Source: Mucilaginibacter terrae | GTDB lineage: Bacteria > Bacteroidota > Bacteroidia > Sphingobacteriales > Sphingobacteriaceae | Length of the DNA stretch: 64,000 nt | Assembly: GCF_031951985.1 (NCBI RefSeq) | Contig: NZ_JAVLVU010000001.1 | Location: 124,001-188,000 of the forward strand | Direction: 5' to 3' | Shown here: piece by piece, positions 1-64,000 of the stretch | Position numbering within the stretch: position 1 is the first letter of the stretch | Layout: each line of letters starts with the position of its first letter | Notes under the pieces: generated by a model | The model's input: only the letters and a program-made list of their open reading frames with translations | Database searches by the model: none | What the model was told of the DNA's origin: nothing | Position numbers and translations under genes: made by a program

Positions 1-303
1 GCTTACTATTTCTGCAACCCGGCCATAGTTCCGAACCACCGGACTTACCTGTAAAAGGCCATTGAGGTAGACGCTATGCAAGCTAAAATTCCCTTTAGCT
101 AAGGAAGATACGGTACCATACCCTTGCTCGTAGATCTGATAGCCGGTCTTCATATCGGCAAGAATACTTTTCAGCTGGGTCAGCTTCTCGATATTCAATA
201 ATAATTGCTGCATTTCCTGGCCCTGCGCATTAGCCGTTTTGGAAAAGCTGATTGAAATAAAGAGCAAAACCGTAGTGGTTAATCCTATGATGTGTTCTTT
301 CAT
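1..303 (-). CDS. TerB-like/hypothetical conjugation protein, C-terminus cut by window edge
   Basis: An ATG at 303 opens a frame to the window edge. It begins MKEHIIGLTTTVLLF, a hydrophobic signal peptide ending near ANAQ, followed by a helical exported domain rich in Leu, Lys and Gln. It lies 10 bp downstream of the 231-aa gene in the transfer operon. Bacteroidota ICEs have a small exported protein in this place that is often labelled TerB-family tellurite resistance, with no demonstrated link to tellurite. I see no catalytic motif. Only about 101 residues are visible, so length and function are unresolved. A periplasmic role in assembling the mating channel is an inference from operon position. 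Confidence 0.6.
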   Translation of the reverse strand, partial: MKEHIIGLTTTVLLFISISFSKTANAQGQEMQQLLLNIEKLTQLKSILADMKTGYQIYEQGYGTVSSLAKGNFSLHSVYLNGLLQVSPVVRNYGRVAEIVS

Positions 304-313
304 AATTCACAGT

Positions 314-1009
314 TTAATGATGATCGCCGTATAGTCTGATGATTGCCTTATTATCCCGACCAGTCTGTTGATGTTGGAGGCCGTATCTTTGTAATTGCCC
401 AATAAAACTGGAAGTGAAACGGTAGTTGTCCTGCATAGCGGCATGGATCTGGTTAAGCCTGCTGATGCGTTCCTCATCATTCATTTGCAGTTTCCCATCT
501 TCGAGCAGGTTGTGCAGTGCCGTTAACTGGTGTTCACAGTCTGCTAACAATGATTTTTTTACTTTATCGAGGTAGACCTTTTGTTCGAGTGTGAATTCAC
601 TGTTTTGATCGATCCGGGTAAACCTGCCCAACATCTCATTTTGCCAGTTCACTATCTGGTTCACTTGCGGGCTGTTTTTCACTACTGAGTTTATTGTACT
701 GCGCCTGAAATAATACTCGTTGTGCAGCCCAAATTCCTGTCCAAGCGCTCCGGTGATCGTGCCTAATCCGTTGTGCGCAATGTTGTAACCTTGTTTGACA
801 TAATTGGAATACATATGTAATGCAGCGATCTGCTCCAACAGGTATTTTTTCTGGGTTTTCTTTTGCGAGAACCATTCGGCAAATGTTTGTGCATCCGCAT
901 GGGCGGACAGCAAGGCTGCTGCTGAAGTGAGTAATGTATAGGTTAGCAAAACCTTACTTTTAAGGCTGATCTGATCGGCCTTATGCTTGATGTTTTTAAT
1001 TGATCCCAT
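314..1009 (-). CDS. Exported hypothetical protein of the transfer operon
   Basis: 231 aa. A basic start is followed by a hydrophobic stretch at about residues 20-37 ending in AHADAQ, which looks like a signal peptide, although the n-region is long (about 19 residues). The mature part is predicted mostly alpha-helical, with many Gln, Asn and Leu and no recognisable motif. Its start overlaps the end of the TraI-like gene by 14 bp and the next gene follows after 10 bp, so it is translated as part of the tra operon. I do not recognise the family. Position and export signal suggest a periplasmic component or accessory of the conjugation apparatus. A downstream start nearer the hydrophobic core is possible. 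Confidence 0.65.
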   Translation of the reverse strand: MGSIKNIKHKADQISLKSKVLLTYTLLTSAAALLSAHADAQTFAEWFSQKKTQKKYLLEQIAALHMYSNYVKQGYNIAHNGLGTITGALGQEFGLHNEYYFRRSTINSVVKNSPQVNQIVNWQNEMLGRFTRIDQNSEFTLEQKVYLDKVKKSLLADCEHQLTALHNLLEDGKLQMNDEERISRLNQIHAAMQDNYRFTSSFIGQLQRYGLQHQQTGRDNKAIIRLYGDHH

Positions 1010-1682
1010 ACCATTTTTTGATTGATTTAGTATCTGCTAAGTCGCGACTGCGTTGTAAGCTGACACTAATATTTTGGTTATTAAATTGCTTTAGATCATT
1101 ATAGTTCCCGTCCAGCTGATCGCTGGCCTGATCAATGAGTTCCAGGCGTTGTTCATCTGTCATTTGGGTTTTGAAGCCATTGATGATCATCAGGATCTGA
1201 TCCAGGTTTTGCATGCTGGCTTTCAGAATACCACTGTACACATTTTCCATGTAACGCAGCTCTTCCGGCTTGAAATGTTTATCCTGCCTGAATAAGGCCC
1301 AGGCGCGGTGGTACTGCTGTACTAAAGATGCTTGTTTAAGCGTCACGTCTTTGATCCGCTGGTAGTAAGCAATGGCCGATTTGATCTTCCAAAGCTCCGT
1401 GAAATAATCACTGTAAAGCTGTTTCTGCTGATCGGTCCACCCTGAAATTTCGGTGAGTTTCAACTTGGAAAGTTGGTTTTCGATCACTTTTTGAGCGTTT
1501 TGCAACCAAATAGTTTTATTCTGCATTCGCTGAACTTTCAAATCAATGGCTTTGATCACCTTTGTTACCGTTACCTTGATGACTTCAGTTGCTATAAATT
1601 GAGCTCTCACTTCGTAAGCCGTTGTTGTAAAGAACCCGGTCATAAAAAGAAATGCAATAATCATTTTCATTTGTTGTTTCAT
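996..1682 (-). CDS. traI: TraI-like conjugative transfer protein
   Basis: 228 aa with an N-terminal signal peptide (MKQQMKMIIAFLFMTGFF, cleavage near VRAQ). A helical domain follows with the features I associate with the Sphingobacteria/Flavobacteria protein named conjugal transfer protein TraI: a VTKVIKAIDLKVQRMQNKT stretch early, then NAQK, SKLKLTEISGW and an SLQRSRDLAD tail. This TraI is a small exported protein and is unrelated to the F-plasmid relaxase of the same name. It lies between the lipoprotein and the 231-aa protein and overlaps the latter. Its role in the mating channel is unknown; a periplasmic structural role is inferred. Confidence 0.7.
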   Translation of the reverse strand: MKQQMKMIIAFLFMTGFFTTTAYEVRAQFIATEVIKVTVTKVIKAIDLKVQRMQNKTIWLQNAQKVIENQLSKLKLTEISGWTDQQKQLYSDYFTELWKIKSAIAYYQRIKDVTLKQASLVQQYHRAWALFRQDKHFKPEELRYMENVYSGILKASMQNLDQILMIINGFKTQMTDEQRLELIDQASDQLDGNYNDLKQFNNQNISVSLQRSRDLADTKSIKKWYGIN

Positions 1683-1739
1683 AACACCTCCAATCTTCCG
1701 GCACTGGCCGGTGAATCATGTCAATTGTAACGTTCCTGA

Positions 1740-2114
1740 TTACTTAATTTTTATGTACTCGTACCCTTGAATCGTGAGTGAATTCTTATATGAGTTGTAA
1801 TAGAATTTTCGTCCTAATGCACCTTCGGAAAGAATTTTAGCCTGCTCATCCCACTGTGTTGTCCACTTGCGTTGTTTATACAGTTTTGGTTGTATCACGC
1901 CATTTCTTATTTTTTGATACCCCGTTTTGGACAGTACCATGAAGGTGTTATTATTGGATTCAAAAGGCGTGACAACTAAAGTGTCATAGCTTTTAGTGTA
2001 TTCATCTTCCGATTGGTTTACGTATGTCCCACTAATCTCTACGGCATGACCTGCATCGCTGCAACGGCTGAGTAAAAAAGCGAGAAACATCGCTACGATT
2101 GATGCACTTTTCAT
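1740..2114 (-). CDS. Small conjugation-associated lipoprotein
   Basis: 124 aa. The N-terminus MKSASIVAMFLAFLLSRC carries a lipobox-like LLSRC, so Cys18 is the likely lipidated residue after signal peptidase II cleavage. The rest contains an ISGTYVNQSEDEYTKSYDTL stretch and a YKQRKW segment, a pattern typical of small beta-rich lipoproteins found next to TraG in Bacteroidota ICEs. It starts 15 bp after the TraG ATPase gene and is in the operon. Function is unknown; an envelope accessory role in transfer is inferred from position. Confidence 0.65.
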   Translation of the reverse strand: MKSASIVAMFLAFLLSRCSDAGHAVEISGTYVNQSEDEYTKSYDTLVVTPFESNNNTFMVLSKTGYQKIRNGVIQPKLYKQRKWTTQWDEQAKILSEGALGRKFYYNSYKNSLTIQGYEYIKIK

Positions 2115-2129
2115 ATCAAATAATTTTAT

Positions 2130-4619
2130 TTATGCTGCTTGTTCTAATTCTTCCCGTACGATAGCCGCAATACCGCGCTGTATACTTCCGTATTTTTTAG
2201 CGTAGGCATGTACTTTTGCTTTTTCCGATGATTCGGTGGTATAGGTCCAATATTCCTCCCGGCTCACCTCAGTGCGGTACACTTTAGAAAGCTGGCCATT
2301 CAGGCTGATGAAAACCTCCTTGTATTTTAGCGTTTCATCATTGTTCCTATTCATGCTCATGATCAGAGCGGTTTCCTTGTCCGTTATACCTAAGAGCTGT
2401 TGAATTTTAGGAAAGTCATTCTGGTATTTGCGTTGGTCAAGCAGAATCTTGCAGTCACTATTGTTAATGATCGCTTGTTTTACCACGGGAGAACTGATGA
2501 TGTCTTCAATGTCTTGCGTAACCACCAACGCCTCGCCAAAATACTTCCGTACCGTTTTAAACAGGTACTTGATATACTCGGCCATTCCTTCCCGTGCGAT
2601 AGCTTTCCAGGCTTCTTCGATCAGGATCATCTTCCTTGTCGCTTTATCAAGCTTTCGCATCTTGGATACGAAGGTTTCCATAATGATGAGGGTAACGACA
2701 GGAAATAAAATGGGATGGTCTTTAATATTGTCCAGTTCAAAAACGATGAACCGTTTTTGCAGGAGGTCCAGGTTTTCCGTTCCATTCAACAGGTAGGCAT
2801 ATTCCCCTCCCTTGTAAAATGGTTTCAAAACGAATATTAAGTTGTCGATATCGAAACGGTGGTCTTTAACCTTCGACTGCTTCATCGTTTGATAGAATTC
2901 ACCCCCTAAAAACTCATAGAAAGTATCAAAGCATGGAAAAATCTCAGGTTGGTTCCTCAGTTTTTCGTAATAGTGATACAACGCATCAGAGATAGCTACA
3001 TATTCTGAACGCTGCACACCTTCGTCTTCCTTTTTCCAGAGGGCCAGGATCATCGCCTTAATACTTTCCTTTTTTTCTGTGTCCAGGTAATCGCCTTCAG
3101 GGATATAAAAGGGATTGAAACTGATCGGGTTCTGTTCGGTATAAGTAAAGTAGTAACCACCAACGAATTCACATAAACCCTGGTAACTATGACCTACATC
3201 AACCAAAACAATGTGCGCACCTTGTTCAAAGTAACTTCGCAACAAGTGGTTAGTAAAAAAGGACTTACCGCTGCCTGACGGACCTAGAATAAACTTATTA
3301 CGATTCGTGGTGATCCCTTTGCTCATCGGATCATCGCTGATGTCCACATGTACCGGCTTACCGGAAAGTCGATCACCTAACCTCAATCCACAGGGGCTTA
3401 AACTTGATTGGTAATTCGTTTCCAGATTGAGAAAACAAGTGGCCTGTTCGACAAAGGTATCAAAGGAATCATTCATGGGGAAAGTTGATTCATTTCCTGG
3501 CAAGCCTGCCCACCATATCTGCGCAGCACCGTCCGTTTCCTGTTTGGGCTGGGCATCCAGTTGCGCTAAAGACGAACTAACCTTGTTTTTCAAGTCTTTC
3601 AAACCGGTTGGGTTATCTGTCCAGGCCAAAATATTGAAATGGGCTTTTACCGGTAAGCGCTGCTGGCCGATGGCTTCATTCAAAAAGTCGTGTGTAGCAT
3701 CCCGGCCAATCGCATTTTCACGCGAGTAGGCTGAAAGGGATTGTAAGCGCAGTTTTTTAGCCTCCAGTTTTTTTAAGGTTTGCTGGCTATCTTCGATAAA
3801 AATGTACTGATTATATAAATGGTTGCAGTTCAGCAACCCACCGATCGGTGTGGCAAAGCCTGTACTGAATTTTGTCTTGTCGGTACTGTATTTATCGTAG
3901 GTGATCCTTGGCCCGCATAACGGCGGAAGGTCTTCGGCATCACTCATCGTATAAAGCTGACAGTGGTCATCCCCAATTCGAATTTCGTCCTGAATGTGCA
4001 GGTCTTTCAAAACAGGCGGCTGATGTTCGTTCAACAAAAAGCAATATTGCTCTAGAGCCCCTGTTTTATTGACCGTCCCAGCTAACTGATCATCATCTAA
4101 ACGGGTTAGTGAGATCAGCCCACTATCTTCCAATACACGTACAAATTGCCCGGCGCTATCCTGAAAGTCATAAAACAGCTCGTCACAAGTGGTTTCTACC
4201 GGTACGATCCGTTTACGCATCAGGGTACTTACCGCACTGGTGTAATATTTAAATTTATCCGGCTTTTTCGTCAGGTAGATGTGGCAATGATGATGCAGAT
4301 ATGCGCGCTCATTGAAATACCCTTCGCTGGAATGGGAAAGGAATGTTTCCGACACCGCTTTACCATCCTTTGCAAAGGCCGCCTGATAGCTGTCGCCTAT
4401 GAACCAATCCTGTTTGTGAAAAACGCTGTTCTTCGGCAGGAGTTTAAGCGCTTTGATCCATGCCTCGTGAAAAGCATGATATTCATCGTTAGACAAGGTA
4501 AATATCTCGGGAAGCTTAACTTTGAAACCAAGCGTCATATCGCCCTGCGCTGAGATCAAACAATTGTGCTCGATCTTATAAATTGGGAAAACTTGTTCCG
4601 CTTTGCTGTGTGAGGTCAT
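2130..4619 (-). CDS. traG: TraG-family conjugation ATPase (VirB4-like)
   Basis: 829 aa, normal length for the Bacteroidota TraG ATPase. It powers assembly of, or substrate movement through, the type IV secretion channel at the inner membrane. An N-terminal VirB4-like domain (about 1-430) precedes the RecA-like motor. Walker A is GPSGSGKS at residues 446-453. A Walker B-like acidic segment lies near MILIEEAWKAIA, and a QD motif follows at VVTQDIEDI. The gene follows the DUF4133 (TraF) gene after 2 bp, so translation is probably coupled. In CTnDOT nomenclature TraG is this VirB4-type ATPase, distinct from the coupling protein encoded at 23976-25910. The right ICE should encode its homologue beyond the window. 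Confidence 0.9.
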   Translation of the reverse strand: MTSHSKAEQVFPIYKIEHNCLISAQGDMTLGFKVKLPEIFTLSNDEYHAFHEAWIKALKLLPKNSVFHKQDWFIGDSYQAAFAKDGKAVSETFLSHSSEGYFNERAYLHHHCHIYLTKKPDKFKYYTSAVSTLMRKRIVPVETTCDELFYDFQDSAGQFVRVLEDSGLISLTRLDDDQLAGTVNKTGALEQYCFLLNEHQPPVLKDLHIQDEIRIGDDHCQLYTMSDAEDLPPLCGPRITYDKYSTDKTKFSTGFATPIGGLLNCNHLYNQYIFIEDSQQTLKKLEAKKLRLQSLSAYSRENAIGRDATHDFLNEAIGQQRLPVKAHFNILAWTDNPTGLKDLKNKVSSSLAQLDAQPKQETDGAAQIWWAGLPGNESTFPMNDSFDTFVEQATCFLNLETNYQSSLSPCGLRLGDRLSGKPVHVDISDDPMSKGITTNRNKFILGPSGSGKSFFTNHLLRSYFEQGAHIVLVDVGHSYQGLCEFVGGYYFTYTEQNPISFNPFYIPEGDYLDTEKKESIKAMILALWKKEDEGVQRSEYVAISDALYHYYEKLRNQPEIFPCFDTFYEFLGGEFYQTMKQSKVKDHRFDIDNLIFVLKPFYKGGEYAYLLNGTENLDLLQKRFIVFELDNIKDHPILFPVVTLIIMETFVSKMRKLDKATRKMILIEEAWKAIAREGMAEYIKYLFKTVRKYFGEALVVTQDIEDIISSPVVKQAIINNSDCKILLDQRKYQNDFPKIQQLLGITDKETALIMSMNRNNDETLKYKEVFISLNGQLSKVYRTEVSREEYWTYTTESSEKAKVHAYAKKYGSIQRGIAAIVREELEQAA

Positions 4620-4621
4620 GA

Positions 4622-4936
4622 TTATCGTTTTAACCGTAAGAAAATTTTCCGGGAACTGAATTTAAGGTGGTTCGGCAGGTATCGTTTGGCCGCCATTTTC
4701 ATCAGGCCATGTTCACCATATCTGTGGCTTAATTTAAAGACCTGATAAAAGAGCAGGATGCCTAAAGCCGCAATAATGATCAGACATATACTGACAGGTA
4801 TGCCCATGATGTACGTGGCGGCGAAGACAACCAGTAACATGACCAAGCCACCGGCGAGATAGCCTATATACTGCGCTTTCAAACCTTTAAATTCAATAGG
4901 CTTATTAATGCCTTTGTTGATCTGATAGATTGCCAT
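4622..4936 (-). CDS. traF: TraF-like inner-membrane protein (DUF4133)
   Basis: 104 aa. It begins with the family signature MAIYQINKGINKPIEFKGLK, then two adjacent transmembrane segments (about residues 25-45 and 48-68) and a basic C-terminus. The fold resembles VirB3, which anchors the VirB4 ATPase, and here it directly precedes the TraG ATPase with a 2-bp gap. The partial copy at 63733 in the right ICE shares the same N-terminus, supporting this start. It acts in the inner membrane as part of the mating apparatus. Confidence 0.9.
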   Translation of the reverse strand: MAIYQINKGINKPIEFKGLKAQYIGYLAGGLVMLLVVFAATYIMGIPVSICLIIIAALGILLFYQVFKLSHRYGEHGLMKMAAKRYLPNHLKFSSRKIFLRLKR

Positions 4937-4947
4937 GGCGAACTATT

Positions 4948-5286
4948 TTATACCCCAAAAAATGATTTCAAAACCGTGGCTACAACAACTAGAAAGATAC
5001 AGCTGCCGAACCAGCTGGAGGCTACCTTACCGGTGTCGTGCTCGCCGTCGTTCCATTTTTTGTAGACTTTGATCGCACCCACCAGTCCTACAATGGCACC
5101 AATGGCATACATCAAACTGGTTCCGGTATCGAAATAGCTTTTTACCTGTGTAGTTGCCTCCTGGATACCCGCATTTCCGTCTTGTGCATAAAGCGGGAAG
5201 CTGAGAAATAAAGTGCTTAGGAATACGGTGATGCGGGTCAATGTTGATTTCCAATCCTTTAGGATTTTTACTTGTTGATTTTTCAT
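4948..5286 (-). CDS. traE: TraE-like protein (DUF4134), VirB2-type
   Basis: 112 aa. A signal segment (about residues 16-35, ending near LYAQ) is followed by DGNAGIQEATTQVKSYFDTG, one hydrophobic helix, a KVYKKWNDGEHD loop and a second hydrophobic helix ending SFFGV. Two hydrophobic helices around a short polar loop, after a cleavable signal, resemble pilin-like VirB2 proteins; that comparison is inference, while the DUF4134/TraE assignment is strong. The C-terminal half is almost identical to the right ICE copy (63384-63722), while the signal peptides diverge. It is the second gene of the transfer operon. Confidence 0.9.
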   Translation of the reverse strand: MKNQQVKILKDWKSTLTRITVFLSTLFLSFPLYAQDGNAGIQEATTQVKSYFDTGTSLMYAIGAIVGLVGAIKVYKKWNDGEHDTGKVASSWFGSCIFLVVVATVLKSFFGV

Positions 5287-5322
5287 AACAAAAGAATTAA
5301 AGGGTTTACAAAGAGTTATTTG

Positions 5323-5853
5323 TCAATTGTGCTGAATATCTGCCTCGGTGACTGTAAATGGAAGTTTGTCTTTTGACAGCATTAGCGTTCGCTGCTTTAC
5401 AGATGGCCAGTCGACTGAATTGGCTTCGGGTGATCGGTAAGAACTGTACTGGATACGAAGCAGAGAGAGGAATTCGGATTTATCATCAATCTCTTTAAAG
5501 GCTTCCACCAAATGGGATACATCTTGTAGCAGATCATTAGTCGGGTCTTGCGGTCTTGTATTCACGACTACCTCATGTCCTTTTGAGGCGATCTCTGTTT
5601 CAGGTTCTTCCTCAACGGCGAATTGCAAATCGCTCGTGTCAGAGATGGATACGCCGTGATCAGGTTTGGCTAAACCCATCACCTGGAAGGACGAGGTTAA
5701 GTTTGGACTCGGGAGCTTGCCCGTAGCGGGCTTCCTATTCACAAAGGCCCACAATTCCTTTTGGTAATACCGTAGCCCTACATAGCAATAGTAGGCTAAG
5801 ACGATGAACGTCAGGACAGCTAAGAATTGCTGCCAGGAGACTGAAGACAACAT
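5323..5853 (-). CDS. First protein of the transfer operon, single membrane anchor (TraD position)
   Basis: About 176 aa from the ATG at 5853 (MLSSVSWQQF). A longer frame begins with GTG at 5931, but that codon lies inside a conserved operator-like motif. The right ICE homologue starts MLSSISWQQY at the same distance from its motif, so 5853 is preferred. There is one transmembrane helix (about residues 9-27), then a hydrophilic, acidic cytoplasmic part ending in a helical region with EIDDKSEFLSLL, matched by DVDSKSEFISLL on the right. I do not recognise a catalytic domain. Position just before TraE suggests a TraD-like accessory of the conjugation machine. Confidence 0.7.
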   Translation of the reverse strand: MLSSVSWQQFLAVLTFIVLAYYCYVGLRYYQKELWAFVNRKPATGKLPSPNLTSSFQVMGLAKPDHGVSISDTSDLQFAVEEEPETEIASKGHEVVVNTRPQDPTNDLLQDVSHLVEAFKEIDDKSEFLSLLRIQYSSYRSPEANSVDWPSVKQRTLMLSKDKLPFTVTEADIQHN

Positions 5854-5873
5854 AAGCTTTGGTTTAATAACCA

Positions 5874-5886
5874 CCGCACCATGCGG
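5874..5886 (-). promoter_or_regulatory. Conserved covarying 5' UTR hairpin before transfer operon
   Basis: On the minus strand this reads CCGCA-TGG-TGCGG, a 5-bp stem with a three-base loop, 21 nt upstream of the MLSS start. The right ICE has CTGCA-TGG-TGCAG at 62784-62796. One base pair has changed on both sides (C-G to T-A) while the loop is the same, so pairing is conserved. Surrounding UTR bases are also conserved. Confidence 0.6.
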
Positions 5887-5930
5887 CGATCTCTTAAGCA
5901 AAGGTTGAAGTACTCCGAATTTCTTTTTCA

Positions 5931-5954
5931 CCCCTTGTACATGAGGTAGGTGTT
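5931..5954 (-). promoter_or_regulatory. ICE operator-like motif, transfer operon copy
   Basis: On the minus strand: CCTACC, three bases, TGTACA, one base, GGGGTG. It matches the three other copies at 28426-28449, 57209-57233 and 62720-62743. The TGTACA core (5936-5941) is 34 nt upstream of a TTTG at 5902-5899 that could be the end of a -7 box. A bound activator next to RNA polymerase is the simplest reading; the binding protein is not known. Confidence 0.6.
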
Positions 5955-6010
5955 TTTTTTTGCCTGAATCGTGCTTGCACAGCTGAAATTCAAGTAAAAA
6001 TGTGGATAGG

Positions 6011-6877
6011 TTAGAATTTTATCTTTTGTTGCAGCGTAAAATCTTCGTCCATCTTCTCATCAATCCGCCTCAGTAAGGCCAGTTTTAATTTGTCCAAAAA
6101 CGAGGTAAGATCTTTTTTACGGCGTGTGATGTCCGTGTATTTGTGATAGTAAGCTCCGAGTTCTACATGAAACGCAACTTGGAAAAAACTCACTGCTGTT
6201 TTAATTTCCGCGTTACCGTTGTTAAATACGCCTAAGGCCACTAACGCATAGATTAATTCTACGAGGTCAGTTTTATTGGCGGTCCAGGTTAGCGGGGATT
6301 CGATGGCGGTTTCCTGTGATTGCTCGTCATGAAGGATGATCCGTTGTAATTCAAGGTTTAGATAATCCTGGTATTTTTCGTTGGCAATGATTTTCGATAG
6401 TTTGTAGTCGTGGCTGGTGGAGTACATTTCGTCCTCCTCAAAATCTTCCAACTCTGCCTGCACATCAAAGCCGCCACGGGTAAAGTAGATCTCGTCCATT
6501 TGTGATGAACCAGACCGGTAGTATTGGTAAAAAGCCTGGTTATGGTCAAAAAAGCGTTTTAAATCGGCCAATTCGTAGGTGATATACTCCTTTACTATCT
6601 CGTCGCCACCAAGGGGCTTCTGCATAATAAAGTTGTAGACGTTTATAAAGTAAATATACTTGCTGTAAAACTGAGGTTTGATCAATTTGAAAAAGTTCAT
6701 TTCCTCTTGTTTGTCCTCGAAAGCATAAGTGGAGATATAGCTTTTTAACTTAGCCATAGCCTTTTTGCACAGCAATATCGATGCTCGATATTGCTCTTCT
6801 GTTGTGTGCACATTCAGGGGCACCTCATTCAATTCCCTGTCCAGGGCACCAAATAAACGTTCAGCAAATACTTTCAT
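6011..6877 (-). CDS. rteC: RteC-family transfer/excision regulator
   Basis: 288 aa. The N-terminal half has a helical AMAKLKSYIST region and a FYQYYRSGSSQMDE segment. The C-terminal half has the RteC domain: DLVELIYALVALGVFNNG, then HKYTDITRRKKDLTSFLDKL. In CTnDOT, RteC activates the excision operon by binding an inverted repeat upstream of it. The right ICE homologue (61809-62675) is the same length and closely similar. The gene follows the 388-aa RteC-like gene after 4 bp and precedes the transfer operon. It probably links excision or transfer to a signal, but which promoters it binds here is not shown by the sequence. Confidence 0.85.
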   Translation of the reverse strand: MKVFAERLFGALDRELNEVPLNVHTTEEQYRASILLCKKAMAKLKSYISTYAFEDKQEEMNFFKLIKPQFYSKYIYFINVYNFIMQKPLGGDEIVKEYITYELADLKRFFDHNQAFYQYYRSGSSQMDEIYFTRGGFDVQAELEDFEEDEMYSTSHDYKLSKIIANEKYQDYLNLELQRIILHDEQSQETAIESPLTWTANKTDLVELIYALVALGVFNNGNAEIKTAVSFFQVAFHVELGAYYHKYTDITRRKKDLTSFLDKLKLALLRRIDEKMDEDFTLQQKIKF

Positions 6878-6881
6878 ATAA

Positions 6882-8048
6882 TTAGGTTGGAAAGAACATT
6901 TTGTTAACTCGGGCGACCATTTTAATGAGAAGGTCTTTTACGACAGCTGCCGTAAATTGATCACTGGTGTAATACAATTTATTCATATTCCCTGAGGAGA
7001 TATTTTCCTGCTTTTTACTGGTATAGTGGGCTGAAAAAAACCTGATTATGGCCGCAATATTTTTAATAGCAAAAACACCTTCATCATATAGTAGCCTGAT
7101 CAATAGCGCCATTTGCGCCACTGTTAATTTGAGTTCCAATTTTTCGATCTGCACGTTATCCGACAATTCAAAAGGGAAGGTTTCCTGCTTGGTGAATTCA
7201 CTTAACCAGTTTTCAAGCTGGCTATTAACCGGCGCAAGTTTTGGATCGTAATTGATCTTCGTATTTACCTGCAAGGATTTCAGTGTAAGCATCTGCTTGT
7301 TCATAAAAAAAGGTTGATCCGCAGGTCGCACCAATTGTTTTTTACTGATCAGGTTTTCCTCGTACCAATGACAAAAGCCGCTTTGATTAAAGTTCAAATA
7401 AAACAGAACCTCAATAACGGCATGTGTTAAATCCCGGTCGTCCTCAAAAGATGTTGTAGCCTCAACCGTTTCAATGAAGGAAAGAATGTATTCTGCCGTC
7501 CTATAATTAAGCGGGGCGTTGACCTCCGCGCCAATAATGGGTGATAAATAATCGCGGATACAGGCCTTTAAACCCAAATCCATTTCAACCTCTTGTAATC
7601 CTGCACTCAACTGCTCCGCAGCGTCTGACAGTCGTCTTCTAACATCTACTATCGCTGCATCCGGTATTTTGCCGTTCTCATCGATATACACGTTAAAATA
7701 CTGTACCTGAAAATCTTTCAGGTTGAGCAAACAGTTTAAGAGTTTATCCGCTTGTTGAAAGTTAATGTCTGTCATTGCCAGATCTGACATCCTACCACGC
7801 TGAATAGCGCCAAATAATTGATCAGCCAATTCCACAATGATCTGTTGTTGAAAAGCAACATACCTTTTGATGACAGCCTCTTTAGGCTGGTTCAACAAAA
7901 AGTCTGTCCAGACTTTTTTGATCCGCTGGCATTCCGTAGAAATTCGTTTTTCAAGATCGTTGGTTTTGGTGATTGAACTGTTTGTTTCTAAAGCGGCAAG
8001 TATATTGACCGCCCATTCTGCCAGCAACGTCAATTCGTCCTTTAACAT
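6882..8048 (-). CDS. Divergent RteC-like paralogue
   Basis: 388 aa. The C-terminal 110 residues resemble an RteC domain: a helix LKLTVAQMALLIRLLYDEGVF, then IAAIIRFFSAHY and a final KDLLIKMVARVNKMF, in the same spacing as RteC of the adjacent gene. The longer N-terminal part is helical and not recognised. It lies 4 bp upstream of rteC, so the two are co-transcribed. The right ICE has no counterpart: there the coupling protein gene is followed directly by rteC. The gene may have arrived with the cargo, or may have been lost on the right. Either a regulatory partner or a cargo-specific regulator is possible. Confidence 0.6.
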   Translation of the reverse strand: MLKDELTLLAEWAVNILAALETNSSITKTNDLEKRISTECQRIKKVWTDFLLNQPKEAVIKRYVAFQQQIIVELADQLFGAIQRGRMSDLAMTDINFQQADKLLNCLLNLKDFQVQYFNVYIDENGKIPDAAIVDVRRRLSDAAEQLSAGLQEVEMDLGLKACIRDYLSPIIGAEVNAPLNYRTAEYILSFIETVEATTSFEDDRDLTHAVIEVLFYLNFNQSGFCHWYEENLISKKQLVRPADQPFFMNKQMLTLKSLQVNTKINYDPKLAPVNSQLENWLSEFTKQETFPFELSDNVQIEKLELKLTVAQMALLIRLLYDEGVFAIKNIAAIIRFFSAHYTSKKQENISSGNMNKLYYTSDQFTAAVVKDLLIKMVARVNKMFFPT

Positions 8049-8074
8049 TGTTTAATTTTTAATTAAATTAGCAA

Positions 8075-8266
8075 TTACAGTTTAAGCTGTCCAACGTTGA
8101 CTGATTTTCCAAAGCCGGACTGATGACTAACCGTTGTCAGAATGGTAATCGTGGTATTGGTAGGATCGCCAACCGTTGTTTCAAAGCCGTTGGATTCCGA
8201 TAAAGGGTTGAAACGATACAGTTTGCTGGTTTTTTTCTTGAATAGTTTTGCTTGTGGATTTTTCAT
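8075..8266 (-). CDS. Candidate LanB-substrate precursor peptide (Cys-free RiPP)
   Basis: 63 aa. The N-terminal part is lysine-rich (KNPQAKLFKKKTSKL, then RFNPLSE), like a leader. The C-terminal half is dense in Thr and Ser (GFETTVGDPTNTTITILTTV, then SHQSGFGKS) and the peptide has no cysteine. It lies divergently from a LytS/LytTR pair and is followed on the far side by a full-length LanB dehydratase. LanB enzymes dehydrate Ser and Thr of a leader-bearing peptide; without Cys no lanthionine ring can form within this peptide. I infer it is the substrate from composition and proximity. The alternative, a non-modified small protein, cannot be excluded. Confidence 0.6.
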   Translation of the reverse strand: MKNPQAKLFKKKTSKLYRFNPLSESNGFETTVGDPTNTTITILTTVSHQSGFGKSVNVGQLKL

Positions 8267-8357
8267 AATGATAACTTTTCCCTCAAAATCCGGGTACAGA
8301 AGCTTTTATGAAACTTTGTTACACGCACGACATGTTGCTGTAGAAACATAACATTCG

Positions 8358-9458
8358 ATGACAATGAGATTACAATCCAGCCTTATCTTCTTGGGTAAAA
8401 ATGATTTGAAAATTTTCCTCCGACACTTAACAGGTTGGAGTATTTTCATTGGCTACGAGTTAACCTTTATTTTATTCAGTGGCGGGCGCATCGGCAGCCC
8501 ATTTGATATCGCATGTTATTATGCGTTGAATATTGTATTGTTCTATTTCAACGCATTGGTTTTGTTTCCCTTCGGTATCCGTTCCAAGTCCCGTTCGCTC
8601 ATCGTGATCCCCATCCTTGTCGTCTTTGAAATGGTGGCTTACCTGTTGATCAAATATTGCCTTGATTTTTTGTTATCGATCCCTGCTGATGGATTCCCCG
8701 ATGAACTTTCCTATATCAAAATCATGTTGGTACCCAATATTTATAGAGGAATTTATTTCATTGGGTTTAGTGCGCTGTATTGGTCAATCCTAAGAACGAG
8801 CACTTTCCGTAAACGTGCTTTTGATAGTGAAACGAAACAACTCACTACCGAGAAGGAAAATGCCGAACTGGAGCGAAATTTGGCAGAGGCGATGAATGCT
8901 TACCTACAACAGCAGATCAACCCGCATTTACTTTTCAATACGCTGACCTTCATCCACAATACTTACTATAAGTATTCAAAAGCGGCTTCGCAATGTGTTT
9001 TGCTATTGGTTGATATTATGCGTTTTACCTTGGATGATGTAGACATCAACGGCAGAACTAAACTAAGCAAGGAAGTTGAGCAAATTGAGAACTTTATCGA
9101 GATCAACCAGCTCCGGTTCGACCATGAACTTCGGATCGATTTTCGATACCAGGCAGACACGGAATCACCGGTGATTATTCCTTTGATCTTACTGACACTA
9201 ACTGAAAATATTTTTAAGCATGGCTATCTGAGGAAAAAGGATGAACATGCTAAACTTCATATTTCGGTCAATGAGCATAATGAATTAACGTTTTCCAGCT
9301 GGAACCTTAAAAAACACGAGCCGGAAGTTAAGCGTCGCAGATCATTAGGCATCAAAAATGTCATCAAGCGGTTAGAGCACAGCTATAAGCATCAATACGA
9401 TTTGAGGATGGTGGATGAGGAAGAAAGTTTTGGGGTAGAATTAAAGATGCAATTATGA
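8358..9458 (+). CDS. LytS/YehU-type sensor histidine kinase
   Basis: 366 aa. Four or more transmembrane helices occupy about residues 20-150, without a large extracellular domain. A short coiled coil leads to the His_kinase domain, whose phospho-acceptor motif QINPHLLFN has its His at residue 190. The ATPase domain has an LTLTENIFKHG N-box and an SLGIKNV glycine segment. The stop codon overlaps the response-regulator start as ATGA, so they form a two-gene operon. Kinases of this class often sense small molecules or peptides in the membrane. Its position, divergent from the peptide gene, suggests it senses or controls that product, which is inference. Confidence 0.85.
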   Translation: MTMRLQSSLIFLGKNDLKIFLRHLTGWSIFIGYELTFILFSGGRIGSPFDIACYYALNIVLFYFNALVLFPFGIRSKSRSLIVIPILVVFEMVAYLLIKYCLDFLLSIPADGFPDELSYIKIMLVPNIYRGIYFIGFSALYWSILRTSTFRKRAFDSETKQLTTEKENAELERNLAEAMNAYLQQQINPHLLFNTLTFIHNTYYKYSKAASQCVLLLVDIMRFTLDDVDINGRTKLSKEVEQIENFIEINQLRFDHELRIDFRYQADTESPVIIPLILLTLTENIFKHGYLRKKDEHAKLHISVNEHNELTFSSWNLKKHEPEVKRRRSLGIKNVIKRLEHSYKHQYDLRMVDEEESFGVELKMQL

Positions 9459-10186
9459 GTTTAAAATGTTATGTAGTGGATGATGAGCTTCATTCCGTAG
9501 AAATGCTAATAGAGTATATTGAACAAACTGAGGGTTTAGAATTGTATGGATATTCCACAAACCCATTGGTTGCTTTGAATGAGGTAACCAGCGCCGATCC
9601 TCCAGACATTACCTTTCTGGATATTGAAATGCCTGAGCTTTCGGGGATGGAATTTGCACCCCTGGTTAGTCTTTACACGAAGATCGTGATTACTACTGCC
9701 TTCCAAGAGTTCGCGTTTGAAGCATTTGAAAAGGAAGCTTTTGATTTTCTGCTAAAACCCATCAGTTATCCAAGGTTCAGGAGATGTATTCAAAGAATAC
9801 AAAGGACTGTTGCACTGGCAGCACCTGTACAGGAGAAAAAGCGGAACTTCTTTTTTGTCAAAACTGAAACAAGGGGTAAGATGATCAAAGTAGCGATCAA
9901 GGATATTCTTTATGTCGAAGGCGCACAAAATTACATCAAGATCTATGTGGGCAACGAGGTTATTATGCCATACCTTACTATCAACGAGATAGAGCAATAT
10001 TTGCCATTGGATCAGTTTGCCAGGATTCACCAATCCTTTATTGTTAATACAGAACGGATCAAAGCGGTGGAACAAACCAGGATCACCTTAGAAAATAATA
10101 CTCATCTTAATTTAGGGCGGTATTACAAAGAACCCTTTCTTGATAAGATGAACGCCTTGCTACTCAAATCAAGGCGAAAGTTTTAA
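9455..10186 (+). CDS. LytTR-type response regulator
   Basis: 243 aa. The receiver domain has acidic residues VVDDE near the N-terminus, the phospho-acceptor Asp56 in FLDIEMPELSG, and LLKPIS with the conserved Lys. The C-terminal LytTR DNA-binding domain begins near residue 135 (KTETRGKMIKV, DILYVEGAQNYIKIY, then RIHQSFIVN). It is translationally coupled to the kinase. LytTR regulators bind pairs of short repeats upstream of targets; I could not pick out a convincing pair in the 91-bp divergent region. The stop codon converges with the LanB stop, overlapping by 4 bp. Confidence 0.88.
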   Translation: MSLKCYVVDDELHSVEMLIEYIEQTEGLELYGYSTNPLVALNEVTSADPPDITFLDIEMPELSGMEFAPLVSLYTKIVITTAFQEFAFEAFEKEAFDFLLKPISYPRFRRCIQRIQRTVALAAPVQEKKRNFFFVKTETRGKMIKVAIKDILYVEGAQNYIKIYVGNEVIMPYLTINEIEQYLPLDQFARIHQSFIVNTERIKAVEQTRITLENNTHLNLGRYYKEPFLDKMNALLLKSRRKF

Positions 10187-13100
10187 CGGTTCGTTTTGTT
10201 TTTCGCCCGATGAGATTGAAAATATTTGTAGAGCACATAATATACAACCAGTTCGTTATTACGTTGCCGGTCAACGAACAAGCGGTTAATGTGCATATGG
10301 ACCAGGTCCGCTAATAACTGGGTATTTCTTTTGCTTTCAAATTGAGCGGATCTGCGACGTACATTGTTTAAATGTAGCGTGAATAAATTAGCCGAATACC
10401 TTAATCCTAATTTATCGTAAAACATTTCATCACCTAACAAAAGGCCAACTTCCGCTCTCAATTCACGAAATTTCAGATCCAGATCAACTTTCAAGGTTTT
10501 GTCCGAGGAGAATTCTGCATAGAAAATATTAACCATTTGCTCCAAAAAGCTAATCTGTTCGTCAATGTCAGGTATAAATGCTTCTAAAAGTTGTACGACG
10601 GATACGAAGGCAAGGCTGTGGTAGGAGTATGCAAATGTCTTTAGATAAGTTTTTTTGATAAAATTTACCACCAACTCGCTACTGCCGTAAAACATACCCT
10701 CGACTGATTCGATCAGGTCTGCACCGTAGCGCTCCATTTCCCGCTTGTATATATCCGCCTGGTATTCGCGAATTAAATGATATTTAACTGTGCTGTTGAT
10801 GCGTTTTTTCAGGCCGGAAAGAACCAAACCAATGGCATTTTCTTCGATATGTAACCGTAACCTAATATGATAGGCTGAATCCCGATACCGAATGAAAAAC
10901 CAGGAATGAAATTGGCCTTTGTCTATTTGTGACAAATAAGGAAGCAGTTTTTTAACCAGCAATTCGTTTGCTATGGCAGGGTTGCAGTAAAACTTCAGGT
11001 AGAGCCACTTGCTGCCTAACACATAATCAGAAGGAATATGGCTATCTCTCAGAGGGGCATCAGCGCGAATTCCAGGGTAAACTTCCTTCGTTTTAAATAA
11101 GGAAGCAACGAATTGATTAACCATTGTTTGGCTACCCGTATGATCGAGCACAATTGGTGCGGGCCGAATAAATTCCTGTAATACGGCGGGTGAGCCCCGT
11201 TTTAAAGAGTCCAGCAAGAGTTTGACCTCCTCCATATTTTCCAGATCGAATACTAACTGCTGGTCAAAATTGCTCAGGGAGATAAACTGCGGCAAATTCC
11301 GCTTTTCTTTTAACTCATTGAAAATCTTGATAGCCGGGTCTTCTTTTGACCTTTTTAAAAGATCAACCTCATCTGCTGATAAATGCCAGGAGGCCAAACT
11401 TAAAATAGCATGCTTATAGGTAACCCTTGGGTAAGCGGGCATACCAGAAAAGAAATTTTCTAAATGAAAAGTATATGAACCTTGTACGCCCTGATATTGC
11501 AGGTCACAAAGCAAACGAAAAATAGCTAAGTGATTACGGTTGAAATTATAAGCAGAAGAAAGGCGTGGGATTATTACTTTGTTCAAACGTCTGGATTCCA
11601 AAACCAATTGGTCACCAACCACTGAGAGCCATAGATCAGGTAACGCGATCTGTTTTTCTACAGGTAAAGTTGACACGACATTGATTGGTATCTCATATTC
11701 ATAACTATGTGGCCTCCGGTTAATGTTATCTGCATGTTGGTCAGAAAGCTGCCCTATATCCGCGAAGATCACATTAGGATTTGCTCGTTGTTCTTCATTA
11801 ACCATTGACTTTGTTAATGATAACACATCTTTGCTCCAAGCCGCAAACCGGCCGAGTAACGCAGTTGCCGTAACGCCACCAACTGATTCCAGGTAAGTAC
11901 CGTCTTCCAATACCCTAAAAAGTACAGAAATTGTAGGGGGTGAGGGGAGGGCCTGCGTTTTGTTCAACAAGCTTAAATCCTCATCCGTTAAATCGATACG
12001 ATTTGAATTAGGCTTACCAGCCGTCCATTTAGATAACAACATCCGGTGAACACCAGACCATACGACGCTATTTTGGTTAGCCTGCCGCGACATAAATTTC
12101 ACGTCACGTAGTAGATCTGTTTCATTTTCAACATTTTCGAGTGATCCATAACCAATGCCTATATCCGGGTCAAGTGCCTGCAGTAATGATATTTTTTGTT
12201 TGTCATACTTTAGCCTAAAAGCATTGATAAAATCCTGCAACATTGCCGGTTGCTGAGGTGCAACTAAAACGGACATCGCTTTTAAGCCATCGCGTAAATC
12301 ATTTTGGTGGTCAGTGCCAAGGCATCCAGATCTTATCTTACTTTCTAATCCTGCATAAAAGTATTGTTTCGGTTGCTGTTCCTCATTGATACCCAACAGC
12401 TCGTTCAGTCTGCCGCTTATGGAAATAAGTGCTGCTAAGTCGTGTATTTCAACCTTTTTTAAATTTTGCAAAATATCCCCAAACACTTTTTGAAAGCGGT
12501 TAGGCTCAGACGCTTGATCTAACATTCGCTCTAAGTAATCCTGCCCGATAATATTAATCGAGGTATCGCTGATCACAATACCAGCTGTTACCAAAAATGT
12601 CAGATAATCACTGGCTGTATCTTCATCACAACCGGTAATCGACCTGATAAGACCAATGATCTCGTCACCTTTTTTTCTGCCAGAATGCAGGTAATCGAGG
12701 ATGCCGGTGGTCAGCTTATTGCGCTCAAATGATTCCAGATCAAAGAAAATTTGGGGGCTGTTGTCTGAAAAACTCGTTTTTATAAATCTGTAATCCTTAC
12801 TCCAGGGGTAGAGTGCGGGATTAAGCAGGTAGTGCTTCTGGTTAATGTTAAGATTGTTTATCCGCTCTGCGAGTGGTTTTAGGTACGTTTGATCAAAACT
12901 AATATGCGTTTTAAAATTAGCAGGTGATTCCAGTACTATTGCCTCTTTTTCACCCCATTCAATAGTCGTGAATGAAGCAAATGTTCCGAATGGTGTAGGT
13001 CTAAAACACATTCGGTTGAAATATCGCAGAATACTTTTAATTTGCCCATCTGTCAGCAATAGAGGATCAAACTTTTTTTGTTCCAACAATTTATACAGTG

Positions 13101-13227
13101 CAGGGCTGGCAAAGAAAATCGACTTTAAGTTTGGATTTTTTAGCAAAGAATCCAAACTTAAAGAGTAATTCTTAATACTTAAAGATGGCGATCTAAGCAA
13201 TAAAGTCTTTGAGTAGCTGTAATCCAT
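10183..13227 (-). CDS. Full-length LanB-type lantibiotic dehydratase
   Basis: 1014 aa, the expected size for a fused LanB. The N-terminal glutamylation domain contains RYFNRMCFRPTPFG and TFAS near residues 67-85, typical of lantibiotic dehydratases. The elimination/SpaB C-terminal domain starts near residue 745 (WLYLKFYCNP, then HSWFFIRYRDSAYHIRLRLH). Class I enzymes use glutamyl-tRNA to activate Ser/Thr, then eliminate glutamate to give dehydroamino acids. No LanC cyclase, LanT transporter or leader peptidase gene is found anywhere in the cargo. The likely substrate is the peptide at 8075-8266. Gene order and strand suggest it may be transcribed with the upstream XRE-like gene. Confidence 0.9.
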   Translation of the reverse strand: MDYSYSKTLLLRSPSLSIKNYSLSLDSLLKNPNLKSIFFASPALYKLLEQKKFDPLLLTDGQIKSILRYFNRMCFRPTPFGTFASFTTIEWGEKEAIVLESPANFKTHISFDQTYLKPLAERINNLNINQKHYLLNPALYPWSKDYRFIKTSFSDNSPQIFFDLESFERNKLTTGILDYLHSGRKKGDEIIGLIRSITGCDEDTASDYLTFLVTAGIVISDTSINIIGQDYLERMLDQASEPNRFQKVFGDILQNLKKVEIHDLAALISISGRLNELLGINEEQQPKQYFYAGLESKIRSGCLGTDHQNDLRDGLKAMSVLVAPQQPAMLQDFINAFRLKYDKQKISLLQALDPDIGIGYGSLENVENETDLLRDVKFMSRQANQNSVVWSGVHRMLLSKWTAGKPNSNRIDLTDEDLSLLNKTQALPSPPTISVLFRVLEDGTYLESVGGVTATALLGRFAAWSKDVLSLTKSMVNEEQRANPNVIFADIGQLSDQHADNINRRPHSYEYEIPINVVSTLPVEKQIALPDLWLSVVGDQLVLESRRLNKVIIPRLSSAYNFNRNHLAIFRLLCDLQYQGVQGSYTFHLENFFSGMPAYPRVTYKHAILSLASWHLSADEVDLLKRSKEDPAIKIFNELKEKRNLPQFISLSNFDQQLVFDLENMEEVKLLLDSLKRGSPAVLQEFIRPAPIVLDHTGSQTMVNQFVASLFKTKEVYPGIRADAPLRDSHIPSDYVLGSKWLYLKFYCNPAIANELLVKKLLPYLSQIDKGQFHSWFFIRYRDSAYHIRLRLHIEENAIGLVLSGLKKRINSTVKYHLIREYQADIYKREMERYGADLIESVEGMFYGSSELVVNFIKKTYLKTFAYSYHSLAFVSVVQLLEAFIPDIDEQISFLEQMVNIFYAEFSSDKTLKVDLDLKFRELRAEVGLLLGDEMFYDKLGLRYSANLFTLHLNNVRRRSAQFESKRNTQLLADLVHMHINRLFVDRQRNNELVVYYVLYKYFQSHRAKNKTNR

Positions 13228-13322
13228 CTAATAACTGATACATCGAAATATTCAATCATAGATTGATTCGACTGAATTTAAAGAGGAGGATATACCTCAA
13301 TTTAGTAAATCAAGGCGCGGAT

Positions 13323-13718
13323 TTACTTGTTGCTCTTTTTTGACTTTGTTTCGCTTCTTTTATGGTTTGCTTCCTGTAGTGCGATAACTTTCTTTTGAGT
13401 GTCGACAATTTCAATCATGTCTTTAAGCTTATCATCCTTTAACCGTAAATCGGTCTCCAACTCTGTAATCTTATTTTGAAGAGAAATAAAATCCTGACTG
13501 AACATACTCTTTAATGGTTCTTCGTTTAGATAATAAAGAAATAAATTTTTGTTTAAAAGCTTAGACAACAGTATTAATTTGTCAATATCGACTGATTCAC
13601 GTTTATAGATCCCGAACAATGTTGATTCACTTACATTGATATAATCCGCGACAACTTTGGCTTTAAGCCCGCGCTCTTTTACCAATTCATGAATTACCAA
13701 GCCTATAAATACGCCCAT
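13323..13718 (-). CDS. XRE-like DNA-binding protein with C-terminal coiled coil
   Basis: 131 aa from ATG 13718 (MGVFIGLVIHELV); an upstream TTG at 13724 is less likely. Residues about 8-65 form a helix-turn-helix (GLKAKVVADYINVSESTLFG, then YKRESVDIDKLILLS). The second half has heptad-like ISLQNKITELETDLRLKDDKL, indicating a coiled coil for dimerisation, and a Lys-rich tail. It lies 95 bp upstream of lanB on the same strand, and divergent from the RNA/ECF region. A regulator of the RiPP locus is the natural guess, but no operator is proven. Confidence 0.75.
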   Translation of the reverse strand: MGVFIGLVIHELVKERGLKAKVVADYINVSESTLFGIYKRESVDIDKLILLSKLLNKNLFLYYLNEEPLKSMFSQDFISLQNKITELETDLRLKDDKLKDMIEIVDTQKKVIALQEANHKRSETKSKKSNK

Positions 13719-13910
13719 GTACAAATTTCGAGATTGCGGTCGGGCAAAAGGTCAATTGAAACTATGGTATATAGGAAGCAAATACTATCATATTTTAATA
13801 GTTAGGTTATAAAAGTTATATTTGTGATAGGATTTCGTGCTTACACTGTTAAATACGCAAGTAAAAGCTACAATGATTTGAAGAAAATCGAATCCAATTA
13901 AGAAAATTGA

Positions 13911-13918
13911 TATTTTTG
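13911..13918 (+). promoter_or_regulatory. Candidate Bacteroidota -7 box (TATTTTTG)
   Basis: An exact TAnnTTTG match 38 nt before the first pairing segment of the structured RNA. A start near 13925 would produce a transcript containing the whole structure and reading toward the ECF gene. A -33 TTG at normal spacing is missing, so this is only a candidate. Confidence 0.4.
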
Positions 13919-13955
13919 CAGGACTTACCGTTTGTTATTAAGTAGGACTGCTTAC

Positions 13956-14170
13956 GAGCCTCGCAGCTAAATCTGACAATATTTTCCAGCGAGCGTGAGT
14001 GAAGCACCTTAACCCTATACTTATGTTATAGGGTCGGTGCTCGCTTATGTCTATGTTGGAGACTTAGGCCGAAAGGCTTTAGTTGGCTTTGTCAGAGCCA
14101 TGCTACATTTGACTTTGCGAGTTACCGGCCCTGTAGCTTTTGGCCTTAACATCTTTCAAACGCGAGGCTC
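13956..14170 (+). ncRNA. Candidate structured RNA upstream of ECF sigma gene
   Basis: Segments 13956-13964 and 14162-14170 are exact reverse complements (GAGCCTCGC / GCGAGGCTC) and close a domain of about 215 nt. Inside are a branched stem (13988-13993 with 14040-14045; 14005-14008 with 14036-14039), a 7-bp hairpin (14013-14019 / 14027-14033), a GAAA tetraloop hairpin near 14067-14080, a GGCT/AGCC hairpin near 14085-14100, and a 6-bp stem 14102-14107 / 14132-14137. It does not match the conserved cores of tmRNA, RNase P, SRP or cobalamin riboswitch that I know. It could be a leader controlling the ECF gene or a free RNA. Confidence 0.45.
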
Positions 14171-14197
14171 ATATTATTAATCATAATAATGTGAGTA

Positions 14198-14776
14198 ATG
14201 CCCGAGTACAAAAAACTATCTGATCAAGAACTTCTCGTCCTCATCAAGGACGACGATCATTTAGCGTACGAGGAAGTTTATCATCGTTATTACTTTCTTT
14301 TGTTCACCCATGCCTACAAAAAGGTTAACCGGGCTGAGGAAGCTAAAGACGTCATTCAAGATATTTTTACTAAACTTTGGAGCAATCGAAATAACCTATC
14401 AGCCACAAATCTTGCTGGCTACCTATACACCGCTGTCAAAAATAAGGTTTTTGACCTTTATGCCCACGAACGAGTTAAGTTCAACTATGTGCATGCTTTC
14501 CAGGAGTATATAAATAATTATCAATTCAGCGCCGCAGATCATCTTATCCGAGAGAAACAACTCCGTATCGCTATCGATCAGGAGATTGAACAGCTACCGC
14601 CTAAGATGAGGCGCATATTCAACCTAAGCAGGAAGGAACATCTTTCTCATTCAGAAATTGCACAGCAACTTGAAACATCGGAAAACAACGTTTCTAAGCA
14701 TATTAACAATGCGATCCGAATTTTAAAGCTAAAGTTGGGCGTAATATCCTTCCTCTATTTATTTATCATTAAATAA
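14198..14776 (+). CDS. ECF-type RNA polymerase sigma factor
   Basis: 192 aa. Region 2 spans about residues 10-75, with AYEEVYHRYYFLLFTHAYK and VIQDIFTKLWSNR. Region 4 spans about 125-180, with EQLPPKMRRIFNLSR and an HTH LSHSEIAQQLETSENNVSKH. It is the FecI-like partner of the FecR gene that begins 74 bp downstream. In this arrangement the anti-sigma factor, when signalled by a TonB-dependent transducer, frees the sigma factor to transcribe the susC-like operon. It sits directly after the structured RNA region. Confidence 0.9.
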   Translation: MPEYKKLSDQELLVLIKDDDHLAYEEVYHRYYFLLFTHAYKKVNRAEEAKDVIQDIFTKLWSNRNNLSATNLAGYLYTAVKNKVFDLYAHERVKFNYVHAFQEYINNYQFSAADHLIREKQLRIAIDQEIEQLPPKMRRIFNLSRKEHLSHSEIAQQLETSENNVSKHINNAIRILKLKLGVISFLYLFIIK

Positions 14777-14849
14777 TTATAAATAGAGTATTAATAATTT
14801 TCCTTTTTGCTTTTCCCAGCCGTCTTGTGGTTAAATTGACTAAGCTGTT

Positions 14850-15962
14850 ATGACCGAAGATGATATAAAAGATCTCTTTAAAAGATACCAGGAAGGAAAT
14901 TGTACTGTTGAAGAACGTGATGTTTTAGAAAGTTGGTATTTACAATATCACTCTAAGACTGAAAGTCTCCGTACCGAGCAAATTGAAGAATTTGGTAAGG
15001 AGATATTAGCACAACTACCGGCAAAAAATCCGCATCGCCATTTTAAGATGCCCTGGCGTTTACTCACTGCGGCAACATTAGCATTATTCGCCGTTGGCTT
15101 CTCTATCTATCTATTAAAGCCCAATCGCCCCATTACTAAGAATTTTGCATATCACATAAAGCCAGGATCAAATAAAGCTATACTTACACTCGCAAACGGC
15201 TTAAAAGTGAACCTTAATGATGTTAGGAATGGCTTTATTACCAAACAAGATGGAATTACAATCGAAAAAGCTACTAACGGACTTGTCCAGTACAAACAGC
15301 ATGGCAAATTCGCCAGCGTAGCTTTAAACCAGTTAAACACCGTCAGCACACCTAATGGCGGTCAATGGCAAATTAATTTACCGGATGGAACTCATGTTTG
15401 GTTGAATTCAGCATCATCATTGACCTATCCCATATCATTCGACCGCCTGCCTAATAGAAAGGTGAAAATAACAGGTGAGGCCTACTTTGAAGTTGCTAAA
15501 GATAAAAGTCACCCATTTATAGTAGAAGCAGGCAATCAGTTTGTTAAAGTGCTGGGAACTCATTTTAATATCAATTCTTATCCTAATGAGCCTACATTGA
15601 AAACCACACTAATAGAGGGAAGTGTTCAAATTTCGACCACGCAAAAAGAAGTAATATTAAAACCAGGGGAACAAGCAAAAGTATCGAAAGGTAAAATTTC
15701 AATTGCCAAGATCGACACTGAACCTGTCATCGCCTGGAAAGATGGGGATTTCATTTTCAAGGATATTGACTTCAAAACTACTATGCGTCAAATTTCAAGG
15801 TGGTATGACGTAGAGGTGATCTATAAAACTGAACCTGTCAGTTTCACGCCAGGTGGTTGGGTTTCCCGTTCTAAAGACATCAACACCGTTTTGAAAATAA
15901 TGGAATCAACAGAACATGTTCACTTCAAAGTTGACGGAAGGAGGATCGTGGTTACCCAATAG
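14850..15962 (+). CDS. FecR-family anti-sigma factor / signal transducer
   Basis: 370 aa. The cytoplasmic N-terminal anti-sigma region (about 1-65) includes LFKRYQEGNCTVEERDVLESW. One transmembrane helix (about 73-90) follows. The periplasmic FecR domain includes VSTPNGGQWQINLPDGTHVWLNS at about residues 165-190 and GEAYFEVAKD, and the C-terminal DUF4974-like part includes DFKTTMRQISRWYDVEV. It would receive a signal from the STN domain of the adjacent SusC-like receptor and control the ECF factor. A strong inverted repeat follows the gene. Confidence 0.9.
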   Translation: MTEDDIKDLFKRYQEGNCTVEERDVLESWYLQYHSKTESLRTEQIEEFGKEILAQLPAKNPHRHFKMPWRLLTAATLALFAVGFSIYLLKPNRPITKNFAYHIKPGSNKAILTLANGLKVNLNDVRNGFITKQDGITIEKATNGLVQYKQHGKFASVALNQLNTVSTPNGGQWQINLPDGTHVWLNSASSLTYPISFDRLPNRKVKITGEAYFEVAKDKSHPFIVEAGNQFVKVLGTHFNINSYPNEPTLKTTLIEGSVQISTTQKEVILKPGEQAKVSKGKISIAKIDTEPVIAWKDGDFIFKDIDFKTTMRQISRWYDVEVIYKTEPVSFTPGGWVSRSKDINTVLKIMESTEHVHFKVDGRRIVVTQ

Positions 15963-15987
15963 AATTTTACTCCCTTTCCAAAAGGAA

Positions 15988-16016
15988 GGCCAGGTGTGCT
16001 GGAAACACAACTGGCC
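15988..16016 (+). terminator. Inverted repeat between fecR and susC
   Basis: GGCCAG (15988-15993) pairs with CTGGCC (16011-16016), with an inner TGTG/CACA pair. It ends 61 bp before susC. There is no T-tract, so it may be an attenuator or processing site that sets different levels of fecR and susC. Confidence 0.45.
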
Positions 16017-16077
16017 CGGTAGCTGGAAATACGCTAATTAATTTCTCAAGTCATCAACATTTTTCACAACTAAACAA

Positions 16078-19000
16078 ATGTATAAATTTTATACGCATAA
16101 ATTGGGTGTGCTCTTTTGGCGCTTACTCGCATACTTGTCAAATCTTAACACCAAACTAATCCTAATCGCCGCATTGCTTCTTGCAAGTACTGCTGCCAAC
16201 GCCCAGCAAATCACTATAAAGGTCAAAAATGCTTCCTTGGAAAGTGTTTTTAAGGAAATTCGTAGTCAAAGTGGGTATGATGTGTTTTTCGACAGAAACC
16301 TATTACAAAAGGCAAAGCCAGTCAATGTCGATTTTGTAAGTGCCACTTTAGAGCAAGCAATGATAAACGTGCTTAAAAATCAGCCTTTGACTTATACGAT
16401 TGAAGCAAGAACGGTAATCATTAAAGATAAACCAACACAACAAATTAAACCAACTTTACCGCAATCGCATCCGGCGGAAATAATGGGTAGAGTTACAGAT
16501 ACTACTGGTTCGCCATTAAATGGTGCGACGATACGTGTCGCCGGTCGAGATTACATCGTTTTAAGCAAATCAGATGGCACGTTTCGTGTTGAAGCTGACA
16601 TTGGAGAAAGTTTAACAGTATCTTTTGTGGGGTACGATAGCAAAACTGTTAGAATTACTGAAATCATTGCCGGTAAATCAATCATGCTCAAAATGGCAGC
16701 AGCGTCATTAGAAGCGATAAATGTGGTCAGCACTGGCTATCAGTCAATTCAAAAGGAAAGAACAACTGGTAGTTTTGCACAACCTAATAAAGAGATGTAC
16801 AGTTCCAGGGTGTCAACTGATGTTCTGTCCAAATTAAATGGTATAGCCAGTGGATTAGTATTTAATTCAAATACCGTAGCCTCAAGAAACGGCCTTGATG
16901 TTAATATCCGTGGTCGGAGCACGATTTTCGCGAATGATCAGCCTCTTATCGTAGTAGATAATTTTCCTTATAATGGAGATATAAATAACATCAATCCAAA
17001 TGATGTTGAAAGTATTACAGTTTTAAGAGATGCCGCCGCCGCTAGTATATGGGGAGTAAGAGCGGGTAATGGCGTAATTGTAATTACCACCAATAAAGGG
17101 AAATTAAATCAAGCATTAAAAATAGGTTTCAATGCAAACTTAACTGTATTTAACAAGCCCGATCTTTACTATAATCCAAATCAATTGGAGTCAAAATCCT
17201 ACATTGAACTGGAGCGTTTTTTATATGGAAAAGGCTACTACAATACCAGTCTTTCTAATACTACTACAGGGCCTGTTATATCGCCTGCGGTAAAGCTTTT
17301 CGCTTCAAACAGTAACGATATAAGTACGCAATTAGACAACCTAAATAGCTATGATGTTAATAAACAACTGAGCGAATATTTTTACAGGAAAGCAGTAAAT
17401 CAACAGTATGCCGTAAATCTCTCTGGGGGATCACAAAAAGTGAGGTATTACTTTTCAGCAGGCTTTGATAATAACCTTTCCAGTCTGAATGAAAATGCAA
17501 GTGAACGAATCACTATAAATTCACAAAATATTTTCAGCGTTCTGAAAAACCTGGAATTGACAGCGGGTGTGAACATCGTCCAAACTAAAAGGGTTATTGA
17601 TAACACGTTAACCAACATTCAAAATCGAATCTTTCCTTATACCCAGTTTGCAGATTCTAATGGAAAGCCTTTGGCGGTACCATATCAGTATAATGAGGCA
17701 TTTATGCAAACTCAGATGTCGAAGGGTTTTTTAGACTGGTCTTATGTTCCATTAAATGAATTAGGTGCAACCGATAACACGTCTAAGTTGATGGATGTCA
17801 GGATCAATGCTGGTTTAAAATACACCTTAATTAAGGGTCTGACTGCTGAAGTAAAGTATCAATACCAGCGAAGTGATCTCGACAATCGACTATACCAAGG
17901 CCTTCAAACTTGGTATGTTCGTAATTATATAAATCAGTTCTCCGTGGTTTCCAGCAACAAAGTGTCTGGTTACAATGTACCGAAAGGTGGTATTCTAAAT
18001 TTATCCGATAATAATGCTGTTGCAAATAATGTTCGGGGAACATTGAACTATACGTATTTAGACAAAGATCACAGCATAACCGCTTTAGCGGGTTATGAAT
18101 TATCACAAACAACGGCAGACGGTAACACATCCGTTCTTTACGGTTATGACGATAATTTAGCTACTTACACAAATATTAACCCGCTTACCTCATTTAATAT
18201 CAATCCTGTTGGGAGTAGTACAATAGCCAGCGGCTTGGGTATATCTTCAACGTTGGTTCGTCTGAGATCAACATTTGCTAATGCTGCTTATACCTATCAG
18301 AATAAATATACAATCTCTGGAAGTGCTCGGGTTGATGGATCTAACTATTTTGGGGTAGCTACTAATCAGAAAAGTGTCCCCTTGTGGTCGACTGGTTCCA
18401 AGTGGGACCTGAGTAAGGAAGAGTTCTATGAGTTGAAATGGCTACCTAATATTTCTTTAAGAGCCAGTTACGGTTATAACGGCAACCTGATTCAGTCAAT
18501 TACAGGAATAACAACGTTTCGTTATAATAGTAACGCAACTAACACAAACTTAAATTATGCTCAAATATCGAATATCGGTAATCCAGATTTGCGTTGGGAA
18601 AAAACAGGAATACTTAACGTCGGTATTGATTTCGGAACAAAAAACAATCTGATTACTGGCAGCTTCGAATATTTCATTAAGCGAGGAACAGATATATTAG
18701 GTTTCAAAACTTTTCCAGCTAACTCAGGTATCACGACCTTACAAGGTAACTATTCGGATATGACCGGGCGTGGTTTCGATCTTTCAATTACTTCAAGAAA
18801 CATAAACCGTGCTTTCAGTTGGTACACTACAATGCTTTTCAGTCATGCGACTGATATAGTTACAAGGTATGATGTTTCCCCGACGAGTAGCGATTTAGTT
18901 GGAGCAGGCGGCGCAGGAGTGCCAAATGTTGGCAAGCCAGTATTTGGCTATTATGGTTACAAGTGGGGCGGTCTCGAATCATCGACAGGAAATCCCTTAG

Positions 19001-19599
19001 GTTACATCAATGGTGCTCTGAGCCAGGATTATTCTGCAATAACTTCGAGTACTCCCATTAGTGAATTAGAATATGTTGGACCTGCGCGACCAACGTATTT
19101 CGGAGGATTAAATAATCGTTTTGCATATAAAGGATTTAGTCTTTCAGTGCAAATCAACTTCAAACTGGGGTATTATTTTAACGCTCCTTCCATATTTTAC
19201 AGCTCCATAGGCTCAAGTGGAAATGCGTTCATTAAAGGAAACCGTGATTATGAAAAACGATGGCAAAAACCAGGGGATGAAAAAATCACAAATATTCCTT
19301 CTATCAATTATCCGTTTTCAATTGCTCGTGATCGATTTTACCAGTTTTCGACAATAAATATTCAAAACGCGAGTCATGTGCGACTACAAGATGTCAGTTT
19401 GAGCTATGATTTTAGCAAAGCGGTATTTAACAATTTACCTTTTAATAATCTACAACTATTTGTTTACGCGAACAATATCGCAATACTATGGAAAGCTAAT
19501 AAAGCAGGCTTAGACCCAGATGCGATCCCCGGTATCATGATCAATGGCACTATGCCTGTGCCGCGTTCCTTTGCAATAGGCTTAAAGGGCAACTTTTAG
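16078..19599 (+). CDS. SusC/RagA-type TonB-dependent outer-membrane receptor with STN domain
   Basis: 1173 aa. A signal region around residues 25-42 ends ANAQ. A secretin/TonB STN domain (about 43-115) begins ITIKVKNASLESVFKEIRSQ. A carboxypeptidase-like regulatory domain (about 135-215) has GRVTDTTGSPLNGA. The plug carries DVNIRGRSTI, with LRDAAAASIWGVRAGNGVI near residue 320, and a long beta-barrel ends in Phe (GLKGNF). The STN domain is what signals to FecR, so the receptor belongs with the ECF/FecR pair. It normally pairs with a SusD lipoprotein to import oligomers such as glycans or peptides; the substrate is unknown. The following susD is frameshifted. Confidence 0.92.
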   Translation: MYKFYTHKLGVLFWRLLAYLSNLNTKLILIAALLLASTAANAQQITIKVKNASLESVFKEIRSQSGYDVFFDRNLLQKAKPVNVDFVSATLEQAMINVLKNQPLTYTIEARTVIIKDKPTQQIKPTLPQSHPAEIMGRVTDTTGSPLNGATIRVAGRDYIVLSKSDGTFRVEADIGESLTVSFVGYDSKTVRITEIIAGKSIMLKMAAASLEAINVVSTGYQSIQKERTTGSFAQPNKEMYSSRVSTDVLSKLNGIASGLVFNSNTVASRNGLDVNIRGRSTIFANDQPLIVVDNFPYNGDINNINPNDVESITVLRDAAAASIWGVRAGNGVIVITTNKGKLNQALKIGFNANLTVFNKPDLYYNPNQLESKSYIELERFLYGKGYYNTSLSNTTTGPVISPAVKLFASNSNDISTQLDNLNSYDVNKQLSEYFYRKAVNQQYAVNLSGGSQKVRYYFSAGFDNNLSSLNENASERITINSQNIFSVLKNLELTAGVNIVQTKRVIDNTLTNIQNRIFPYTQFADSNGKPLAVPYQYNEAFMQTQMSKGFLDWSYVPLNELGATDNTSKLMDVRINAGLKYTLIKGLTAEVKYQYQRSDLDNRLYQGLQTWYVRNYINQFSVVSSNKVSGYNVPKGGILNLSDNNAVANNVRGTLNYTYLDKDHSITALAGYELSQTTADGNTSVLYGYDDNLATYTNINPLTSFNINPVGSSTIASGLGISSTLVRLRSTFANAAYTYQNKYTISGSARVDGSNYFGVATNQKSVPLWSTGSKWDLSKEEFYELKWLPNISLRASYGYNGNLIQSITGITTFRYNSNATNTNLNYAQISNIGNPDLRWEKTGILNVGIDFGTKNNLITGSFEYFIKRGTDILGFKTFPANSGITTLQGNYSDMTGRGFDLSITSRNINRAFSWYTTMLFSHATDIVTRYDVSPTSSDLVGAGGAGVPNVGKPVFGYYGYKWGGLESSTGNPLGYINGALSQDYSAITSSTPISELEYVGPARPTYFGGLNNRFAYKGFSLSVQINFKLGYYFNAPSIFYSSIGSSGNAFIKGNRDYEKRWQKPGDEKITNIPSINYPFSIARDRFYQFSTINIQNASHVRLQDVSLSYDFSKAVFNNLPFNNLQLFVYANNIAILWKANKAGLDPDAIPGIMINGTMPVPRSFAIGLKGNF

Positions 19600-19653
19600 T
19601 TTCTTATATGCTCATTGAGTCGAATTAAACACTACAGAACAAACCTTAGAATT

Positions 19654-21052
19654 ATGGAAAAGACAATGACATCATGGATGTTGCTCACATTATTATTGGG
19701 AGTGATTTTAGTGAGTTCCTGCAAAAAAAATTGGTTAAACGCTAAGCCCAGTAAGTCCCTCGTTGTACCAGCCAACGTAGCCGATTATCAAGCGCTTTTA
19801 GATAACACCGATATGATGAATGTTCAAGCCCCAACATTAAGTATGGTTGGTGACGGTGACTACTTTATAAAGGATGCGACATATAATGCCTTAGGCTCCC
19901 CCTACGAAAAAGGAGCCTATGTCTGGGCAGCGACTGCGGATTTTTATGGTGGTCAATCTAATGCAGATTGGTTAGTGGCTTATGGCAGGATATTGCAAGA
20001 CAATGTAGTATTGGACGGTTTAAGTAGTTTGAATCCAGAGCCTGTGGACGATGGAGGCTATAGTAATGTTAAAGGCTCAGCATTATTTTACCGTAGTTTC
20101 GATTTTTATTGTCTTTCACAGCAATATTGCAAAACCTACAAAGTTGAAACGGCCACAACTGATCTCGGACTTCCATTGCGAATATCATCCAACGTAAATG
20201 TTTCATTGGGCAGGTCATCCTTACAACAAACCTATGATCGTATGATCAATGACCTTTTGCTTGCTTGTAAGCTCTTACCGAATGCTTCCCTTTATCCAAC
20301 AAGACCCTCAAAAGTAGCCGCCTACGGGCTATTGTCGAGGATATACCTCTCACAGGAAAATTATGGAAAAGCTTTAACCTATGCAGACTCTTGTCTGCAA
20401 CTACAGAATGCTTTAATAAATTATAACGAGTTATCTACGAGCGTTTCCGCACCATTAGCACTATTTAACAAAGAGGTGATATTTCATACCCAATTAGGAA
20501 GTTATAAAAAAATAAAAATAAACCTCATTTTCAATTGCAAATGGCATTGTCACACCGGATTTGTATCAGTCATATTCTCAAAATGACTTGAGAAAAGAAA
20601 TCTTCTACGTACTCAATTCAGGGAATTTGGCTTTTAGGGGGAGTTACACGGGTGCACGTACGAGATTTTTTGGCGGATTGGCTACAGATGAAATTTATTT
20701 GAACCGGTCAGAATGTTTGGCCAGGGCTGGTAATATTGATGCGGCGATGCAGGATTTAAATACACTCTTAAAGACTAGGTGGAAGACGGGAACTTATGTC
20801 GAATTAAAGGCTTCAAACATTCAAGAAGCATTAAGGATTATTTTGTCAGAACGGAGGAAAGAACTTTGTTTTAGAAATATAAGATGGAGTGATCTTCGAC
20901 GGTTAAACAGAGATCCAAATTTCCAAGTAACTCTGACAAGAACTATAAACAACCAAGTTTTCACATTACTGCCAAACTCGGGAAAGTATGTATTACCCCT
21001 AGATCCAATTGAAACAACTTCAGGTGGTCTGGAGCAAAATGTACGATTTTAA
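19654..21052 (+). pseudogene. SusD/RagB-like lipoprotein gene with frameshift
   Basis: ATG 19654 begins a lipoprotein signal (LLTLLLGVILVSSCKK, lipidated Cys). The first frame reads well to LFNKEVIFHTQLGSY, then enters an A-rich stretch (20503-20524) and stops at 20586. The SusD sequence resumes in the +1 frame, visible as SYSQNDLRKEIFYVLN, FGGLATDEIYLNRSECLARA and IRWSDLRRLN, to the stop at 21052. Together the pieces make about 465 residues, slightly short for SusD. One extra base or a two-base loss in the A-rich run explains the break. It may be a true inactivating mutation, phase variation, or a sequencing error at the homopolymers. Confidence 0.8.
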
Positions 21053-21112
21053 TTCCTCGTTCTTATGACGGTAGTCCAGACTTATAATTACTAAAATTAA
21101 GAAAACACTATA

Positions 21113-22651
21113 ATGAATTTATATAAACTACTATTGATTATCTTCTATTCCTGCCTGTGCAATTACCTTTTTGCTAAGCAAACTGAGAATGGATCGGACG
21201 AAAAACAAATTACATACCTCACAGGCAAGATTAATTCGGATGTACAAGCAGATACACTTACATTGGTACTGCACGGCCCCTTCTTCTCTTATCAAACTGA
21301 TCCAGAAAAATATTCGCCACAAACGTTGACAACAATACCGAATAAAAATGGTGAGTTTAAATTTAAGATCGTTGCGGGTACTTCACCATTTCATATCTCT
21401 CTTTTCCTTTCCAGTAAAAGAAACGGGCAGCTTGGTTTGATAAATGAAGCGGAAATATCCAACTATCTTATCGAGCCGGGTGATAGTATAAATGTTGTTT
21501 TTGCGGGACATAAGCAAGTTTACACGGGAAAAGGAAAGACTATATTCGAAGCACAATATACATTACAACAATCAGATATTGATGAACGACTTCTAAAAGC
21601 CGACAAGCCGTATTCTTTTGTTAGAGAGCCCTTAAGATGGCTTTCACAAAAGGACTCACTAATGAATATACAGCTTACTGTTCTGGAAAAATTCCGGCCA
21701 TCTTTATCTGACATAACATTCTCAGTACTTCGCGCCGACCTTATCGGATCGAATAGGGCATTTGTTTATTCCAGGATCAGCTATTCAAAACCTTTTTTTT
21801 CGTCGGGGACAATATTAGATAAGAATTTGGATAGTCTTTGTAGAATGCTTGTACTAAGACCAGATTACATCAGTATAAATGATCGATCAATATTAGCGCC
21901 CAAGTATGTGGACTATTTATATAAAAAGCTTCAGATAGAAGTAAAATATGGCAGATTAAAGAATGATAGCGATGTTCGGGCTGGCCATAATTATTTTGAC
22001 GCCATTAAAAATCAATTTACAGGTGTATTAAGAGATAAGTTATTAGCTTGGTGGCTATTAGAACTTGCTTCAATTAATGATCTTCAACCTCAATATTTAG
22101 CAAATGCAATGGAATTGATGCAGACCCCTGTATTTATTAAGATAGCTGAGGAACTCAAAGCAACCTTTACAAAAGGTCAGCTTGTAGAGGATTATGGTTT
22201 TACAGATGCGAAAGGAAAGATAGTTCATTTATCAGATTTTAAAGGACGGGTAATTGTTATAGACCTTTGGTTTTCGGGATGTACAGGATGTGTTAGAGTC
22301 GCGGAAAATATGCCATTAGTCGAAAAGGTTTTTGAAAAACGAAAAGACGTGGTATTCCTGTCAATCTCAATCGATCGAGATAAAAACAAGTGGTTAAAAA
22401 GCATATCAAAAGAACACGAGGGACAGGATTATACACACTATACGACACCAAGTACAGTGTATATATACACTGGAGGCACAGCAGGGAAAAACTCGTTTAT
22501 CAAAAAGTACGTCCCTGGCAATAGTTATCCTTCGATTTTACTGGTAGATAAAAAAAGAAGAATGTTCTCCGCAACACCGCCGACGCCAGTTAGCGCACAG
22601 GCCCGGTCAGGTTTAATAGATTTAATCGAAAAGGCTCTTAATTTTAATTAG
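21113..22651 (+). CDS. TlpA-like thioredoxin-domain protein
   Basis: 512 aa with a signal sequence at residues 1-20 (LLIIFYSCLCNYLFA). A beta-rich N-terminal part (about 30-150) resembles DUF4369-type domains, a helical middle follows, and a C-terminal thioredoxin fold starts near residue 365 (DFKGRVIVIDLWFSGCTGC). The CTGC motif supplies the redox cysteines. It probably reduces or isomerises disulfides in the periplasm. Proteins of this architecture commonly end SusC/SusD/ECF sets in Sphingobacteria; it starts 60 bp after susD. Its redox role fits the MauE-like membrane protein encoded opposite. Confidence 0.85.
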   Translation: MNLYKLLLIIFYSCLCNYLFAKQTENGSDEKQITYLTGKINSDVQADTLTLVLHGPFFSYQTDPEKYSPQTLTTIPNKNGEFKFKIVAGTSPFHISLFLSSKRNGQLGLINEAEISNYLIEPGDSINVVFAGHKQVYTGKGKTIFEAQYTLQQSDIDERLLKADKPYSFVREPLRWLSQKDSLMNIQLTVLEKFRPSLSDITFSVLRADLIGSNRAFVYSRISYSKPFFSSGTILDKNLDSLCRMLVLRPDYISINDRSILAPKYVDYLYKKLQIEVKYGRLKNDSDVRAGHNYFDAIKNQFTGVLRDKLLAWWLLELASINDLQPQYLANAMELMQTPVFIKIAEELKATFTKGQLVEDYGFTDAKGKIVHLSDFKGRVIVIDLWFSGCTGCVRVAENMPLVEKVFEKRKDVVFLSISIDRDKNKWLKSISKEHEGQDYTHYTTPSTVYIYTGGTAGKNSFIKKYVPGNSYPSILLVDKKRRMFSATPPTPVSAQARSGLIDLIEKALNFN

Positions 22652-22713
22652 GTTGAATGTTGTGAAAAGGAATTTAAAAAAATAAAAATCACCTAAGTTC
22701 CATATTTGAGATT

Positions 22714-22757
22714 AACCTAAAAATGGGATGGCAGGCACGCCACCCCGTTTTTAGGTT
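22714..22757. terminator. Bidirectional terminator
   Basis: A long inverted repeat: AACCTAAAAA on the left pairs with TTTTTAGGTT on the right, with inner GGG..GGC / GCC.CCC. Runs of A and T flank the GC core on both strands. It lies between the converging TlpA-like and DUF6520-like genes. Confidence 0.8.
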
Positions 22758-22760
22758 AAA

Positions 22761-23123
22761 TTATTCGCCGTTATAGATTCCGCGTTGGCTGTTATCTGAA
22801 GATAGCATTGGTGTTCCAACGTCGTCAGGACTTTGGCCATTGGTCGGGGCAACATCAGTCGTCCATTGCGAACTGCAAATGTTATTGGTGCCGGTGTTAC
22901 AATCAGCATCTAATGCATTCGAGAACACGTAATGGCTTGGATCAGTATCCTGTGTATTGCTGGCAAACGCAGGCAGGCGGAAGTACTTGCTTGTTACACT
23001 AATGATCTTGCCATCAACATCTTTATGAATCACTGATGTGTTTTTGCTGTTAGTAAATGAACTGAAGCCGATTGCCATAGTACCTACCAACAGGCCTAAA
23101 GCGATTTGTTTAAAATTTTTCAT
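22761..23123 (-). CDS. Small exported DUF6520-like protein
   Basis: 120 aa from ATG 23123. MKNFKQIALGLLVGTMAIGFSS is a signal peptide; the mature part holds two Cys (DADCNTGTNNICSS), spaced as in DUF6520-like proteins, and a Gly/Asn/Asp-rich tail. The start lies within the last 14 bp of the MauE-like gene, so translation is coupled. In Bacteroidota such small two-Cys exported proteins are often encoded beside MauE and TlpA-type genes; the function is unknown. A disulfide-bearing substrate of the neighbouring redox proteins is an inference. A modified peptide is also conceivable, because the cargo encodes a LanB. Confidence 0.65.
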   Translation of the reverse strand: MKNFKQIALGLLVGTMAIGFSSFTNSKNTSVIHKDVDGKIISVTSKYFRLPAFASNTQDTDPSHYVFSNALDADCNTGTNNICSSQWTTDVAPTNGQSPDDVGTPMLSSDNSQRGIYNGE

Positions 23124-23595
23124 TTTGATGATTTTTGTATTTAGTATTTGATTCCAAAAGCCAGAGAGCAAGTGCAGCCAAACCAATAAAAAAAAGGTTA
23201 AACCATAGATGCTGCGCCCAGCTTAATTTTTCTATAACGCCACCACAATGGCAAGGCAATGTTTTCTCAAAGATCATTGCGCCAACTATGTAGCCAGTGA
23301 ATGAGAACATCAACCACAAAAAAGAAACAAAACCCCATTTGACCATCTTCGGAATAAGAAGCAATACAAATGTTAAAATCTCAGAGGCAGGCACGAACCA
23401 TGAAATATATACGGCGAAGCCATTTATGATATGAACCTTTGACAGACCTTTAATGAAGCGATCATGGTCAACTATTTTGGCATAAGCGGTATAAAGAAAA
23501 AGGAACATACAAATCAGTTTGATCCCAATGATAAAACGATCTCGGTCCAGCTCTTTTAGTCTAAGTTCAATCTTGTTGAGTGTAATGTTTTCCAT
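23110..23595 (-). CDS. MauE/DoxX-like redox-associated membrane protein
   Basis: About 161 aa (MENITLNKIELRL at 23595; ATG 23604 is also possible). Four hydrophobic helices span about residues 15-150. A CHCGG motif lies between helices 3 and 4. MauE-type membrane proteins are associated with disulfide handling in the periplasm. It is translationally coupled to the small two-Cys exported protein and converges on the TlpA-like gene, suggesting one envelope redox unit carried as cargo. Confidence 0.75.
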   Translation of the reverse strand: MENITLNKIELRLKELDRDRFIIGIKLICMFLFLYTAYAKIVDHDRFIKGLSKVHIINGFAVYISWFVPASEILTFVLLLIPKMVKWGFVSFLWLMFSFTGYIVGAMIFEKTLPCHCGGVIEKLSWAQHLWFNLFFIGLAALALWLLESNTKYKNHQNEKF

Positions 23596-23604
23596 AACCT
23601 GCAT

Positions 23605-23975
23605 TGTGATGTTTAAACAAAGTAGCGTCTGCTACCGGCAGGAACGTATCCCGCATTTTTTGTTAAAATACTCTTTGTCACGAACGCCCTTCCTGTTTTG
23701 TATTATCCCGCATGAGATAAGTGGTTAAAGAATCAGTTTGTTGATATCAAAGTAACCACAACTATTAGTTTTAAAACAGTAGTGGTATAGTAGCTTATTG
23801 ATCGCTTGATTTTTTAAAGAATTAATAGGTTTTACAGGGGTGTATAACCACGAATGCTTGCGTAAGCATGTCTCCTAAGGAGCTAATTGATAAATATTTA
23901 TAGAAAAAAAAGCTACCCCAAACCCGTATAGATTTAATGTAGGTTTAGTGAAGCTTAATTATTCTCAGTCTTAGT
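23605..23975. other. Gene-free boundary between cargo and mobilisation module
   Basis: About 370 bp without a convincing gene. It contains short palindromes (ATGCTT-GCG-TAAGCAT near 23852-23868 and CTCCTAAGGAG near 23873) and AT-rich stretches. It is the left ICE boundary between the cargo and the coupling-protein gene; the right ICE has only 128 bp between that gene and rteC. Confidence 0.6.
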
Positions 23976-25910
23976 TCAACGACCTTGGGTAACAGAAATT
24001 ACCAAATTTTTAATGTCCGTTTTGATCTGCTGGTAGTTCATCAAAACTTCCTCCGACGACACTTTACGGACTGCTGGAATAGGTTCATAAGCATCTTCTT
24101 CTTTCTTCAAAGCGTCATGATCATTTTGTATCTCATTATGGAATGTTTTAAGTTCAATCTTATTGGTTGGATCATCGGCGACCATTCCAACAAATTCCCC
24201 TGAAGATAGGCCAGCGATTTTTGATGCAGGAATCGAATAATCTAACTGGACGGATTTACTTACCGACGTATCTGAACTATTGATCGAGACGCTTTCCTTT
24301 TCCTGATTGATCTTGCCAAAACGTTCAGATAACTGTTTGGCCGTGTCACCGGTAACCTGCCCGAATACGATATTCCCCACTATGTTTAGAATCACCTCAG
24401 CCTGTTCCCGGCCATAGTCTTTTTTAAGCTGGCTGTAATCCTGTACTGCCAAAGTAACGGCAACTTTATTTGAGCGTGCGGTCGCGATCAGATTATCAAT
24501 TCCATTGAAATATATAGTCGGAAATTCATCAAATATCATACTGCATTTCTGCTGATTCTTCCGGTTAACTAATTTGTTGATGCGATTAATATAAAGCGAA
24601 AGTACAGCGCCGTAGACCTGAGATTTTTGCGGATTATTTGCTAAGCACACTATTTTCGGCTCGGCGGGATTATTGATGTCGAGTGAAAAGTCATTGCCAC
24701 TTAACACGTAGTACAGTTGTGGGGAAGAAAGACGTGCAAGGCTGATCTTGGCACTTGCCACTTGTCCTTCTAACTGTTCATAAGCTTCGTTTTGCCAGGC
24801 TGAAATAAAAGGATTGATCAATACCTCAATTTCCGGCTCCTGTAACAACACTTCGAATAATTCTTTATAATTCACTTGTGCCAGTTCGATAACATGTGGC
24901 AGCGTACAATAACGGCCGTCCTGGTATTTTTTAAGGAACCACATGATCGCTGTAATGAAGTTAATCGGAGACTCGACAAAGAAATCACCTTGCTTTTTTA
25001 TCCATTCCCGATTTAGTCCAAGCATAATGGTTCTGCTGGAATCAATCGCGTCTGTAATATCGACCATGGTTTCGGGTTCTAAAGGGTTCGCCCGGTGCAT
25101 GATCTGTTCTAAGTTAATGATGTATTGCGTAGGTTTTATTTTATATAGATGACCATATTTACGCAGCGCATTGTAAACGATCTTAGTCAGGTCATCATAT
25201 TTAAAATCATAAAGCAACATGGTAAATCCTTTCTGGATATGCTGGGTAATAATGTGCCGGATGACAAAGTAAGACTTTCCAGAACCTGGACTACCACCGA
25301 TCAACGTACCCCTAAACGGGTTAATGACATTGATCCAACTTTTGCGTATTGTTCCCTTCAAATAATACACGGCAGGTAGATTGATCGAATATTCATTCAT
25401 TAACAAGCGTTCTTCCTGTGGAAAGGATTCATTTTCGCGGTTAAAAATATCATTGCCCATTTTAAGTTTGAGCATTCTAAAAAGCAAGCTTAAACCTGAT
25501 AGCATCAATAAGTAACCCAGCGAGGTTACGCCGATGTAAAAAAGAGCTTTGGCTTGTACGCTATAGTTTATGCGTAAAAGGACGCTGCTTAACCCAAAAA
25601 GCAATAGCCCCGTCAATGTATAAGTGATAATCGTTTTCAGTCTGATCTTTTCATCTTTTTTGCCTTTGCTACCGATCAATGAAATTAATAGCAATACAAG
25701 AACACTGGCCTTCGCATACAACACCTTTTGAAAGATACCTATTTTAGAGATTGGCAGTAGTACTTTGCTCACCACGAGCGTGGTCAATCCCCAAACCTCG
25801 AAGGCTGGAAAACAGACCAAATAGAAATGGATGAGTAAAATCCCAATGCTGAGCAGCCTTGTAAAGTCTATTACTTTTCTGAGGGCTTGTTCATTTTCAC
25901 CTGTTTGCAT
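23976..25910 (-). CDS. Type IV coupling protein (VirD4/MobC-like)
   Basis: 644 aa from MQTGENEQAL, the same start and length as the right ICE copy at 59746. A longer frame upstream is rejected. Several N-terminal transmembrane helices (about 15-150) anchor it in the inner membrane. The motor has Walker A GGSPGSGKS (residues 205-213) and a Walker B-like SMIFDEFPTIYF with the Asp-Glu pair. It brings the relaxase-DNA complex to the secretion channel. It starts 10 bp after the relaxase stop, so it is the last gene of the mob operon. The proteins are near-identical between the ICEs except in the membrane region and C-terminal tail. Confidence 0.9.
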   Translation of the reverse strand: MQTGENEQALRKVIDFTRLLSIGILLIHFYLVCFPAFEVWGLTTLVVSKVLLPISKIGIFQKVLYAKASVLVLLLISLIGSKGKKDEKIRLKTIITYTLTGLLLFGLSSVLLRINYSVQAKALFYIGVTSLGYLLMLSGLSLLFRMLKLKMGNDIFNRENESFPQEERLLMNEYSINLPAVYYLKGTIRKSWINVINPFRGTLIGGSPGSGKSYFVIRHIITQHIQKGFTMLLYDFKYDDLTKIVYNALRKYGHLYKIKPTQYIINLEQIMHRANPLEPETMVDITDAIDSSRTIMLGLNREWIKKQGDFFVESPINFITAIMWFLKKYQDGRYCTLPHVIELAQVNYKELFEVLLQEPEIEVLINPFISAWQNEAYEQLEGQVASAKISLARLSSPQLYYVLSGNDFSLDINNPAEPKIVCLANNPQKSQVYGAVLSLYINRINKLVNRKNQQKCSMIFDEFPTIYFNGIDNLIATARSNKVAVTLAVQDYSQLKKDYGREQAEVILNIVGNIVFGQVTGDTAKQLSERFGKINQEKESVSINSSDTSVSKSVQLDYSIPASKIAGLSSGEFVGMVADDPTNKIELKTFHNEIQNDHDALKKEEDAYEPIPAVRKVSSEEVLMNYQQIKTDIKNLVISVTQGR

Positions 25911-25920
25911 AACTTTATTT

Positions 25921-27180
25921 TTAAAGTGAATGTCCTTTGCGCTTTTTTCTGCGCTTCCTTTGTTGTAATTTTCCGATTGCTGATAAGTCCTGATGCTCTT
26001 CGCTAAATAGTATATCAAGTACATTTGAATCATTGCTTGACATTTGATCCTCACTTAATATACTATTGCTTACCAGCGAACTTTTAGCGTCATGATGACC
26101 GTGTGCTTCGTTGTGATCATGTAAAATGGAATCGGCATTCAGGAAACGAGCCGTTAGCATTGTAGCGCTATACGCTTTTCCCAGGTCGCTTCCGTTGAAG
26201 ACAGCTTTTGAACGGTGATCAACAAACGTTAATCCGTATATCCGGCCTTCCTCATTTTGCCTGAAAACGACCTGTATATTTTGCGCATTTAAGTCTTTAG
26301 CGAATTTTGCTTTAGATGTTGGATTTAGTAATGCAACATCGATGGCCCTGACCAGTTGATCCTTCATTGGTTTGCGCAGGACTTCGTTTAGCCGAAAACG
26401 ATCCTCCAATGTTTTTAAGGTCGGTTTACCATAAATGCTGCTGGCCTTGATGGGTACTCCAAGTTTATTGCCTCGTTCATTGGTAACCCAATAAACTAAT
26501 CCGTTCTTCGCATACATCCTGGAATCTTTTGAGCCTCTGTCAGCCGTTACGTTTAATCGGTTCAATACTGCATTTAACTCGGGTAAACTGGTGAACTTGT
26601 AGGTTCGTAGCACCTCGTTGAGCATATTGGAGATCGACCGTTTTGTTTCAGATTTACCATAGATCACTTTTTCTAATGAAACCGGTATAGGCAGCTTGTG
26701 AGCGTTAGTTTGATCTTCGGCTTTAACTAGGTTGTAAGTTTGTTCTATCTGCTTACGTGACTGCTCGGAGGCCTTGTTGGCCAACAGGTGAAAACTGATC
26801 CGCTCGCCGTTGGCTTTAATATTGGTGGTAACAATATGCAAGTGCGGGTGTCCCGCGTCGTGATGCTGGTAAACGAGAAATGGTTGGCCGCCAAATCCCA
26901 AACCTTGTATGTAATCGTCCGCGATCTTTTGGAGCGTTATCCTATCCAGATTTTCGCCCACTGCAAAGTTCAATGAAACATGCAAGGTGTTTACGGCGGT
27001 ACGCTCATTACGATCTGCCAGGTCCGTTAAGCGGTTTAGCTTTTCGCTAAATGATAAAGCCGTGGGTTCCTTTAGATAGCCTTGCGCCATTATCAATTCC
27101 GCCTTATCCAGCCGCACTTTGTGCTCATTGTAATTTATTGCTCCGAGGATGCTTCGTCCGGTTTTGATTTTTGCGACCAT
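25921..27180 (-). CDS. mobB: Relaxase (MobB-like, HUH)
   Basis: 419 aa. N-terminal relaxase domain: AINYNEHKV with the conserved early region, then LHVSLNFAVGE, and the metal-binding His cluster HHDAGHPHLHIVTTNIK, equivalent to H106, H111, H113, H115 of the right copy. The enzyme nicks oriT and stays bound to the DNA 5' end through a Tyr. The gene starts inside the mobA end (46-bp overlap), as in the right ICE. The C-terminus (about 320-419) is variable between copies and ends in basic RKRRKKRKGHSL. Confidence 0.92.
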   Translation of the reverse strand: MVAKIKTGRSILGAINYNEHKVRLDKAELIMAQGYLKEPTALSFSEKLNRLTDLADRNERTAVNTLHVSLNFAVGENLDRITLQKIADDYIQGLGFGGQPFLVYQHHDAGHPHLHIVTTNIKANGERISFHLLANKASEQSRKQIEQTYNLVKAEDQTNAHKLPIPVSLEKVIYGKSETKRSISNMLNEVLRTYKFTSLPELNAVLNRLNVTADRGSKDSRMYAKNGLVYWVTNERGNKLGVPIKASSIYGKPTLKTLEDRFRLNEVLRKPMKDQLVRAIDVALLNPTSKAKFAKDLNAQNIQVVFRQNEEGRIYGLTFVDHRSKAVFNGSDLGKAYSATMLTARFLNADSILHDHNEAHGHHDAKSSLVSNSILSEDQMSSNDSNVLDILFSEEHQDLSAIGKLQQRKRRKKRKGHSL

Positions 27181-27557
27181 ATTTCTGAGAAGTTTTGCAT
27201 GCGGTCTTTGATCTGTGCTATCGCCGGGTCAACCTTTGAGCTTATGATAGACATTAAACTTAACCACAAGCGGTTATCAGCATCGCCATGGGCAGCATTT
27301 ATTTGCCGCACAGCCTGGTTTAAATTGTTACCAATTGCAGTGAGCTCCCTTCGTAATAAAGCGAGTTCCTCCAGCATATCATCCATTGATTTATCGCGGT
27401 AAATTATGGTCAGTGGTTTCTCCAATAACACGCACCTAATGTACTCGCTCATTTTTCGAAAACGGGTTTTTCTGAACCTCCGGTCAATCAATATGAACTC
27501 ACCTGGTTTAAACCTCGTCGTGATTTTTCTTTCGCGGTTTTCTTCTTCATTTTCCAT
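27135..27557 (-). CDS. mobA: MobA-like relaxosome accessory protein
   Basis: 140 aa from ATG 27557 (MENEEENRERKITTRF). An upstream start at 27725 is open only in this copy; the right ICE copy begins at the same MENEEEN. A basic RHH-like N-terminus (FKPGEF, KTRFRKMSEYIRCVLL) is followed by a helical MLEELALLRRELTAIGNNLNQAVRQ, the MobC/BfmA-type pattern of accessory nickase proteins that bind oriT. It overlaps the relaxase gene by 46 bp. The intergenic region just upstream carries the candidate oriT. Confidence 0.85.
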   Translation of the reverse strand: MENEEENRERKITTRFKPGEFILIDRRFRKTRFRKMSEYIRCVLLEKPLTIIYRDKSMDDMLEELALLRRELTAIGNNLNQAVRQINAAHGDADNRLWLSLMSIISSKVDPAIAQIKDRMQNFSEIWSQKSKPDEASSEQ

Positions 27558-27729
27558 AATGCAATCTTTTAAAATCCGACTTCGGAGGATTTTACATTCT
27601 CCCCGAACCGACTTTGGAGGAGAGGGCAAGATCCGTTTGTCCGACAAACGTTTATCTTGCTGATTGCTCAAAAATGCAATCTCGTCCATTTTCAAAGTCC
27701 TCGATTCGGATTTGTTCAACATCAATCAT
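27558..27729 (-). other. oriT: Candidate oriT region of left ICE
   Basis: 172 bp between the 106-aa gene and mobA, with hairpins conserved in the right ICE: TAAAATCC/GGATTTTA (27570-27594), a GC-rich stem (27599-27604 / 27619-27624) and CGTTTGTC-C-GACAAACG (27634-27650). In the right copy the last is CCGTTGTC-G-GACAACGG, with paired changes. Surrounding bases are also highly conserved though not coding on the right. Position beside mobA/relaxase makes oriT the likeliest role; the nick site is not identified. Confidence 0.6.
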
Positions 27730-28050
27730 TTACAATGATTCGCTGTAAAATGGAGACTGCCTAAACCTGCGTTTCACATTTTGCCGATAGTTGTAAATCC
27801 ATTCAGCAGCACATACCTTCCAATTGTAAATTGTAGCGCCGGTCGGCGTCTTCCACCCGCGACCGTCATGCTCATTGAAGAACTCGTTAGCCATTTCTCC
27901 TTCGCCTTTTTGGTCAAAGTAAATCAGCAAAACCTCCTTGTCGGGAGGCATGGTAGTTCCCAAGCCGTCGTGATTATGCACAGTATTTTTGCTGCTTTTC
28001 CTGACCTCCTTTGGCTGTCTCGGTACAGTGCGTTTGGCCTTGCGTTTCAT
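27730..28050 (-). CDS. Hypothetical protein of the mob operon
   Basis: 106 aa. Basic N-terminus (MKRKAKRTVPRQPKEVRKSS), then a compact domain with VLLIYFDQKGEGEMANEFF, WKTPTGATIYNWKVCAAEW and a basic C-terminus RRFRQSPFYSESL. It overlaps the HTH gene by 4 bp (ATGA). The right ICE homologue (57608-57928) is nearly identical. I do not recognise the family; charge and position suggest a DNA-binding relaxosome or excision accessory. Confidence 0.7.
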   Translation of the reverse strand: MKRKAKRTVPRQPKEVRKSSKNTVHNHDGLGTTMPPDKEVLLIYFDQKGEGEMANEFFNEHDGRGWKTPTGATIYNWKVCAAEWIYNYRQNVKRRFRQSPFYSESL

Positions 28051-28376
28051 GCCATCTTCATCTGATCGTTCAACTTACCGGAGGCCATAAGCTTTTCAAT
28101 TTCCTCGGAATTGTAGTAAGTGATACCGCCCAACTTCTTGAAAGGGATCAGCCCCTTATCTCGAAGATATTGCAGTTTGCTTTCGGACAGCCGGAGCATT
28201 TTTTTGATCTCAAAAGCTTTCAGCCACTGGTGGCCAGGCTGGCCGGATTGTTCCCTGAGCAACTTCTTAATGTCAACGATAAGCTGTTGCTTGAAGTCGA
28301 GCAAGTCCTGAACCGTGATGAGTTGATCACGGTTTACTTTAGAAAAGTCATGTTGGATTTCATTATGATTTGCCAT
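28047..28376 (-). CDS. Excisionase-like helix-turn-helix protein
   Basis: 109 aa. After a helical N-terminus, residues about 50-95 form a MerR/Xis-type HTH: AFEIKKMLRLSESKLQYL, then DKGLIPFKKLGGITYYNSEEIEKLM. It begins the mob operon 50 bp downstream of the ICE operator-like motif. The right ICE copy has only two or three substitutions. It could regulate excision or the mob operon, or be a directionality factor. The strong conservation compared with neighbouring defence genes shows it belongs to the ICE backbone. Confidence 0.8.
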   Translation of the reverse strand: MANHNEIQHDFSKVNRDQLITVQDLLDFKQQLIVDIKKLLREQSGQPGHQWLKAFEIKKMLRLSESKLQYLRDKGLIPFKKLGGITYYNSEEIEKLMASGKLNDQMKMA

Positions 28377-28425
28377 AGCTTAAAATTTAGCAACAGCAAA
28401 TGTCAAGAACTGCAAAATAAATTTA

Positions 28426-28449
28426 TCACACCTCATGTATAAGGTAGGA
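28426..28449 (-). promoter_or_regulatory. ICE operator-like motif, left mob operon
   Basis: On the minus strand: CCTACCT, TATACA, TGAGGTGTGAT. It lies 36 nt upstream of TTTG (28400-28397), which sits in a GACATTTG -7-like box, and 50 bp before the HTH start. The right mob operon has the same layout (57209-57233). Confidence 0.6.
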
Positions 28450-28521
28450 TGTTTTATACTCAAAATCTTATCTGACATTACATGGATCGGTAAAAGTTTA
28501 ATCCCTCATAAGACATTTTTA

Positions 28522-28529
28522 TATCTTTG
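28522..28529 (+). promoter_or_regulatory. -7 box (TATCTTTG) of left HsdMS-ATPase operon
   Basis: An exact TAnnTTTG box on the plus strand, 133 bp before the ATPase start, with a TTT at 28497-28499 in the -33 area. It reads away from the mob operon, which starts on the other strand. Confidence 0.5.
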
Positions 28530-28662
28530 TTGGCATTGCACTATTGTAAGGCTCAAATTAACTGTGGTAACCCTTGATTATAGGCACTGGACTTGCGTGT
28601 GGTCAATTAATAACGGAGGTCTAAAACCTGTTAACCCTCAGTCGTAAAAAACTATAACTCAC

Positions 28663-30177
28663 TTGATGAACTCTATTGGCTTTAAAAATTTTCGTCGCTT
28701 TCGCGATTTTGTTCCCATTGAATACAATAGCATTACCTTTTTGGTAGGTAGAAACAACTCTGGTAAATCGACATTGGTTAAAGCCTTATTGCTAATCATC
28801 GACTACGTTAAATCTGATGACATATCGATTTTTTCTTTCAATCAACAAAACCTTGAAGAAACTAATATATCAACCTATGGCCGAGCAAAGTCAAAACATG
28901 CAGTTGATGATTACATCACTTTTTATTTTTCGCAAGGTTCTTTTGAGTTTAAGTTAACAGTAAGTGGGGATAATGATAACACAACAGTTGGAGTCAATGA
29001 GTTTGAAATTCGCGATATGAAAGCAGGATTCTGCTTTAACGTGCGGCCAAGGGAATATTCAATCAGTATTTCAAACTATGTCGACCAACAAAATTTGTCG
29101 ATCGATGAGGAGGATAAGCTGTTAAGCGAATTAGCGGAAAATGAAAAAGATTTAGTTCTTGCCTTGAGTTCCATAACTCAGAAAACTAGCCAAGAATACA
29201 TTCAAAAAAATGGTGATCTTATTTCATTAAGAAAAAGGATATCAACAATTAAAGCTGCAAAAAAAAGGGAGCAATCACAAGGCAATTTCCAGCTTCAAAC
29301 CCACTATAAGGGCACAGAAATCCAGGAAATATTGCAAGAAGCAATTCAAGATTTTTCAGCTGATTATGATGTGCAATATCGAGAGATTCAACGCGGTAAA
29401 AAGGCAAAAGCTACTTTTGAAGGATTCAAAGCTTTTAAGGATAATAAATTCAAGGTTGAACGGTCAGTTGACGATTTTTTGCAATTCAGGAAAGAAGTAC
29501 AGAACATTTATTTAGGTGCTTCTTTGAATAAACAGTCCGCACTCTTCTCGATAAGGGATAAATCAAACCCCCTATCACAATCTATACATGAATTTAAACA
29601 ATTAGGAGTTGACAAGAACCCGAATGGCGCAGCCTATCAATTTGTGTTGAAATGGATGGGTGAAGAGTTCTTTGCAATAGGCGAATCTTTTGATGTAATC
29701 ATGCACGCTGGTGAGGCATACGAATTAATCATTTCAGAAGGTGATTTGACCATACATCTCGCTGACAAAGGAATGGGGTCAATTCAAATTATGTTGCTTT
29801 TAATCAGGTTAAGCACCATCATCTTTAAGCAACAAATTGACCAACACTTGTATACAGTGATCATCGAGGAGCCAGAGTTAAATCTTCATCCGGCATTTCA
29901 AAGCAAACTTTCCTTTTTGTTTTATGATGTAAGCATAAATCATGGAATTAATTTCATCGTCGAAACACATTCTGAATATATGATCCGCAAAACGCAGGTA
30001 ATTGTTAACGAAAATGAATTTACAGATACTGACAGTCGTAATCCTTTTTCGGTTTTATATTTTGACATGGATTCTACACAATGGAAAATGAATTACCGTG
30101 CAGATGGTAAATTTATCGAAGAATTTGGGAGTGGATTTTTTGATGAAACCCGTAAACTCGTAAAAAAAATCCTTTAA
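28663..30177 (+). CDS. AAA/ABC-type ATPase of HsdMS-linked operon
   Basis: 504 aa (starts MMNSIGFKNFRRF). Walker A GRNNSGKST at residues 29-37, a long helical insertion (about 140-300), a DKGMGS signature-like segment near residues 368-373, Walker B YTVIIEEPELNLHP (about 397-410) and the H-loop-like ETHSEY (434-439). This is the OLD/SMC-like ATPase class common in phage-defence systems; no TOPRIM domain is visible at the C-terminus. It is separated from the 336-aa gene by 4 bp, and HsdM and HsdS follow in the same direction. It is likely the sensor/motor subunit of that module. Confidence 0.8.
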   Translation: MMNSIGFKNFRRFRDFVPIEYNSITFLVGRNNSGKSTLVKALLLIIDYVKSDDISIFSFNQQNLEETNISTYGRAKSKHAVDDYITFYFSQGSFEFKLTVSGDNDNTTVGVNEFEIRDMKAGFCFNVRPREYSISISNYVDQQNLSIDEEDKLLSELAENEKDLVLALSSITQKTSQEYIQKNGDLISLRKRISTIKAAKKREQSQGNFQLQTHYKGTEIQEILQEAIQDFSADYDVQYREIQRGKKAKATFEGFKAFKDNKFKVERSVDDFLQFRKEVQNIYLGASLNKQSALFSIRDKSNPLSQSIHEFKQLGVDKNPNGAAYQFVLKWMGEEFFAIGESFDVIMHAGEAYELIISEGDLTIHLADKGMGSIQIMLLLIRLSTIIFKQQIDQHLYTVIIEEPELNLHPAFQSKLSFLFYDVSINHGINFIVETHSEYMIRKTQVIVNENEFTDTDSRNPFSVLYFDMDSTQWKMNYRADGKFIEEFGSGFFDETRKLVKKIL

Positions 30178-30181
30178 ATCC

Positions 30182-31192
30182 ATGATTGTATACTTTGATA
30201 AAGCAAACTATATACAATATTTAAAAACAGTTGATGACGTTAGTGAAGGTCCAGATACTTTGCGAATGCTTAAAAATCAATTGAGTGTTCACCTTAACTT
30301 TAAGATTGAGGATTTAGATGAGTATGAGCAAATTTTACTTGAAGAATTTCAATCAGGTGTCTCAGCTCACTTTAAATTTACATTGGGCGATGATAGAATC
30401 GTTCGCCCGATTAAGAAAGAAAATTTGCCTTCAAAAAATGGTATTTACTTACTAGATGACGCAAATCTTAGCTTGTTAAAAAAACAACATACTGTAGTTG
30501 CTGGAGGCGTTGGTGAAGAAATAGGCGCACTGAATACTCTAATAATTGACATTGATTATTCTTTTCATTCAGAGAGGGTTATAGGAAAGGACATTACAAA
30601 CACAAATCATCTCAATATTTTGGGTTTGCCTTTTTCAACCCTTGTCGTAGTTGATAGATATATATTCAAAGGACCGGAGGTAGGTGGGAATTTAGGATTA
30701 TACCAATACAATCTAGATTTAATACTAAAAAACGCGTTCACAAATAAACAAGGTTATTCACGGCTCATCTTCATATACCAAGTAAATACTAAGGTCGCCA
30801 ACTCTAGCCCTTACTATGACGAGGGCCCGGATTTGGAAAAGCTTACAACGAAAATCAAAAAAGTTACGCATAAACATTGCCCTGCACCAGAGCTTTATTT
30901 TATCGGTGTTCCGTCAGGGGTCATTGATGATGAACATGATAGATTTATCATTTCAAACTATCTAAGAATAAAGAGCGGAGATACTTTAATTTATTTTGAC
31001 TCATCCGGTGTAGTAAAGACAAATAGCAAAACCGTTGACTTTTACTCATTGGGCAACAAAAATTATAGGGATGTTAATGAAATCATTCTAAACAAGATAT
31101 CAAGAATTATTGAAGAAACACTTGATAAACATCCAAGATATTCGAAGGTGCCACACGGGACTCAATCAAAAGAAGTTATTAATTTTAATTAA
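30182..31192 (+). CDS. Unknown partner of the AAA ATPase
   Basis: 336 aa, not recognised. It has a central beta-rich region with VVAGGVGEEIGALNTLIIDID (about 105-125), DRYIFKGPE at 158-166 and HDRFIISNYLRIKSGD at 252-267. Paired Asp-Arg and His-Asp-Arg motifs in such segments can mark a nuclease-like active site, but this is only suggestive. It begins 4 bp after the ATPase stop and is followed by hsdM after 38 bp. Occupying the place of a restriction effector in an operon without HsdR, it is a candidate effector. Confidence 0.6.
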   Translation: MIVYFDKANYIQYLKTVDDVSEGPDTLRMLKNQLSVHLNFKIEDLDEYEQILLEEFQSGVSAHFKFTLGDDRIVRPIKKENLPSKNGIYLLDDANLSLLKKQHTVVAGGVGEEIGALNTLIIDIDYSFHSERVIGKDITNTNHLNILGLPFSTLVVVDRYIFKGPEVGGNLGLYQYNLDLILKNAFTNKQGYSRLIFIYQVNTKVANSSPYYDEGPDLEKLTTKIKKVTHKHCPAPELYFIGVPSGVIDDEHDRFIISNYLRIKSGDTLIYFDSSGVVKTNSKTVDFYSLGNKNYRDVNEIILNKISRIIEETLDKHPRYSKVPHGTQSKEVINFN

Positions 31193-31230
31193 AATATGAA
31201 AGTGCATTGGTGTTCTAATGCGATAAGGTA

Positions 31231-33018
31231 ATGAAGAGACTAACGCCAAAGGTAGATGTATCATTCATCTTTCAAATTACTGATAGGGTTTTATGGAATG
31301 TTTTCAAAAAAAATGAAATTGGAGATGTCCTACTTCCATTTATCGTGATTAGAAGGTTAGATTGTATGTTAGAACCGGTAAACACTAAGGTGCACGATAA
31401 ATATGATAATATCAAAAACTTTGAGAGCAACGAAAATATTGACTTTCAACTTAGAAAAGCCGCAGGAGGACTGCAGTTTTACAATGTATCAAAACATACG
31501 CTTGAATCCCTCAGGGCATTTCCAAGAAATATAGAGATTGACTTTATAAATTACTTAGATGGATTTAATCTAGAAGTTAGAGAAATACTAGAAAACTTTC
31601 AATTCGAGAAAATAATAGGGAGACTCATTAAAAATAAATTGCTATATCAAATGATTGATGCAATTTGTCAGGTTGATTTACATTTAAATAATGTTGACAA
31701 CCATACAATGGGGTACATTTTCGAAGAACTTATTCGAATATCAAATGAACAAAGCAATGAAACCGCTGGTGAGCATTTTACTCCCAGAGACGTAATTGAT
31801 CTTATGGTTAACATTGTATTCAGTACCGAAAAACGCAGACTAACCCAGCCAGGAACACAAATTTCTATTTATGATCCTACCATGGGTACAGGCGGAATGG
31901 TCAATCTCGCAAAGAAATATATTCTCGAAGAAATTTGTTCCTCGTCTATTAATAAACCTGAGGTAAATACATATGGACAGGAAATTAATGAACAATCATA
32001 TGCCATAGCGAAATCCGAAGCCTTAATTACTGGTGAAAATTCGGATAATATTCGCCATGGAAATACCTTTACTGAAGATCGCTTCCAAAATAAATTCTTT
32101 GATTACATATTTGCTAATCCGCCTTATGGTGTCACTTGGAGTAAAGATGCTGATTTCATTAGAAATGAAAGCGTAATGCACTCCGGAAGATTTTTTGCTG
32201 GGTTGCCCTCAATAAGTGATGGACAACTGTTATTTATTCAACATATGATTAGCAAAATGTCTCCAGCTGGATGTCGAATGGCAGTTGTTACAAACGCATC
32301 ACCGCTTTTCAGTGGCAACGCGGGTAGCGGTGAAAGCGATATAAGGAAGTGGTTGATTACTAATGACTTTCTTGAATGTATAATTGCTTTGCCGAAAGAT
32401 TTATTCTACAATACGGGCATCAATACTTATTTATGGTTTTTTAATAATAAAAAATCTAAAATACGCGAAGGTAAAGTTCAGCTCATCAACGCAAATGTCG
32501 CTGATAATTCAGATACTAATGTGATTGGATTCTCTAGACCAGAAAAGAGAAGCTTAGGCAACAAGCGAAATCGAATCGAACCTTTCCATGTTGAGAGGCT
32601 GTTGGAGATTTATTCCAAATTTGAAGAGGACGAGCATTGTAAAATTTACAATAATGAATTCTTTGGTTATTACCAAATTGTTGTCGAGCAGCCGAAGTAT
32701 AGTGTTACTGGTGACAAGGTAATTGAAAAAAATGGCCGGATAAAGGCAGATCCGAAAAAGCGAATAAAAGAGATTGTGCCTTTAAATACTGATATAGATA
32801 ATTACGTAAAAAAAGAAATATTGCCATATTTTCCAGATGCTTACATTGATTATGATCGAACAAGAATTGGATATGAAATCAACTTTACCAAGTATTTTTA
32901 TAAATTTAAACAAGTAAGGCCGTCAAAAGAAATTAAAGCGGAGATTGAAGCAATTGAGTTTGGCAATAAAGATCAGGCTGGAATTCAAGAATTATTGAGG
33001 AATTTACTCAAAGCATAA
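31231..33018 (+). CDS. hsdM: Type I modification methyltransferase (HsdM)
   Basis: 595 aa. The N-terminal helical HsdM domain runs to about residue 170. The N6-adenine methyltransferase domain has the SAM motif DPTMGTGG (215-222) and the catalytic NPPY (296-299), preceded by ETAGEHFTPRDVIDLM. A C-terminal extension continues to residue 595. The stop overlaps the hsdS start as TAATG. The gene codes for a complete-looking enzyme. There is no HsdR gene on either side: upstream are the ATPase and the 336-aa gene, downstream only hsdS and then converging genes. Confidence 0.92.
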   Translation: MKRLTPKVDVSFIFQITDRVLWNVFKKNEIGDVLLPFIVIRRLDCMLEPVNTKVHDKYDNIKNFESNENIDFQLRKAAGGLQFYNVSKHTLESLRAFPRNIEIDFINYLDGFNLEVREILENFQFEKIIGRLIKNKLLYQMIDAICQVDLHLNNVDNHTMGYIFEELIRISNEQSNETAGEHFTPRDVIDLMVNIVFSTEKRRLTQPGTQISIYDPTMGTGGMVNLAKKYILEEICSSSINKPEVNTYGQEINEQSYAIAKSEALITGENSDNIRHGNTFTEDRFQNKFFDYIFANPPYGVTWSKDADFIRNESVMHSGRFFAGLPSISDGQLLFIQHMISKMSPAGCRMAVVTNASPLFSGNAGSGESDIRKWLITNDFLECIIALPKDLFYNTGINTYLWFFNNKKSKIREGKVQLINANVADNSDTNVIGFSRPEKRSLGNKRNRIEPFHVERLLEIYSKFEEDEHCKIYNNEFFGYYQIVVEQPKYSVTGDKVIEKNGRIKADPKKRIKEIVPLNTDIDNYVKKEILPYFPDAYIDYDRTRIGYEINFTKYFYKFKQVRPSKEIKAEIEAIEFGNKDQAGIQELLRNLLKA

Positions 33019-34307
33019 TGGTAGATAACAATAATATAATTACTTCAAATCGATCTCCAAGATTTCGTCAAGATTGGAAATTTGCTAAATTGAAAAATGT
33101 GGCGCAGGTAAATTTTAGTACAGTAGACCGTCATGAATATGATAGTGAAAATTCCGTTGCTGTTTGCCACTATCCTCAAGCTTATAAAAATGAAATAATT
33201 AGCCAATCAACTATTTTGTCTTCAGGGACCTGTACTGACAATGAAAAAAGTCAGTATTTATTAAAAAGAGGTAGAATAATTTTAACAAAAGATTCCGAGA
33301 GTGCTGAAGATATTGGTATTGCAACTTACATTAGTGAAGATATACCTAATGCTGTTTGCGGATATCACTTGGCATTGATTGTTCCTGATGAAAACCTTGT
33401 TGATCCACTATTCTTATTTTGGTACTTAAAATCCCAAAAGGTAAGGTATTACTTTACGATAAACGCTAATGGCGTAACAAGATTTGGATTAAGTAAATCG
33501 GCAATTCAAAACGTTGAAGTTCCGCTTCCGCCGTTAGAAGAACAAAAGTTTTTAGGTACTTACCTATTAGAAAAAATAAAAAACTGTGACGAGATTCTTA
33601 AAGGTAAAGAGACAATTATTTCTTTACTAAGGGAAAAAAAGTTTTCATTGATAACTGAAGCTGTAACAAAAGGACTTAACAAAAATGTGTTACTGAAAGA
33701 AAGCAGCCAAGCTTGGCTAGGCCGAGTACCTAAACATTGGAACCTGAAGAAAAATAAGTTCCTTTTTAAGATAAAGAAGAATATCGCGGGAGAATTAGGG
33801 TATAACGTCTTGTCTGTCACTCAAAAAGGAATTAAAATTAAGAATATCAATAGTAATAAAGGTCAAATCTCATTTGACTATAGCAAATACCAATTAGTTG
33901 AACCTGGAGATTTTATTATGAATCATATGGATTTACTAACTGGATATATTGATATTTCCAAATGGAGTGGCGTGACAAGTCCTGATTATCGAGTCTTTTA
34001 TGTAATTGATAACAATTCTTGTAACAAATACTACTTATATCTCTTCCAGCTTTGTTACATAAATAAAATCTTTTATGGGTTAGGCCAGGGGGTATCACAA
34101 CTTGGAAGATGGCGAATGCCCAGCCATGAATTCAATGATTTTATTGTACCAAGTCCTCCACTTTTTGAGCAAGTTGAAATTGTAGAATACCTCGATAACC
34201 TTACTGGCAACATTGATGCTTTAATAGTTCAGGAATTAGCGACAATTGATTTACTAAATGAGTACCGCACTTCAATTATAAGCGAATCGTATTCACGAAA
34301 TGATTAA
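33018..34307 (+). CDS. hsdS: Type I specificity subunit (HsdS)
   Basis: 429 aa with the two-domain plan: a first target-recognition domain (about 15-150), a conserved helical spacer with PLPPLEEQKFLGTYL (about 173-187), a second TRD starting WLGRVPKHWNLKK (about 232), and a closing spacer VPSPPLFEQVEIVEYL. It overlaps hsdM and should determine the bipartite methylation site. The two TRDs are unlike those of the right ICE HsdS. It ends 18 bp before the converging HEPN gene, with no obvious terminator. Confidence 0.9.
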   Translation: MVDNNNIITSNRSPRFRQDWKFAKLKNVAQVNFSTVDRHEYDSENSVAVCHYPQAYKNEIISQSTILSSGTCTDNEKSQYLLKRGRIILTKDSESAEDIGIATYISEDIPNAVCGYHLALIVPDENLVDPLFLFWYLKSQKVRYYFTINANGVTRFGLSKSAIQNVEVPLPPLEEQKFLGTYLLEKIKNCDEILKGKETIISLLREKKFSLITEAVTKGLNKNVLLKESSQAWLGRVPKHWNLKKNKFLFKIKKNIAGELGYNVLSVTQKGIKIKNINSNKGQISFDYSKYQLVEPGDFIMNHMDLLTGYIDISKWSGVTSPDYRVFYVIDNNSCNKYYLYLFQLCYINKIFYGLGQGVSQLGRWRMPSHEFNDFIVPSPPLFEQVEIVEYLDNLTGNIDALIVQELATIDLLNEYRTSIISESYSRND

Positions 34308-34325
34308 ATTAATGTTGAAATTATA

Positions 34326-34994
34326 TCAGGCTTTGAAGCTCAGATCATGAATAAACCCATTTTTCAATCGTTCGAAAACCTCGTCCATTAATAATTCAAC
34401 AATGGCTATTGCCCTAGATACGTCATCCGTGGTAACAACTATTGCATTGTTGCCATGGGCAATATCATTTCTTATTTTTAATAAAAATCTATCCAATTCA
34501 ATTGCAATTGAATATCGCGGTCTGAGATAGTCAGGAATTGGTGTAAGATTGAAACTTGCTAGTATATCATTTAGGACATCAAAGCCCACATTGCTTTTTG
34601 TGTCCACGATTGGACTTATTTGAAAAGATTCACTATTAATTATTTGTTGCAATTTAGAAATCATTGCTACTTTCTTATTAAGCTCTGATGGGTATTTTTT
34701 TAGCTGCTTAACTCTTAATTCTAAATTGTAAATCTTAAGGGAATCGCAATATTCTTCCATTCGAAGATTCAGCCTATTTATTTCCCTTACATATGTTTGA
34801 AATGTGGTTTGAATAAATCCCTCCCAAACAGAATAAATGATAGGAAAGGAATAGTTAAGGAAATATTGTTGGTCATTGGCGTTTAAGGAGTTTCGTAGAT
34901 GAAATGTTTTCGTTTGTAAAAGAAGCTCCTTTCTTTCAATGATATCAGCTTGAATGTCGTTTTCCAAATTGGAAGCGATTCCATTACTATTCAT
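34326..34994 (-). CDS. HEPN-domain protein (MAE_28990-like)
   Basis: About 222 aa from ATG 34994 (MNSNGIASN), which overlaps the DUF262 stop by 8 nt; a start at 35057 would overlap it by 71. The alpha-helical protein carries RNDIAHG near its C-terminus, the Rx4H pattern of HEPN ribonucleases, and an early YSVWEGFIQTTF segment typical of the MAE_28990/MAE_18760 group. HEPN RNases are common toxic effectors. With the DUF262 gene directly upstream it likely forms a two-gene defence pair. Confidence 0.75.
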   Translation of the reverse strand: MNSNGIASNLENDIQADIIERKELLLQTKTFHLRNSLNANDQQYFLNYSFPIIYSVWEGFIQTTFQTYVREINRLNLRMEEYCDSLKIYNLELRVKQLKKYPSELNKKVAMISKLQQIINSESFQISPIVDTKSNVGFDVLNDILASFNLTPIPDYLRPRYSIAIELDRFLLKIRNDIAHGNNAIVVTTDDVSRAIAIVELLMDEVFERLKNGFIHDLSFKA

Positions 34995-36063
34995 TACTAA
35001 AAATTCGTTTGGCTTCTTTAATTCTATTTTGAATTCTTGTAATCTGATTGTTGCCACCCTTACGAGAAAACTTTAATAAAACCGCGTCTTGCCGCACCTC
35101 ATTGTCAATTTTTGACAAGATAACTTCAGGAGATTGAGTTTTGTAAAAAGCCAAATTTTCAGCAACACCTAAGGTAATTACGTCATATAAAGAAGTCGCA
35201 AACCGGCCATCCCTTTGACGGAAAATCTTGTTTTTAAGTGGCGACAACAAACTGAAAACCTCCATGAATACATTTCTGTATCGTCTATAATCAAACTCAT
35301 TATTTTCTAGCGCCGACTTCATAAACTCAGTCATGTGATGTGCAATGCTTATTCGAATATTGCCACTATTGTTGAAAAGAGATATAAATCTTAATGCTAA
35401 CTCTTCGTTGTATAATTGTTCGTATTGCTCGTAATCTAAGCTGATTAAATCTTTAAAAATTTTCTCATTGGCCAATTCTTTCAAAAAATCGTTAAATTTT
35501 GACGAAATGTCTCTATAAATACAATTTCTTATTTCTTGAGGCGTTAATGGTGATCCACCTGTGTTTAACCGATTAAATAGTTCGAATCTCATGTCATAAC
35601 TACTGTTCCATCTTAAAATCTCAACCCTACAAGTAGCCCTTTTAATATTTCTTTGTAGTGCAATTGGCAGTGTCAGGTAATCAAATCCTTCTAAAGTTTC
35701 AACACGGTCCCCAGATGTTAATACCCAATTATTTTTTTTCCTTATACCTTCATCCGTCGTATTGAGAAGCCCAAAAAAAGAAAGGACTGTTGATACTCTT
35801 TGTAAGCCGTCCACTAATTCCCAAACGCCATCACCATCTTCAGCGACGAAAATCGGTGGAATTGGAATGCCAAGCAATATAGACTCGATAAAACGGCTTC
35901 TTTGTTCTTCATGCCAGCGAAAGTATCTTTGAAATGCTGGTTTGATAATAAGTTCTTTACGTTCATATAAACTGATTATTTCTCCAAATGACAAATCAAG
36001 CCTATCAGTATTAAGAAGATTCCTTTGTTCTTCGATTTGTTTTTTTAAATTGTCTGGGTTCAT
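34987..36063 (-). CDS. DUF262 (GmrS-like) protein
   Basis: 358 aa. The DUF262 ParB-like fold is marked by IKPAFQRYFRWHEEQRSRFI (about 37-56), IPIPPIFV and ELVDGLQRVSTVLSFF, with the DGxQR motif. It lacks a C-terminal DUF1524 nuclease, so it probably depends on the adjacent HEPN protein for an effector. DUF262 domains bind or hydrolyse nucleotides in GmrSD-type modified-DNA restriction. The GmrSD-like gene begins 29 bp upstream on the same strand, so three genes may be co-transcribed. Confidence 0.85.
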   Translation of the reverse strand: MNPDNLKKQIEEQRNLLNTDRLDLSFGEIISLYERKELIIKPAFQRYFRWHEEQRSRFIESILLGIPIPPIFVAEDGDGVWELVDGLQRVSTVLSFFGLLNTTDEGIRKKNNWVLTSGDRVETLEGFDYLTLPIALQRNIKRATCRVEILRWNSSYDMRFELFNRLNTGGSPLTPQEIRNCIYRDISSKFNDFLKELANEKIFKDLISLDYEQYEQLYNEELALRFISLFNNSGNIRISIAHHMTEFMKSALENNEFDYRRYRNVFMEVFSLLSPLKNKIFRQRDGRFATSLYDVITLGVAENLAFYKTQSPEVILSKIDNEVRQDAVLLKFSRKGGNNQITRIQNRIKEAKRIFSNE

Positions 36064-36092
36064 TGGATATTTAATTGGGTAGTAACATTTTT

Positions 36093-37979
36093 TTATACCG
36101 TCTTTTCAATGTAATCAGTATAATTCATACTGCTTTGGTTTAAATTTTTTTTAATTTCTTTTAAAGTCTTTAAACTGTTACCTGAATAATAATCTTTCAA
36201 AAGTTTATTAACTCTAAAGTGGTTAAAATGAACGGTTTCAATATTCCAATCTTTATAGGTAATAAAAATATAATTAGTATTGGCTCTATTTTCGATTGCG
36301 CCAGCATAACGTACCGACTTTTGTGCGTAGGGTAAGTTACTTAGAGAGGAATTTTTTTTTCTGTCAACTAAAATGATATTTCCAAGTTTGTGAAGCCATT
36401 GCTTGTGATCCTCTTCACGAATGTCCCAAGAAGTTCCCTCGATTTTTTGAGGTATTAGGTGTTCTACAGAAGAAATTGTTTTATTAAAGTATAATTGAGT
36501 ATGGAAATTACTTAATAATAAATCTAGTTTTAAAAGCAAGTATCGAGTTTTATTGATTTTTGTACCAGAAAAGCTTCCCCATTTTTCTTTATCAAACAAT
36601 TCATAAAGTTTCTCCATATCAAGAGCTGTAGATGCTTTCTCATCTTGATATTCGTATTTTAATATATCGCTATTTAAAAATTCATCTGCCGCCTGTTTTG
36701 GTAAATGAACGGATTTTGTAAGATCGTCCATTTTGCGCAACATCATAAAGATTCTTGACTGCAACCCTCTATGTCCTAAGAGCCATGAAGCTGAGCATAA
36801 ATTATCCAATTTCAATATAAATTCTACAATACGGTATTCACCAAAACATTCTCTATAATGCATAAGCGGCGCAATGTATGTGCTACCGAATGTTGAAGTT
36901 AAGATGTAATTGAGGTTTGAAAAGAAGCATCCAGTATCATCACTTTGAAAATTATTGCTTGTAACCGCTTCAAAGTGCTTTATATACCGGCCTATAAAAT
37001 CAAATGTATCACTGCCTTTTTGAATGACCTTTCGTTCATACATAAAATTAAAAGCCTTAGTTAGACTTAAATTGTCATCGCTTCTATATTTCATCTTTAT
37101 AAAAACCATCGCCCATAAGAACTCATCAAATGATTTGTATGGGGCATCAATGCTACTTTCATAAGTTTCCCATAGTTTTGCGTATTCTTTCCTTTGTTTC
37201 TCATCAACAATTACTCTCAGATTTTGAGCTCTAAGAATATCACTAACTTGTAATTGAAGACCTCGGCTATTCAATACAGTAAATAAATTATAAGCGTCGT
37301 CTAAATTATCGGGTGTGGCGAGATATAAGGCCAAAACTTTTAATGACAGATAATTATAAAAATCATATAAATACTTTTGAATTGCTTCCTCACCGTCTAA
37401 ATCATCGAACTTCCTTAACCACCATTTTCTCAAAGATAGAATTGCATTAGCCATATTTTTTATCGATGTACTCGATTCTTTATTGACCGCAATTTCTTCA
37501 ATAAATGCTATGTTATCAGAAGTACTTCCTTTAATTATTATATGGTTGTCGATAAAATTTTTGTCATACCTGATTTGAAATTCAATCCGGCTTCTTTTAG
37601 GTATCCCATCAAATTGATCTTCCTCTTGAAGCATTCTTTCTTGAACTTTGTCATGTAATTGTTTACTAGTTGAAAAATCTCTTATAACAGCTTGTAACAA
37701 ATACAATGTTATAAATCGTTGTTGTCCATCTAAAATGTCTTGGCAAACGTATTCGATATCTCCTTCCTTAACTTTCTTGGTGTTCCAAATCATACATCCC
37801 AAAAAGTATTCTTTGTTTTTATCGTGCTCCATTGCTGAAGTGATATCATCTAAAAGCGCTGAAATTTGATCTTCACCCCATACATAAGGGCGTTGATATT
37901 CAGGAATATTATAAAAGCAATGAGACGCAAAAATTTCTTTTATATATTTTTTACCTGTGTCTAAAGTGTAGTTGGACAT
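36093..37979 (-). CDS. GmrSD-like protein (DUF262-DUF1524)
   Basis: About 628 aa from ATG 37979 (MSNYTLDTGKKYI); an upstream ATG at 38048 adds residues not expected in the family. The N-terminal DUF262 domain shows FYNIPEYQRPYVWGEDQI and DILDGQQRFITLYLL. The C-terminal DUF1524 HNH-like nuclease shows EHLIPQ, then LGNIILVD and NSSLSNLPYAQK. Fused GmrSD enzymes (type IV restriction, also BrxU) cut DNA bearing modified bases. It is the first gene after the integrase on this strand and leads the DUF262-HEPN pair. Confidence 0.85.
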   Translation of the reverse strand: MSNYTLDTGKKYIKEIFASHCFYNIPEYQRPYVWGEDQISALLDDITSAMEHDKNKEYFLGCMIWNTKKVKEGDIEYVCQDILDGQQRFITLYLLQAVIRDFSTSKQLHDKVQERMLQEEDQFDGIPKRSRIEFQIRYDKNFIDNHIIIKGSTSDNIAFIEEIAVNKESSTSIKNMANAILSLRKWWLRKFDDLDGEEAIQKYLYDFYNYLSLKVLALYLATPDNLDDAYNLFTVLNSRGLQLQVSDILRAQNLRVIVDEKQRKEYAKLWETYESSIDAPYKSFDEFLWAMVFIKMKYRSDDNLSLTKAFNFMYERKVIQKGSDTFDFIGRYIKHFEAVTSNNFQSDDTGCFFSNLNYILTSTFGSTYIAPLMHYRECFGEYRIVEFILKLDNLCSASWLLGHRGLQSRIFMMLRKMDDLTKSVHLPKQAADEFLNSDILKYEYQDEKASTALDMEKLYELFDKEKWGSFSGTKINKTRYLLLKLDLLLSNFHTQLYFNKTISSVEHLIPQKIEGTSWDIREEDHKQWLHKLGNIILVDRKKNSSLSNLPYAQKSVRYAGAIENRANTNYIFITYKDWNIETVHFNHFRVNKLLKDYYSGNSLKTLKEIKKNLNQSSMNYTDYIEKTV

Positions 37980-38074
37980 TGTAATAAGATTAATTTGTTT
38001 AAAATAAAGAGAATGATTGACATCACAAAAGATCTCAATCATTTCCATATAAAATAGTAAAGTTGTTCTATTAA

Positions 38075-39298
38075 TTATTTCGAAATCCTTAACCGGAGGT
38101 TGTCCATATCTTCTTTAAGTTTTCGCTCGATAACCTTAGCATAAATTTGCGTAGTTGTAATCTTTGTATGTCCTAAGATCTTACTCACCGTTTCAATCGG
38201 CACACCATTAGATAAAGTTACAGTGGTAGCAAATGTGTGCCTGGCAATATGGAAGGTTACGTTTTTTGTTATGTCGCACCGGTCAGCTATTTCTTTAAGG
38301 TAGCTATTTACTTTTTGGTTTGATATTTTGGGAAATACGCGCCCATCATATAAGGCGCGCTCATTGTTTTTATACTTATCAAGAATGATCAAAGCCTTTG
38401 GCAACAATGGTACTATAACAGGAATTAGAGTCTTTTCCCGACATGTTCTAATCCATCTGTCACCATCAGCACCAGTTACAATGTGTTCTGGTCCCAAGTT
38501 GCTAACATCAACGTATGATAGGCCGGTATAGCAGCAAAAGACAAACATGTCCCTAACCATTTCCAGGCGCTCAATACCGAATTTTTTCTCTTCAATGGCA
38601 TTCAGTTCTAATTCAGATAATTGCTCCCTATTTACCTTTTGGATCTTCAATTTATAAGTAGCGAAAGGGTCGTTATTTATCCACTGTAAATTCAGTGCAA
38701 GGTTTACCATTTTTTTTAGGCGTATGATATGTTTCATAACACCGTTGTTATTAAGTGGCTTTTGATGATCTTTCGGTTTATGGTTTCTCAAAAAAACTTC
38801 AAAGTCTTTCACAAACTTATAATCCAGTTGATGCAGGTAAATGTCACTGGTGTTAAATTGTATGTTCAAAAACTTGATCAAATAGCGCTGGGTGACATAA
38901 TAGTGCTTTAAGGTACTCCACTTCAAGTCGGTAGTAGAAGATTCATTGTGGTAGCTAAAAAGACGACTCATGGAATAAACTTCCTGTTCAGCACCGAGAT
39001 ACAAATCTTTAACGGCTTTTGCCGACAGCATTTTTCTTTTTAAGTGTAACTCTTTATAACTACTGCCAATGGCCAACCGAACTTCCTCCAGGTAATTGTT
39101 AATGGATTTGACTTCATCCTTGTTTCCCTTGGCTGTGCCCTTACCGCTATCCCAATTTTTAGGATCAACGTTTTGCTTTAAGGCGATGTAAGCACGCTGG
39201 CGATTTACGGTCACGCATGCATAAATAGGCTCTTTTCCGTCTTTGGCTTTGTCCGGACGGGTGGTAAAATGAATACCGAACGACTGTGATGTTTGCAT
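38075..39298 (-). CDS. Tyrosine integrase, IntDOT-like (left ICE)
   Basis: About 407 aa from ATG 39298 (MQTSQSFGIHF). N-terminal arm-binding and core-binding (SAM-like) domains are followed by the catalytic domain with REKT (Lys), HIARHTF (His-x-x-Arg), LGHTKI (His) and the nucleophile in TQIYAKV. The place of the first catalytic Arg is TGLSYVD, with Ser, as in IntDOT of CTnDOT. The C-terminal half is almost identical to the right ICE integrase at 46592 and both are next to the same CAT-tRNA core, so they should share site specificity. Confidence 0.92.
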   Translation of the reverse strand: MQTSQSFGIHFTTRPDKAKDGKEPIYACVTVNRQRAYIALKQNVDPKNWDSGKGTAKGNKDEVKSINNYLEEVRLAIGSSYKELHLKRKMLSAKAVKDLYLGAEQEVYSMSRLFSYHNESSTTDLKWSTLKHYYVTQRYLIKFLNIQFNTSDIYLHQLDYKFVKDFEVFLRNHKPKDHQKPLNNNGVMKHIIRLKKMVNLALNLQWINNDPFATYKLKIQKVNREQLSELELNAIEEKKFGIERLEMVRDMFVFCCYTGLSYVDVSNLGPEHIVTGADGDRWIRTCREKTLIPVIVPLLPKALIILDKYKNNERALYDGRVFPKISNQKVNSYLKEIADRCDITKNVTFHIARHTFATTVTLSNGVPIETVSKILGHTKITTTQIYAKVIERKLKEDMDNLRLRISK

Positions 39299-39589
39299 AA
39301 AATTCAATTTTTGAGTTTAAATGTTTCATACTTCATCCCATTTTTTGAGGTAACACACAGGTAACTTAAATACATTATTATAAGCCGCTTTTAAACAACT
39401 TTTATCGCTGTAACTAAATGAAATTCAATTGCTTGAATCGATTTGTGTTACCTAAGTTAAAAACAAAAAACAGGTAGTCGGACAGGTAACGAGAACTTAG
39501 GCTTTACAAAGGGTTATAAAGGGGATAATTAATGAAAAAACCCCTTAAATCAGTGATTTAAGGGGTTCTACCGCCTCGCCAGAGTCGGA
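39299..39589. other. Integrase upstream region: arm-type repeats and end hairpin
   Basis: GGTAAC occurs at 39349-39354, 39360-39365 and 39485-39490, and inverted as GTTACC at 39448-39453, a pattern expected of integrase arm sites. At 39541-39565 CCCCTTAAAT and ATTTAAGGGG form a hairpin preceded by a GGGATAATTAATG stretch shared by all three integrase loci in the window. Confidence 0.55.
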
Positions 39590-39617
39590 TTTGTGCGCCC
39601 ACCTGGGCTCGAACCAG
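39590..39617 (-). other. att: Attachment core: copy of the CAT-tRNA 3' end
   Basis: 28 bases identical, in reverse orientation, to 46296-46323, covering the T-arm and acceptor 3' half of the CAT tRNA plus four bases beyond it. No complete tRNA is here; the match stops 9 bp before the integrase stop codon at 39627. It marks the int end of the left ICE. Confidence 0.8.
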
Positions 39618-39626
39618 TAGTCTTGA

Positions 39627-40853
39627 TTAAATTGGATTTAATTTCTTTTGCAGCATTTGCATGTCTTCCTTCAGTTTGCGCTCTACGACCCGCGCATATA
39701 TCTGGGTAGTTGCAATTTTGGTATGCCCCAAAATTTTACTAACTGTTTCAATTGGCATGCCGTTGCTTAATGTTACTGTCGTGGCAAAGGTGTGCCTGGC
39801 CATATGAAAAGTCAGATTTTTATGCACGGCACAGATCTCCGATATTTCTTTTAAGTAACTATTGACCTTCTGATTAGAGATAACCGGGAATACAGTACCG
39901 TTGTATAACGCACGTTCATTTCCATCATATTTTTTAAGAATTTTCAAAGCACGTGATAGGAGAGGGATGTTCACCGGCACGCTTGTTTTTTCCCGGTAAG
40001 TTCTTATCCAGGCATCATCATCCGAATTGATCACAATATTTGTTCTTTTCAAATTCATCAGATCGACATAAGTCAATCCAGTATAGCAGCAAAAAATGAA
40101 GATGTCTTTAATCATATCCAAGCGCTCGGTACCAAAGGATTTTAACTCTATCCGTGAGAGTTCAGCCTCCGTCAAATATTGCCTCGAAACTTTTTTCATC
40201 CGCAGTTTATAACTATCAAAAGGATCGCGGGATATCCATGCCAGATTATGCGCTAAATGAACCATCTTTTTTAAACGGATCATGTGAACAGTAACGCCAT
40301 TGTTGCTTAATGGCCGATGATGATCAAGTGGCTTATGATTACGTAAAAAGCTGTCAAAATCCTGAATGAATTCAAAGTCGAGGTCCTTTAATGCTATATC
40401 ATCCACTGAGTACTTCGCCTTTAAAAATTTGATCAGGTACCGCTGGGATACGGAATAGTGTTTCAAAGTGGCAGGATTAAGTACTTTATTAGAAACCTCG
40501 TTATGGTAAGCGATCAACTTCGTTAACGTATACCCATGTTCTTCCTCACCAAGAAAGAGACCTTTGATCGTAGAAGCAGTGATCGCCTTTCCCTTTAACT
40601 GAAGGTCATTGTGAATATTCGTGATCACTGTCCGGACTTCATTCAAATAACGGTTGAGATCCTTTGCTTCTTCCTTATGTCCGCGTGCAAGCCCTTTGCC
40701 TGTGTCCCACAAACCAACCGCAATTTGTTTTTTTAATGCGACCATACTTTTTTCCTTGTTCAGGGTGATCGCAACATATAGCGGTGCACAACCTGCTTTT
40801 TCCTTGTCCATTCTCAGCGTAAAATAGACGCTGAACTTCGATTGAGTCTTCAT
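39627..40853 (-). CDS. Second tyrosine integrase, at tRNA-Arg
   Basis: 408 aa. Catalytic residues: Lys289 in YREKT, His350 and Arg353 in HMARHTF, His377 in LGHTKI and Tyr386 in TQIYARV. Thr261 occupies the first-Arg position (TGLTYVD), another IntDOT-like substitution. It is clearly diverged from the integrases at 38075 and 46592 and lies next to tRNA-Arg rather than the CAT tRNA, so it probably uses the tRNA-Arg 3' end. Nothing else of its element is visible: 9 bp after its stop codon the left ICE core begins. Confidence 0.9.
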   Translation of the reverse strand: MKTQSKFSVYFTLRMDKEKAGCAPLYVAITLNKEKSMVALKKQIAVGLWDTGKGLARGHKEEAKDLNRYLNEVRTVITNIHNDLQLKGKAITASTIKGLFLGEEEHGYTLTKLIAYHNEVSNKVLNPATLKHYSVSQRYLIKFLKAKYSVDDIALKDLDFEFIQDFDSFLRNHKPLDHHRPLSNNGVTVHMIRLKKMVHLAHNLAWISRDPFDSYKLRMKKVSRQYLTEAELSRIELKSFGTERLDMIKDIFIFCCYTGLTYVDLMNLKRTNIVINSDDDAWIRTYREKTSVPVNIPLLSRALKILKKYDGNERALYNGTVFPVISNQKVNSYLKEISEICAVHKNLTFHMARHTFATTVTLSNGMPIETVSKILGHTKIATTQIYARVVERKLKEDMQMLQKKLNPI

Positions 40854-41112
40854 TTGTCCCTCCGGCGTTTAGAAATTAAAATTGGATCATAGGTTCGAAT
40901 GCAGCTGAATCCAAGTTGCCTGTGATCGTTAATAAATTAATTGTCAACGGATTAAGTACTTTTGAAACACCTAAGGTAAGATTTACCCACAGGTGTTCAG
41001 TTAGGTATTCAGAAACCTGGCTTTACTAAGGGTTACCGAGGGGATAATTAATGAAAAAACCCCTTAAATAAGCTATTTAAGGGGTTTTCGAGTCCGGGGA
41101 TTGCCCAGTTTG
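40854..41112. other. Upstream region of tRNA-Arg integrase: arm repeats and end hairpin
   Basis: AACACCT (40966-40972) is inverted as AGGTGTT (40991-40997), and AGGTGTTCAG (40991-41000) recurs as AGGTATTCAG (41003-41012), likely integrase arm sites. The hairpin at 41060-41084 (CCCCTTAAAT...ATTTAAGGGG) and the preceding GGGATAATTAATG match the other two integrase loci. Confidence 0.5.
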
Positions 41113-41186
41113 TGATCCCATCAGGATTCGAACCTGAGACCTACTGCTTAGAAGGCAGTTGCTCTATCCAGCTGAGCTATGGGACC
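41113..41186 (-). tRNA. tRNA-Arg(TCT)
   Basis: 74 nt. Acceptor GGTCCCA pairs with TGGGATC, with A73; the D-arm AGCTCAGCTGGATAGAGCA, the anticodon loop CTTCTAA and the T-loop GGTTCGAATCC are intact. The 3' end faces the integrase at 39627, the usual orientation for tRNA-targeting elements. Confidence 0.97.
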
Positions 41187-41280
41187 ATGCTTTTAAGCGG
41201 TTGCAAATATGCTAATTTAGGTTGATAATGGCAACCCTCCATAGTGGTTTATTTAAAATAGATGCATTAACAGGTAATTG

Positions 41281-41288
41281 TATCTTTG
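41281..41288 (+). promoter_or_regulatory. -7 box (TATCTTTG) of MOSC gene
   Basis: An exact TAnnTTTG box 23 bp before the ATG at 41311. It puts the transcript start after an upstream in-frame TTG at 41278 and so decides the start codon. Confidence 0.55.
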
Positions 41289-41310
41289 CCCTATCCTTAA
41301 CAAGCTGTTT

Positions 41311-42147
41311 ATGATACGTATTAGTGAGCTTTATATATATCCGGTTAAGTCATTGGGGGGCATTGCTTTACAAGAGGCTAAGGTAACCAGTCGCGGACTG
41401 GAGCATGATCGCCGATGGATGCTGATCGATGATAATAAACAGTTTTTATCGCAACGCAAATATCCGCAAATGGCCTTGTTTAAACTACAGCTATTGCCAA
41501 ACGGCATACAGGTTTTGCACCAACCCAGCGGCAATTCAACAATAATACCTTACCAGCCGCAAACCAGCGAAGCGGTTGACGTTGTGGTATGGGATGATGT
41601 CTGTAATGGTACCTATGTAAGTGCAGAACTGGATAAGTGGTTTAGCCAAATACTCAATATAAGTTGCCGCTTGATACATATGGGCGATAGCCACATCAGG
41701 CAAGTTGATCCGCGCTATGCCGGACCAGAACATATAACCTCCTTTGCTGATGGATACCCGATGCTGCTGGTAAGTGAAGGATCTGTTGCCGACCTCAATA
41801 CCCGCTTAGCCGAGCAAATTAGCGTAAAGCGTTTCAGGCCTAATGTGGTAATTACCGGTGCTGAGGCTTACCATGAAGATCGTATGCAGCATTTTGAAGT
41901 ATCGGGCATAAATTTTTACGGCGTAAAGCCCTGCGCCCGCTGTGTAATGATAGGTGTTAACCCCGATACCGCAGATTCAGGTACTGAACCGCTTAAAACA
42001 CTTTCCAGCTACAGGCGCATAAATCATAAAGTAATGTTTGGGCAAAACCTTATCCATAATGGCACTGGTACATTAAGGGTTGGCGATGTAGTTAAACAGC
42101 TTAGCGTAGGAGAGGGGCTGCAGTTTAGCCTGGCCGCAAACGCTTAA
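41311..42147 (+). CDS. MOSC-domain protein (YcbX-like)
   Basis: 278 aa from ATG 41311 (MIRISELYIYPVKSLGG). The N-terminal MOSC beta-barrel domain (about 1-120) includes GLEHDRRWMLID. The MOSC domain (about 125-270) includes RFRPNVVITG and the conserved Cys segment KPCARCVMIGV, the expected molybdenum-cofactor ligand. It probably transfers or uses a sulfurated Mo cofactor, for example in reduction of N-hydroxylated compounds, as for YcbX/mARC; the C-terminal ferredoxin domain of YcbX is absent. First gene of the core segment between the ICEs. Confidence 0.85.
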   Translation: MIRISELYIYPVKSLGGIALQEAKVTSRGLEHDRRWMLIDDNKQFLSQRKYPQMALFKLQLLPNGIQVLHQPSGNSTIIPYQPQTSEAVDVVVWDDVCNGTYVSAELDKWFSQILNISCRLIHMGDSHIRQVDPRYAGPEHITSFADGYPMLLVSEGSVADLNTRLAEQISVKRFRPNVVITGAEAYHEDRMQHFEVSGINFYGVKPCARCVMIGVNPDTADSGTEPLKTLSSYRRINHKVMFGQNLIHNGTGTLRVGDVVKQLSVGEGLQFSLAANA

Positions 42148-42205
42148 AATTTTTAGGAAAATTAATGTAAAGTAAACTAACTTGCAGCTTAAAGGTTATT
42201 ACGCT

Positions 42206-42457
42206 ATGTCAAACGCTTTCGAAATAGATATTCCTAAAAAAGACCATCCATTGGCCGTAATGGTACAACAGCGTGCCGATGCCAATGAATCCAATGTTTT
42301 CGACCTGTATTACTGCGACGAACTGTGTGGTTGCATTTTTAAAAATGAGCACAACGTATGGATTTATGAGCCACATACACATGCCGGTTTATTACTTGAT
42401 GCCGACCAGATACAACACCTGGGTAAAGAAATTGGTGAGCACGCTTACAATAGCTAA
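42206..42457 (+). CDS. Small hypothetical protein
   Basis: 83 aa from ATG 42206 (MSNAFEIDIPKKDHP). It has a YYCDELCGCIF segment with three Cys and a WIYEPHTHAGLLLD segment, and no membrane span. Not recognised. It lies 58 bp downstream of the MOSC gene in the same direction and is followed by strong hairpins, so it may be co-transcribed with that gene. Confidence 0.65.
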   Translation: MSNAFEIDIPKKDHPLAVMVQQRADANESNVFDLYYCDELCGCIFKNEHNVWIYEPHTHAGLLLDADQIQHLGKEIGEHAYNS

Positions 42458-42477
42458 ATATTAGCTAAATGGGTTTT

Positions 42478-42536
42478 CTCCTTCGGGAGGATTGCAGAGG
42501 GATTTAGAATACATTACCTGATCGTCTAAATCCCTC
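42478..42536 (+). terminator. Hairpin pair after the small hypothetical gene
   Basis: CTCC-TTCG-GGAG at 42478-42489, then a perfect 12-bp inverted repeat with arms 42497-42508 (GAGGGATTTAGA) and 42525-42536 (TCTAAATCCCTC). The position between two same-strand genes suggests termination. Confidence 0.55.
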
Positions 42537-42647
42537 TCAATTATTTATCTGTGAAATCTCTCCCAAACAAAAAGGCGCTCATTATCACCCTAAAGTCATA
42601 CTTGCAAACACGCAAACTAAACCCGCCATGGCTTACGTAATTTGAGA

Positions 42648-43265
42648 ATGATGAAGATAAAATATATTTTATTAACCATAGCATTTGCCATGGTTATGCA
42701 AAATGCTGTTTACGCGCAAGCCAAAAAACCTGCAACCGAAAAGGCCACATTTGGCATGGGGTGCTTTTGGTGCTCTGAAGCTGTTTTTCAGCGTTTAAAA
42801 GGGGTGACCAAGGTGCAATCGGGTTATGCAGGCGGGGCGGTTAAAAATCCAAGTTATGAGGATGTTTGTACCGGCAACACCGGCCATGCCGAGGTTATAC
42901 AGGTAACATTTCAGCCTGATGTGATTTCTTATAAAGATCTACTCGAAATTTTTTGGAAAATGCACGACCCTACTACCCTTAACAGGCAGGGTGCCGACGA
43001 GGGTACGCAATACCGTTCAGTAATATTTTATCACACTCCGCAGCAAAAGCAACTGGCCGACGCATATAAGGTTGAATTGAACAAACAAAAGGTATATCCT
43101 AACCCTATAGTTACCGCTATTGAGCCATATAAAAACTTTTACGTGGCCGAAAACTATCATCAAAACTACTTTAATCTTAATGGTAGCCAGCCCTATTGCC
43201 GCATGGTTATACAGCCAAAAGTTGATAAACTGGAAAAGGTATTTAAGCAAAAATTAAAACAATAA
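42648..43265 (+). CDS. msrA: Peptide-methionine (S)-S-oxide reductase, exported
   Basis: About 205 aa from ATG 42648 (an in-frame TTG at 42642 is less likely). The signal peptide ends near VYAQ, so the enzyme probably acts in the periplasm. MsrA core: FGMGCFWCSEAVFQ with the catalytic Cys, GYAGG, YEDVCTGNTGHAEV, FWKMHDPTTLNRQG, DEGTQYRSVIF and ENYHQNYF. It reduces methionine-S-sulfoxide in oxidised proteins. Stands alone; part of the chromosomal core. Confidence 0.93.
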   Translation: MMKIKYILLTIAFAMVMQNAVYAQAKKPATEKATFGMGCFWCSEAVFQRLKGVTKVQSGYAGGAVKNPSYEDVCTGNTGHAEVIQVTFQPDVISYKDLLEIFWKMHDPTTLNRQGADEGTQYRSVIFYHTPQQKQLADAYKVELNKQKVYPNPIVTAIEPYKNFYVAENYHQNYFNLNGSQPYCRMVIQPKVDKLEKVFKQKLKQ

Positions 43266-43391
43266 GTTGTATAGGTGTTTTGTAAACTGTAGTTAGTTTC
43301 TTATTATTATATAAATTATCGTAAACGAAGGTTTATAAAATATTAAGTGTTAATTTGAAGCGCTAACCTCCTGAACAGATTATAACCATAT

Positions 43392-44558
43392 ATGAGTAAC
43401 GAAACCGAGCGGATTGATGCTGTTAACCGTTTTAAAACATTAGATGCAGGTATTAATAACGACCTGAACGACCTCGTTAACTTAATTGCTTCTATATGTA
43501 ATGTGCCCGTAGCGCTCGTTAGTCTTATTGATGATGACATGCAGTGGTTTAAGGCTGCTATTGGTACCGGTGGCCTTACCTGTAACGAACGCGATTTGTC
43601 ATTTTGCCAGGAAACTATTCAACAAAGCGATGTTTTGGTAGTGAAGGACGCTACACAAGATTCCCGCTTTGCCAAATTACCTATTGTTGCCGGCCCGCCC
43701 AATATTAAGTTTTATGCAGGTGCGCCCTTGATTACTTTTGACGGCCATGCCGTAGGTACCTTGTGCGTTTTAGATGTAAAGCCTATGGAGCTTACACCCA
43801 TGCAGGTGAATGCTATTAAAGTACTTAGTAAACAAGTTTTGACCCTAATTGAACTTAATTGGAGCATGCAAAGCCTGGTGGAGCAAAGTTTTACTGCGCA
43901 GAAGCAGAGTCGTGTTATTGAAGATTCGGAACTTAAACTGAAGGCTGTTTTTGAGAGTTCGAAAGATATACACCTGCTTATAGGCCGTAAAATGGAGGTG
44001 CTTGCTTTTAATAAGGCTGCCCAAACGTATGTTAAAGACCATTATCAAAAAGATATAAGAATAGGCTCACACCTGCTGAATATTTCTAACCAAGCCTTTA
44101 CAGATGAATTATCTGAACATATTAGTAAAGCATTGAATGGCGAAGTGGTTAATGTAGAATGGCTCATTGCGCCCGAATCGCCCACCTCATGCTGGCTTTC
44201 GGTAAGGTTTGAACCGGTTAGTAATGACAATGGTGCAGTTACAAGCGTGGCCATAAATGCTACCGACATTACTACCCAAAAACTCCATACTGAGCAAATA
44301 GAATTACAAAACGCCGCATTACAGCGTATTGCCACCATACAATCGCACGAGCTGCGAAAACCGGTGGCCTCGTTGCTGGGATTGATAGATTTGGTTAAAA
44401 TGGATGATTCCTTAAACTATGCACACAGCCCGTATTTTTCGCATATAGAAGCATCGGTAAAGGAGTTGGATGCCAAAATTAGAGGCATTGTACACGAATC
44501 TGAATCAACGGTTGAACAAACCACTCAAATAATTCCTGAGCTTAAAGGTGCTTGCTGA
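43392..44558 (+). CDS. GAF-PAS-HisKA signalling protein lacking an ATPase domain
   Basis: 388 aa. GAF domain (about 20-160) with LVSLIDDDMQWFKAAIG and FYAGAPLITFDGHAVGTLCV; PAS domain (about 180-300); and a HisKA-like dimerisation segment with QSHELRKPVASLLGL (His near residue 321). The frame then ends at about residue 388 without an HATPase_c domain. It is either a cytoplasmic sensor that needs another kinase, or a truncated kinase; no frameshift remnant is obvious downstream. No transmembrane segment is seen. Confidence 0.8.
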   Translation: MSNETERIDAVNRFKTLDAGINNDLNDLVNLIASICNVPVALVSLIDDDMQWFKAAIGTGGLTCNERDLSFCQETIQQSDVLVVKDATQDSRFAKLPIVAGPPNIKFYAGAPLITFDGHAVGTLCVLDVKPMELTPMQVNAIKVLSKQVLTLIELNWSMQSLVEQSFTAQKQSRVIEDSELKLKAVFESSKDIHLLIGRKMEVLAFNKAAQTYVKDHYQKDIRIGSHLLNISNQAFTDELSEHISKALNGEVVNVEWLIAPESPTSCWLSVRFEPVSNDNGAVTSVAINATDITTQKLHTEQIELQNAALQRIATIQSHELRKPVASLLGLIDLVKMDDSLNYAHSPYFSHIEASVKELDAKIRGIVHESESTVEQTTQIIPELKGAC

Positions 44559-44568
44559 TCAGGTTGTT

Positions 44569-45390
44569 TCAAAAAAGGTTTTCGGCAAAGCAGTCTGCCC
44601 AGTTTTTTACTGTGTAATCATAATTCAATAATAGCTGTGAACTTTTGCAGTTAACAATTTTCCAATTCCCTAATTCATCATTAAAAGAGGGCAGGGGCAA
44701 ACCCGCATGCTTTGCGGCTAAAATGTAAAATTCCTGTTTTTGCGGATGATTGGGCGTGCAGGCATTGAACACATGACCATAGGCTTGGTGCTGCAAAATA
44801 GCCTCAGTTATACCAATACAGTCGTGCAGGTGAATGAGGTTTACCGGTGCCCGCCCATTAGCAACGCCGGTTTTACCAGCAAAAAAACGACCGGGATGAC
44901 GGCCAGGGCCAACCAACCCGCCAAACCGAATAATGCTGGTTAAAAATCCGGTCTCTTGCTTGAAAAGATTTTCGGCTGATAGCAGTACCTTGCTGCTTCC
45001 CGAATCAGGCTGTATTGGCGTGTCTTCATCTACTTCGGCATTAACCTCAGGGTATACGCCTGTTGAACTGATGAAGATAAGCTGTTTAACATGATGCTTT
45101 TTTAGCACAGCTATCAATTGCTCAATTTTAAGTAAATACTCTTCATGCTCACCTTTACGTAGTTTAGGCGGAATGCTTATAATTAGCGTGTCGCAGTTAA
45201 AAAAATCATTATCATAAACAGCGGCACTTCCTGTAATATTAACCTGGTAAGGGTGTATTAAGGCCGCCTCTAATTCATCAAACCGTTCGGGAGATGTAGT
45301 TGAACCCTTTATGCTATACCCAACTTGGGCAAGCGCATTACCTACTGCCAGCCCATACCAACCACAACCTAAAATGCTTATAATTCTCAT
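44569..45390 (-). CDS. SDR-family NAD(P)-dependent epimerase (YeeZ-like)
   Basis: 273 aa. An N-terminal ISILGCGWYGLAVGNALAQ replaces the usual GxxGxxG with GCGWYG, as in YeeZ-like proteins. It has SSTGVYPEV in the active-site region, SIIRFGGLVGPGRHPGRF and NLIHLHDCIG. Substrate is unknown. It converges with the GAF-PAS gene, with a 10-bp gap. An ordinary chromosomal housekeeping gene. Confidence 0.85.
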   Translation of the reverse strand: MRIISILGCGWYGLAVGNALAQVGYSIKGSTTSPERFDELEAALIHPYQVNITGSAAVYDNDFFNCDTLIISIPPKLRKGEHEEYLLKIEQLIAVLKKHHVKQLIFISSTGVYPEVNAEVDEDTPIQPDSGSSKVLLSAENLFKQETGFLTSIIRFGGLVGPGRHPGRFFAGKTGVANGRAPVNLIHLHDCIGITEAILQHQAYGHVFNACTPNHPQKQEFYILAAKHAGLPLPSFNDELGNWKIVNCKSSQLLLNYDYTVKNWADCFAENLF

Positions 45391-45536
45391 TAGTTATTTG
45401 CTTATTTATAAAGTATTGAAGTGTTCAATTCGTTCAACTCGTTCAATATTTTTCATAAAACACCATATTAAATATTCCAGTAATAACGGGAAAATATCGG
45501 GCAATTTCGAGGTTTTCAGAATAAAAAATCAAAATG

Positions 45537-46170
45537 CTACATCAGGTTTTCGCGGCTGGCAAATGCCTGTAAGGTATCGGGCTGAGTCATCAAAAAGGTT
45601 TGTATACCCAGTTTTTTAGCACCTTCCAAATGTTGCGGACTATCATCAATAAATAATGTTTCGGCTGGGTTTAGGTTGTTTTCATTTAGTACCTGCTCAA
45701 AAATAGCCTGCTCAGGTTTCCGTTTACCAGTAAAATGCGAATAATATATTTTCTCAAAAAGATGGTCGTTGCTCTCAAAATCGAACTTTTCTTTCAAATA
45801 CTTCATGATGAAGTTGTAGTGGATTTCGTTGATGTTACTGAGTAAAAAAGTGCGGTACTTGTTTTTTAATTGGAGTAATAATTCGTGGTTCCCATCGGCA
45901 ATACCAACCAGGATACTGTTCCATGCAGCATCAATTTCATCATCGGTAAGACTTGGATTAGCGGCTTTTTCGCGAATTTTATTGCGGAATTCGTCGGCAG
46001 AAATTTGTCCGGCGGTCAAAAGCATCAAACACGGGGTCTTGCTGCCGGTGCCCAAAAAATGTTTCTACATCGCTGATTCCCAAATATTTCAGGGATTGCT
46101 GTACACGGGCAAAATCGATGTTGAAAATCACGTTACCATAATCGAAAATAATGTTTTTTATATTTTGCAT
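45537..46170 (-). pseudogene. HAD-like hydrolase gene with one-base frameshift
   Basis: ATG 46170 opens MQNIKNIIFDYGNVIFNID, the HAD motif I, and the frame runs to VFDAFDR. An extra C in the CCGCCGG run (about 46009-46015) shifts the frame; in the corrected frame the text continues GQISADEFRNKIREKAAN and later shows LLSNINEIHYNF (motif II), FTGKRKPEQAIFEQVL (motif III Lys) and LFIDDSPQHLEGA (motif IV), to the stop at 45537. The corrected product is about 210 aa, the normal size. A real mutation or a single-base sequencing error would look the same. Confidence 0.8.
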
Positions 46171-46245
46171 ATAATGTTTGGGTATTTGCTGCAAATATCT
46201 AAATTTGCACACCCGGAAACAAAAAGGGTACACATAAAAATAACC

Positions 46246-46319
46246 GCGCCTATAGCTCAGTCGGTTAGAGTAGAAGACTCATAATCTTTTGGTCCCTGGT
46301 TCGAGCCCAGGTGGGCGCA
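46246..46319 (+). tRNA. tRNA with CAT anticodon (tRNA-Met or tRNA-Ile2)
   Basis: 74 nt. Acceptor GCGCCTA pairs with TGGGCGC, with A73. D-arm AGCTCAGTCGGTTAGAGTA; anticodon stem GAAGA/TCTTT with loop CTCATAA; T-arm CCTGGTTCGAGCCCAGG. CAT is read as Met by default; lysidine-modified tRNA-Ile2 is possible. The 3' half is the attachment core of the right ICE. Confidence 0.93.
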
Positions 46320-46323
46320 CAAA

Positions 46324-46591
46324 CTCCGCTTCCAGGAGTACCTAAAACCCCTTAAATAGCTTATTTAGGGGGTTTTTTCATTAATTATCCCCTTCCTAAC
46401 CCCAAAGAAAGCCAAACTTCTGAGCACCTAACTGAGCACCTCTTTTAAGTTTTTAACTTAGGTGCTCAGTTTCGATGCAATTTGTTGAAATGCAATCGGT
46501 TACGGTATTTTTTAGGTTTCATCGGCCACTTTACATGCACGGAATATGTAGCCTGCTACATCAATTTGAACATTAAATAAGGAGATAAAAA
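46324..46591. other. Right ICE end: hairpin and integrase arm repeats
   Basis: The hairpin at 46348-46371 is followed by sequence that, read on the minus strand, gives GGGGATAATTAATG as at the other two integrase loci. TGAGCACCT is repeated at 46421-46429 and 46433-46441 and inverted at 46460-46468 (AGGTGCTCA), the likely arm-binding sites. Confidence 0.55.
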
Positions 46592-47812
46592 ATGAAAACA
46601 TCACAATCATTCAGAGTGCACTTTGTAGTTAGAGCCTATAAAGCGAAAAATGGTAAAGCTCCGCTCTACGCGGCAGTTACAGTAAATAGGGAAAAATGCC
46701 TCATTGGATTGAAAGAAAGTGTTCCAATAGAGATGTGGGATGTTGACAAGGGATACCCAAAGGGAACTCGGGATCAGGTCAAAAAGCTCTCAACATTCCT
46801 TGAAGAGGTACGCTTGAAGTTGGGAAATTGCTATAAGGAATTGCAATTGAAAGGAAAATTCATTGACACAAAATCGATCAAGAGCCTTTTCCTCGGTGAG
46901 AAGGAAGAAGCCTTTACGCTTAATAGCCTAATGAGCTACCATAATGAAACGGCTACATCTGACCTGAAATGGAGTACGCTTAAGCATTACTTTGTTACCC
47001 AGCGGTACCTAAAAAAGTTCATTGAAGAGCATTATAAGGCTACTGACATTTACCTACGTGAGCTTAATTACAAGTTTGTGAAAGACTTCGAAGTTTTCTT
47101 ACGTAACCACAAACCGAAAGATCATCAAAAGCCGCTTAATAACAATGGAGTGATGAAACACATCATCCGGTTAAAGAAGATGACGAACCTGGCCTTAAAT
47201 CTCCACTGGATAGATGCAGACCCATTCGCCACTTATAAACTTAAAATTCAAAAAGTAAATAGAGAGCAATTGTCGGAAGTTGAACTAAAAGCTATAGAAG
47301 AAAAAAAGTTTGGAATTGAGCGTTTGGAAATGGTGAGAGACATGTTCGTCTTTTGCTGCTATACGGGCCTATCCTACGTGGATGTAAGCAATCTTGAGCC
47401 CGAGCATATAGTAATGGGTGCTGACGGCGACCGATGGATTAGGACATGCCGTGAAAAGACGCTTATACCTGTGATAGTGCCGTTACTGCCCAAAGCGTTA
47501 GCTATTCTTGATAAGTATAAAGATAATGAGCGGGCTTTATACGACGGCCGAGTGTTTCCAAAAATATCTAATCAAAAAGTAAACAGCTACCTAAAGGAGA
47601 TTGCTGACCGATGTGACATTATTAAGAATGTGACTTTTCATATCGCTAGGCATACTTTTGCTACCACCGTAACATTATCTAATGGTGTGCCTATTGAAAC
47701 GGTAAGCAAGATTTTAGGTCATACTAAAATTACGACCACTCAGATTTATGCTAAGGTTGTTGAACGGAAGTTAAAAGAAGACATGAAGATGCTTCAAAGC
47801 AAATTATCTTGA
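46592..47812 (+). CDS. Tyrosine integrase, IntDOT-like (right ICE)
   Basis: 406 aa (MKTSQSFRVHF). Catalytic residues: REKT Lys, HIARHTF, LGHTKI His and TQIYAKV Tyr; TGLSYVD has Ser in place of the first Arg, as in IntDOT. From about residue 165 onward it is nearly identical to the left ICE integrase at 38075, while the first 110 residues (arm-binding domain) differ strongly. This agrees with identical core sites but different arm repeats. It reads away from the tRNA. Confidence 0.93.
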   Translation: MKTSQSFRVHFVVRAYKAKNGKAPLYAAVTVNREKCLIGLKESVPIEMWDVDKGYPKGTRDQVKKLSTFLEEVRLKLGNCYKELQLKGKFIDTKSIKSLFLGEKEEAFTLNSLMSYHNETATSDLKWSTLKHYFVTQRYLKKFIEEHYKATDIYLRELNYKFVKDFEVFLRNHKPKDHQKPLNNNGVMKHIIRLKKMTNLALNLHWIDADPFATYKLKIQKVNREQLSEVELKAIEEKKFGIERLEMVRDMFVFCCYTGLSYVDVSNLEPEHIVMGADGDRWIRTCREKTLIPVIVPLLPKALAILDKYKDNERALYDGRVFPKISNQKVNSYLKEIADRCDIIKNVTFHIARHTFATTVTLSNGVPIETVSKILGHTKITTTQIYAKVVERKLKEDMKMLQSKLS

Positions 47813-47930
47813 TTAGGGAAAACGTTAAAAAAATCTTAAACATGTCATTGTCTTGCATTTAAATATGTTGTATTAGAATAAACCTCAACGCAAGTCCACT
47901 CATTTTCAGCGGTATAAAAAGCTAAGGAAT

Positions 47931-47986
47931 TTGGATTTAAAAAAATATTAAGTAAGTTTGTAAAAATATTACCGAAAATCGGTAAT
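47931..47986 (+). promoter_or_regulatory. Promoter and operator of the higBA operon
   Basis: TTG at 47931-47933, 19 bp, then TAAGTTTG at 47953-47960: a full Bacteroidota promoter. A perfect inverted repeat ATTACCGA-AAA-TCGGTAAT (47968-47986) lies at the expected start site and 13 bp before higB, as expected for repression by HigA. Confidence 0.75.
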
Positions 47987-47999
47987 TAAAATTTTTGAA

Positions 48000-48332
48000 A
48001 TGAACATTAGTTACCGTTCAAACAAGATCAAGAAAAAGCTTTGTTCCGCAGCCGAAATTAAAAAGGCATACGGTACAATGGCTAAGAAAGTACAGCAGAG
48101 ATTGGATGATATTGAAGCATCCCCTAATCTTAAAGTACTGATGCAAATCCCTGCGGCAAATTGTCACCCGCTTTCAGGCGATATGCAAGGCGAATGGGCA
48201 TTGGACATTTCAGGGAATCACCGGATGATATTCGACATCAACCATGATCCTGTTCCTCAAAAGGAATTCGGTGGTATCGAAACATTGGAAGTGACCGATA
48301 TCAGGATTATAGATACGACAGATTACCATTAA
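48000..48332 (+). CDS. higB: HigB/RelE-type toxin
   Basis: 110 aa. The plasmid-maintenance-killer fold is visible in KKLCSAAEIKKAYGTMAKKV, QRLDDIEASPNL, CHPLSGDMQGEWALDISGNHRMIF and a final TDIRIIDTTDYH. HigB toxins are ribosome-dependent mRNA endonucleases. Gene order toxin then antitoxin, with 20 bp between them, fits HigBA; the upstream inverted repeat fits autoregulation. Confidence 0.82.
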   Translation: MNISYRSNKIKKKLCSAAEIKKAYGTMAKKVQQRLDDIEASPNLKVLMQIPAANCHPLSGDMQGEWALDISGNHRMIFDINHDPVPQKEFGGIETLEVTDIRIIDTTDYH

Positions 48333-48352
48333 TCCATATCAAAAGAAGAGAC

Positions 48353-49453
48353 ATGAGCAGCAATATAAAAATAGAAAGAGAATTGTTAACTAAGCCTGGG
48401 GACACTATTTTGGAAACTCTTCAGCATCTAAAAATGAGCCAAGCTGAGTTAGCTGAACGCATGGGGAAAACTCCTGGAAAGATCAATGACCTGATCTCAG
48501 GAAAAGCTCCTATAACGGTTAATTCCGCTATGCAGTTAGAAAAAGTTTTGGGTATAGATATGCAGTTCTGGCTGAACCGCGAAATGTTTTATCGTGAGAA
48601 GTTAGCGAGAATCGAGCAAGAGGAATTTTTAGAACAATGCCTGGATTGGCTAAAAGAACAACCGGTCAAAGAATTACAAAAGTTCGGGTATTTAAAAAGT
48701 GATAAGGTTGGAACGGAAATGGTCGAGGAGTGCTTGCAATTCTATGGCGTAGTCTCGCCAGTTGAATGGGAAAACGTGTATATCGAAAATTACGCGCAGA
48801 CCAGTTTTAGAAAAAGCCCGAATCATAAGACGCTTTTAAGCAGTATGGCAGCTTGGTTAAGGATTGCAGAACTAAAGCTAAGAAAACAACAATATCCGGA
48901 GTTTAAAAAAGATACTTTTAAGTCAGTTCTTCAGAAGGTTAAAAATTTAGTACAATCACAACCGGAAGATTTTCCAACTACCCTACAATCATTATGTCAG
49001 CAGGCTGGAGTTGCAGTTATTTATTCGAACAGTCTTCCAAAAGCACCAATCAGTGGTGCTGCTCGATGGGTCGGCGGGACACCTTTGATCCAAATTACAG
49101 ATAGGTATAAGACCAATGATCATTTTTGGTTCACATTTTACCACGAAGCTGGGCACATCTTATTACATGGGAAAAAAGACGTTTTTATAGAGGAATTTGA
49201 GGGTGTGGAAAATGACAGTAATAAAGAACAGGAAGCGAATGATTTCGCTCGTGATTGGTTGCTTCCGGATACTTTTTTAGAACAGATTGATGAACAGCAA
49301 GTCGATGAAAAGATTGTTCGAAGAATTGCCCGGGAATATTCCACACATCCGGCTATTGTGGTCGGACGTTTACAAAACCTCAAAAAGGTTCCGCATTTCT
49401 TTGGATCGAATCTAAAAGTAAAGATCAACCTCGATTATTTCATTGAACACTAA
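48353..49453 (+). CDS. HigA-like antitoxin fused to ImmA/IrrE metallopeptidase domain
   Basis: 366 aa. The N-terminal XRE/HigA HTH (about 15-75: LKMSQAELAERMGKTPGKINDLISG, VNSAMQLEKVLGIDMQFW) is followed by a long C-terminal IrrE-type domain with HEAGH at residues 264-268 and a later acidic region EQEANDFARDWLLP. The HTH likely represses the operon and neutralises HigB; the Zn-peptidase-like domain could link antitoxin stability to a stimulus. It begins 20 bp after higB. Confidence 0.85.
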   Translation: MSSNIKIERELLTKPGDTILETLQHLKMSQAELAERMGKTPGKINDLISGKAPITVNSAMQLEKVLGIDMQFWLNREMFYREKLARIEQEEFLEQCLDWLKEQPVKELQKFGYLKSDKVGTEMVEECLQFYGVVSPVEWENVYIENYAQTSFRKSPNHKTLLSSMAAWLRIAELKLRKQQYPEFKKDTFKSVLQKVKNLVQSQPEDFPTTLQSLCQQAGVAVIYSNSLPKAPISGAARWVGGTPLIQITDRYKTNDHFWFTFYHEAGHILLHGKKDVFIEEFEGVENDSNKEQEANDFARDWLLPDTFLEQIDEQQVDEKIVRRIAREYSTHPAIVVGRLQNLKKVPHFFGSNLKVKINLDYFIEH

Positions 49454-49472
49454 TCCAATTAACTAAATAGCC

Positions 49473-50594
49473 ATGAGCATACCAACTTACATACCGGTCT
49501 TTAGATTACGTCAAGAGGAAAAGAAAGTATTGACCTCATTCAATTTCGGTGCTGATATTTTTCCATATGTTGAAATTTTCAAGGAATTTGAACGGTTACC
49601 ACCGAAGCCTAAGGCTGGAAAACCCAAAAAAAAGCCGCGTGAACCTAAACATTTTAATGAGATTTATATCCCAACGCTTAATAGTATCAATAGCGAAAAA
49701 GTTTTTGTTGACCTGCCTGTTCATTTGCAGCAGTCAAGGAAAATGAAAAAAGAGGTGCTTGAGTTTCTTCGTGGTGTTGTTGGAAACAGGAAGGTGCGGA
49801 CAGATTACCTGTTAAGCTTAAGTATTCTGCGGAACAAGGTCATACCTGTGATTAGCACCTATTCTCAATTAACCGGTGAGCCAAATTCGATTAAGTTGCA
49901 GGAAGCTGATCTGCGCGTCGTTTATCCAATTCTAGCTTTTAGAACGTCTGAAAAAACATTTACCAATGACATGAATCAGATTAGTTCAGTTGCTCAAGCA
50001 GGTGATTTTTTAATCGTCGATTTGGAAGACTACAATCTTTCAGACAAGGAAGATATGGCAACGATTCAATTCATGATCGATTTCTTAATGGCGTTTGATC
50101 AATGTCACGTCGTATTGCTGCGCAACAGTATCCTTAACAGCATCAAAAACTTTGAATTGGGGCATTGTGAAAGGATTAACGTCATTGATAACAGCTTAAT
50201 GAATCGCTATGACAAACTTGGAGCGAACTGCTTTGCAGATTACGCAGGCATCAAAAAGGACAAAGTAGAAGATGGCGGAGCTGTTAGTCCAGGATTTATT
50301 TTTTACGATGCTGTACAAAATAATTTTTTCGGTTTTAAAGGATCTGAAAAACGTGAGTTGAAAGACTTTGAGAACATTATAATTCCGGCTGTTCTCGCAT
50401 CAGATGCGGCTGCAAGAATGCAAAGCGCAGAATCCGACTATCTTTCTGTTGAAAATAAAGGCTGGAAAATGATTGAAGATATTTGGGATGAAGAAGAAAG
50501 CGGCAAGAATCAAGCAAAATTCAAACGGATATCAATGGAACATTATTTACATTGTATTAGAACAAAGATTGAGGACGGTTATTTTCTACTTTAG
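49473..50594 (+). CDS. Beta-family (sce7725-related) protein
   Basis: 373 aa. It begins IPTYIPVFRLRQEEKKVL and has FPYVEIF, the opening pattern of the Beta protein family first named from T4. A predicted TIM-barrel-like body follows, with DLRVVYPILAFRTSEKTF, GDFLIVDLEDYNLSDKED and GANCFADYAGI. Function is unknown; homologues often accompany sce7726-type nucleases and XRE regulators in defence loci. It starts 19 bp after the HigA-IrrE gene and its stop overlaps the stop of the converging nuclease gene by 4 bp. Confidence 0.7.
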   Translation: MSIPTYIPVFRLRQEEKKVLTSFNFGADIFPYVEIFKEFERLPPKPKAGKPKKKPREPKHFNEIYIPTLNSINSEKVFVDLPVHLQQSRKMKKEVLEFLRGVVGNRKVRTDYLLSLSILRNKVIPVISTYSQLTGEPNSIKLQEADLRVVYPILAFRTSEKTFTNDMNQISSVAQAGDFLIVDLEDYNLSDKEDMATIQFMIDFLMAFDQCHVVLLRNSILNSIKNFELGHCERINVIDNSLMNRYDKLGANCFADYAGIKKDKVEDGGAVSPGFIFYDAVQNNFFGFKGSEKRELKDFENIIIPAVLASDAAARMQSAESDYLSVENKGWKMIEDIWDEEESGKNQAKFKRISMEHYLHCIRTKIEDGYFLL

Positions 50595-51364
50595 CTGTAG
50601 ATATGTACCGGTTTGATGTTTTTGTTAAAAAAGAACTGAATATCAATAGGTAGAATGTCATTGGAATGTTCTACAACAAACTCCCACCTGCTACGGTAGC
50701 GCTCTTTAAGTGCAAGTTTAAATAAGTCATTTATAGTTGTGATATTATTGCTGATCAAAATATCTTCTTGGTTGCCCATACCGAAAAATTGCACTAATTC
50801 CTTTTTGGTTAGCAATGACAATTGAACTGAAGGATTGAGATGCTGATTAAACTTCGGTTTACGATAAAAGCTGTGCTGATCTTTTTCTACTGTGATGATC
50901 CCAAAATTCTCTGGTATTATGCCAATGCATCTCTTAAGATGACGCTCATGAATGACCAAGTTATTGAACTCAAAAGCTGATAAATAGTCAACGGATTGTT
51001 TTGCCAACTTATCTAAGTTATCCAGATTTGATTTAATCTCGAAACTGGTGGTAAAACCATTAATGGTCAGAAAGTCTACTCGGCTCCTTTTAACCTTTAT
51101 CTCATAAGCCGCCACGACGTTTTTATCGTGGAATTCCTTAAATAATTCATACTTAAGCACCTGTTCACCATCATAGCTATGTAAGATCAGATCGTTGATC
51201 TTTTGATGCAATTCCAATTTGCAGCATTTGCTAAAATTGTTTTTGGGATAGATCATTAAAAGCAATTCCCGCAACTTTGGTCCATAGTGCAAGGTACTGT
51301 AACCTTTTACTACTTCCTTAACTGCCTTATAATCAATTGCTGTTTGTTGGCTTCTTTTTCCCAT
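50591..51364 (-). CDS. sce7726-family PD-(D/E)xK nuclease-like protein
   Basis: 257 aa. VKRSRVDFLTINGFTTSFEI followed by KS gives Asp97 and Glu109-x-Lys111; LAKQSVDYLSA adds Gln123-x3-Tyr127. These are the D/ExK and QxxxY motifs of RecB-like nucleases. The protein matches the sce7726 pattern, whose members sit beside sce7725/Beta proteins. It faces the Beta gene tail to tail. Probably a DNA nuclease effector, unproven. Confidence 0.75.
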   Translation of the reverse strand: MGKRSQQTAIDYKAVKEVVKGYSTLHYGPKLRELLLMIYPKNNFSKCCKLELHQKINDLILHSYDGEQVLKYELFKEFHDKNVVAAYEIKVKRSRVDFLTINGFTTSFEIKSNLDNLDKLAKQSVDYLSAFEFNNLVIHERHLKRCIGIIPENFGIITVEKDQHSFYRKPKFNQHLNPSVQLSLLTKKELVQFFGMGNQEDILISNNITTINDLFKLALKERYRSRWEFVVEHSNDILPIDIQFFFNKNIKPVHIYS

Positions 51365-51418
51365 GAGTTCTTTGTAAAATAACTCAAAAAATTATGTTTA
51401 ATGAATTATTTATGGAAT

Positions 51419-51475
51419 ATATCGTTATGGCATACTTTTGCTATCCTGTCACTTTATCGAACGATGTACCTAATA
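51419..51475 (+). pseudogene. Relic of an integrase C-terminal coding region
   Basis: The bases align with the HIARHTFATTVTLSNGVP codons of the integrase at 46592 (compare about 47640-47700): GGCATACTTTTGCTA is shared exactly, with flanking ATATCG and a degenerate tail. Frame and length are lost. It lies among defence genes, between the sce7726 and HNH genes. Confidence 0.7.
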
Positions 51476-51562
51476 AGCACTTAAACTAAAACTTGCTTTA
51501 AAATCACTAATTTTTAACATCTACAAAATTCTATAACGAAGTTCGGAGAATAGCTTAAATAT

Positions 51563-52372
51563 TTAAGCTTCAAGCAGCTGTTGAATCCAAGGATGATTTT
51601 CAGCACGTTGACCCCGTAATAGATACCTCATTTCACCACTATAAGGCGCTTCGCGACTTATAGTGGTGTGAATACGCTTGGCTACTTTTTTAAAACCTGG
51701 TTTTCTTGTTTCATCAACTTGGGAAATATCAAAAAGATTCTTCGCTTCCATGATGTCGGCTATTAGGCTAACTGCAATACCATGCCGCCTAACGCAAGTA
51801 GCATCTCTATCTAAATGGAAAATTTCAATTGATGCATTAACTCTTGACAAATCTAACTGGACTTCTGTCGCACAGCATGGTTTTCCGTTTTCTTGCTGGC
51901 ACCCTAATAACTCACAGTCCTCGATTACGCAAGGGTCTAATAACTTGGGTCCTTCATTATCTATGGATGCTTGTTGATAAACCCTTCTTGCTTCGTCAAG
52001 CAGTGGAAACTTGTCAGCTTTTCCTCCTGCGGTTCCAAATTCTACATCTATTCGTTTACTGTTGCAAAATGTGCATGCCAGACGAAAGTTAGACTTATCA
52101 AGTGCGAGCCATCGATATCCAGTATGATTTAATGCTTCAAATACCCTGTTTTTAGGACGATAGTGATCTACTGCATTATCATTACGGTCAACGGGCGATT
52201 CGCAATACCAGCATTTGAAATGGGATAATTGAAGCATGGCAGGCTTAAGTTCTCTCCAAATATCTCCATAATCATCCGGGGCTGCTCCACCAGCTATTTG
52301 AGCTGCTGCGACAGCTGATCTTGCCAGCCACCCATCTGGCATTCTCAAAGAGTCAATATTAATGTATCTCAT
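51563..52372 (-). CDS. HNH nuclease, TIGR02646/PtuB-like
   Basis: 269 aa. CWYCES (54-59), the HNH start NAVDHYRPKN (66-75) and CTFCNSKR (100-107) form the zinc-cysteine/HNH core. These features match the TIGR02646/PtuB class, which acts with an ABC-type ATPase in Septu and retron-linked systems to cut nucleic acid. It overlaps the ATPase stop by 4 bp and closes the four-gene operon HsdM-HsdS-ATPase-HNH. Confidence 0.85.
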   Translation of the reverse strand: MRYINIDSLRMPDGWLARSAVAAAQIAGGAAPDDYGDIWRELKPAMLQLSHFKCWYCESPVDRNDNAVDHYRPKNRVFEALNHTGYRWLALDKSNFRLACTFCNSKRIDVEFGTAGGKADKFPLLDEARRVYQQASIDNEGPKLLDPCVIEDCELLGCQQENGKPCCATEVQLDLSRVNASIEIFHLDRDATCVRRHGIAVSLIADIMEAKNLFDISQVDETRKPGFKKVAKRIHTTISREAPYSGEMRYLLRGQRAENHPWIQQLLEA

Positions 52373-54081
52373 ATTTGCTGATTGTCATTGTCAGCCAATA
52401 AATCGTCTATTAACTCTTTCGCCAGCTGTTCGCGTTCCTGTCTATTCAAACTCACAGTGCTCTTTGATAAGGCCTCTGTTTCTTCAGTTTTGAAACGCTT
52501 TGTTAGTGCGCGATGTCTAATTCTTAAATAACGGCTATATTCATCATCGGGATGAAAAAATCTAAAGCCTAACTTGTTCAGTTGATCATTAAGTTGATCA
52601 AGCTCTTGTTGTTCGCTTAGTGTGAGATTCTTTTTCGCACCTAAAATTCTTTGTTTTTCCAAAGTCTGTTGCGTCGATTGATCTAAAGTTGATGCTATAC
52701 CAAACATGTCACTTGCGACAATCGCAGCATATCCCATTCCTCGCGGGTCATCTTCAGGGTAGGTTGCAATTACTTTTCTGTTCTGTTCTACATCATCAAT
52801 ATGCAAAATTTGAACTTGCTCTTTAACCAACTCTGCAATTGCTAATGGATTATGAGTTGTTAATAAAATGTGACTATTAGTATTTCCTTTTGACGACCTT
52901 GTAATCACATTTTTTAAGTAATTCAAATAATCTACACTCCATCGAGGATTTAAATGTGTATCTGGTTCATCAAGTAGAAAAAGGCTTTCTTCGTCTGCGG
53001 TAAACTTTAATAATCCTAAAACAGTAAGCAATTGTTGCTCGCCCTCACTTAACTCCCGAAAGGTTACCGTTTGATCACTTTTTTTCAATTTTACCTTTAT
53101 TCTAACCTCGTTGATTAGTTGAGATACATATGTGCTTTCAAGATCTCTAAAAAAAGCAGCTGGAGATTGATCACCGACTAATTTTCGAAGTGAAGCAATG
53201 TCTTTGACAAATAAATATTTAAACTGCAACGTTTCCTTATTCCATAGAGAGACTGGAACTCTTCTCGTTGTCTCAATTGGGGCTAAAGAAATATCAAGTA
53301 GTTTTGATAAAAATTTACTTACTACGCCTTTTGCTCCCCAAAACCTAAGATCACCATCATCTCGCGGTTTCCACGGTGGCTGTCTAAGTACAAAAAGAAC
53401 TGATTCTAATCCATCTATTGGATCTAATCCAAGATTATCTCTTAAAAAATCGGCAATTAGATCATCATCGCTTTCTCTTTCAATCAAAAAGGCAAGTAAG
53501 ACGAACTGGCTATGTACTGGTAATGCATAAAACAATCTTTTGTTACCTGGATCTTCACCTTTTCTTAACTTGTCATCATACCATTCCAAATAAGGTAGAA
53601 AAATTTCATGCATCCGCTGGCTATCTCCAGAGTAGTAACTAAATACATACCGTGGAAGAGCCTTGGTATCGTCAAGAAATTTATTGATGGTTATAATATG
53701 ATCTCTTTTAATGTCATCTGTGAAATACTCGCTTATTGATGCGTTATTCATAAGAGACTTTTCAGCAATATGAATTAAAAACTTATTGCGAATTCTGTCA
53801 GGATCATGGTCAATTACTACTGCTCTTTCGTCTTTGTCTGTGCCTATCCAATAGGAAAGATTGAAGGCAAAATCAATTTTCGGATTTTTTTTAGGACTAA
53901 TAAACTCCCTAAAAATGATCGCTAATGCCTCAAGAACATTTGATTTTCCTGTTCCGTTCCAGCCTATTACAACTGTTACCCAATGATTTTGATCAAAATC
54001 AATTGTTATGTCTTTTAAGTTTTTAAATTGATGGCTTGGACTCTTAGACGAGGAACCAATTGTGATTTTATCTAATCGCAT
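52369..54081 (-). CDS. ABC/AAA-type ATPase, PtuA-like
   Basis: 570 aa. Walker A GWNGTGKS (40-47), a signature LSEGEQQ (344-350), Walker B LFLLDEPDTHLNP (367-379) and the H-loop TTHNP (408-412). A long helical middle and an unusual C-terminal extension (about 440-570, coiled and charged, with LRIRHRALTKRF) follow. It is the PtuA-type ATPase of Septu-like systems and holds or controls the HNH partner. It starts 10 bp after hsdS, in the same operon. Confidence 0.85.
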   Translation of the reverse strand: MRLDKITIGSSSKSPSHQFKNLKDITIDFDQNHWVTVVIGWNGTGKSNVLEALAIIFREFISPKKNPKIDFAFNLSYWIGTDKDERAVVIDHDPDRIRNKFLIHIAEKSLMNNASISEYFTDDIKRDHIITINKFLDDTKALPRYVFSYYSGDSQRMHEIFLPYLEWYDDKLRKGEDPGNKRLFYALPVHSQFVLLAFLIERESDDDLIADFLRDNLGLDPIDGLESVLFVLRQPPWKPRDDGDLRFWGAKGVVSKFLSKLLDISLAPIETTRRVPVSLWNKETLQFKYLFVKDIASLRKLVGDQSPAAFFRDLESTYVSQLINEVRIKVKLKKSDQTVTFRELSEGEQQLLTVLGLLKFTADEESLFLLDEPDTHLNPRWSVDYLNYLKNVITRSSKGNTNSHILLTTHNPLAIAELVKEQVQILHIDDVEQNRKVIATYPEDDPRGMGYAAIVASDMFGIASTLDQSTQQTLEKQRILGAKKNLTLSEQQELDQLNDQLNKLGFRFFHPDDEYSRYLRIRHRALTKRFKTEETEALSKSTVSLNRQEREQLAKELIDDLLADNDNQQI

Positions 54082-54091
54082 TCAAGTAGTA

Positions 54092-55675
54092 TTAATGTGA
54101 TAATTTAATGCGATCAAAAAGTTTCCTACCTTCAGAATCCAATACTGGTTGTACAGCCAACATACCTTTTTTGTCTAAAGCTCTTAGCTCAGCATATAAT
54201 GGCTCAATTTCTTCAGTAGTTGAGTCCAGCCTGATGCCACATCGTTGAAATGCTTCTTGAGCAGCAAGCCATTCGTCAGCTTCTGATAAAACATCTAAAA
54301 GTTTTTTCATAATATTCGCTGTGCTTTTGCCCGTTTGTTTGGGCTTTCTTATGATAATTTTATTTGCATTTATATCATGCAGTTTAATTTGATCTAAAAT
54401 ATCAATTGCGGTGTGTTCGTGAGTAACATTTCTGGTAAGTTCTCCACTAAATGCTTTTGAGTAAAAGGTGGTTTCGAGACTGCTAAGTTTTCCTGAAGCG
54501 CCATCAACGCCATTTATTATATTTATGATACGGTTAAAGTTCTTTTCAATGATAGCGATGATTTCCCGTTGCTCTTCTACTGATGGTAACGGAAGAATAA
54601 ATGTTTTTAGCTTTGTCGCATTAATATTTGACTGGCTAATTCCGTCGCTTTTAACGCGTCTGCAAAACTCTCTTCCCTGTGGGCTGTTCAGGCAAATATT
54701 TAAATAATCAGGAAGCATAACATCACTACAACGCACTCTTATCAAATAACCAGCGTAAATAGCTTCTCTTTCACCTTTATATACAGCAGTTTTCCCAACC
54801 AATTCAGGACTATTCGTTCGGTTGAACAAAACATCACCGGCTTTTAATATATACTTTTTTATCTCCTGATTGTCGTTAGTATAAACTAAGTCACTCCAAT
54901 CAATAGCTCCGTCTTGTATATTACCCATCCGTAAAACTGGAATTTTACCAATTCTAGATGACTTAGATGATGTCCCATAAGTAATTTCTGAAATTATACT
55001 GCCAAGTTGAACTCTTTCAGGTGTGAATTTTTTGTGTTTAAATCTCCATTCTTCCGTTAACACTCCCGAATAAGCATTCTCAAGAACTTTGGCCTTCAAG
55101 GTTTCCGCTAATTGTACGGCAGCATTTAAATGTGATCGCGTTCTTTGAAGTTTACTATTCAGTCCTGATAGGTAGTTCACAATCACAGCCTGTTCCTCTA
55201 ATGGCGCCAATGGAAAACTAATAGTAGATGCTTTAAAGCCAGAAAGTTCTTTAAAGGTAGTACCACTTGAAATACTCTCTAAGTAGTTCTTCGAGAATAA
55301 AAGATAATATCTGACATATTCGGGATTAATAGAGCCTTTTAAAACAAAAGTCTTAAATCCTTGGCTTGTACACAATTCATTTGCAGCGATAACACAATAA
55401 CCAACAGGTGCTCTTGAGCTTAAAAGCACAGAACCTCTTGGTACAATTTTGGCCGAACTATTAGCATAGCCTTTCTCACTTAGACTTCTTTTACCCTTTC
55501 GTATAAAGGTTTCTGAATACCCGGTTAGATCCGCAGGTGTAATCCATGGTATTCCATTCATTTCAAAATTGGATCCATCTCCGGTTGGTGGCGTTCCTCC
55601 GCCAATGACTTCAGCTAATTCTCCAAGCCTCACCCAACACCAATCATCGGGTATGATCCACCGCATCTCAGTCAT
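54092..55675 (-). CDS. hsdS: Type I specificity subunit with C-terminal extension (HsdS)
   Basis: 527 aa. The usual two TRDs: the first starts IPDDWCWVRLGELAEVIGGG, with a spacer FPLAPLEEQAVIVNYL near residue 155; the second starts after EWRFKHKKF, with spacer LPLPSVEEQREIIAIIEKNF. The HsdS pattern ends at AFSGEL near residue 415. About 110 further residues follow, containing KPKQTGKSTANIMKKLLDVL and EADEWLAAQEAFQRCGI, and ending in a winged-helix-like segment. This tail is not needed for an ordinary HsdS and may contact the ATPase or HNH. It overlaps hsdM by 8 nt. Confidence 0.9.
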   Translation of the reverse strand: MTEMRWIIPDDWCWVRLGELAEVIGGGTPPTGDGSNFEMNGIPWITPADLTGYSETFIRKGKRSLSEKGYANSSAKIVPRGSVLLSSRAPVGYCVIAANELCTSQGFKTFVLKGSINPEYVRYYLLFSKNYLESISSGTTFKELSGFKASTISFPLAPLEEQAVIVNYLSGLNSKLQRTRSHLNAAVQLAETLKAKVLENAYSGVLTEEWRFKHKKFTPERVQLGSIISEITYGTSSKSSRIGKIPVLRMGNIQDGAIDWSDLVYTNDNQEIKKYILKAGDVLFNRTNSPELVGKTAVYKGEREAIYAGYLIRVRCSDVMLPDYLNICLNSPQGREFCRRVKSDGISQSNINATKLKTFILPLPSVEEQREIIAIIEKNFNRIINIINGVDGASGKLSSLETTFYSKAFSGELTRNVTHEHTAIDILDQIKLHDINANKIIIRKPKQTGKSTANIMKKLLDVLSEADEWLAAQEAFQRCGIRLDSTTEEIEPLYAELRALDKKGMLAVQPVLDSEGRKLFDRIKLSH

Positions 55676-57086
55676 CGTTACCCTTTGATTCTAAAGCTTC
55701 GAAATCCTCTGTTAAATCTTTTATTTCACTCATTGCTTCCCGCAAATGATCAAAAATAGCAGCGGCAATTTCAGTCGTATCAAATACCTGATCTTCTATT
55801 GCATTCTCTGCTTTTAACCATGAAATATCAAGACTATCATCATTTTCACGAATTTCATCTCGCGTAAAGGAACGCCATCGCCCTTCATTTCCTTGATCAA
55901 CTCGCTCGCTGTTACCTTTAGGATCCCTTCCAAATGCAATTTCGAAGGCTGCAAAGTCCTCTGTAGAAAGAGGCCTCCTCTTTCCAAATCTAACGGGTAA
56001 AGTCCTCATATCGTAAAACCAGACATTACTAGTATTTGCATTACCTGATTTCCCTTTTGTGAAAAACAAAACATTTGTTTTCACTCCTTGGCTATAAAAT
56101 ATACCGACAGGTAATCTCAAAATAGTATGAAGGTTGCATTTTGCCATTAACTCCTGACGAATGGTTTTTCCAACACCTGCCTCAAACAATACATTATCTG
56201 GAAGAACGACGGCAGCCCGTCCGCCAGGTTTTAGGGTCGAGATGATATGCTGTAAAAATGCAAGTTGTTTGTTACTTGTAAAATGAATTATATCTTGTCT
56301 TTTTTGCCTTGCGCTACCGGCTTTAGCCCCAAATGGAGGATTTGCTAAAACAACGTCGGCGCTTGAAAGTAATCTTGAATCATCCGTTAATGCGTCTCCT
56401 AAGATGATTGATGCACTTAATTGATGTAAGAATACGTTCATCAAACAAATCCTATAAGTTGACTTCTCAATCTCAACTCCCTCGTATTTGGGTGGATTCT
56501 CGTTGTAAACATTTAAACTATTATTATCACGTATATACTTATCAGCAGATATTAAAAATCCACCGCTACCAACAGCTGGATCTTGAATTAGTTCGCCAGC
56601 CTTAGGGCATATAAGTTTTACGATAGTATCTACGAGAGCTCTCGGAGTAAAATATTGGCCAGCACCAGACCTTGCGTCTTGGGAATTTTTTGAAAGCAGG
56701 CCTTCATAAATATCGCCCATGCCATCTTGGGTTATCGAATGCCAATCAATTTTTGCAATTCCATCGATTACAGCTTTCAGATTTTCCGAATGCGAAAATA
56801 CGGTTGTCGGAAATGCATAGATTTTTCTAATTATATCAACACTAGCATGTCCCCCTAAAAACGTAAGTATATCCCGATACTCAGTCAATAAATCATCACC
56901 TTTATAACCGATTAATTTTCCCCATCGACAATGGTCGGGTAACAATTCCTCAGTTTTGTTTTCTTCCGCAATCTTTAAAAATAATAGATATGTCAACTCA
57001 GAAATGTACTCATGATAGCTAATGCCATCACCCCTTAGTATGTGACAAAGGTTCCATATCTTTTGAATTATATTCTCATTGTTCAT
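55668..57086 (-). CDS. hsdM: Type I modification methyltransferase (HsdM)
   Basis: 472 aa. HsdM N-domain (1-135), SAM motif DPAVGSGGF (169-177) and catalytic NPPF (249-252), preceded by GAGQYFTPRALVDTI. First gene of the operon, it runs divergently from the mob operon, with about 190 bp between the starts. Its sequence differs widely from the left ICE HsdM, so the two were acquired independently. No hsdR follows or precedes. Confidence 0.92.
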   Translation of the reverse strand: MNNENIIQKIWNLCHILRGDGISYHEYISELTYLLFLKIAEENKTEELLPDHCRWGKLIGYKGDDLLTEYRDILTFLGGHASVDIIRKIYAFPTTVFSHSENLKAVIDGIAKIDWHSITQDGMGDIYEGLLSKNSQDARSGAGQYFTPRALVDTIVKLICPKAGELIQDPAVGSGGFLISADKYIRDNNSLNVYNENPPKYEGVEIEKSTYRICLMNVFLHQLSASIILGDALTDDSRLLSSADVVLANPPFGAKAGSARQKRQDIIHFTSNKQLAFLQHIISTLKPGGRAAVVLPDNVLFEAGVGKTIRQELMAKCNLHTILRLPVGIFYSQGVKTNVLFFTKGKSGNANTSNVWFYDMRTLPVRFGKRRPLSTEDFAAFEIAFGRDPKGNSERVDQGNEGRWRSFTRDEIRENDDSLDISWLKAENAIEDQVFDTTEIAAAIFDHLREAMSEIKDLTEDFEALESKGNDD

Positions 57087-57208
57087 TTACAATCTTTCAA
57101 GCTTCATTTTCCTGCTAAAGTACGTTGTTTTAGTGGCATGGCAGCGAGTAATTGACGGTGTCACTTGAACTAACTGATAATTAAAAATAAAATTTCTAAA
57201 AAAAAACA

Positions 57209-57233
57209 CCCTACCTTGTACATGAGGTGTGAT
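57209..57233 (+). promoter_or_regulatory. ICE operator-like motif, right mob operon
   Basis: CCTACCT, TGTACA (57217-57222), TGAGGTGTGAT. TTTG follows at 57258-57261, 36 nt downstream, in a CACATTTG box; the HTH start is at 57282. It lies in the divergent region shared with the HsdM-HNH operon. Confidence 0.6.
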
Positions 57234-57281
57234 GTTTTCAATTTTCACTTCTTCACATTTGCTGTTGCTAAATTTTAAGCT

Positions 57282-57611
57282 ATGGCAAATCATAATGAAA
57301 TCCAACATGACTTTCCTAAAGTAAACCGTGATCAGCTCATCACGGTTCAGGACTTGCTCGACTTTAAGCAACAGCTGATCGTTGATATTAAGAAGTTGCT
57401 CAAAGAACAATCCGGCCAGCCGGGCCACCAGTGGTTGAAAGCTTTTGAGATCAAAAAAATGCTCCGGCTTTCTGAAAGCAAACTGCAATACCTTCGGGAT
57501 AAAGGCTTGATCCCTTTCAAAAAATTAGGTGGTATAACCTACTACAATTCCGAGGAAATTGAAAAGCTGATGGCTTCCGGCAAGTTGAACGATCAGATGA
57601 AAATGGCATGA
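57282..57611 (+). CDS. Excisionase-like helix-turn-helix protein (right ICE)
   Basis: 109 aa, almost identical to the left ICE copy at 28047-28376 (differences include FPKVN for FSKVN). HTH at about 50-95: AFEIKKMLRLSESKLQYL, LGGITYYNSEEIEKL. It overlaps the next gene by 4 bp and lies 49 bp after the operator-like motif, as on the left. Role in excision control or directionality is inferred from family and position. Confidence 0.82.
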   Translation: MANHNEIQHDFPKVNRDQLITVQDLLDFKQQLIVDIKKLLKEQSGQPGHQWLKAFEIKKMLRLSESKLQYLRDKGLIPFKKLGGITYYNSEEIEKLMASGKLNDQMKMA

Positions 57612-57928
57612 AACGCAAGGCCAAACGGACTATACCGAGACAGCCAAAGGAGGTCAGGAAAAGCAGCAAAAATATTGTGCATAATCACGACGGCCTGGGA
57701 ACTACCATGCCCCCCGACAAGGACGTTTTGCTCATCTACTTTGACCAAAAAGGTGAAGGCGAATTAGCTGAAGACTTTTTCAACGAGCATGATGCTCGTG
57801 GATGGAAGACCCCAACTGGCGGCAAGATCTTCAACTGGAAGGTATGTGCATCTGAATGGATTTATAACCATCACCAGGACGTAAAACGCAGGTTTAGGCA
57901 GTCCCCATTTTACAGTGAATCGTTTTAA
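57608..57928 (+). CDS. Hypothetical protein of the mob operon (right ICE)
   Basis: 106 aa, nearly the same as 27730-28050: basic N-terminus MKRKAKRTIPRQPKEVRKSS, central VLLIYFDQKGEGELAEDFF, FNWKVCASEW, tail RRFRQSPFYSESF. It is followed by the 175-bp candidate oriT rather than directly by mobA. Family not recognised; a DNA-binding accessory is likely given its charge. Confidence 0.72.
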   Translation: MKRKAKRTIPRQPKEVRKSSKNIVHNHDGLGTTMPPDKDVLLIYFDQKGEGELAEDFFNEHDARGWKTPTGGKIFNWKVCASEWIYNHHQDVKRRFRQSPFYSESF

Positions 57929-58103
57929 GTTGATGACGTTGAACAAATCCAAATCGAGGATTTTGCAAAAGGACGAGATTGCATTTTTGAGCAATCAGCA
58001 AGATAAACCGTTGTCGGACAACGGAATCTTGCCCTCCCTTCCAAAGTCAGTTTGGGGGCACTATAAAAATCCTCCGAAGTCGGATTTTTAGAAGATGTGA
58101 GTT
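57929..58103 (+). other. oriT: Candidate oriT region of right ICE
   Basis: Three hairpins in the same order as on the left: CCGTTGTC-G-GACAACGG (58008-58024), a GC-rich stem GCCCTC/GGGGGC (58031-58036 / 58054-58059) and AAAAATCC/GGATTTTT (58065-58072 / 58082-58089). Stem changes compared with the left copy are compensated. The region is non-coding here. Confidence 0.62.
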
Positions 58104-58526
58104 ATGGAAAATGAAGAAGAGAACAGGTTACGAAAGATCACCACGCGATTTAAACCAGGTGAATTTTTACTGATAGACAAGCGTTTCAAAAAGACGCGGT
58201 TCAGAAAGATGAGCGAGTACATCCGGTGCGTTTTACTGGAGAAACCGATCACCGTAACTTACCGGGACAAGTCCATGGATGAGATGCTGGAAGAGCTGGC
58301 TTTACTGCGCCGGGAGCTCAATGCCATCGGTAATAATCTAAACCAAGCTGTCCGTCAGATCAACGCGGCACATGGCTCCGCAGACAACCGTTTATGGTTA
58401 TCGCTTATGTCTATCATCAGGTCCAAAGTTGATCCCGCCATCGCCCAGATCAAAGACCGCATGCAAAACTTTTCAGAACTATGGTCGCAAAAATTAAAAC
58501 CGGACGAAGCATCCTCGGGGCAATAA
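58104..58526 (+). CDS. mobA: MobA-like relaxosome accessory protein (right ICE)
   Basis: 140 aa: MENEEENRLRKITTRFKPGEF, KTRFRKMSEYIRCVLLEKP, MLEELALLRRELNAIGNNLN. Same length and start as the left copy. It overlaps the relaxase by 46 bp. Proteins of this type bind oriT and help the relaxase nick. Confidence 0.87.
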   Translation: MENEEENRLRKITTRFKPGEFLLIDKRFKKTRFRKMSEYIRCVLLEKPITVTYRDKSMDEMLEELALLRRELNAIGNNLNQAVRQINAAHGSADNRLWLSLMSIIRSKVDPAIAQIKDRMQNFSELWSQKLKPDEASSGQ

Positions 58527-59734
58527 ATTACAATGAGCATAAGGTGCGTTCAGGCAAGGCTGAATTGATCCTGGCACAGGGTTATTTGAAGGAGCCGCTT
58601 GACCTGTCTTTCAGCGACAAGGTGAACCGGTTGACTGACCTGACAAAACGGAATGAGCGCACACAGGTCAATGCCTTACACGTGTCATTGAATTTTGCTG
58701 TTGGCGAAAGTTTGGAAAAATGGACACTTCAGCAAATTGCCGATGAATACATGGAAGGCTTAGGATTTGGTAAGCAACCCTACCTTGTCTACCAGCATTA
58801 CGATGCCGGACATCCGCACCTGCATCTCGTTTCTACCAATATTAAACCGGATGGTGAAAGGATCAGCTTTCATTTGCTGGCTAATAAAGCCTCTGAGCAG
58901 TCGCGGAAGCAGGTAGAGCTGAATTATGGATTAGTCAAGGCAGAAGATCAAGGCAAAGCACAACATAACATAAAATCTCTATCCCTGGAACAAGTAGCTT
59001 ACGGGAAATCAGAAACTAAACGGGCCATCACTAATGTCGTAAGTGAGGTATTGCGAACATACAAGTTTACCAGTATCCCGGAATTCAACGCGGTTCTGAA
59101 CGGCTTTAACGTGACGGCTGACCGGGGTTCAAAAGAATCCAGAATGTATGAGAAAAACGGGTTGGTATACTGGGCACTGGATGGTAAAGGCAGCAAGATC
59201 GGCGTTCCCATCAAGGCCAGCAGTATCTACGGTAAACCAACGTTAAAGGCGCTCGAAGGACGCTTTGCTTTAAATGACGTGCTACGCAAATCATTAAGAG
59301 AGCAGGTAAAGCAGACGATTGATGATCTGCTGAACAAACCGATTGGTAAAACCGAGTTTCAGTTAAAGCTTAAGGAACAGAATATTGAAGCCATTTTTAG
59401 GCACAGTGAGGATGGCCGGTTGTATGGGGTGACGTTTGTCGATCATAAAACTAAAGCTGTGTTCAACGGCAGTGACTTAGGCAAAAAATATAGCGCAAAC
59501 AGCCTTTCACAATTCTTTGCACGATCAGAAGGAAGCATTAAACCAAGCCATAACGTTGAACTATCCGGCAATAAACATTTGCCTGATAACACAGGAATTA
59601 CAGGTAGTAACAACTTCAGCAGTGGCAGTGCATTCCTAGAAGCCTTATACCAGGAGGAAAAACAAGATATGACAGCCATCGGCAGGCTTCAGCAAAGAAA
59701 GCGCAAGAAAAAACGCAGAGGACATTCACTTTAA
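58481..59734 (+). CDS. mobB: Relaxase (MobB-like, HUH) (right ICE)
   Basis: 417 aa. AINYNEHKV near the start, then the metal-binding His cluster H106, H111, H113, H115 within QHYDAGHPHLHLVSTNIK, and DRGSKESRMYEKNGLVYW downstream. It makes the strand-specific nick at oriT. The N-terminal 300 residues are close to the left copy; the segment around 350-395 is variable, and the basic RKRKKKRRGHSL tail is shared. Confidence 0.92.
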   Translation: MVAKIKTGRSILGAINYNEHKVRSGKAELILAQGYLKEPLDLSFSDKVNRLTDLTKRNERTQVNALHVSLNFAVGESLEKWTLQQIADEYMEGLGFGKQPYLVYQHYDAGHPHLHLVSTNIKPDGERISFHLLANKASEQSRKQVELNYGLVKAEDQGKAQHNIKSLSLEQVAYGKSETKRAITNVVSEVLRTYKFTSIPEFNAVLNGFNVTADRGSKESRMYEKNGLVYWALDGKGSKIGVPIKASSIYGKPTLKALEGRFALNDVLRKSLREQVKQTIDDLLNKPIGKTEFQLKLKEQNIEAIFRHSEDGRLYGVTFVDHKTKAVFNGSDLGKKYSANSLSQFFARSEGSIKPSHNVELSGNKHLPDNTGITGSNNFSSGSAFLEALYQEEKQDMTAIGRLQQRKRKKKRRGHSL

Positions 59735-59745
59735 ATTTTACAGTT

Positions 59746-61680
59746 ATGCAAACAGGTGAAAACGAACAAGCATTAAGAAGGATCATTGATTTTACCCGGT
59801 TTATCAGCCTGGCCATTCTTATCCTTCATTTTTATATTTCCTGCTATGCCGCATTTCAGCATTGGGGGGTGACCAAGCCGGTCATTAACAGTATCCTACT
59901 GTCTGTCTCGAAAATTACAGTCGTCAAAAGTGTACTTTATGCAAAACTTGCAGCACTGTGCGCTTTGATGATTTCCTTGTTAGGCAGCAAGGGGAAGAAA
60001 GATGAGAAAATCAAACTTAAGACGATCACTACCTATGCGTTTACTGGCTTGCTGTTATACTTTATCAGTGCAGTATTCCTCAACGCCAACTATCCGGTAT
60101 CAATCAGGGCATCACTATATATCGGCTTAACCGCGTTAGGGTATCTACTGATCTTGTCAGGACTAAGTGCGCTGTTCAGAATGCTTAAATTGAAGCTGGC
60201 TGATGACATTTTTAACAAGGCCAACGAATCATTTCCACAGGAAGAGCGGTACCTTAACAATGAGTATTCGATTAACTTGCCTGCTATCTACCACCTGAAA
60301 GGTAAAGCGCGTAAAAGCTGGATCAATATCATCAACCCTTTCCGTGGCACATTGATAGGTGGCAGTCCGGGTTCAGGTAAGTCCTACTTTGTTATCCGCC
60401 ACATTATCACCCAACATATTCAAAAAGGTTTTTCCATGCTGATCTATGATTTTAAGTATGATGACCTAACCAAGATTGCCTATAACGCATTGCTTCAACA
60501 TGGTCACTTGTACAAGGTCAAACCGACCCAGTATGTGATTAACCTCGAACAGATTATGCACCGCGCGAATCCACTGGAGCCAGAAACCATGCTGGATATA
60601 ACAGATGCGATTGACGCCAGCCGAACGATCATGCTTGGTTTAAATCGGGAATGGATCAAAAAGCAGGGAGACTTTTTTGTGGAATCACCGATCAACTTTA
60701 TCACAGCGATCATGTGGTTTCTGCGAAAGTACCAGGATGGCCGCTTTTGTACTTTACCTCATGTTATTGAGTTAGCTCAAGTGGATTACAAGGAATTGTT
60801 TGAAGTATTGCTACAAGAACCTGAAATCGAAGTATTGATCAATCCTTTTATTTCTGCCTGGCAAAATGAAGCCTATGAACAGTTAGAAGGTCAGGTGGCA
60901 AGCGCTAAGATCAGTTTGGCGCGTCTATCATCACCGCAGCTTTATTATGTGTTAAGTGGCAATGATTTCTCTTTAGACATTAATAACCCTGACGAACCGA
61001 AGATCGTCTGCCTTGCCAATAAGCCGCAAAAATCACAGGTTAACGGTGCTGTGCTGTCCTTGTATATCAACCGCATTAACAAGCTGGTCAACCAAAAGAA
61101 CCGCCAGAAATGCAGCATGATCTTCGATGAATTCCCAACCATTTACTTTAACGGCATTGACAACCTTATCGCTACGGCAAGGTCGAATAAGGTAGCGGTG
61201 ACATTGGCGGTTCAAGACTATAGCCAGCTTAAAAAGGATTATGGCCGTGATCAGGCAGAGGTTATTATGAATATCGTAGGTAATATTATTTGCGGGCAGG
61301 TAACAGGCGATACAGCCAAACAGTTGTCAGAACGCTTTGGAAAAATTAACCAACAAAAAGAAAGTGTATCCATCAACAGTCAGGATACCTCGGTGAGCCG
61401 TTCTACTCTACTGGACTTCGCGATACCTGCATCTAAAATTGCTGGGCTGTCCTCCGGTGAATTTGTGGGCATGGTAGCCGATGACCCGACCAATAAGATC
61501 AGCTTAAAAGTGTTTCATAACGAAATTCAAAATGACCATGACAGTATACGCAATGAAGAGTTGAATTATCAGCCAATCCCTACCGTTCGAGATATCGATC
61601 AGGTGGAAGTCCTGCGTAATTACCAACAAATCAAAGATGACATAAAGGCTATCGTTCAAGACGTTGTGATTAATTCTTAA
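59746..61680 (+). CDS. Type IV coupling protein (right ICE)
   Basis: 644 aa. N-terminal membrane helices to about residue 145, Walker A GGSPGSGKS (205-213), SMIFDEFPTIYF Walker B-like segment, then LAVQDYSQLKKDYGR. It delivers the relaxosome to the channel. Last gene of the mob operon, 128 bp before rteC; on the left, the 15.9-kb cargo starts at this same place. Confidence 0.9.
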   Translation: MQTGENEQALRRIIDFTRFISLAILILHFYISCYAAFQHWGVTKPVINSILLSVSKITVVKSVLYAKLAALCALMISLLGSKGKKDEKIKLKTITTYAFTGLLLYFISAVFLNANYPVSIRASLYIGLTALGYLLILSGLSALFRMLKLKLADDIFNKANESFPQEERYLNNEYSINLPAIYHLKGKARKSWINIINPFRGTLIGGSPGSGKSYFVIRHIITQHIQKGFSMLIYDFKYDDLTKIAYNALLQHGHLYKVKPTQYVINLEQIMHRANPLEPETMLDITDAIDASRTIMLGLNREWIKKQGDFFVESPINFITAIMWFLRKYQDGRFCTLPHVIELAQVDYKELFEVLLQEPEIEVLINPFISAWQNEAYEQLEGQVASAKISLARLSSPQLYYVLSGNDFSLDINNPDEPKIVCLANKPQKSQVNGAVLSLYINRINKLVNQKNRQKCSMIFDEFPTIYFNGIDNLIATARSNKVAVTLAVQDYSQLKKDYGRDQAEVIMNIVGNIICGQVTGDTAKQLSERFGKINQQKESVSINSQDTSVSRSTLLDFAIPASKIAGLSSGEFVGMVADDPTNKISLKVFHNEIQNDHDSIRNEELNYQPIPTVRDIDQVEVLRNYQQIKDDIKAIVQDVVINS

Positions 61681-61734
61681 GTAATAATGCCAATCGTCAT
61701 ATTAACGTAATATTGATTTAAGGTGAAGTTAAAC

Positions 61735-61760
61735 GAATAACGTGTCGTAACACGTTATTC
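61735..61760 (+). promoter_or_regulatory. Perfect inverted repeat upstream of rteC
   Basis: GAATAACGTGT, four bases (CGTA), ACACGTTATTC. The 11-bp arms are exact. It lies 128 bp downstream of the previous start region and 48 bp before the rteC ATG. It could be a terminator for the mob operon or an operator, for example for RteC itself. The left ICE lacks it. Confidence 0.6.
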
Positions 61761-61808
61761 TTAATTTGCGTATTAAGCAATAATCCTAATTACCTAATCC
61801 AACTCCTT

Positions 61809-62675
61809 ATGCGCACTATCACCGAGCGTTTCTACAGCGCTTTAGAAAATCAATTGAACGAAATTTCCACGAACGGCGAACCTTTAGCCGAACAATACAA
61901 AGCTTCTATTATCCTTTGCAAAAAAGCAATGGCCAAGCTGAAAAGCTACATCTCCAGCTATTCTTTTGAAAGTATCGAAGACGAGATCCATTTCTTCAAA
62001 GAAGTAAAACCCCAATTCTACAGTAAATACATTTACTTCATCAGCGTTTATAACTACCTAATGAAAAGGCCGACAGGAGCCGAAGATCATTTAAAAGAAT
62101 ATATCAACTCTGAACTGGCCGATCTTAAACGTTATTTCGATCATAACGCCGCTTTTTATCAGTACTACCGCTCCGGTTCCACTCAGATGGATGAAGTGTA
62201 TTTTACGCGTGGTGGATTTGACGTACATGTGGAACTGGAAAAATTTGAAGAAGACGAGGTGTATTCAACCAGTCACGACTACAAGCTTTCCAATATTATC
62301 GCGAACGAAAAATATCAGGACTTTTTAAATATCGAACTTCAAAAGCTCAATAATCATGATGAGCGCCCGCCAGAGATGAGCCTCGAATTGCCGCTCACCT
62401 GGACATTTTCAAAGACCGATCTGATCGAACTGATTTACGCGCTGGTTGCTGCTGGCGTATTTAACAATGGCAATGCGGAGATCAAAACTGTTGTTAGCTT
62501 TTTTCAAACGGTTTTTCATATCGAACTTGGCCAGTACTATCACAAGTACACCGATATAACGCGGCGAAAAAAGGATCGTACAATATTACTTGATAAGCTG
62601 AAGCTTGCCTTACTCCGTAAAATAGACCAAAAACTTGATGAAGATGGCTCTATTCAGCAAAAGCTAAAATTATAG
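61809..62675 (+). CDS. rteC: RteC-family regulator (right ICE)
   Basis: 288 aa, same length as the left copy. RteC domain: DLIELIYALVAAGVFNNGN, HKYTDITRRKKDRTILLDKL. It sits alone between the mob operon and the transfer operon. Family role: activation of excision functions. No second RteC-like gene accompanies it, unlike on the left. Confidence 0.87.
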   Translation: MRTITERFYSALENQLNEISTNGEPLAEQYKASIILCKKAMAKLKSYISSYSFESIEDEIHFFKEVKPQFYSKYIYFISVYNYLMKRPTGAEDHLKEYINSELADLKRYFDHNAAFYQYYRSGSTQMDEVYFTRGGFDVHVELEKFEEDEVYSTSHDYKLSNIIANEKYQDFLNIELQKLNNHDERPPEMSLELPLTWTFSKTDLIELIYALVAAGVFNNGNAEIKTVVSFFQTVFHIELGQYYHKYTDITRRKKDRTILLDKLKLALLRKIDQKLDEDGSIQQKLKL

Positions 62676-62719
62676 CTATTTTCAACTACTTGTTTTTCAA
62701 TCTGTTATAAAAAATTTAT

Positions 62720-62743
62720 CCTACCCTGTACATGAGGTGTGAT
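62720..62743 (+). promoter_or_regulatory. ICE operator-like motif, right transfer operon
   Basis: CCTACCC, TGTACA (62728-62733), TGAGGTGTGAT, with TTTG at 62768-62771, 35 nt downstream of the core, and the gene start 77 bp after the motif, matching the left ICE. Confidence 0.62.
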
Positions 62744-62783
62744 AAAAGTTTTTTGGATAGGCCAACCTTTGCTTTCGAGATCG

Positions 62784-62796
62784 CTGCATGGTGCAG
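62784..62796 (+). promoter_or_regulatory. Covarying 5' UTR hairpin before right transfer operon
   Basis: CTGCA-TGG-TGCAG, 24 nt before the ATG; the left counterpart at 5874-5886 has a C-G pair in place of the T-A pair. Adjacent UTR bases (ACCTTTGCTT before it) are conserved. Confidence 0.6.
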
Positions 62797-62819
62797 ATGG
62801 TCTTTAAAATCAAAGTGTT

Positions 62820-63353
62820 ATGTTGTCATCCATCTCCTGGCAGCAGTATTTAGCAGCCATCGCTATCATAAGCGCATCTTACTACCTGTATGTGATTCTT
62901 CGCTACTATCAGCGCGAGGTTACCAATCTTTTTATAGCTAAGCAATCAGGTCAGCTACTTGCCCCAAGCAGCACCCTTTCATCTTTTACGGTGATGGGTC
63001 AAGCTAAGCAAGATCAAAGCATCACCGTCGTAGCCGACGAAGAGTTACAATTCGCGGAAGCCGACATCGACGAAGACTTAAACGAACCAGTTGCTGAAAC
63101 AACAGCAGCAAAGCCCGTTGAGTTTTTGCCACAAACACAACTGCTTAATGAGACGGACAAACTCATTGATGCTTTCGCAGACGTTGACAGTAAATCAGAA
63201 TTTATTTCATTGCTGAACATTCTGCTTACCTCTTATAAACCTTACGAGTCGGAAATAAACTATCTACAGGTAATTGAGCACATCTTGAACGAATCGCACG
63301 GAAAATTGCCTTTCGACTTGACAAGCAATGACCTGCCTGCCTTGAATGAGTAA
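62820..63353 (+). CDS. First protein of the transfer operon (right ICE)
   Basis: 177 aa: MLSSISWQQYLAAIAI with one transmembrane helix (about 9-27), then an acidic region (EADIDEDLNEPVAETTAA) and FADVDSKSEFISLLNILLTS near residue 120. The C-terminal half matches the left copy; the middle is diverged in sequence and kept acidic. It precedes TraE by 30 bp. Role in the conjugation machine unknown. Confidence 0.72.
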   Translation: MLSSISWQQYLAAIAIISASYYLYVILRYYQREVTNLFIAKQSGQLLAPSSTLSSFTVMGQAKQDQSITVVADEELQFAEADIDEDLNEPVAETTAAKPVEFLPQTQLLNETDKLIDAFADVDSKSEFISLLNILLTSYKPYESEINYLQVIEHILNESHGKLPFDLTSNDLPALNE

Positions 63354-63383
63354 CATTTTTTAAACCCTTTAAAATAAATAATC

Positions 63384-63722
63384 ATGAAAACACAGCAAGT
63401 AAAAAGAAATAACGATCTGAGGCATCTGTTGAAGAAAGGCTTCGGCACATTGACATTTATCCTTTTCGCCTTCACCTTGTATGCACAGGACGGTAATGCC
63501 GGCATTCAGGAGGCAACCACGCAGGTCAAAAGCTATTTTACTACCGGTACAACCTTGATGTATGCTATTGGTGCTTTGGTAGGCCTGGTAGGTGCTATTA
63601 AGGTTTACAAAAAGTGGAACGACGGCGAGCATGATACCGGAAAGGTTGCATCCAGCTGGTTTGGTAGCTGCATTTTTCTAGTAGTTGTCGCTACTGTACT
63701 CAAATCTTTTTTTGGCGTTTAA
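63384..63722 (+). CDS. traE: TraE-like protein (DUF4134) (right ICE)
   Basis: 112 aa. Signal peptide ending near LYAQ, then DGNAGIQEATTQVKSYFTTG and KVYKKWNDGEHDTGKVASSW. The mature part is almost the same as on the left, while the signal peptide is different. Two hydrophobic helices; pilin-like role inferred. Confidence 0.9.
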   Translation: MKTQQVKRNNDLRHLLKKGFGTLTFILFAFTLYAQDGNAGIQEATTQVKSYFTTGTTLMYAIGALVGLVGAIKVYKKWNDGEHDTGKVASSWFGSCIFLVVVATVLKSFFGV

Positions 63723-63732
63723 CTGCATCAAT

Positions 63733-64000
63733 ATGGCATTGTATCAGATCAATAAGGGCATCAATAAACCCATCGAATTTAAAGGGCTAAAGGCCCAGTA
63801 CATCGGCTACCTCGGAGCAGGCCTCGTTATTCTGCTCGTCGGCTTTGCAATCATGTACCTGGTGAGCATACCGGTGACCATGTGCCTGATAATCGTAGGT
63901 GCATTGGGGAGCCTGCTGTTTTTCCAGGTGTTTAAGCTTAGCCATAAATATGGCCAATATGGGCTGATGAAGAGATCGGCAAAGCGATATCTGCCGCGTT
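63733..64000 (+). CDS. traF: TraF-like protein (DUF4133), cut by window edge
   Basis: ATG 63733 begins MALYQINKGINKPIEFKGLK, the DUF4133 signature, with two transmembrane segments and RYLPR at the window edge (89 residues visible of about 104). It starts 10 bp after traE, as on the left, and should be followed by the TraG ATPase. Confidence 0.88.
   Translation, partial: MALYQINKGINKPIEFKGLKAQYIGYLGAGLVILLVGFAIMYLVSIPVTMCLIIVGALGSLLFFQVFKLSHKYGQYGLMKRSAKRYLPR

Follow-up and report, generated by a model that had tools for sequence, protein, structure and literature searches.

A putative type I methylase-coupled Septu operon with a winged-helix HsdS tail in Mucilaginibacter terrae

Which effector does a type I methylase serve when no restriction subunit, HsdR, lies beside it? 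The question is raised by a 64,000-nucleotide stretch of the Mucilaginibacter terrae genome (hereafter the window; assembly GCF_031951985.1, contig NZ_JAVLVU010000001.1, positions 124,001 to 188,000), where genes for a methylase and its specificity subunit are joined to genes of the two Septu families. The original prediction, made from the letters of the window, was that the HsdM–HsdS complex (HsdMS) marks self or senses unmodified sites, and that the ATPase–HNH pair (PtuAB) replaces HsdR as effector.

Results

The operon consists of four minus-strand genes, with the following features (window coordinates):

55668..57086, minus strand: HsdM-like N6-adenine methylase, 472 aa, with DPAxGxGGF and NPPF motifs intact
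54092..55675, minus strand: HsdS-like specificity subunit, 527 aa, comprising TRD1, a helix (159-203), TRD2, a helix (366-408), a linker and a winged-helix tail
54092..54331, minus strand: C-terminal winged-helix domain of HsdS, residues 449-527, fold H-(E)-H-H-E-E
52369..54081, minus strand: PtuA-like ABC ATPase, 570 aa (PADLOC PtuA1, 872 bits)
53941..53964, minus strand: Walker A motif of PtuA, residues 40-47
51563..52372, minus strand: PtuB-like HNH protein, 269 aa (PADLOC PtuB1, 305 bits), with C54, H70 and N95 invariant

HsdM and HsdS overlap by 8 nt and the ATPase and HNH genes by 4 nt, with a 10-bp gap between HsdS and the ATPase, exactly the layout first described. Scans for promoters and terminators were uninformative. 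Domain searches identified N6_Mtase (260 bits) and HsdM_N in HsdM, Methylase_S (122 bits) in HsdS, which has two target domains, and AAA_21/AAA_15 in the ATPase; the HNH protein matched Pfam HNH at 20.7 bits, slightly below the family cut-off. Septu PtuA (8ee4) and PtuB (8ee7) were among the best matches of a PDB sequence search. The HNH protein had been called TIGR02646/PtuB-like: the likeness to PtuB is borne out by its PADLOC score, and the TIGR02646 label is a loose one (25 bits against a cut-off of 52).

No HsdR flanks the operon, as had been noted, and none was recognisable elsewhere in the host genome (5,485,925 bp, a single contig): HSDR_N (PF04313) and EcoEI_R_C (PF08463) each had 0 matches, and the one SWI2_SNF2 match was a 507-aa open reading frame (ORF) that we judged too short for HsdR. 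The HsdRs found beside relatives of the operon are of the EcoEI_R_C type with weak HSDR_N matches; HSDR_N alone is too insensitive for such proteins, so the EcoEI_R_C and SWI2_SNF2 probes were added. In this genome the operon has no candidate effector other than PtuAB. A second HsdM-HsdS-PtuA-HNH operon lies at C1:3885157-3890625, with an ATPase 38-43% identical. Two features of the element that carries the window operon lie at lower coordinates:

46298..46320, plus strand: attL, the 3' end of tRNA-Met, a repeat found again ~54.7 kb downstream (attR)
46592..47812, plus strand: tyrosine integrase of the operon-carrying element (Phage_integrase match)

The repeat of the tRNA-Met 3' end at attL and attR indicates that an integrative element carries the operon, and an integrase 52% identical to that of the window adjoins the operon of another locus (L018). 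Searches for the window-type ATPase returned five plasmid records and none in phage genomes.

To place the operon among its relatives, we surveyed the 80 closest PtuA relatives among GTDB representatives, chosen by PtuA similarity alone, together with a Bacteroidota sample. The set came to 86 loci, including the window and the phylum sample (a duplicate, L023, was left out, and five loci were cut by contig ends); being anchored on PtuA, it covers HsdM and HsdS only beside PtuAB. All 81 loci on long enough contigs contained HsdM, HsdS, PtuA and HNH. The 80 PtuA relatives belong to Pseudomonadota, Myxococcota, Cyanobacteria, Chloroflexota, Cloacimonadota, Bacteroidota and an archaeon, among other groups. 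HsdS stood directly before PtuA, at a median gap of 2 nt, and the PtuA gene overlapped HNH (median -4 nt). HsdM was found either before HsdS or after HNH, a layout that switches 8 times on the PtuA tree. PtuA matches occurred in 6 of 395 Bacteroidota genomes, every one within an operon of HsdM, HsdS, PtuA and HNH, and at one Bacteroidota locus (L019) HsdR lies upstream of that operon. An HsdR-less four-gene operon of this kind is also present in an E. coli isolate, MB06233 (L190:5853-11552).

Type I operons are a known recombination hotspot, and defence genes are found inside other systems: Septu occurs within Hma, for example, and an AAA-ATPase pair can lie between hsdS and hsdR (PMC12255303, PMC8565338). 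The pair could accordingly be an independent Septu, embedded in type I operons and functionally unlinked to HsdMS. A hotspot, however, predicts mixed contents, whereas here the order HsdS-PtuA-HNH is fixed across several bacterial phyla and an archaeon, HsdM may stand at either end and HsdR may be present or missing. Nor was the ATPase–HNH pair ever seen alone in the clade. Solitary pairs as the usual case, and a matching HsdR elsewhere in the genome, had been named as outcomes that would tell against coupling, and neither was found.

Of the 76 scorable loci, 44 have HsdR and 32 are without it. On the PtuA tree, a quick one in which long-branch rows are placed uncertainly, supported branches account for no fewer than 16 switches between the two states (19 in all). 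Where HsdR accompanies the four genes it is of the EcoEI_R_C type. Most genomes with HsdR-less loci are drafts; a tblastn search of the HsdR-less loci for a hidden HsdR, with diverse HsdR seeds, returned only short fragments in two (L063, L097). Eight of 22 tested genomes with HsdR-less loci were without both HSDR_N and EcoEI_R_C (G000, G398, G399, G400, G406, G408, G410 and G411), and their SWI2_SNF2 matches were ORFs of 495-860 aa, or nothing. Within the clade, then, the effector common to the loci is PtuAB, with HsdR as a second that may be present or not. Replacement of HsdR by the ATPase–HNH pair, as originally proposed, thus holds only for the HsdR-less subset and is not supported as a general rule.

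The missing HsdR, in the window operon and in the 32 loci like it, could also mean that these are decaying type I loci in which HsdMS is an orphan methylase and PtuAB a bystander. All catalytic motifs are intact, however. HsdM residues D169, G173, G176 and N249-F252 are invariant among 81 relatives; the PtuA Walker A (G40xNGxGKS47), signature (LSEGEQ), Walker B (LLDEP) and H410 are kept in 82-84 of 84 relatives, and the HNH residues C54, H70 and N95 in 84 of 84. Two HsdR-less pairs, L068/L069 and L082/L087, had usable dS; in these, dN/dS was ~0.03-0.11 for PtuA, HNH and HsdM, far below 1, and all three proteins are under purifying selection. The host genome, moreover, holds two independent copies. 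Conserved motifs and selection largely refute decay, and we give it very little credence.

HsdS is unusual at its C terminus. About 120 residues lie beyond the second conserved helix, of which ~30-40 are common to ordinary HsdS and ~80 are specific to the tail. A confident AlphaFold model of the protein (mean pLDDT 90) has two normal target domains with their helices; residues 441-450 then form a disordered linker and residues 449-527 a winged helix, in keeping with the winged-helix look first ascribed to the extension; the tail modelled alone had a pLDDT of 72. A PDB profile search with the tail gave no convincing match, and Foldseek returned generic winged helices only, none at E < 0.001.

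With a model built from the tails, we detected the winged helix in 74 of 79 HsdS of PtuAB loci; the five HsdS with no detectable tail (L018, L019, L020, L021 and L100) nevertheless lie in loci that keep PtuAB. Among 349 Pseudomonadota genomes the full tail occurred in 3 HsdS, all within PtuAB loci, and the other matches were to the linker common to ordinary HsdS or to unrelated proteins. Our comparison set comprised about 45 ordinary HsdR loci, 40 anchored on EcoEI-type HsdR and several more. There the HsdS ends after the common linker and the tail was absent, except for one weak tail-like match in a locus with no PtuA (L142). The expectation that the tail would mark ATPase–HNH loci rather than ordinary HsdRMS loci was therefore upheld, as was the coupling of HsdMS to the pair, the tail being essentially confined to four-gene loci.

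Over pairs of loci, which are not independent of one another, tail identity followed PtuA identity with a Spearman coefficient of 0.82, exceeding the values for HNH (0.57), for CR2, the neighbouring HsdS helix (0.53), and for HsdM (0.46). The target domains did not follow (0.12 and 0.18 for the two TRDs). Loci whose PtuA proteins are 90-98% identical had a tail identity of 83%, while their target domains were ~20% identical, having been exchanged; such exchange is free. HNH can also be exchanged while tail and PtuA are kept, as in L056/L059 (HNH 53%, PtuA 90%, tail 97%). The tail is encoded beside PtuA, so linkage may account for part of the covariation; the correlation supports contact between tail and PtuA without proving it. 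That HsdS carries a PtuAB-specific domain varying with PtuA nonetheless speaks further against an embedded, unlinked Septu pair, and we consider that account improbable.

Target-domain exchange is also seen where HsdR is missing: TRDs are replaced at >90% PtuA identity in the pair L068/L069, and the second TRD is exchanged in L082 and L083 relative to L087. The continuing exchange suggests that DNA recognition matters to PtuAB, and speaks for a nuclease licensed where sites are unmethylated rather than for one that purely guards HsdR. In a guard arrangement, intact HsdMS would silence PtuAB, and anti-restriction proteins (DNA mimics or Stp-like peptides) or damage to HsdMS would release tRNA cleavage and abortive infection, with methylation having no part as trigger. 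The models for this are PrrC, which guards EcoprrI and rides on a type I locus, and PARIS, which guards restriction in general; both are described as restriction–modification (RM) guardians (PMC12707154). PtuAB of retron-Eco7 acts under another sensor, as a toxin that is neutralised by the retron and cleaves tRNA-Tyr, and Septu EcB88 likewise cleaves tRNA-Tyr (PMC11555353, PMC13096335). The retention of HsdR in 44 loci also fits a guard. A guard of restriction should, however, vanish with HsdR, yet PtuAB persists through many losses and gains of it, and exchange of target domains in HsdR-less loci points to DNA specificity mattering to PtuAB itself. We regard the guard as a serious contender, though an unlikely one. 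A PrrC-type guardian within an hsdRMS locus was ruled out for the window, as the ATPase is of the PtuA type and HsdR is absent.

Discussion

The account that we lean towards, with somewhat more belief than doubt, is a type I methylase-coupled Septu in which HsdMS would tell self from non-self and the HsdS tail would dock PtuA to license PtuB. An HsdM2-HsdS complex would methylate its target on the host chromosome, setting the self mark, and would also scan DNA. The winged-helix tail would hold or recruit the PtuA ATPase dimer and, through PtuA, the PtuB HNH nuclease. An encounter of HsdMS with an unmethylated target, or its disturbance by phage, would then change the state of the ATPase, and PtuB would be licensed to cut nucleic acid and stop the infection. 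Where the locus has HsdR, PtuAB would be an additional effector of that sensor; in HsdR-less loci such as that of the window it would be the only one. The presence in HsdS of a domain that covaries with PtuA suggests that the mark-reader may directly control a nuclease; contact between tail and PtuA, gating by methylation, the kind of nucleic acid cleaved (DNA or tRNA) and a role in defence are inferences.

A more drastic version is methylation-gated suicide, in which HsdMS would serve as both sensor and antitoxin through the HsdS winged helix, and unmethylated DNA would free a tRNA-cleaving PtuAB. DNA is the reported target of Septu from E. coli ATCC 25922 (cited in PMC11555353), and comparison of the PtuB sequence with DNA-cutting and tRNA-cutting relatives does not discriminate between the substrates. 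We hold this version to be doubtful; if it were true, type I 'restriction' would kill by cutting tRNA, with no HsdR needed.

Annotation tools split the unit into 'Septu type I' and 'type I RM'. If the methylase-coupled reading is right, these widespread loci are one system, with a Septu effector controlled by the reader of a DNA mark by way of its own HsdS domain. Many type I loci that have no HsdR would then be accounted for, and the trigger of PtuAB, long missing from the picture of Septu, would be defined. We found no account of an HsdM-HsdS-PtuAB unit, of an HsdS winged helix or of an optional HsdR in a literature search whose scope lay outside Krishnan et al. 2020, the MADS paper and Li et al. 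2024; Krishnan et al. 2020, on ABC ATPases, is a likely prior description. ABC ATPases are known to pair with nucleases in RM-like systems (PMC12839542), and RptR-linked ATPase pairs between hsdS and hsdR have been reported (PMC12255303). Given the former remark and the name of TIGR04435 (restriction system-associated AAA family ATPase), the general theme of ATPases associated with restriction is already known.

Among known systems, Septu has the same ATPase and HNH families as the window, a PtuA with Walker A and B motifs beside a PtuB HNH protein. Canonical Septu is a two-gene system, however, whereas the window clade was never seen without HsdM and HsdS. Retron I-A (Ec78/Eco7; 'Septu type II' in PADLOC) likewise places PtuAB under a separate sensor module, but the sensor of the window clade is a DNA methylase-specificity complex. 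No reverse transcriptase family was identified among ten annotated proteins of the window that lie around the operon, and the window proteins fall below the cut-offs of the NCBIfam retron PtuA and PtuB models.

PrrC-EcoprrI and PARIS also tie an ABC ATPase and nuclease activity to restriction, PrrC being nested in a type I locus. The window differs from both in its ATPase family and HNH partner, and its clade often has no HsdR to guard. TIGR04435 is a sister ATPase clade, from which the window ATPase is excluded by its score (137.6 against a curated cut-off of 300 bits). One member (L181, 780 bits) lies within an operon of HsdR, HsdM, HsdS, ATPase and an HNH-like protein. The type I loci L138, L164 and L181 represent sister clades in which the ATPases differ and the partners are HNH-like.

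The methylation-associated defence system (MADS) similarly brings an AAA ATPase together with proteins resembling HsdM and HsdS, but its eight-gene set is not present at the window operon. Membership was rejected on scores against the equivalog cut-offs for MAD2 (93/720 bits), MAD3 (31/420 bits) and MAD5 (35/400 bits). With type I RM of the EcoEI/EcoAI-like kind, the window shares an HsdM with HsdM_N and N6_Mtase domains and an HsdS with two target domains; the window operon differs in that it is without HsdR and its HsdS bears the extra winged helix.

Further copies and genomic setting of the four-gene operon

The genome of M. terrae carries a second HsdM-HsdS-PtuA-HNH operon, likewise without HsdR (G000 C1:3885157-3890625, equivalent to L015:7158-12626 in the survey). 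The four-gene operon was also found without HsdR on an island of the seawater E. coli MB06233 (L190:5853-11552), the sole match among 5,426 complete E. coli genomes. The Comamonas and Luteimonas operons (L031 and L048) are almost identical (PtuA 99.5%), which suggests recent horizontal transfer.

Within the window, the operon is cargo of an integrative element of ~54.7 kb, bounded by direct repeats of a tRNA-Met 3' end and running from window position 46298 to about 100987, past the window end. The conserved genes of this element look like mobilisation and transfer genes. Other genes noted in the window are:

28663-34307, (+), a further HsdR-less operon: AAA_15 ATPase, 336-aa protein, HsdM and HsdS
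34326-38048, (-), one HEPN gene plus two of GmrSD type, adjoining two integrases and tRNA-Arg
49473-51364, Beta-protein (PF14350) gene and a gene of the sce7726 family in convergent orientation, next to the four-gene operon

The AAA_15 ATPase is OLD/AriA-like, and the 336-aa protein encoded beside it had no family match. The HEPN and GmrSD-type genes are a second defence cargo.

Variant and sister systems at type I loci

In two distant relatives (L020:11880-14204 and L021:1874-3985), HsdM is extended at its N terminus by a segment that contains an ECKAEH motif and resembles a PD-(D/E)XK nuclease domain; at these same loci no winged-helix tail is detectable in HsdS. In three sister systems (L138, L164 and L181), the gene after a type I HsdS encodes an ABC ATPase of another kind, which in L181 is TIGR04435 (restriction system-associated AAA family ATPase), accompanied by a partner of 351-386 aa that is weakly similar to HNH/PDC-M01B. 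Other C-terminal extensions are present on the HsdS proteins of L138 and L181.

Additional defence-type genes lie inside or adjoining several surveyed loci, namely the YhcG/DUF1016 nuclease (L050, L061, L062, L065 and L077), Mrr (L049 and L056) and Fic (L097). At L022:6374-13886, a methylase and specificity protein occur with a PglW/MAD6-like kinase containing a NERD domain, a locus resembling the methylation-associated defence system (MADS) or BREX.
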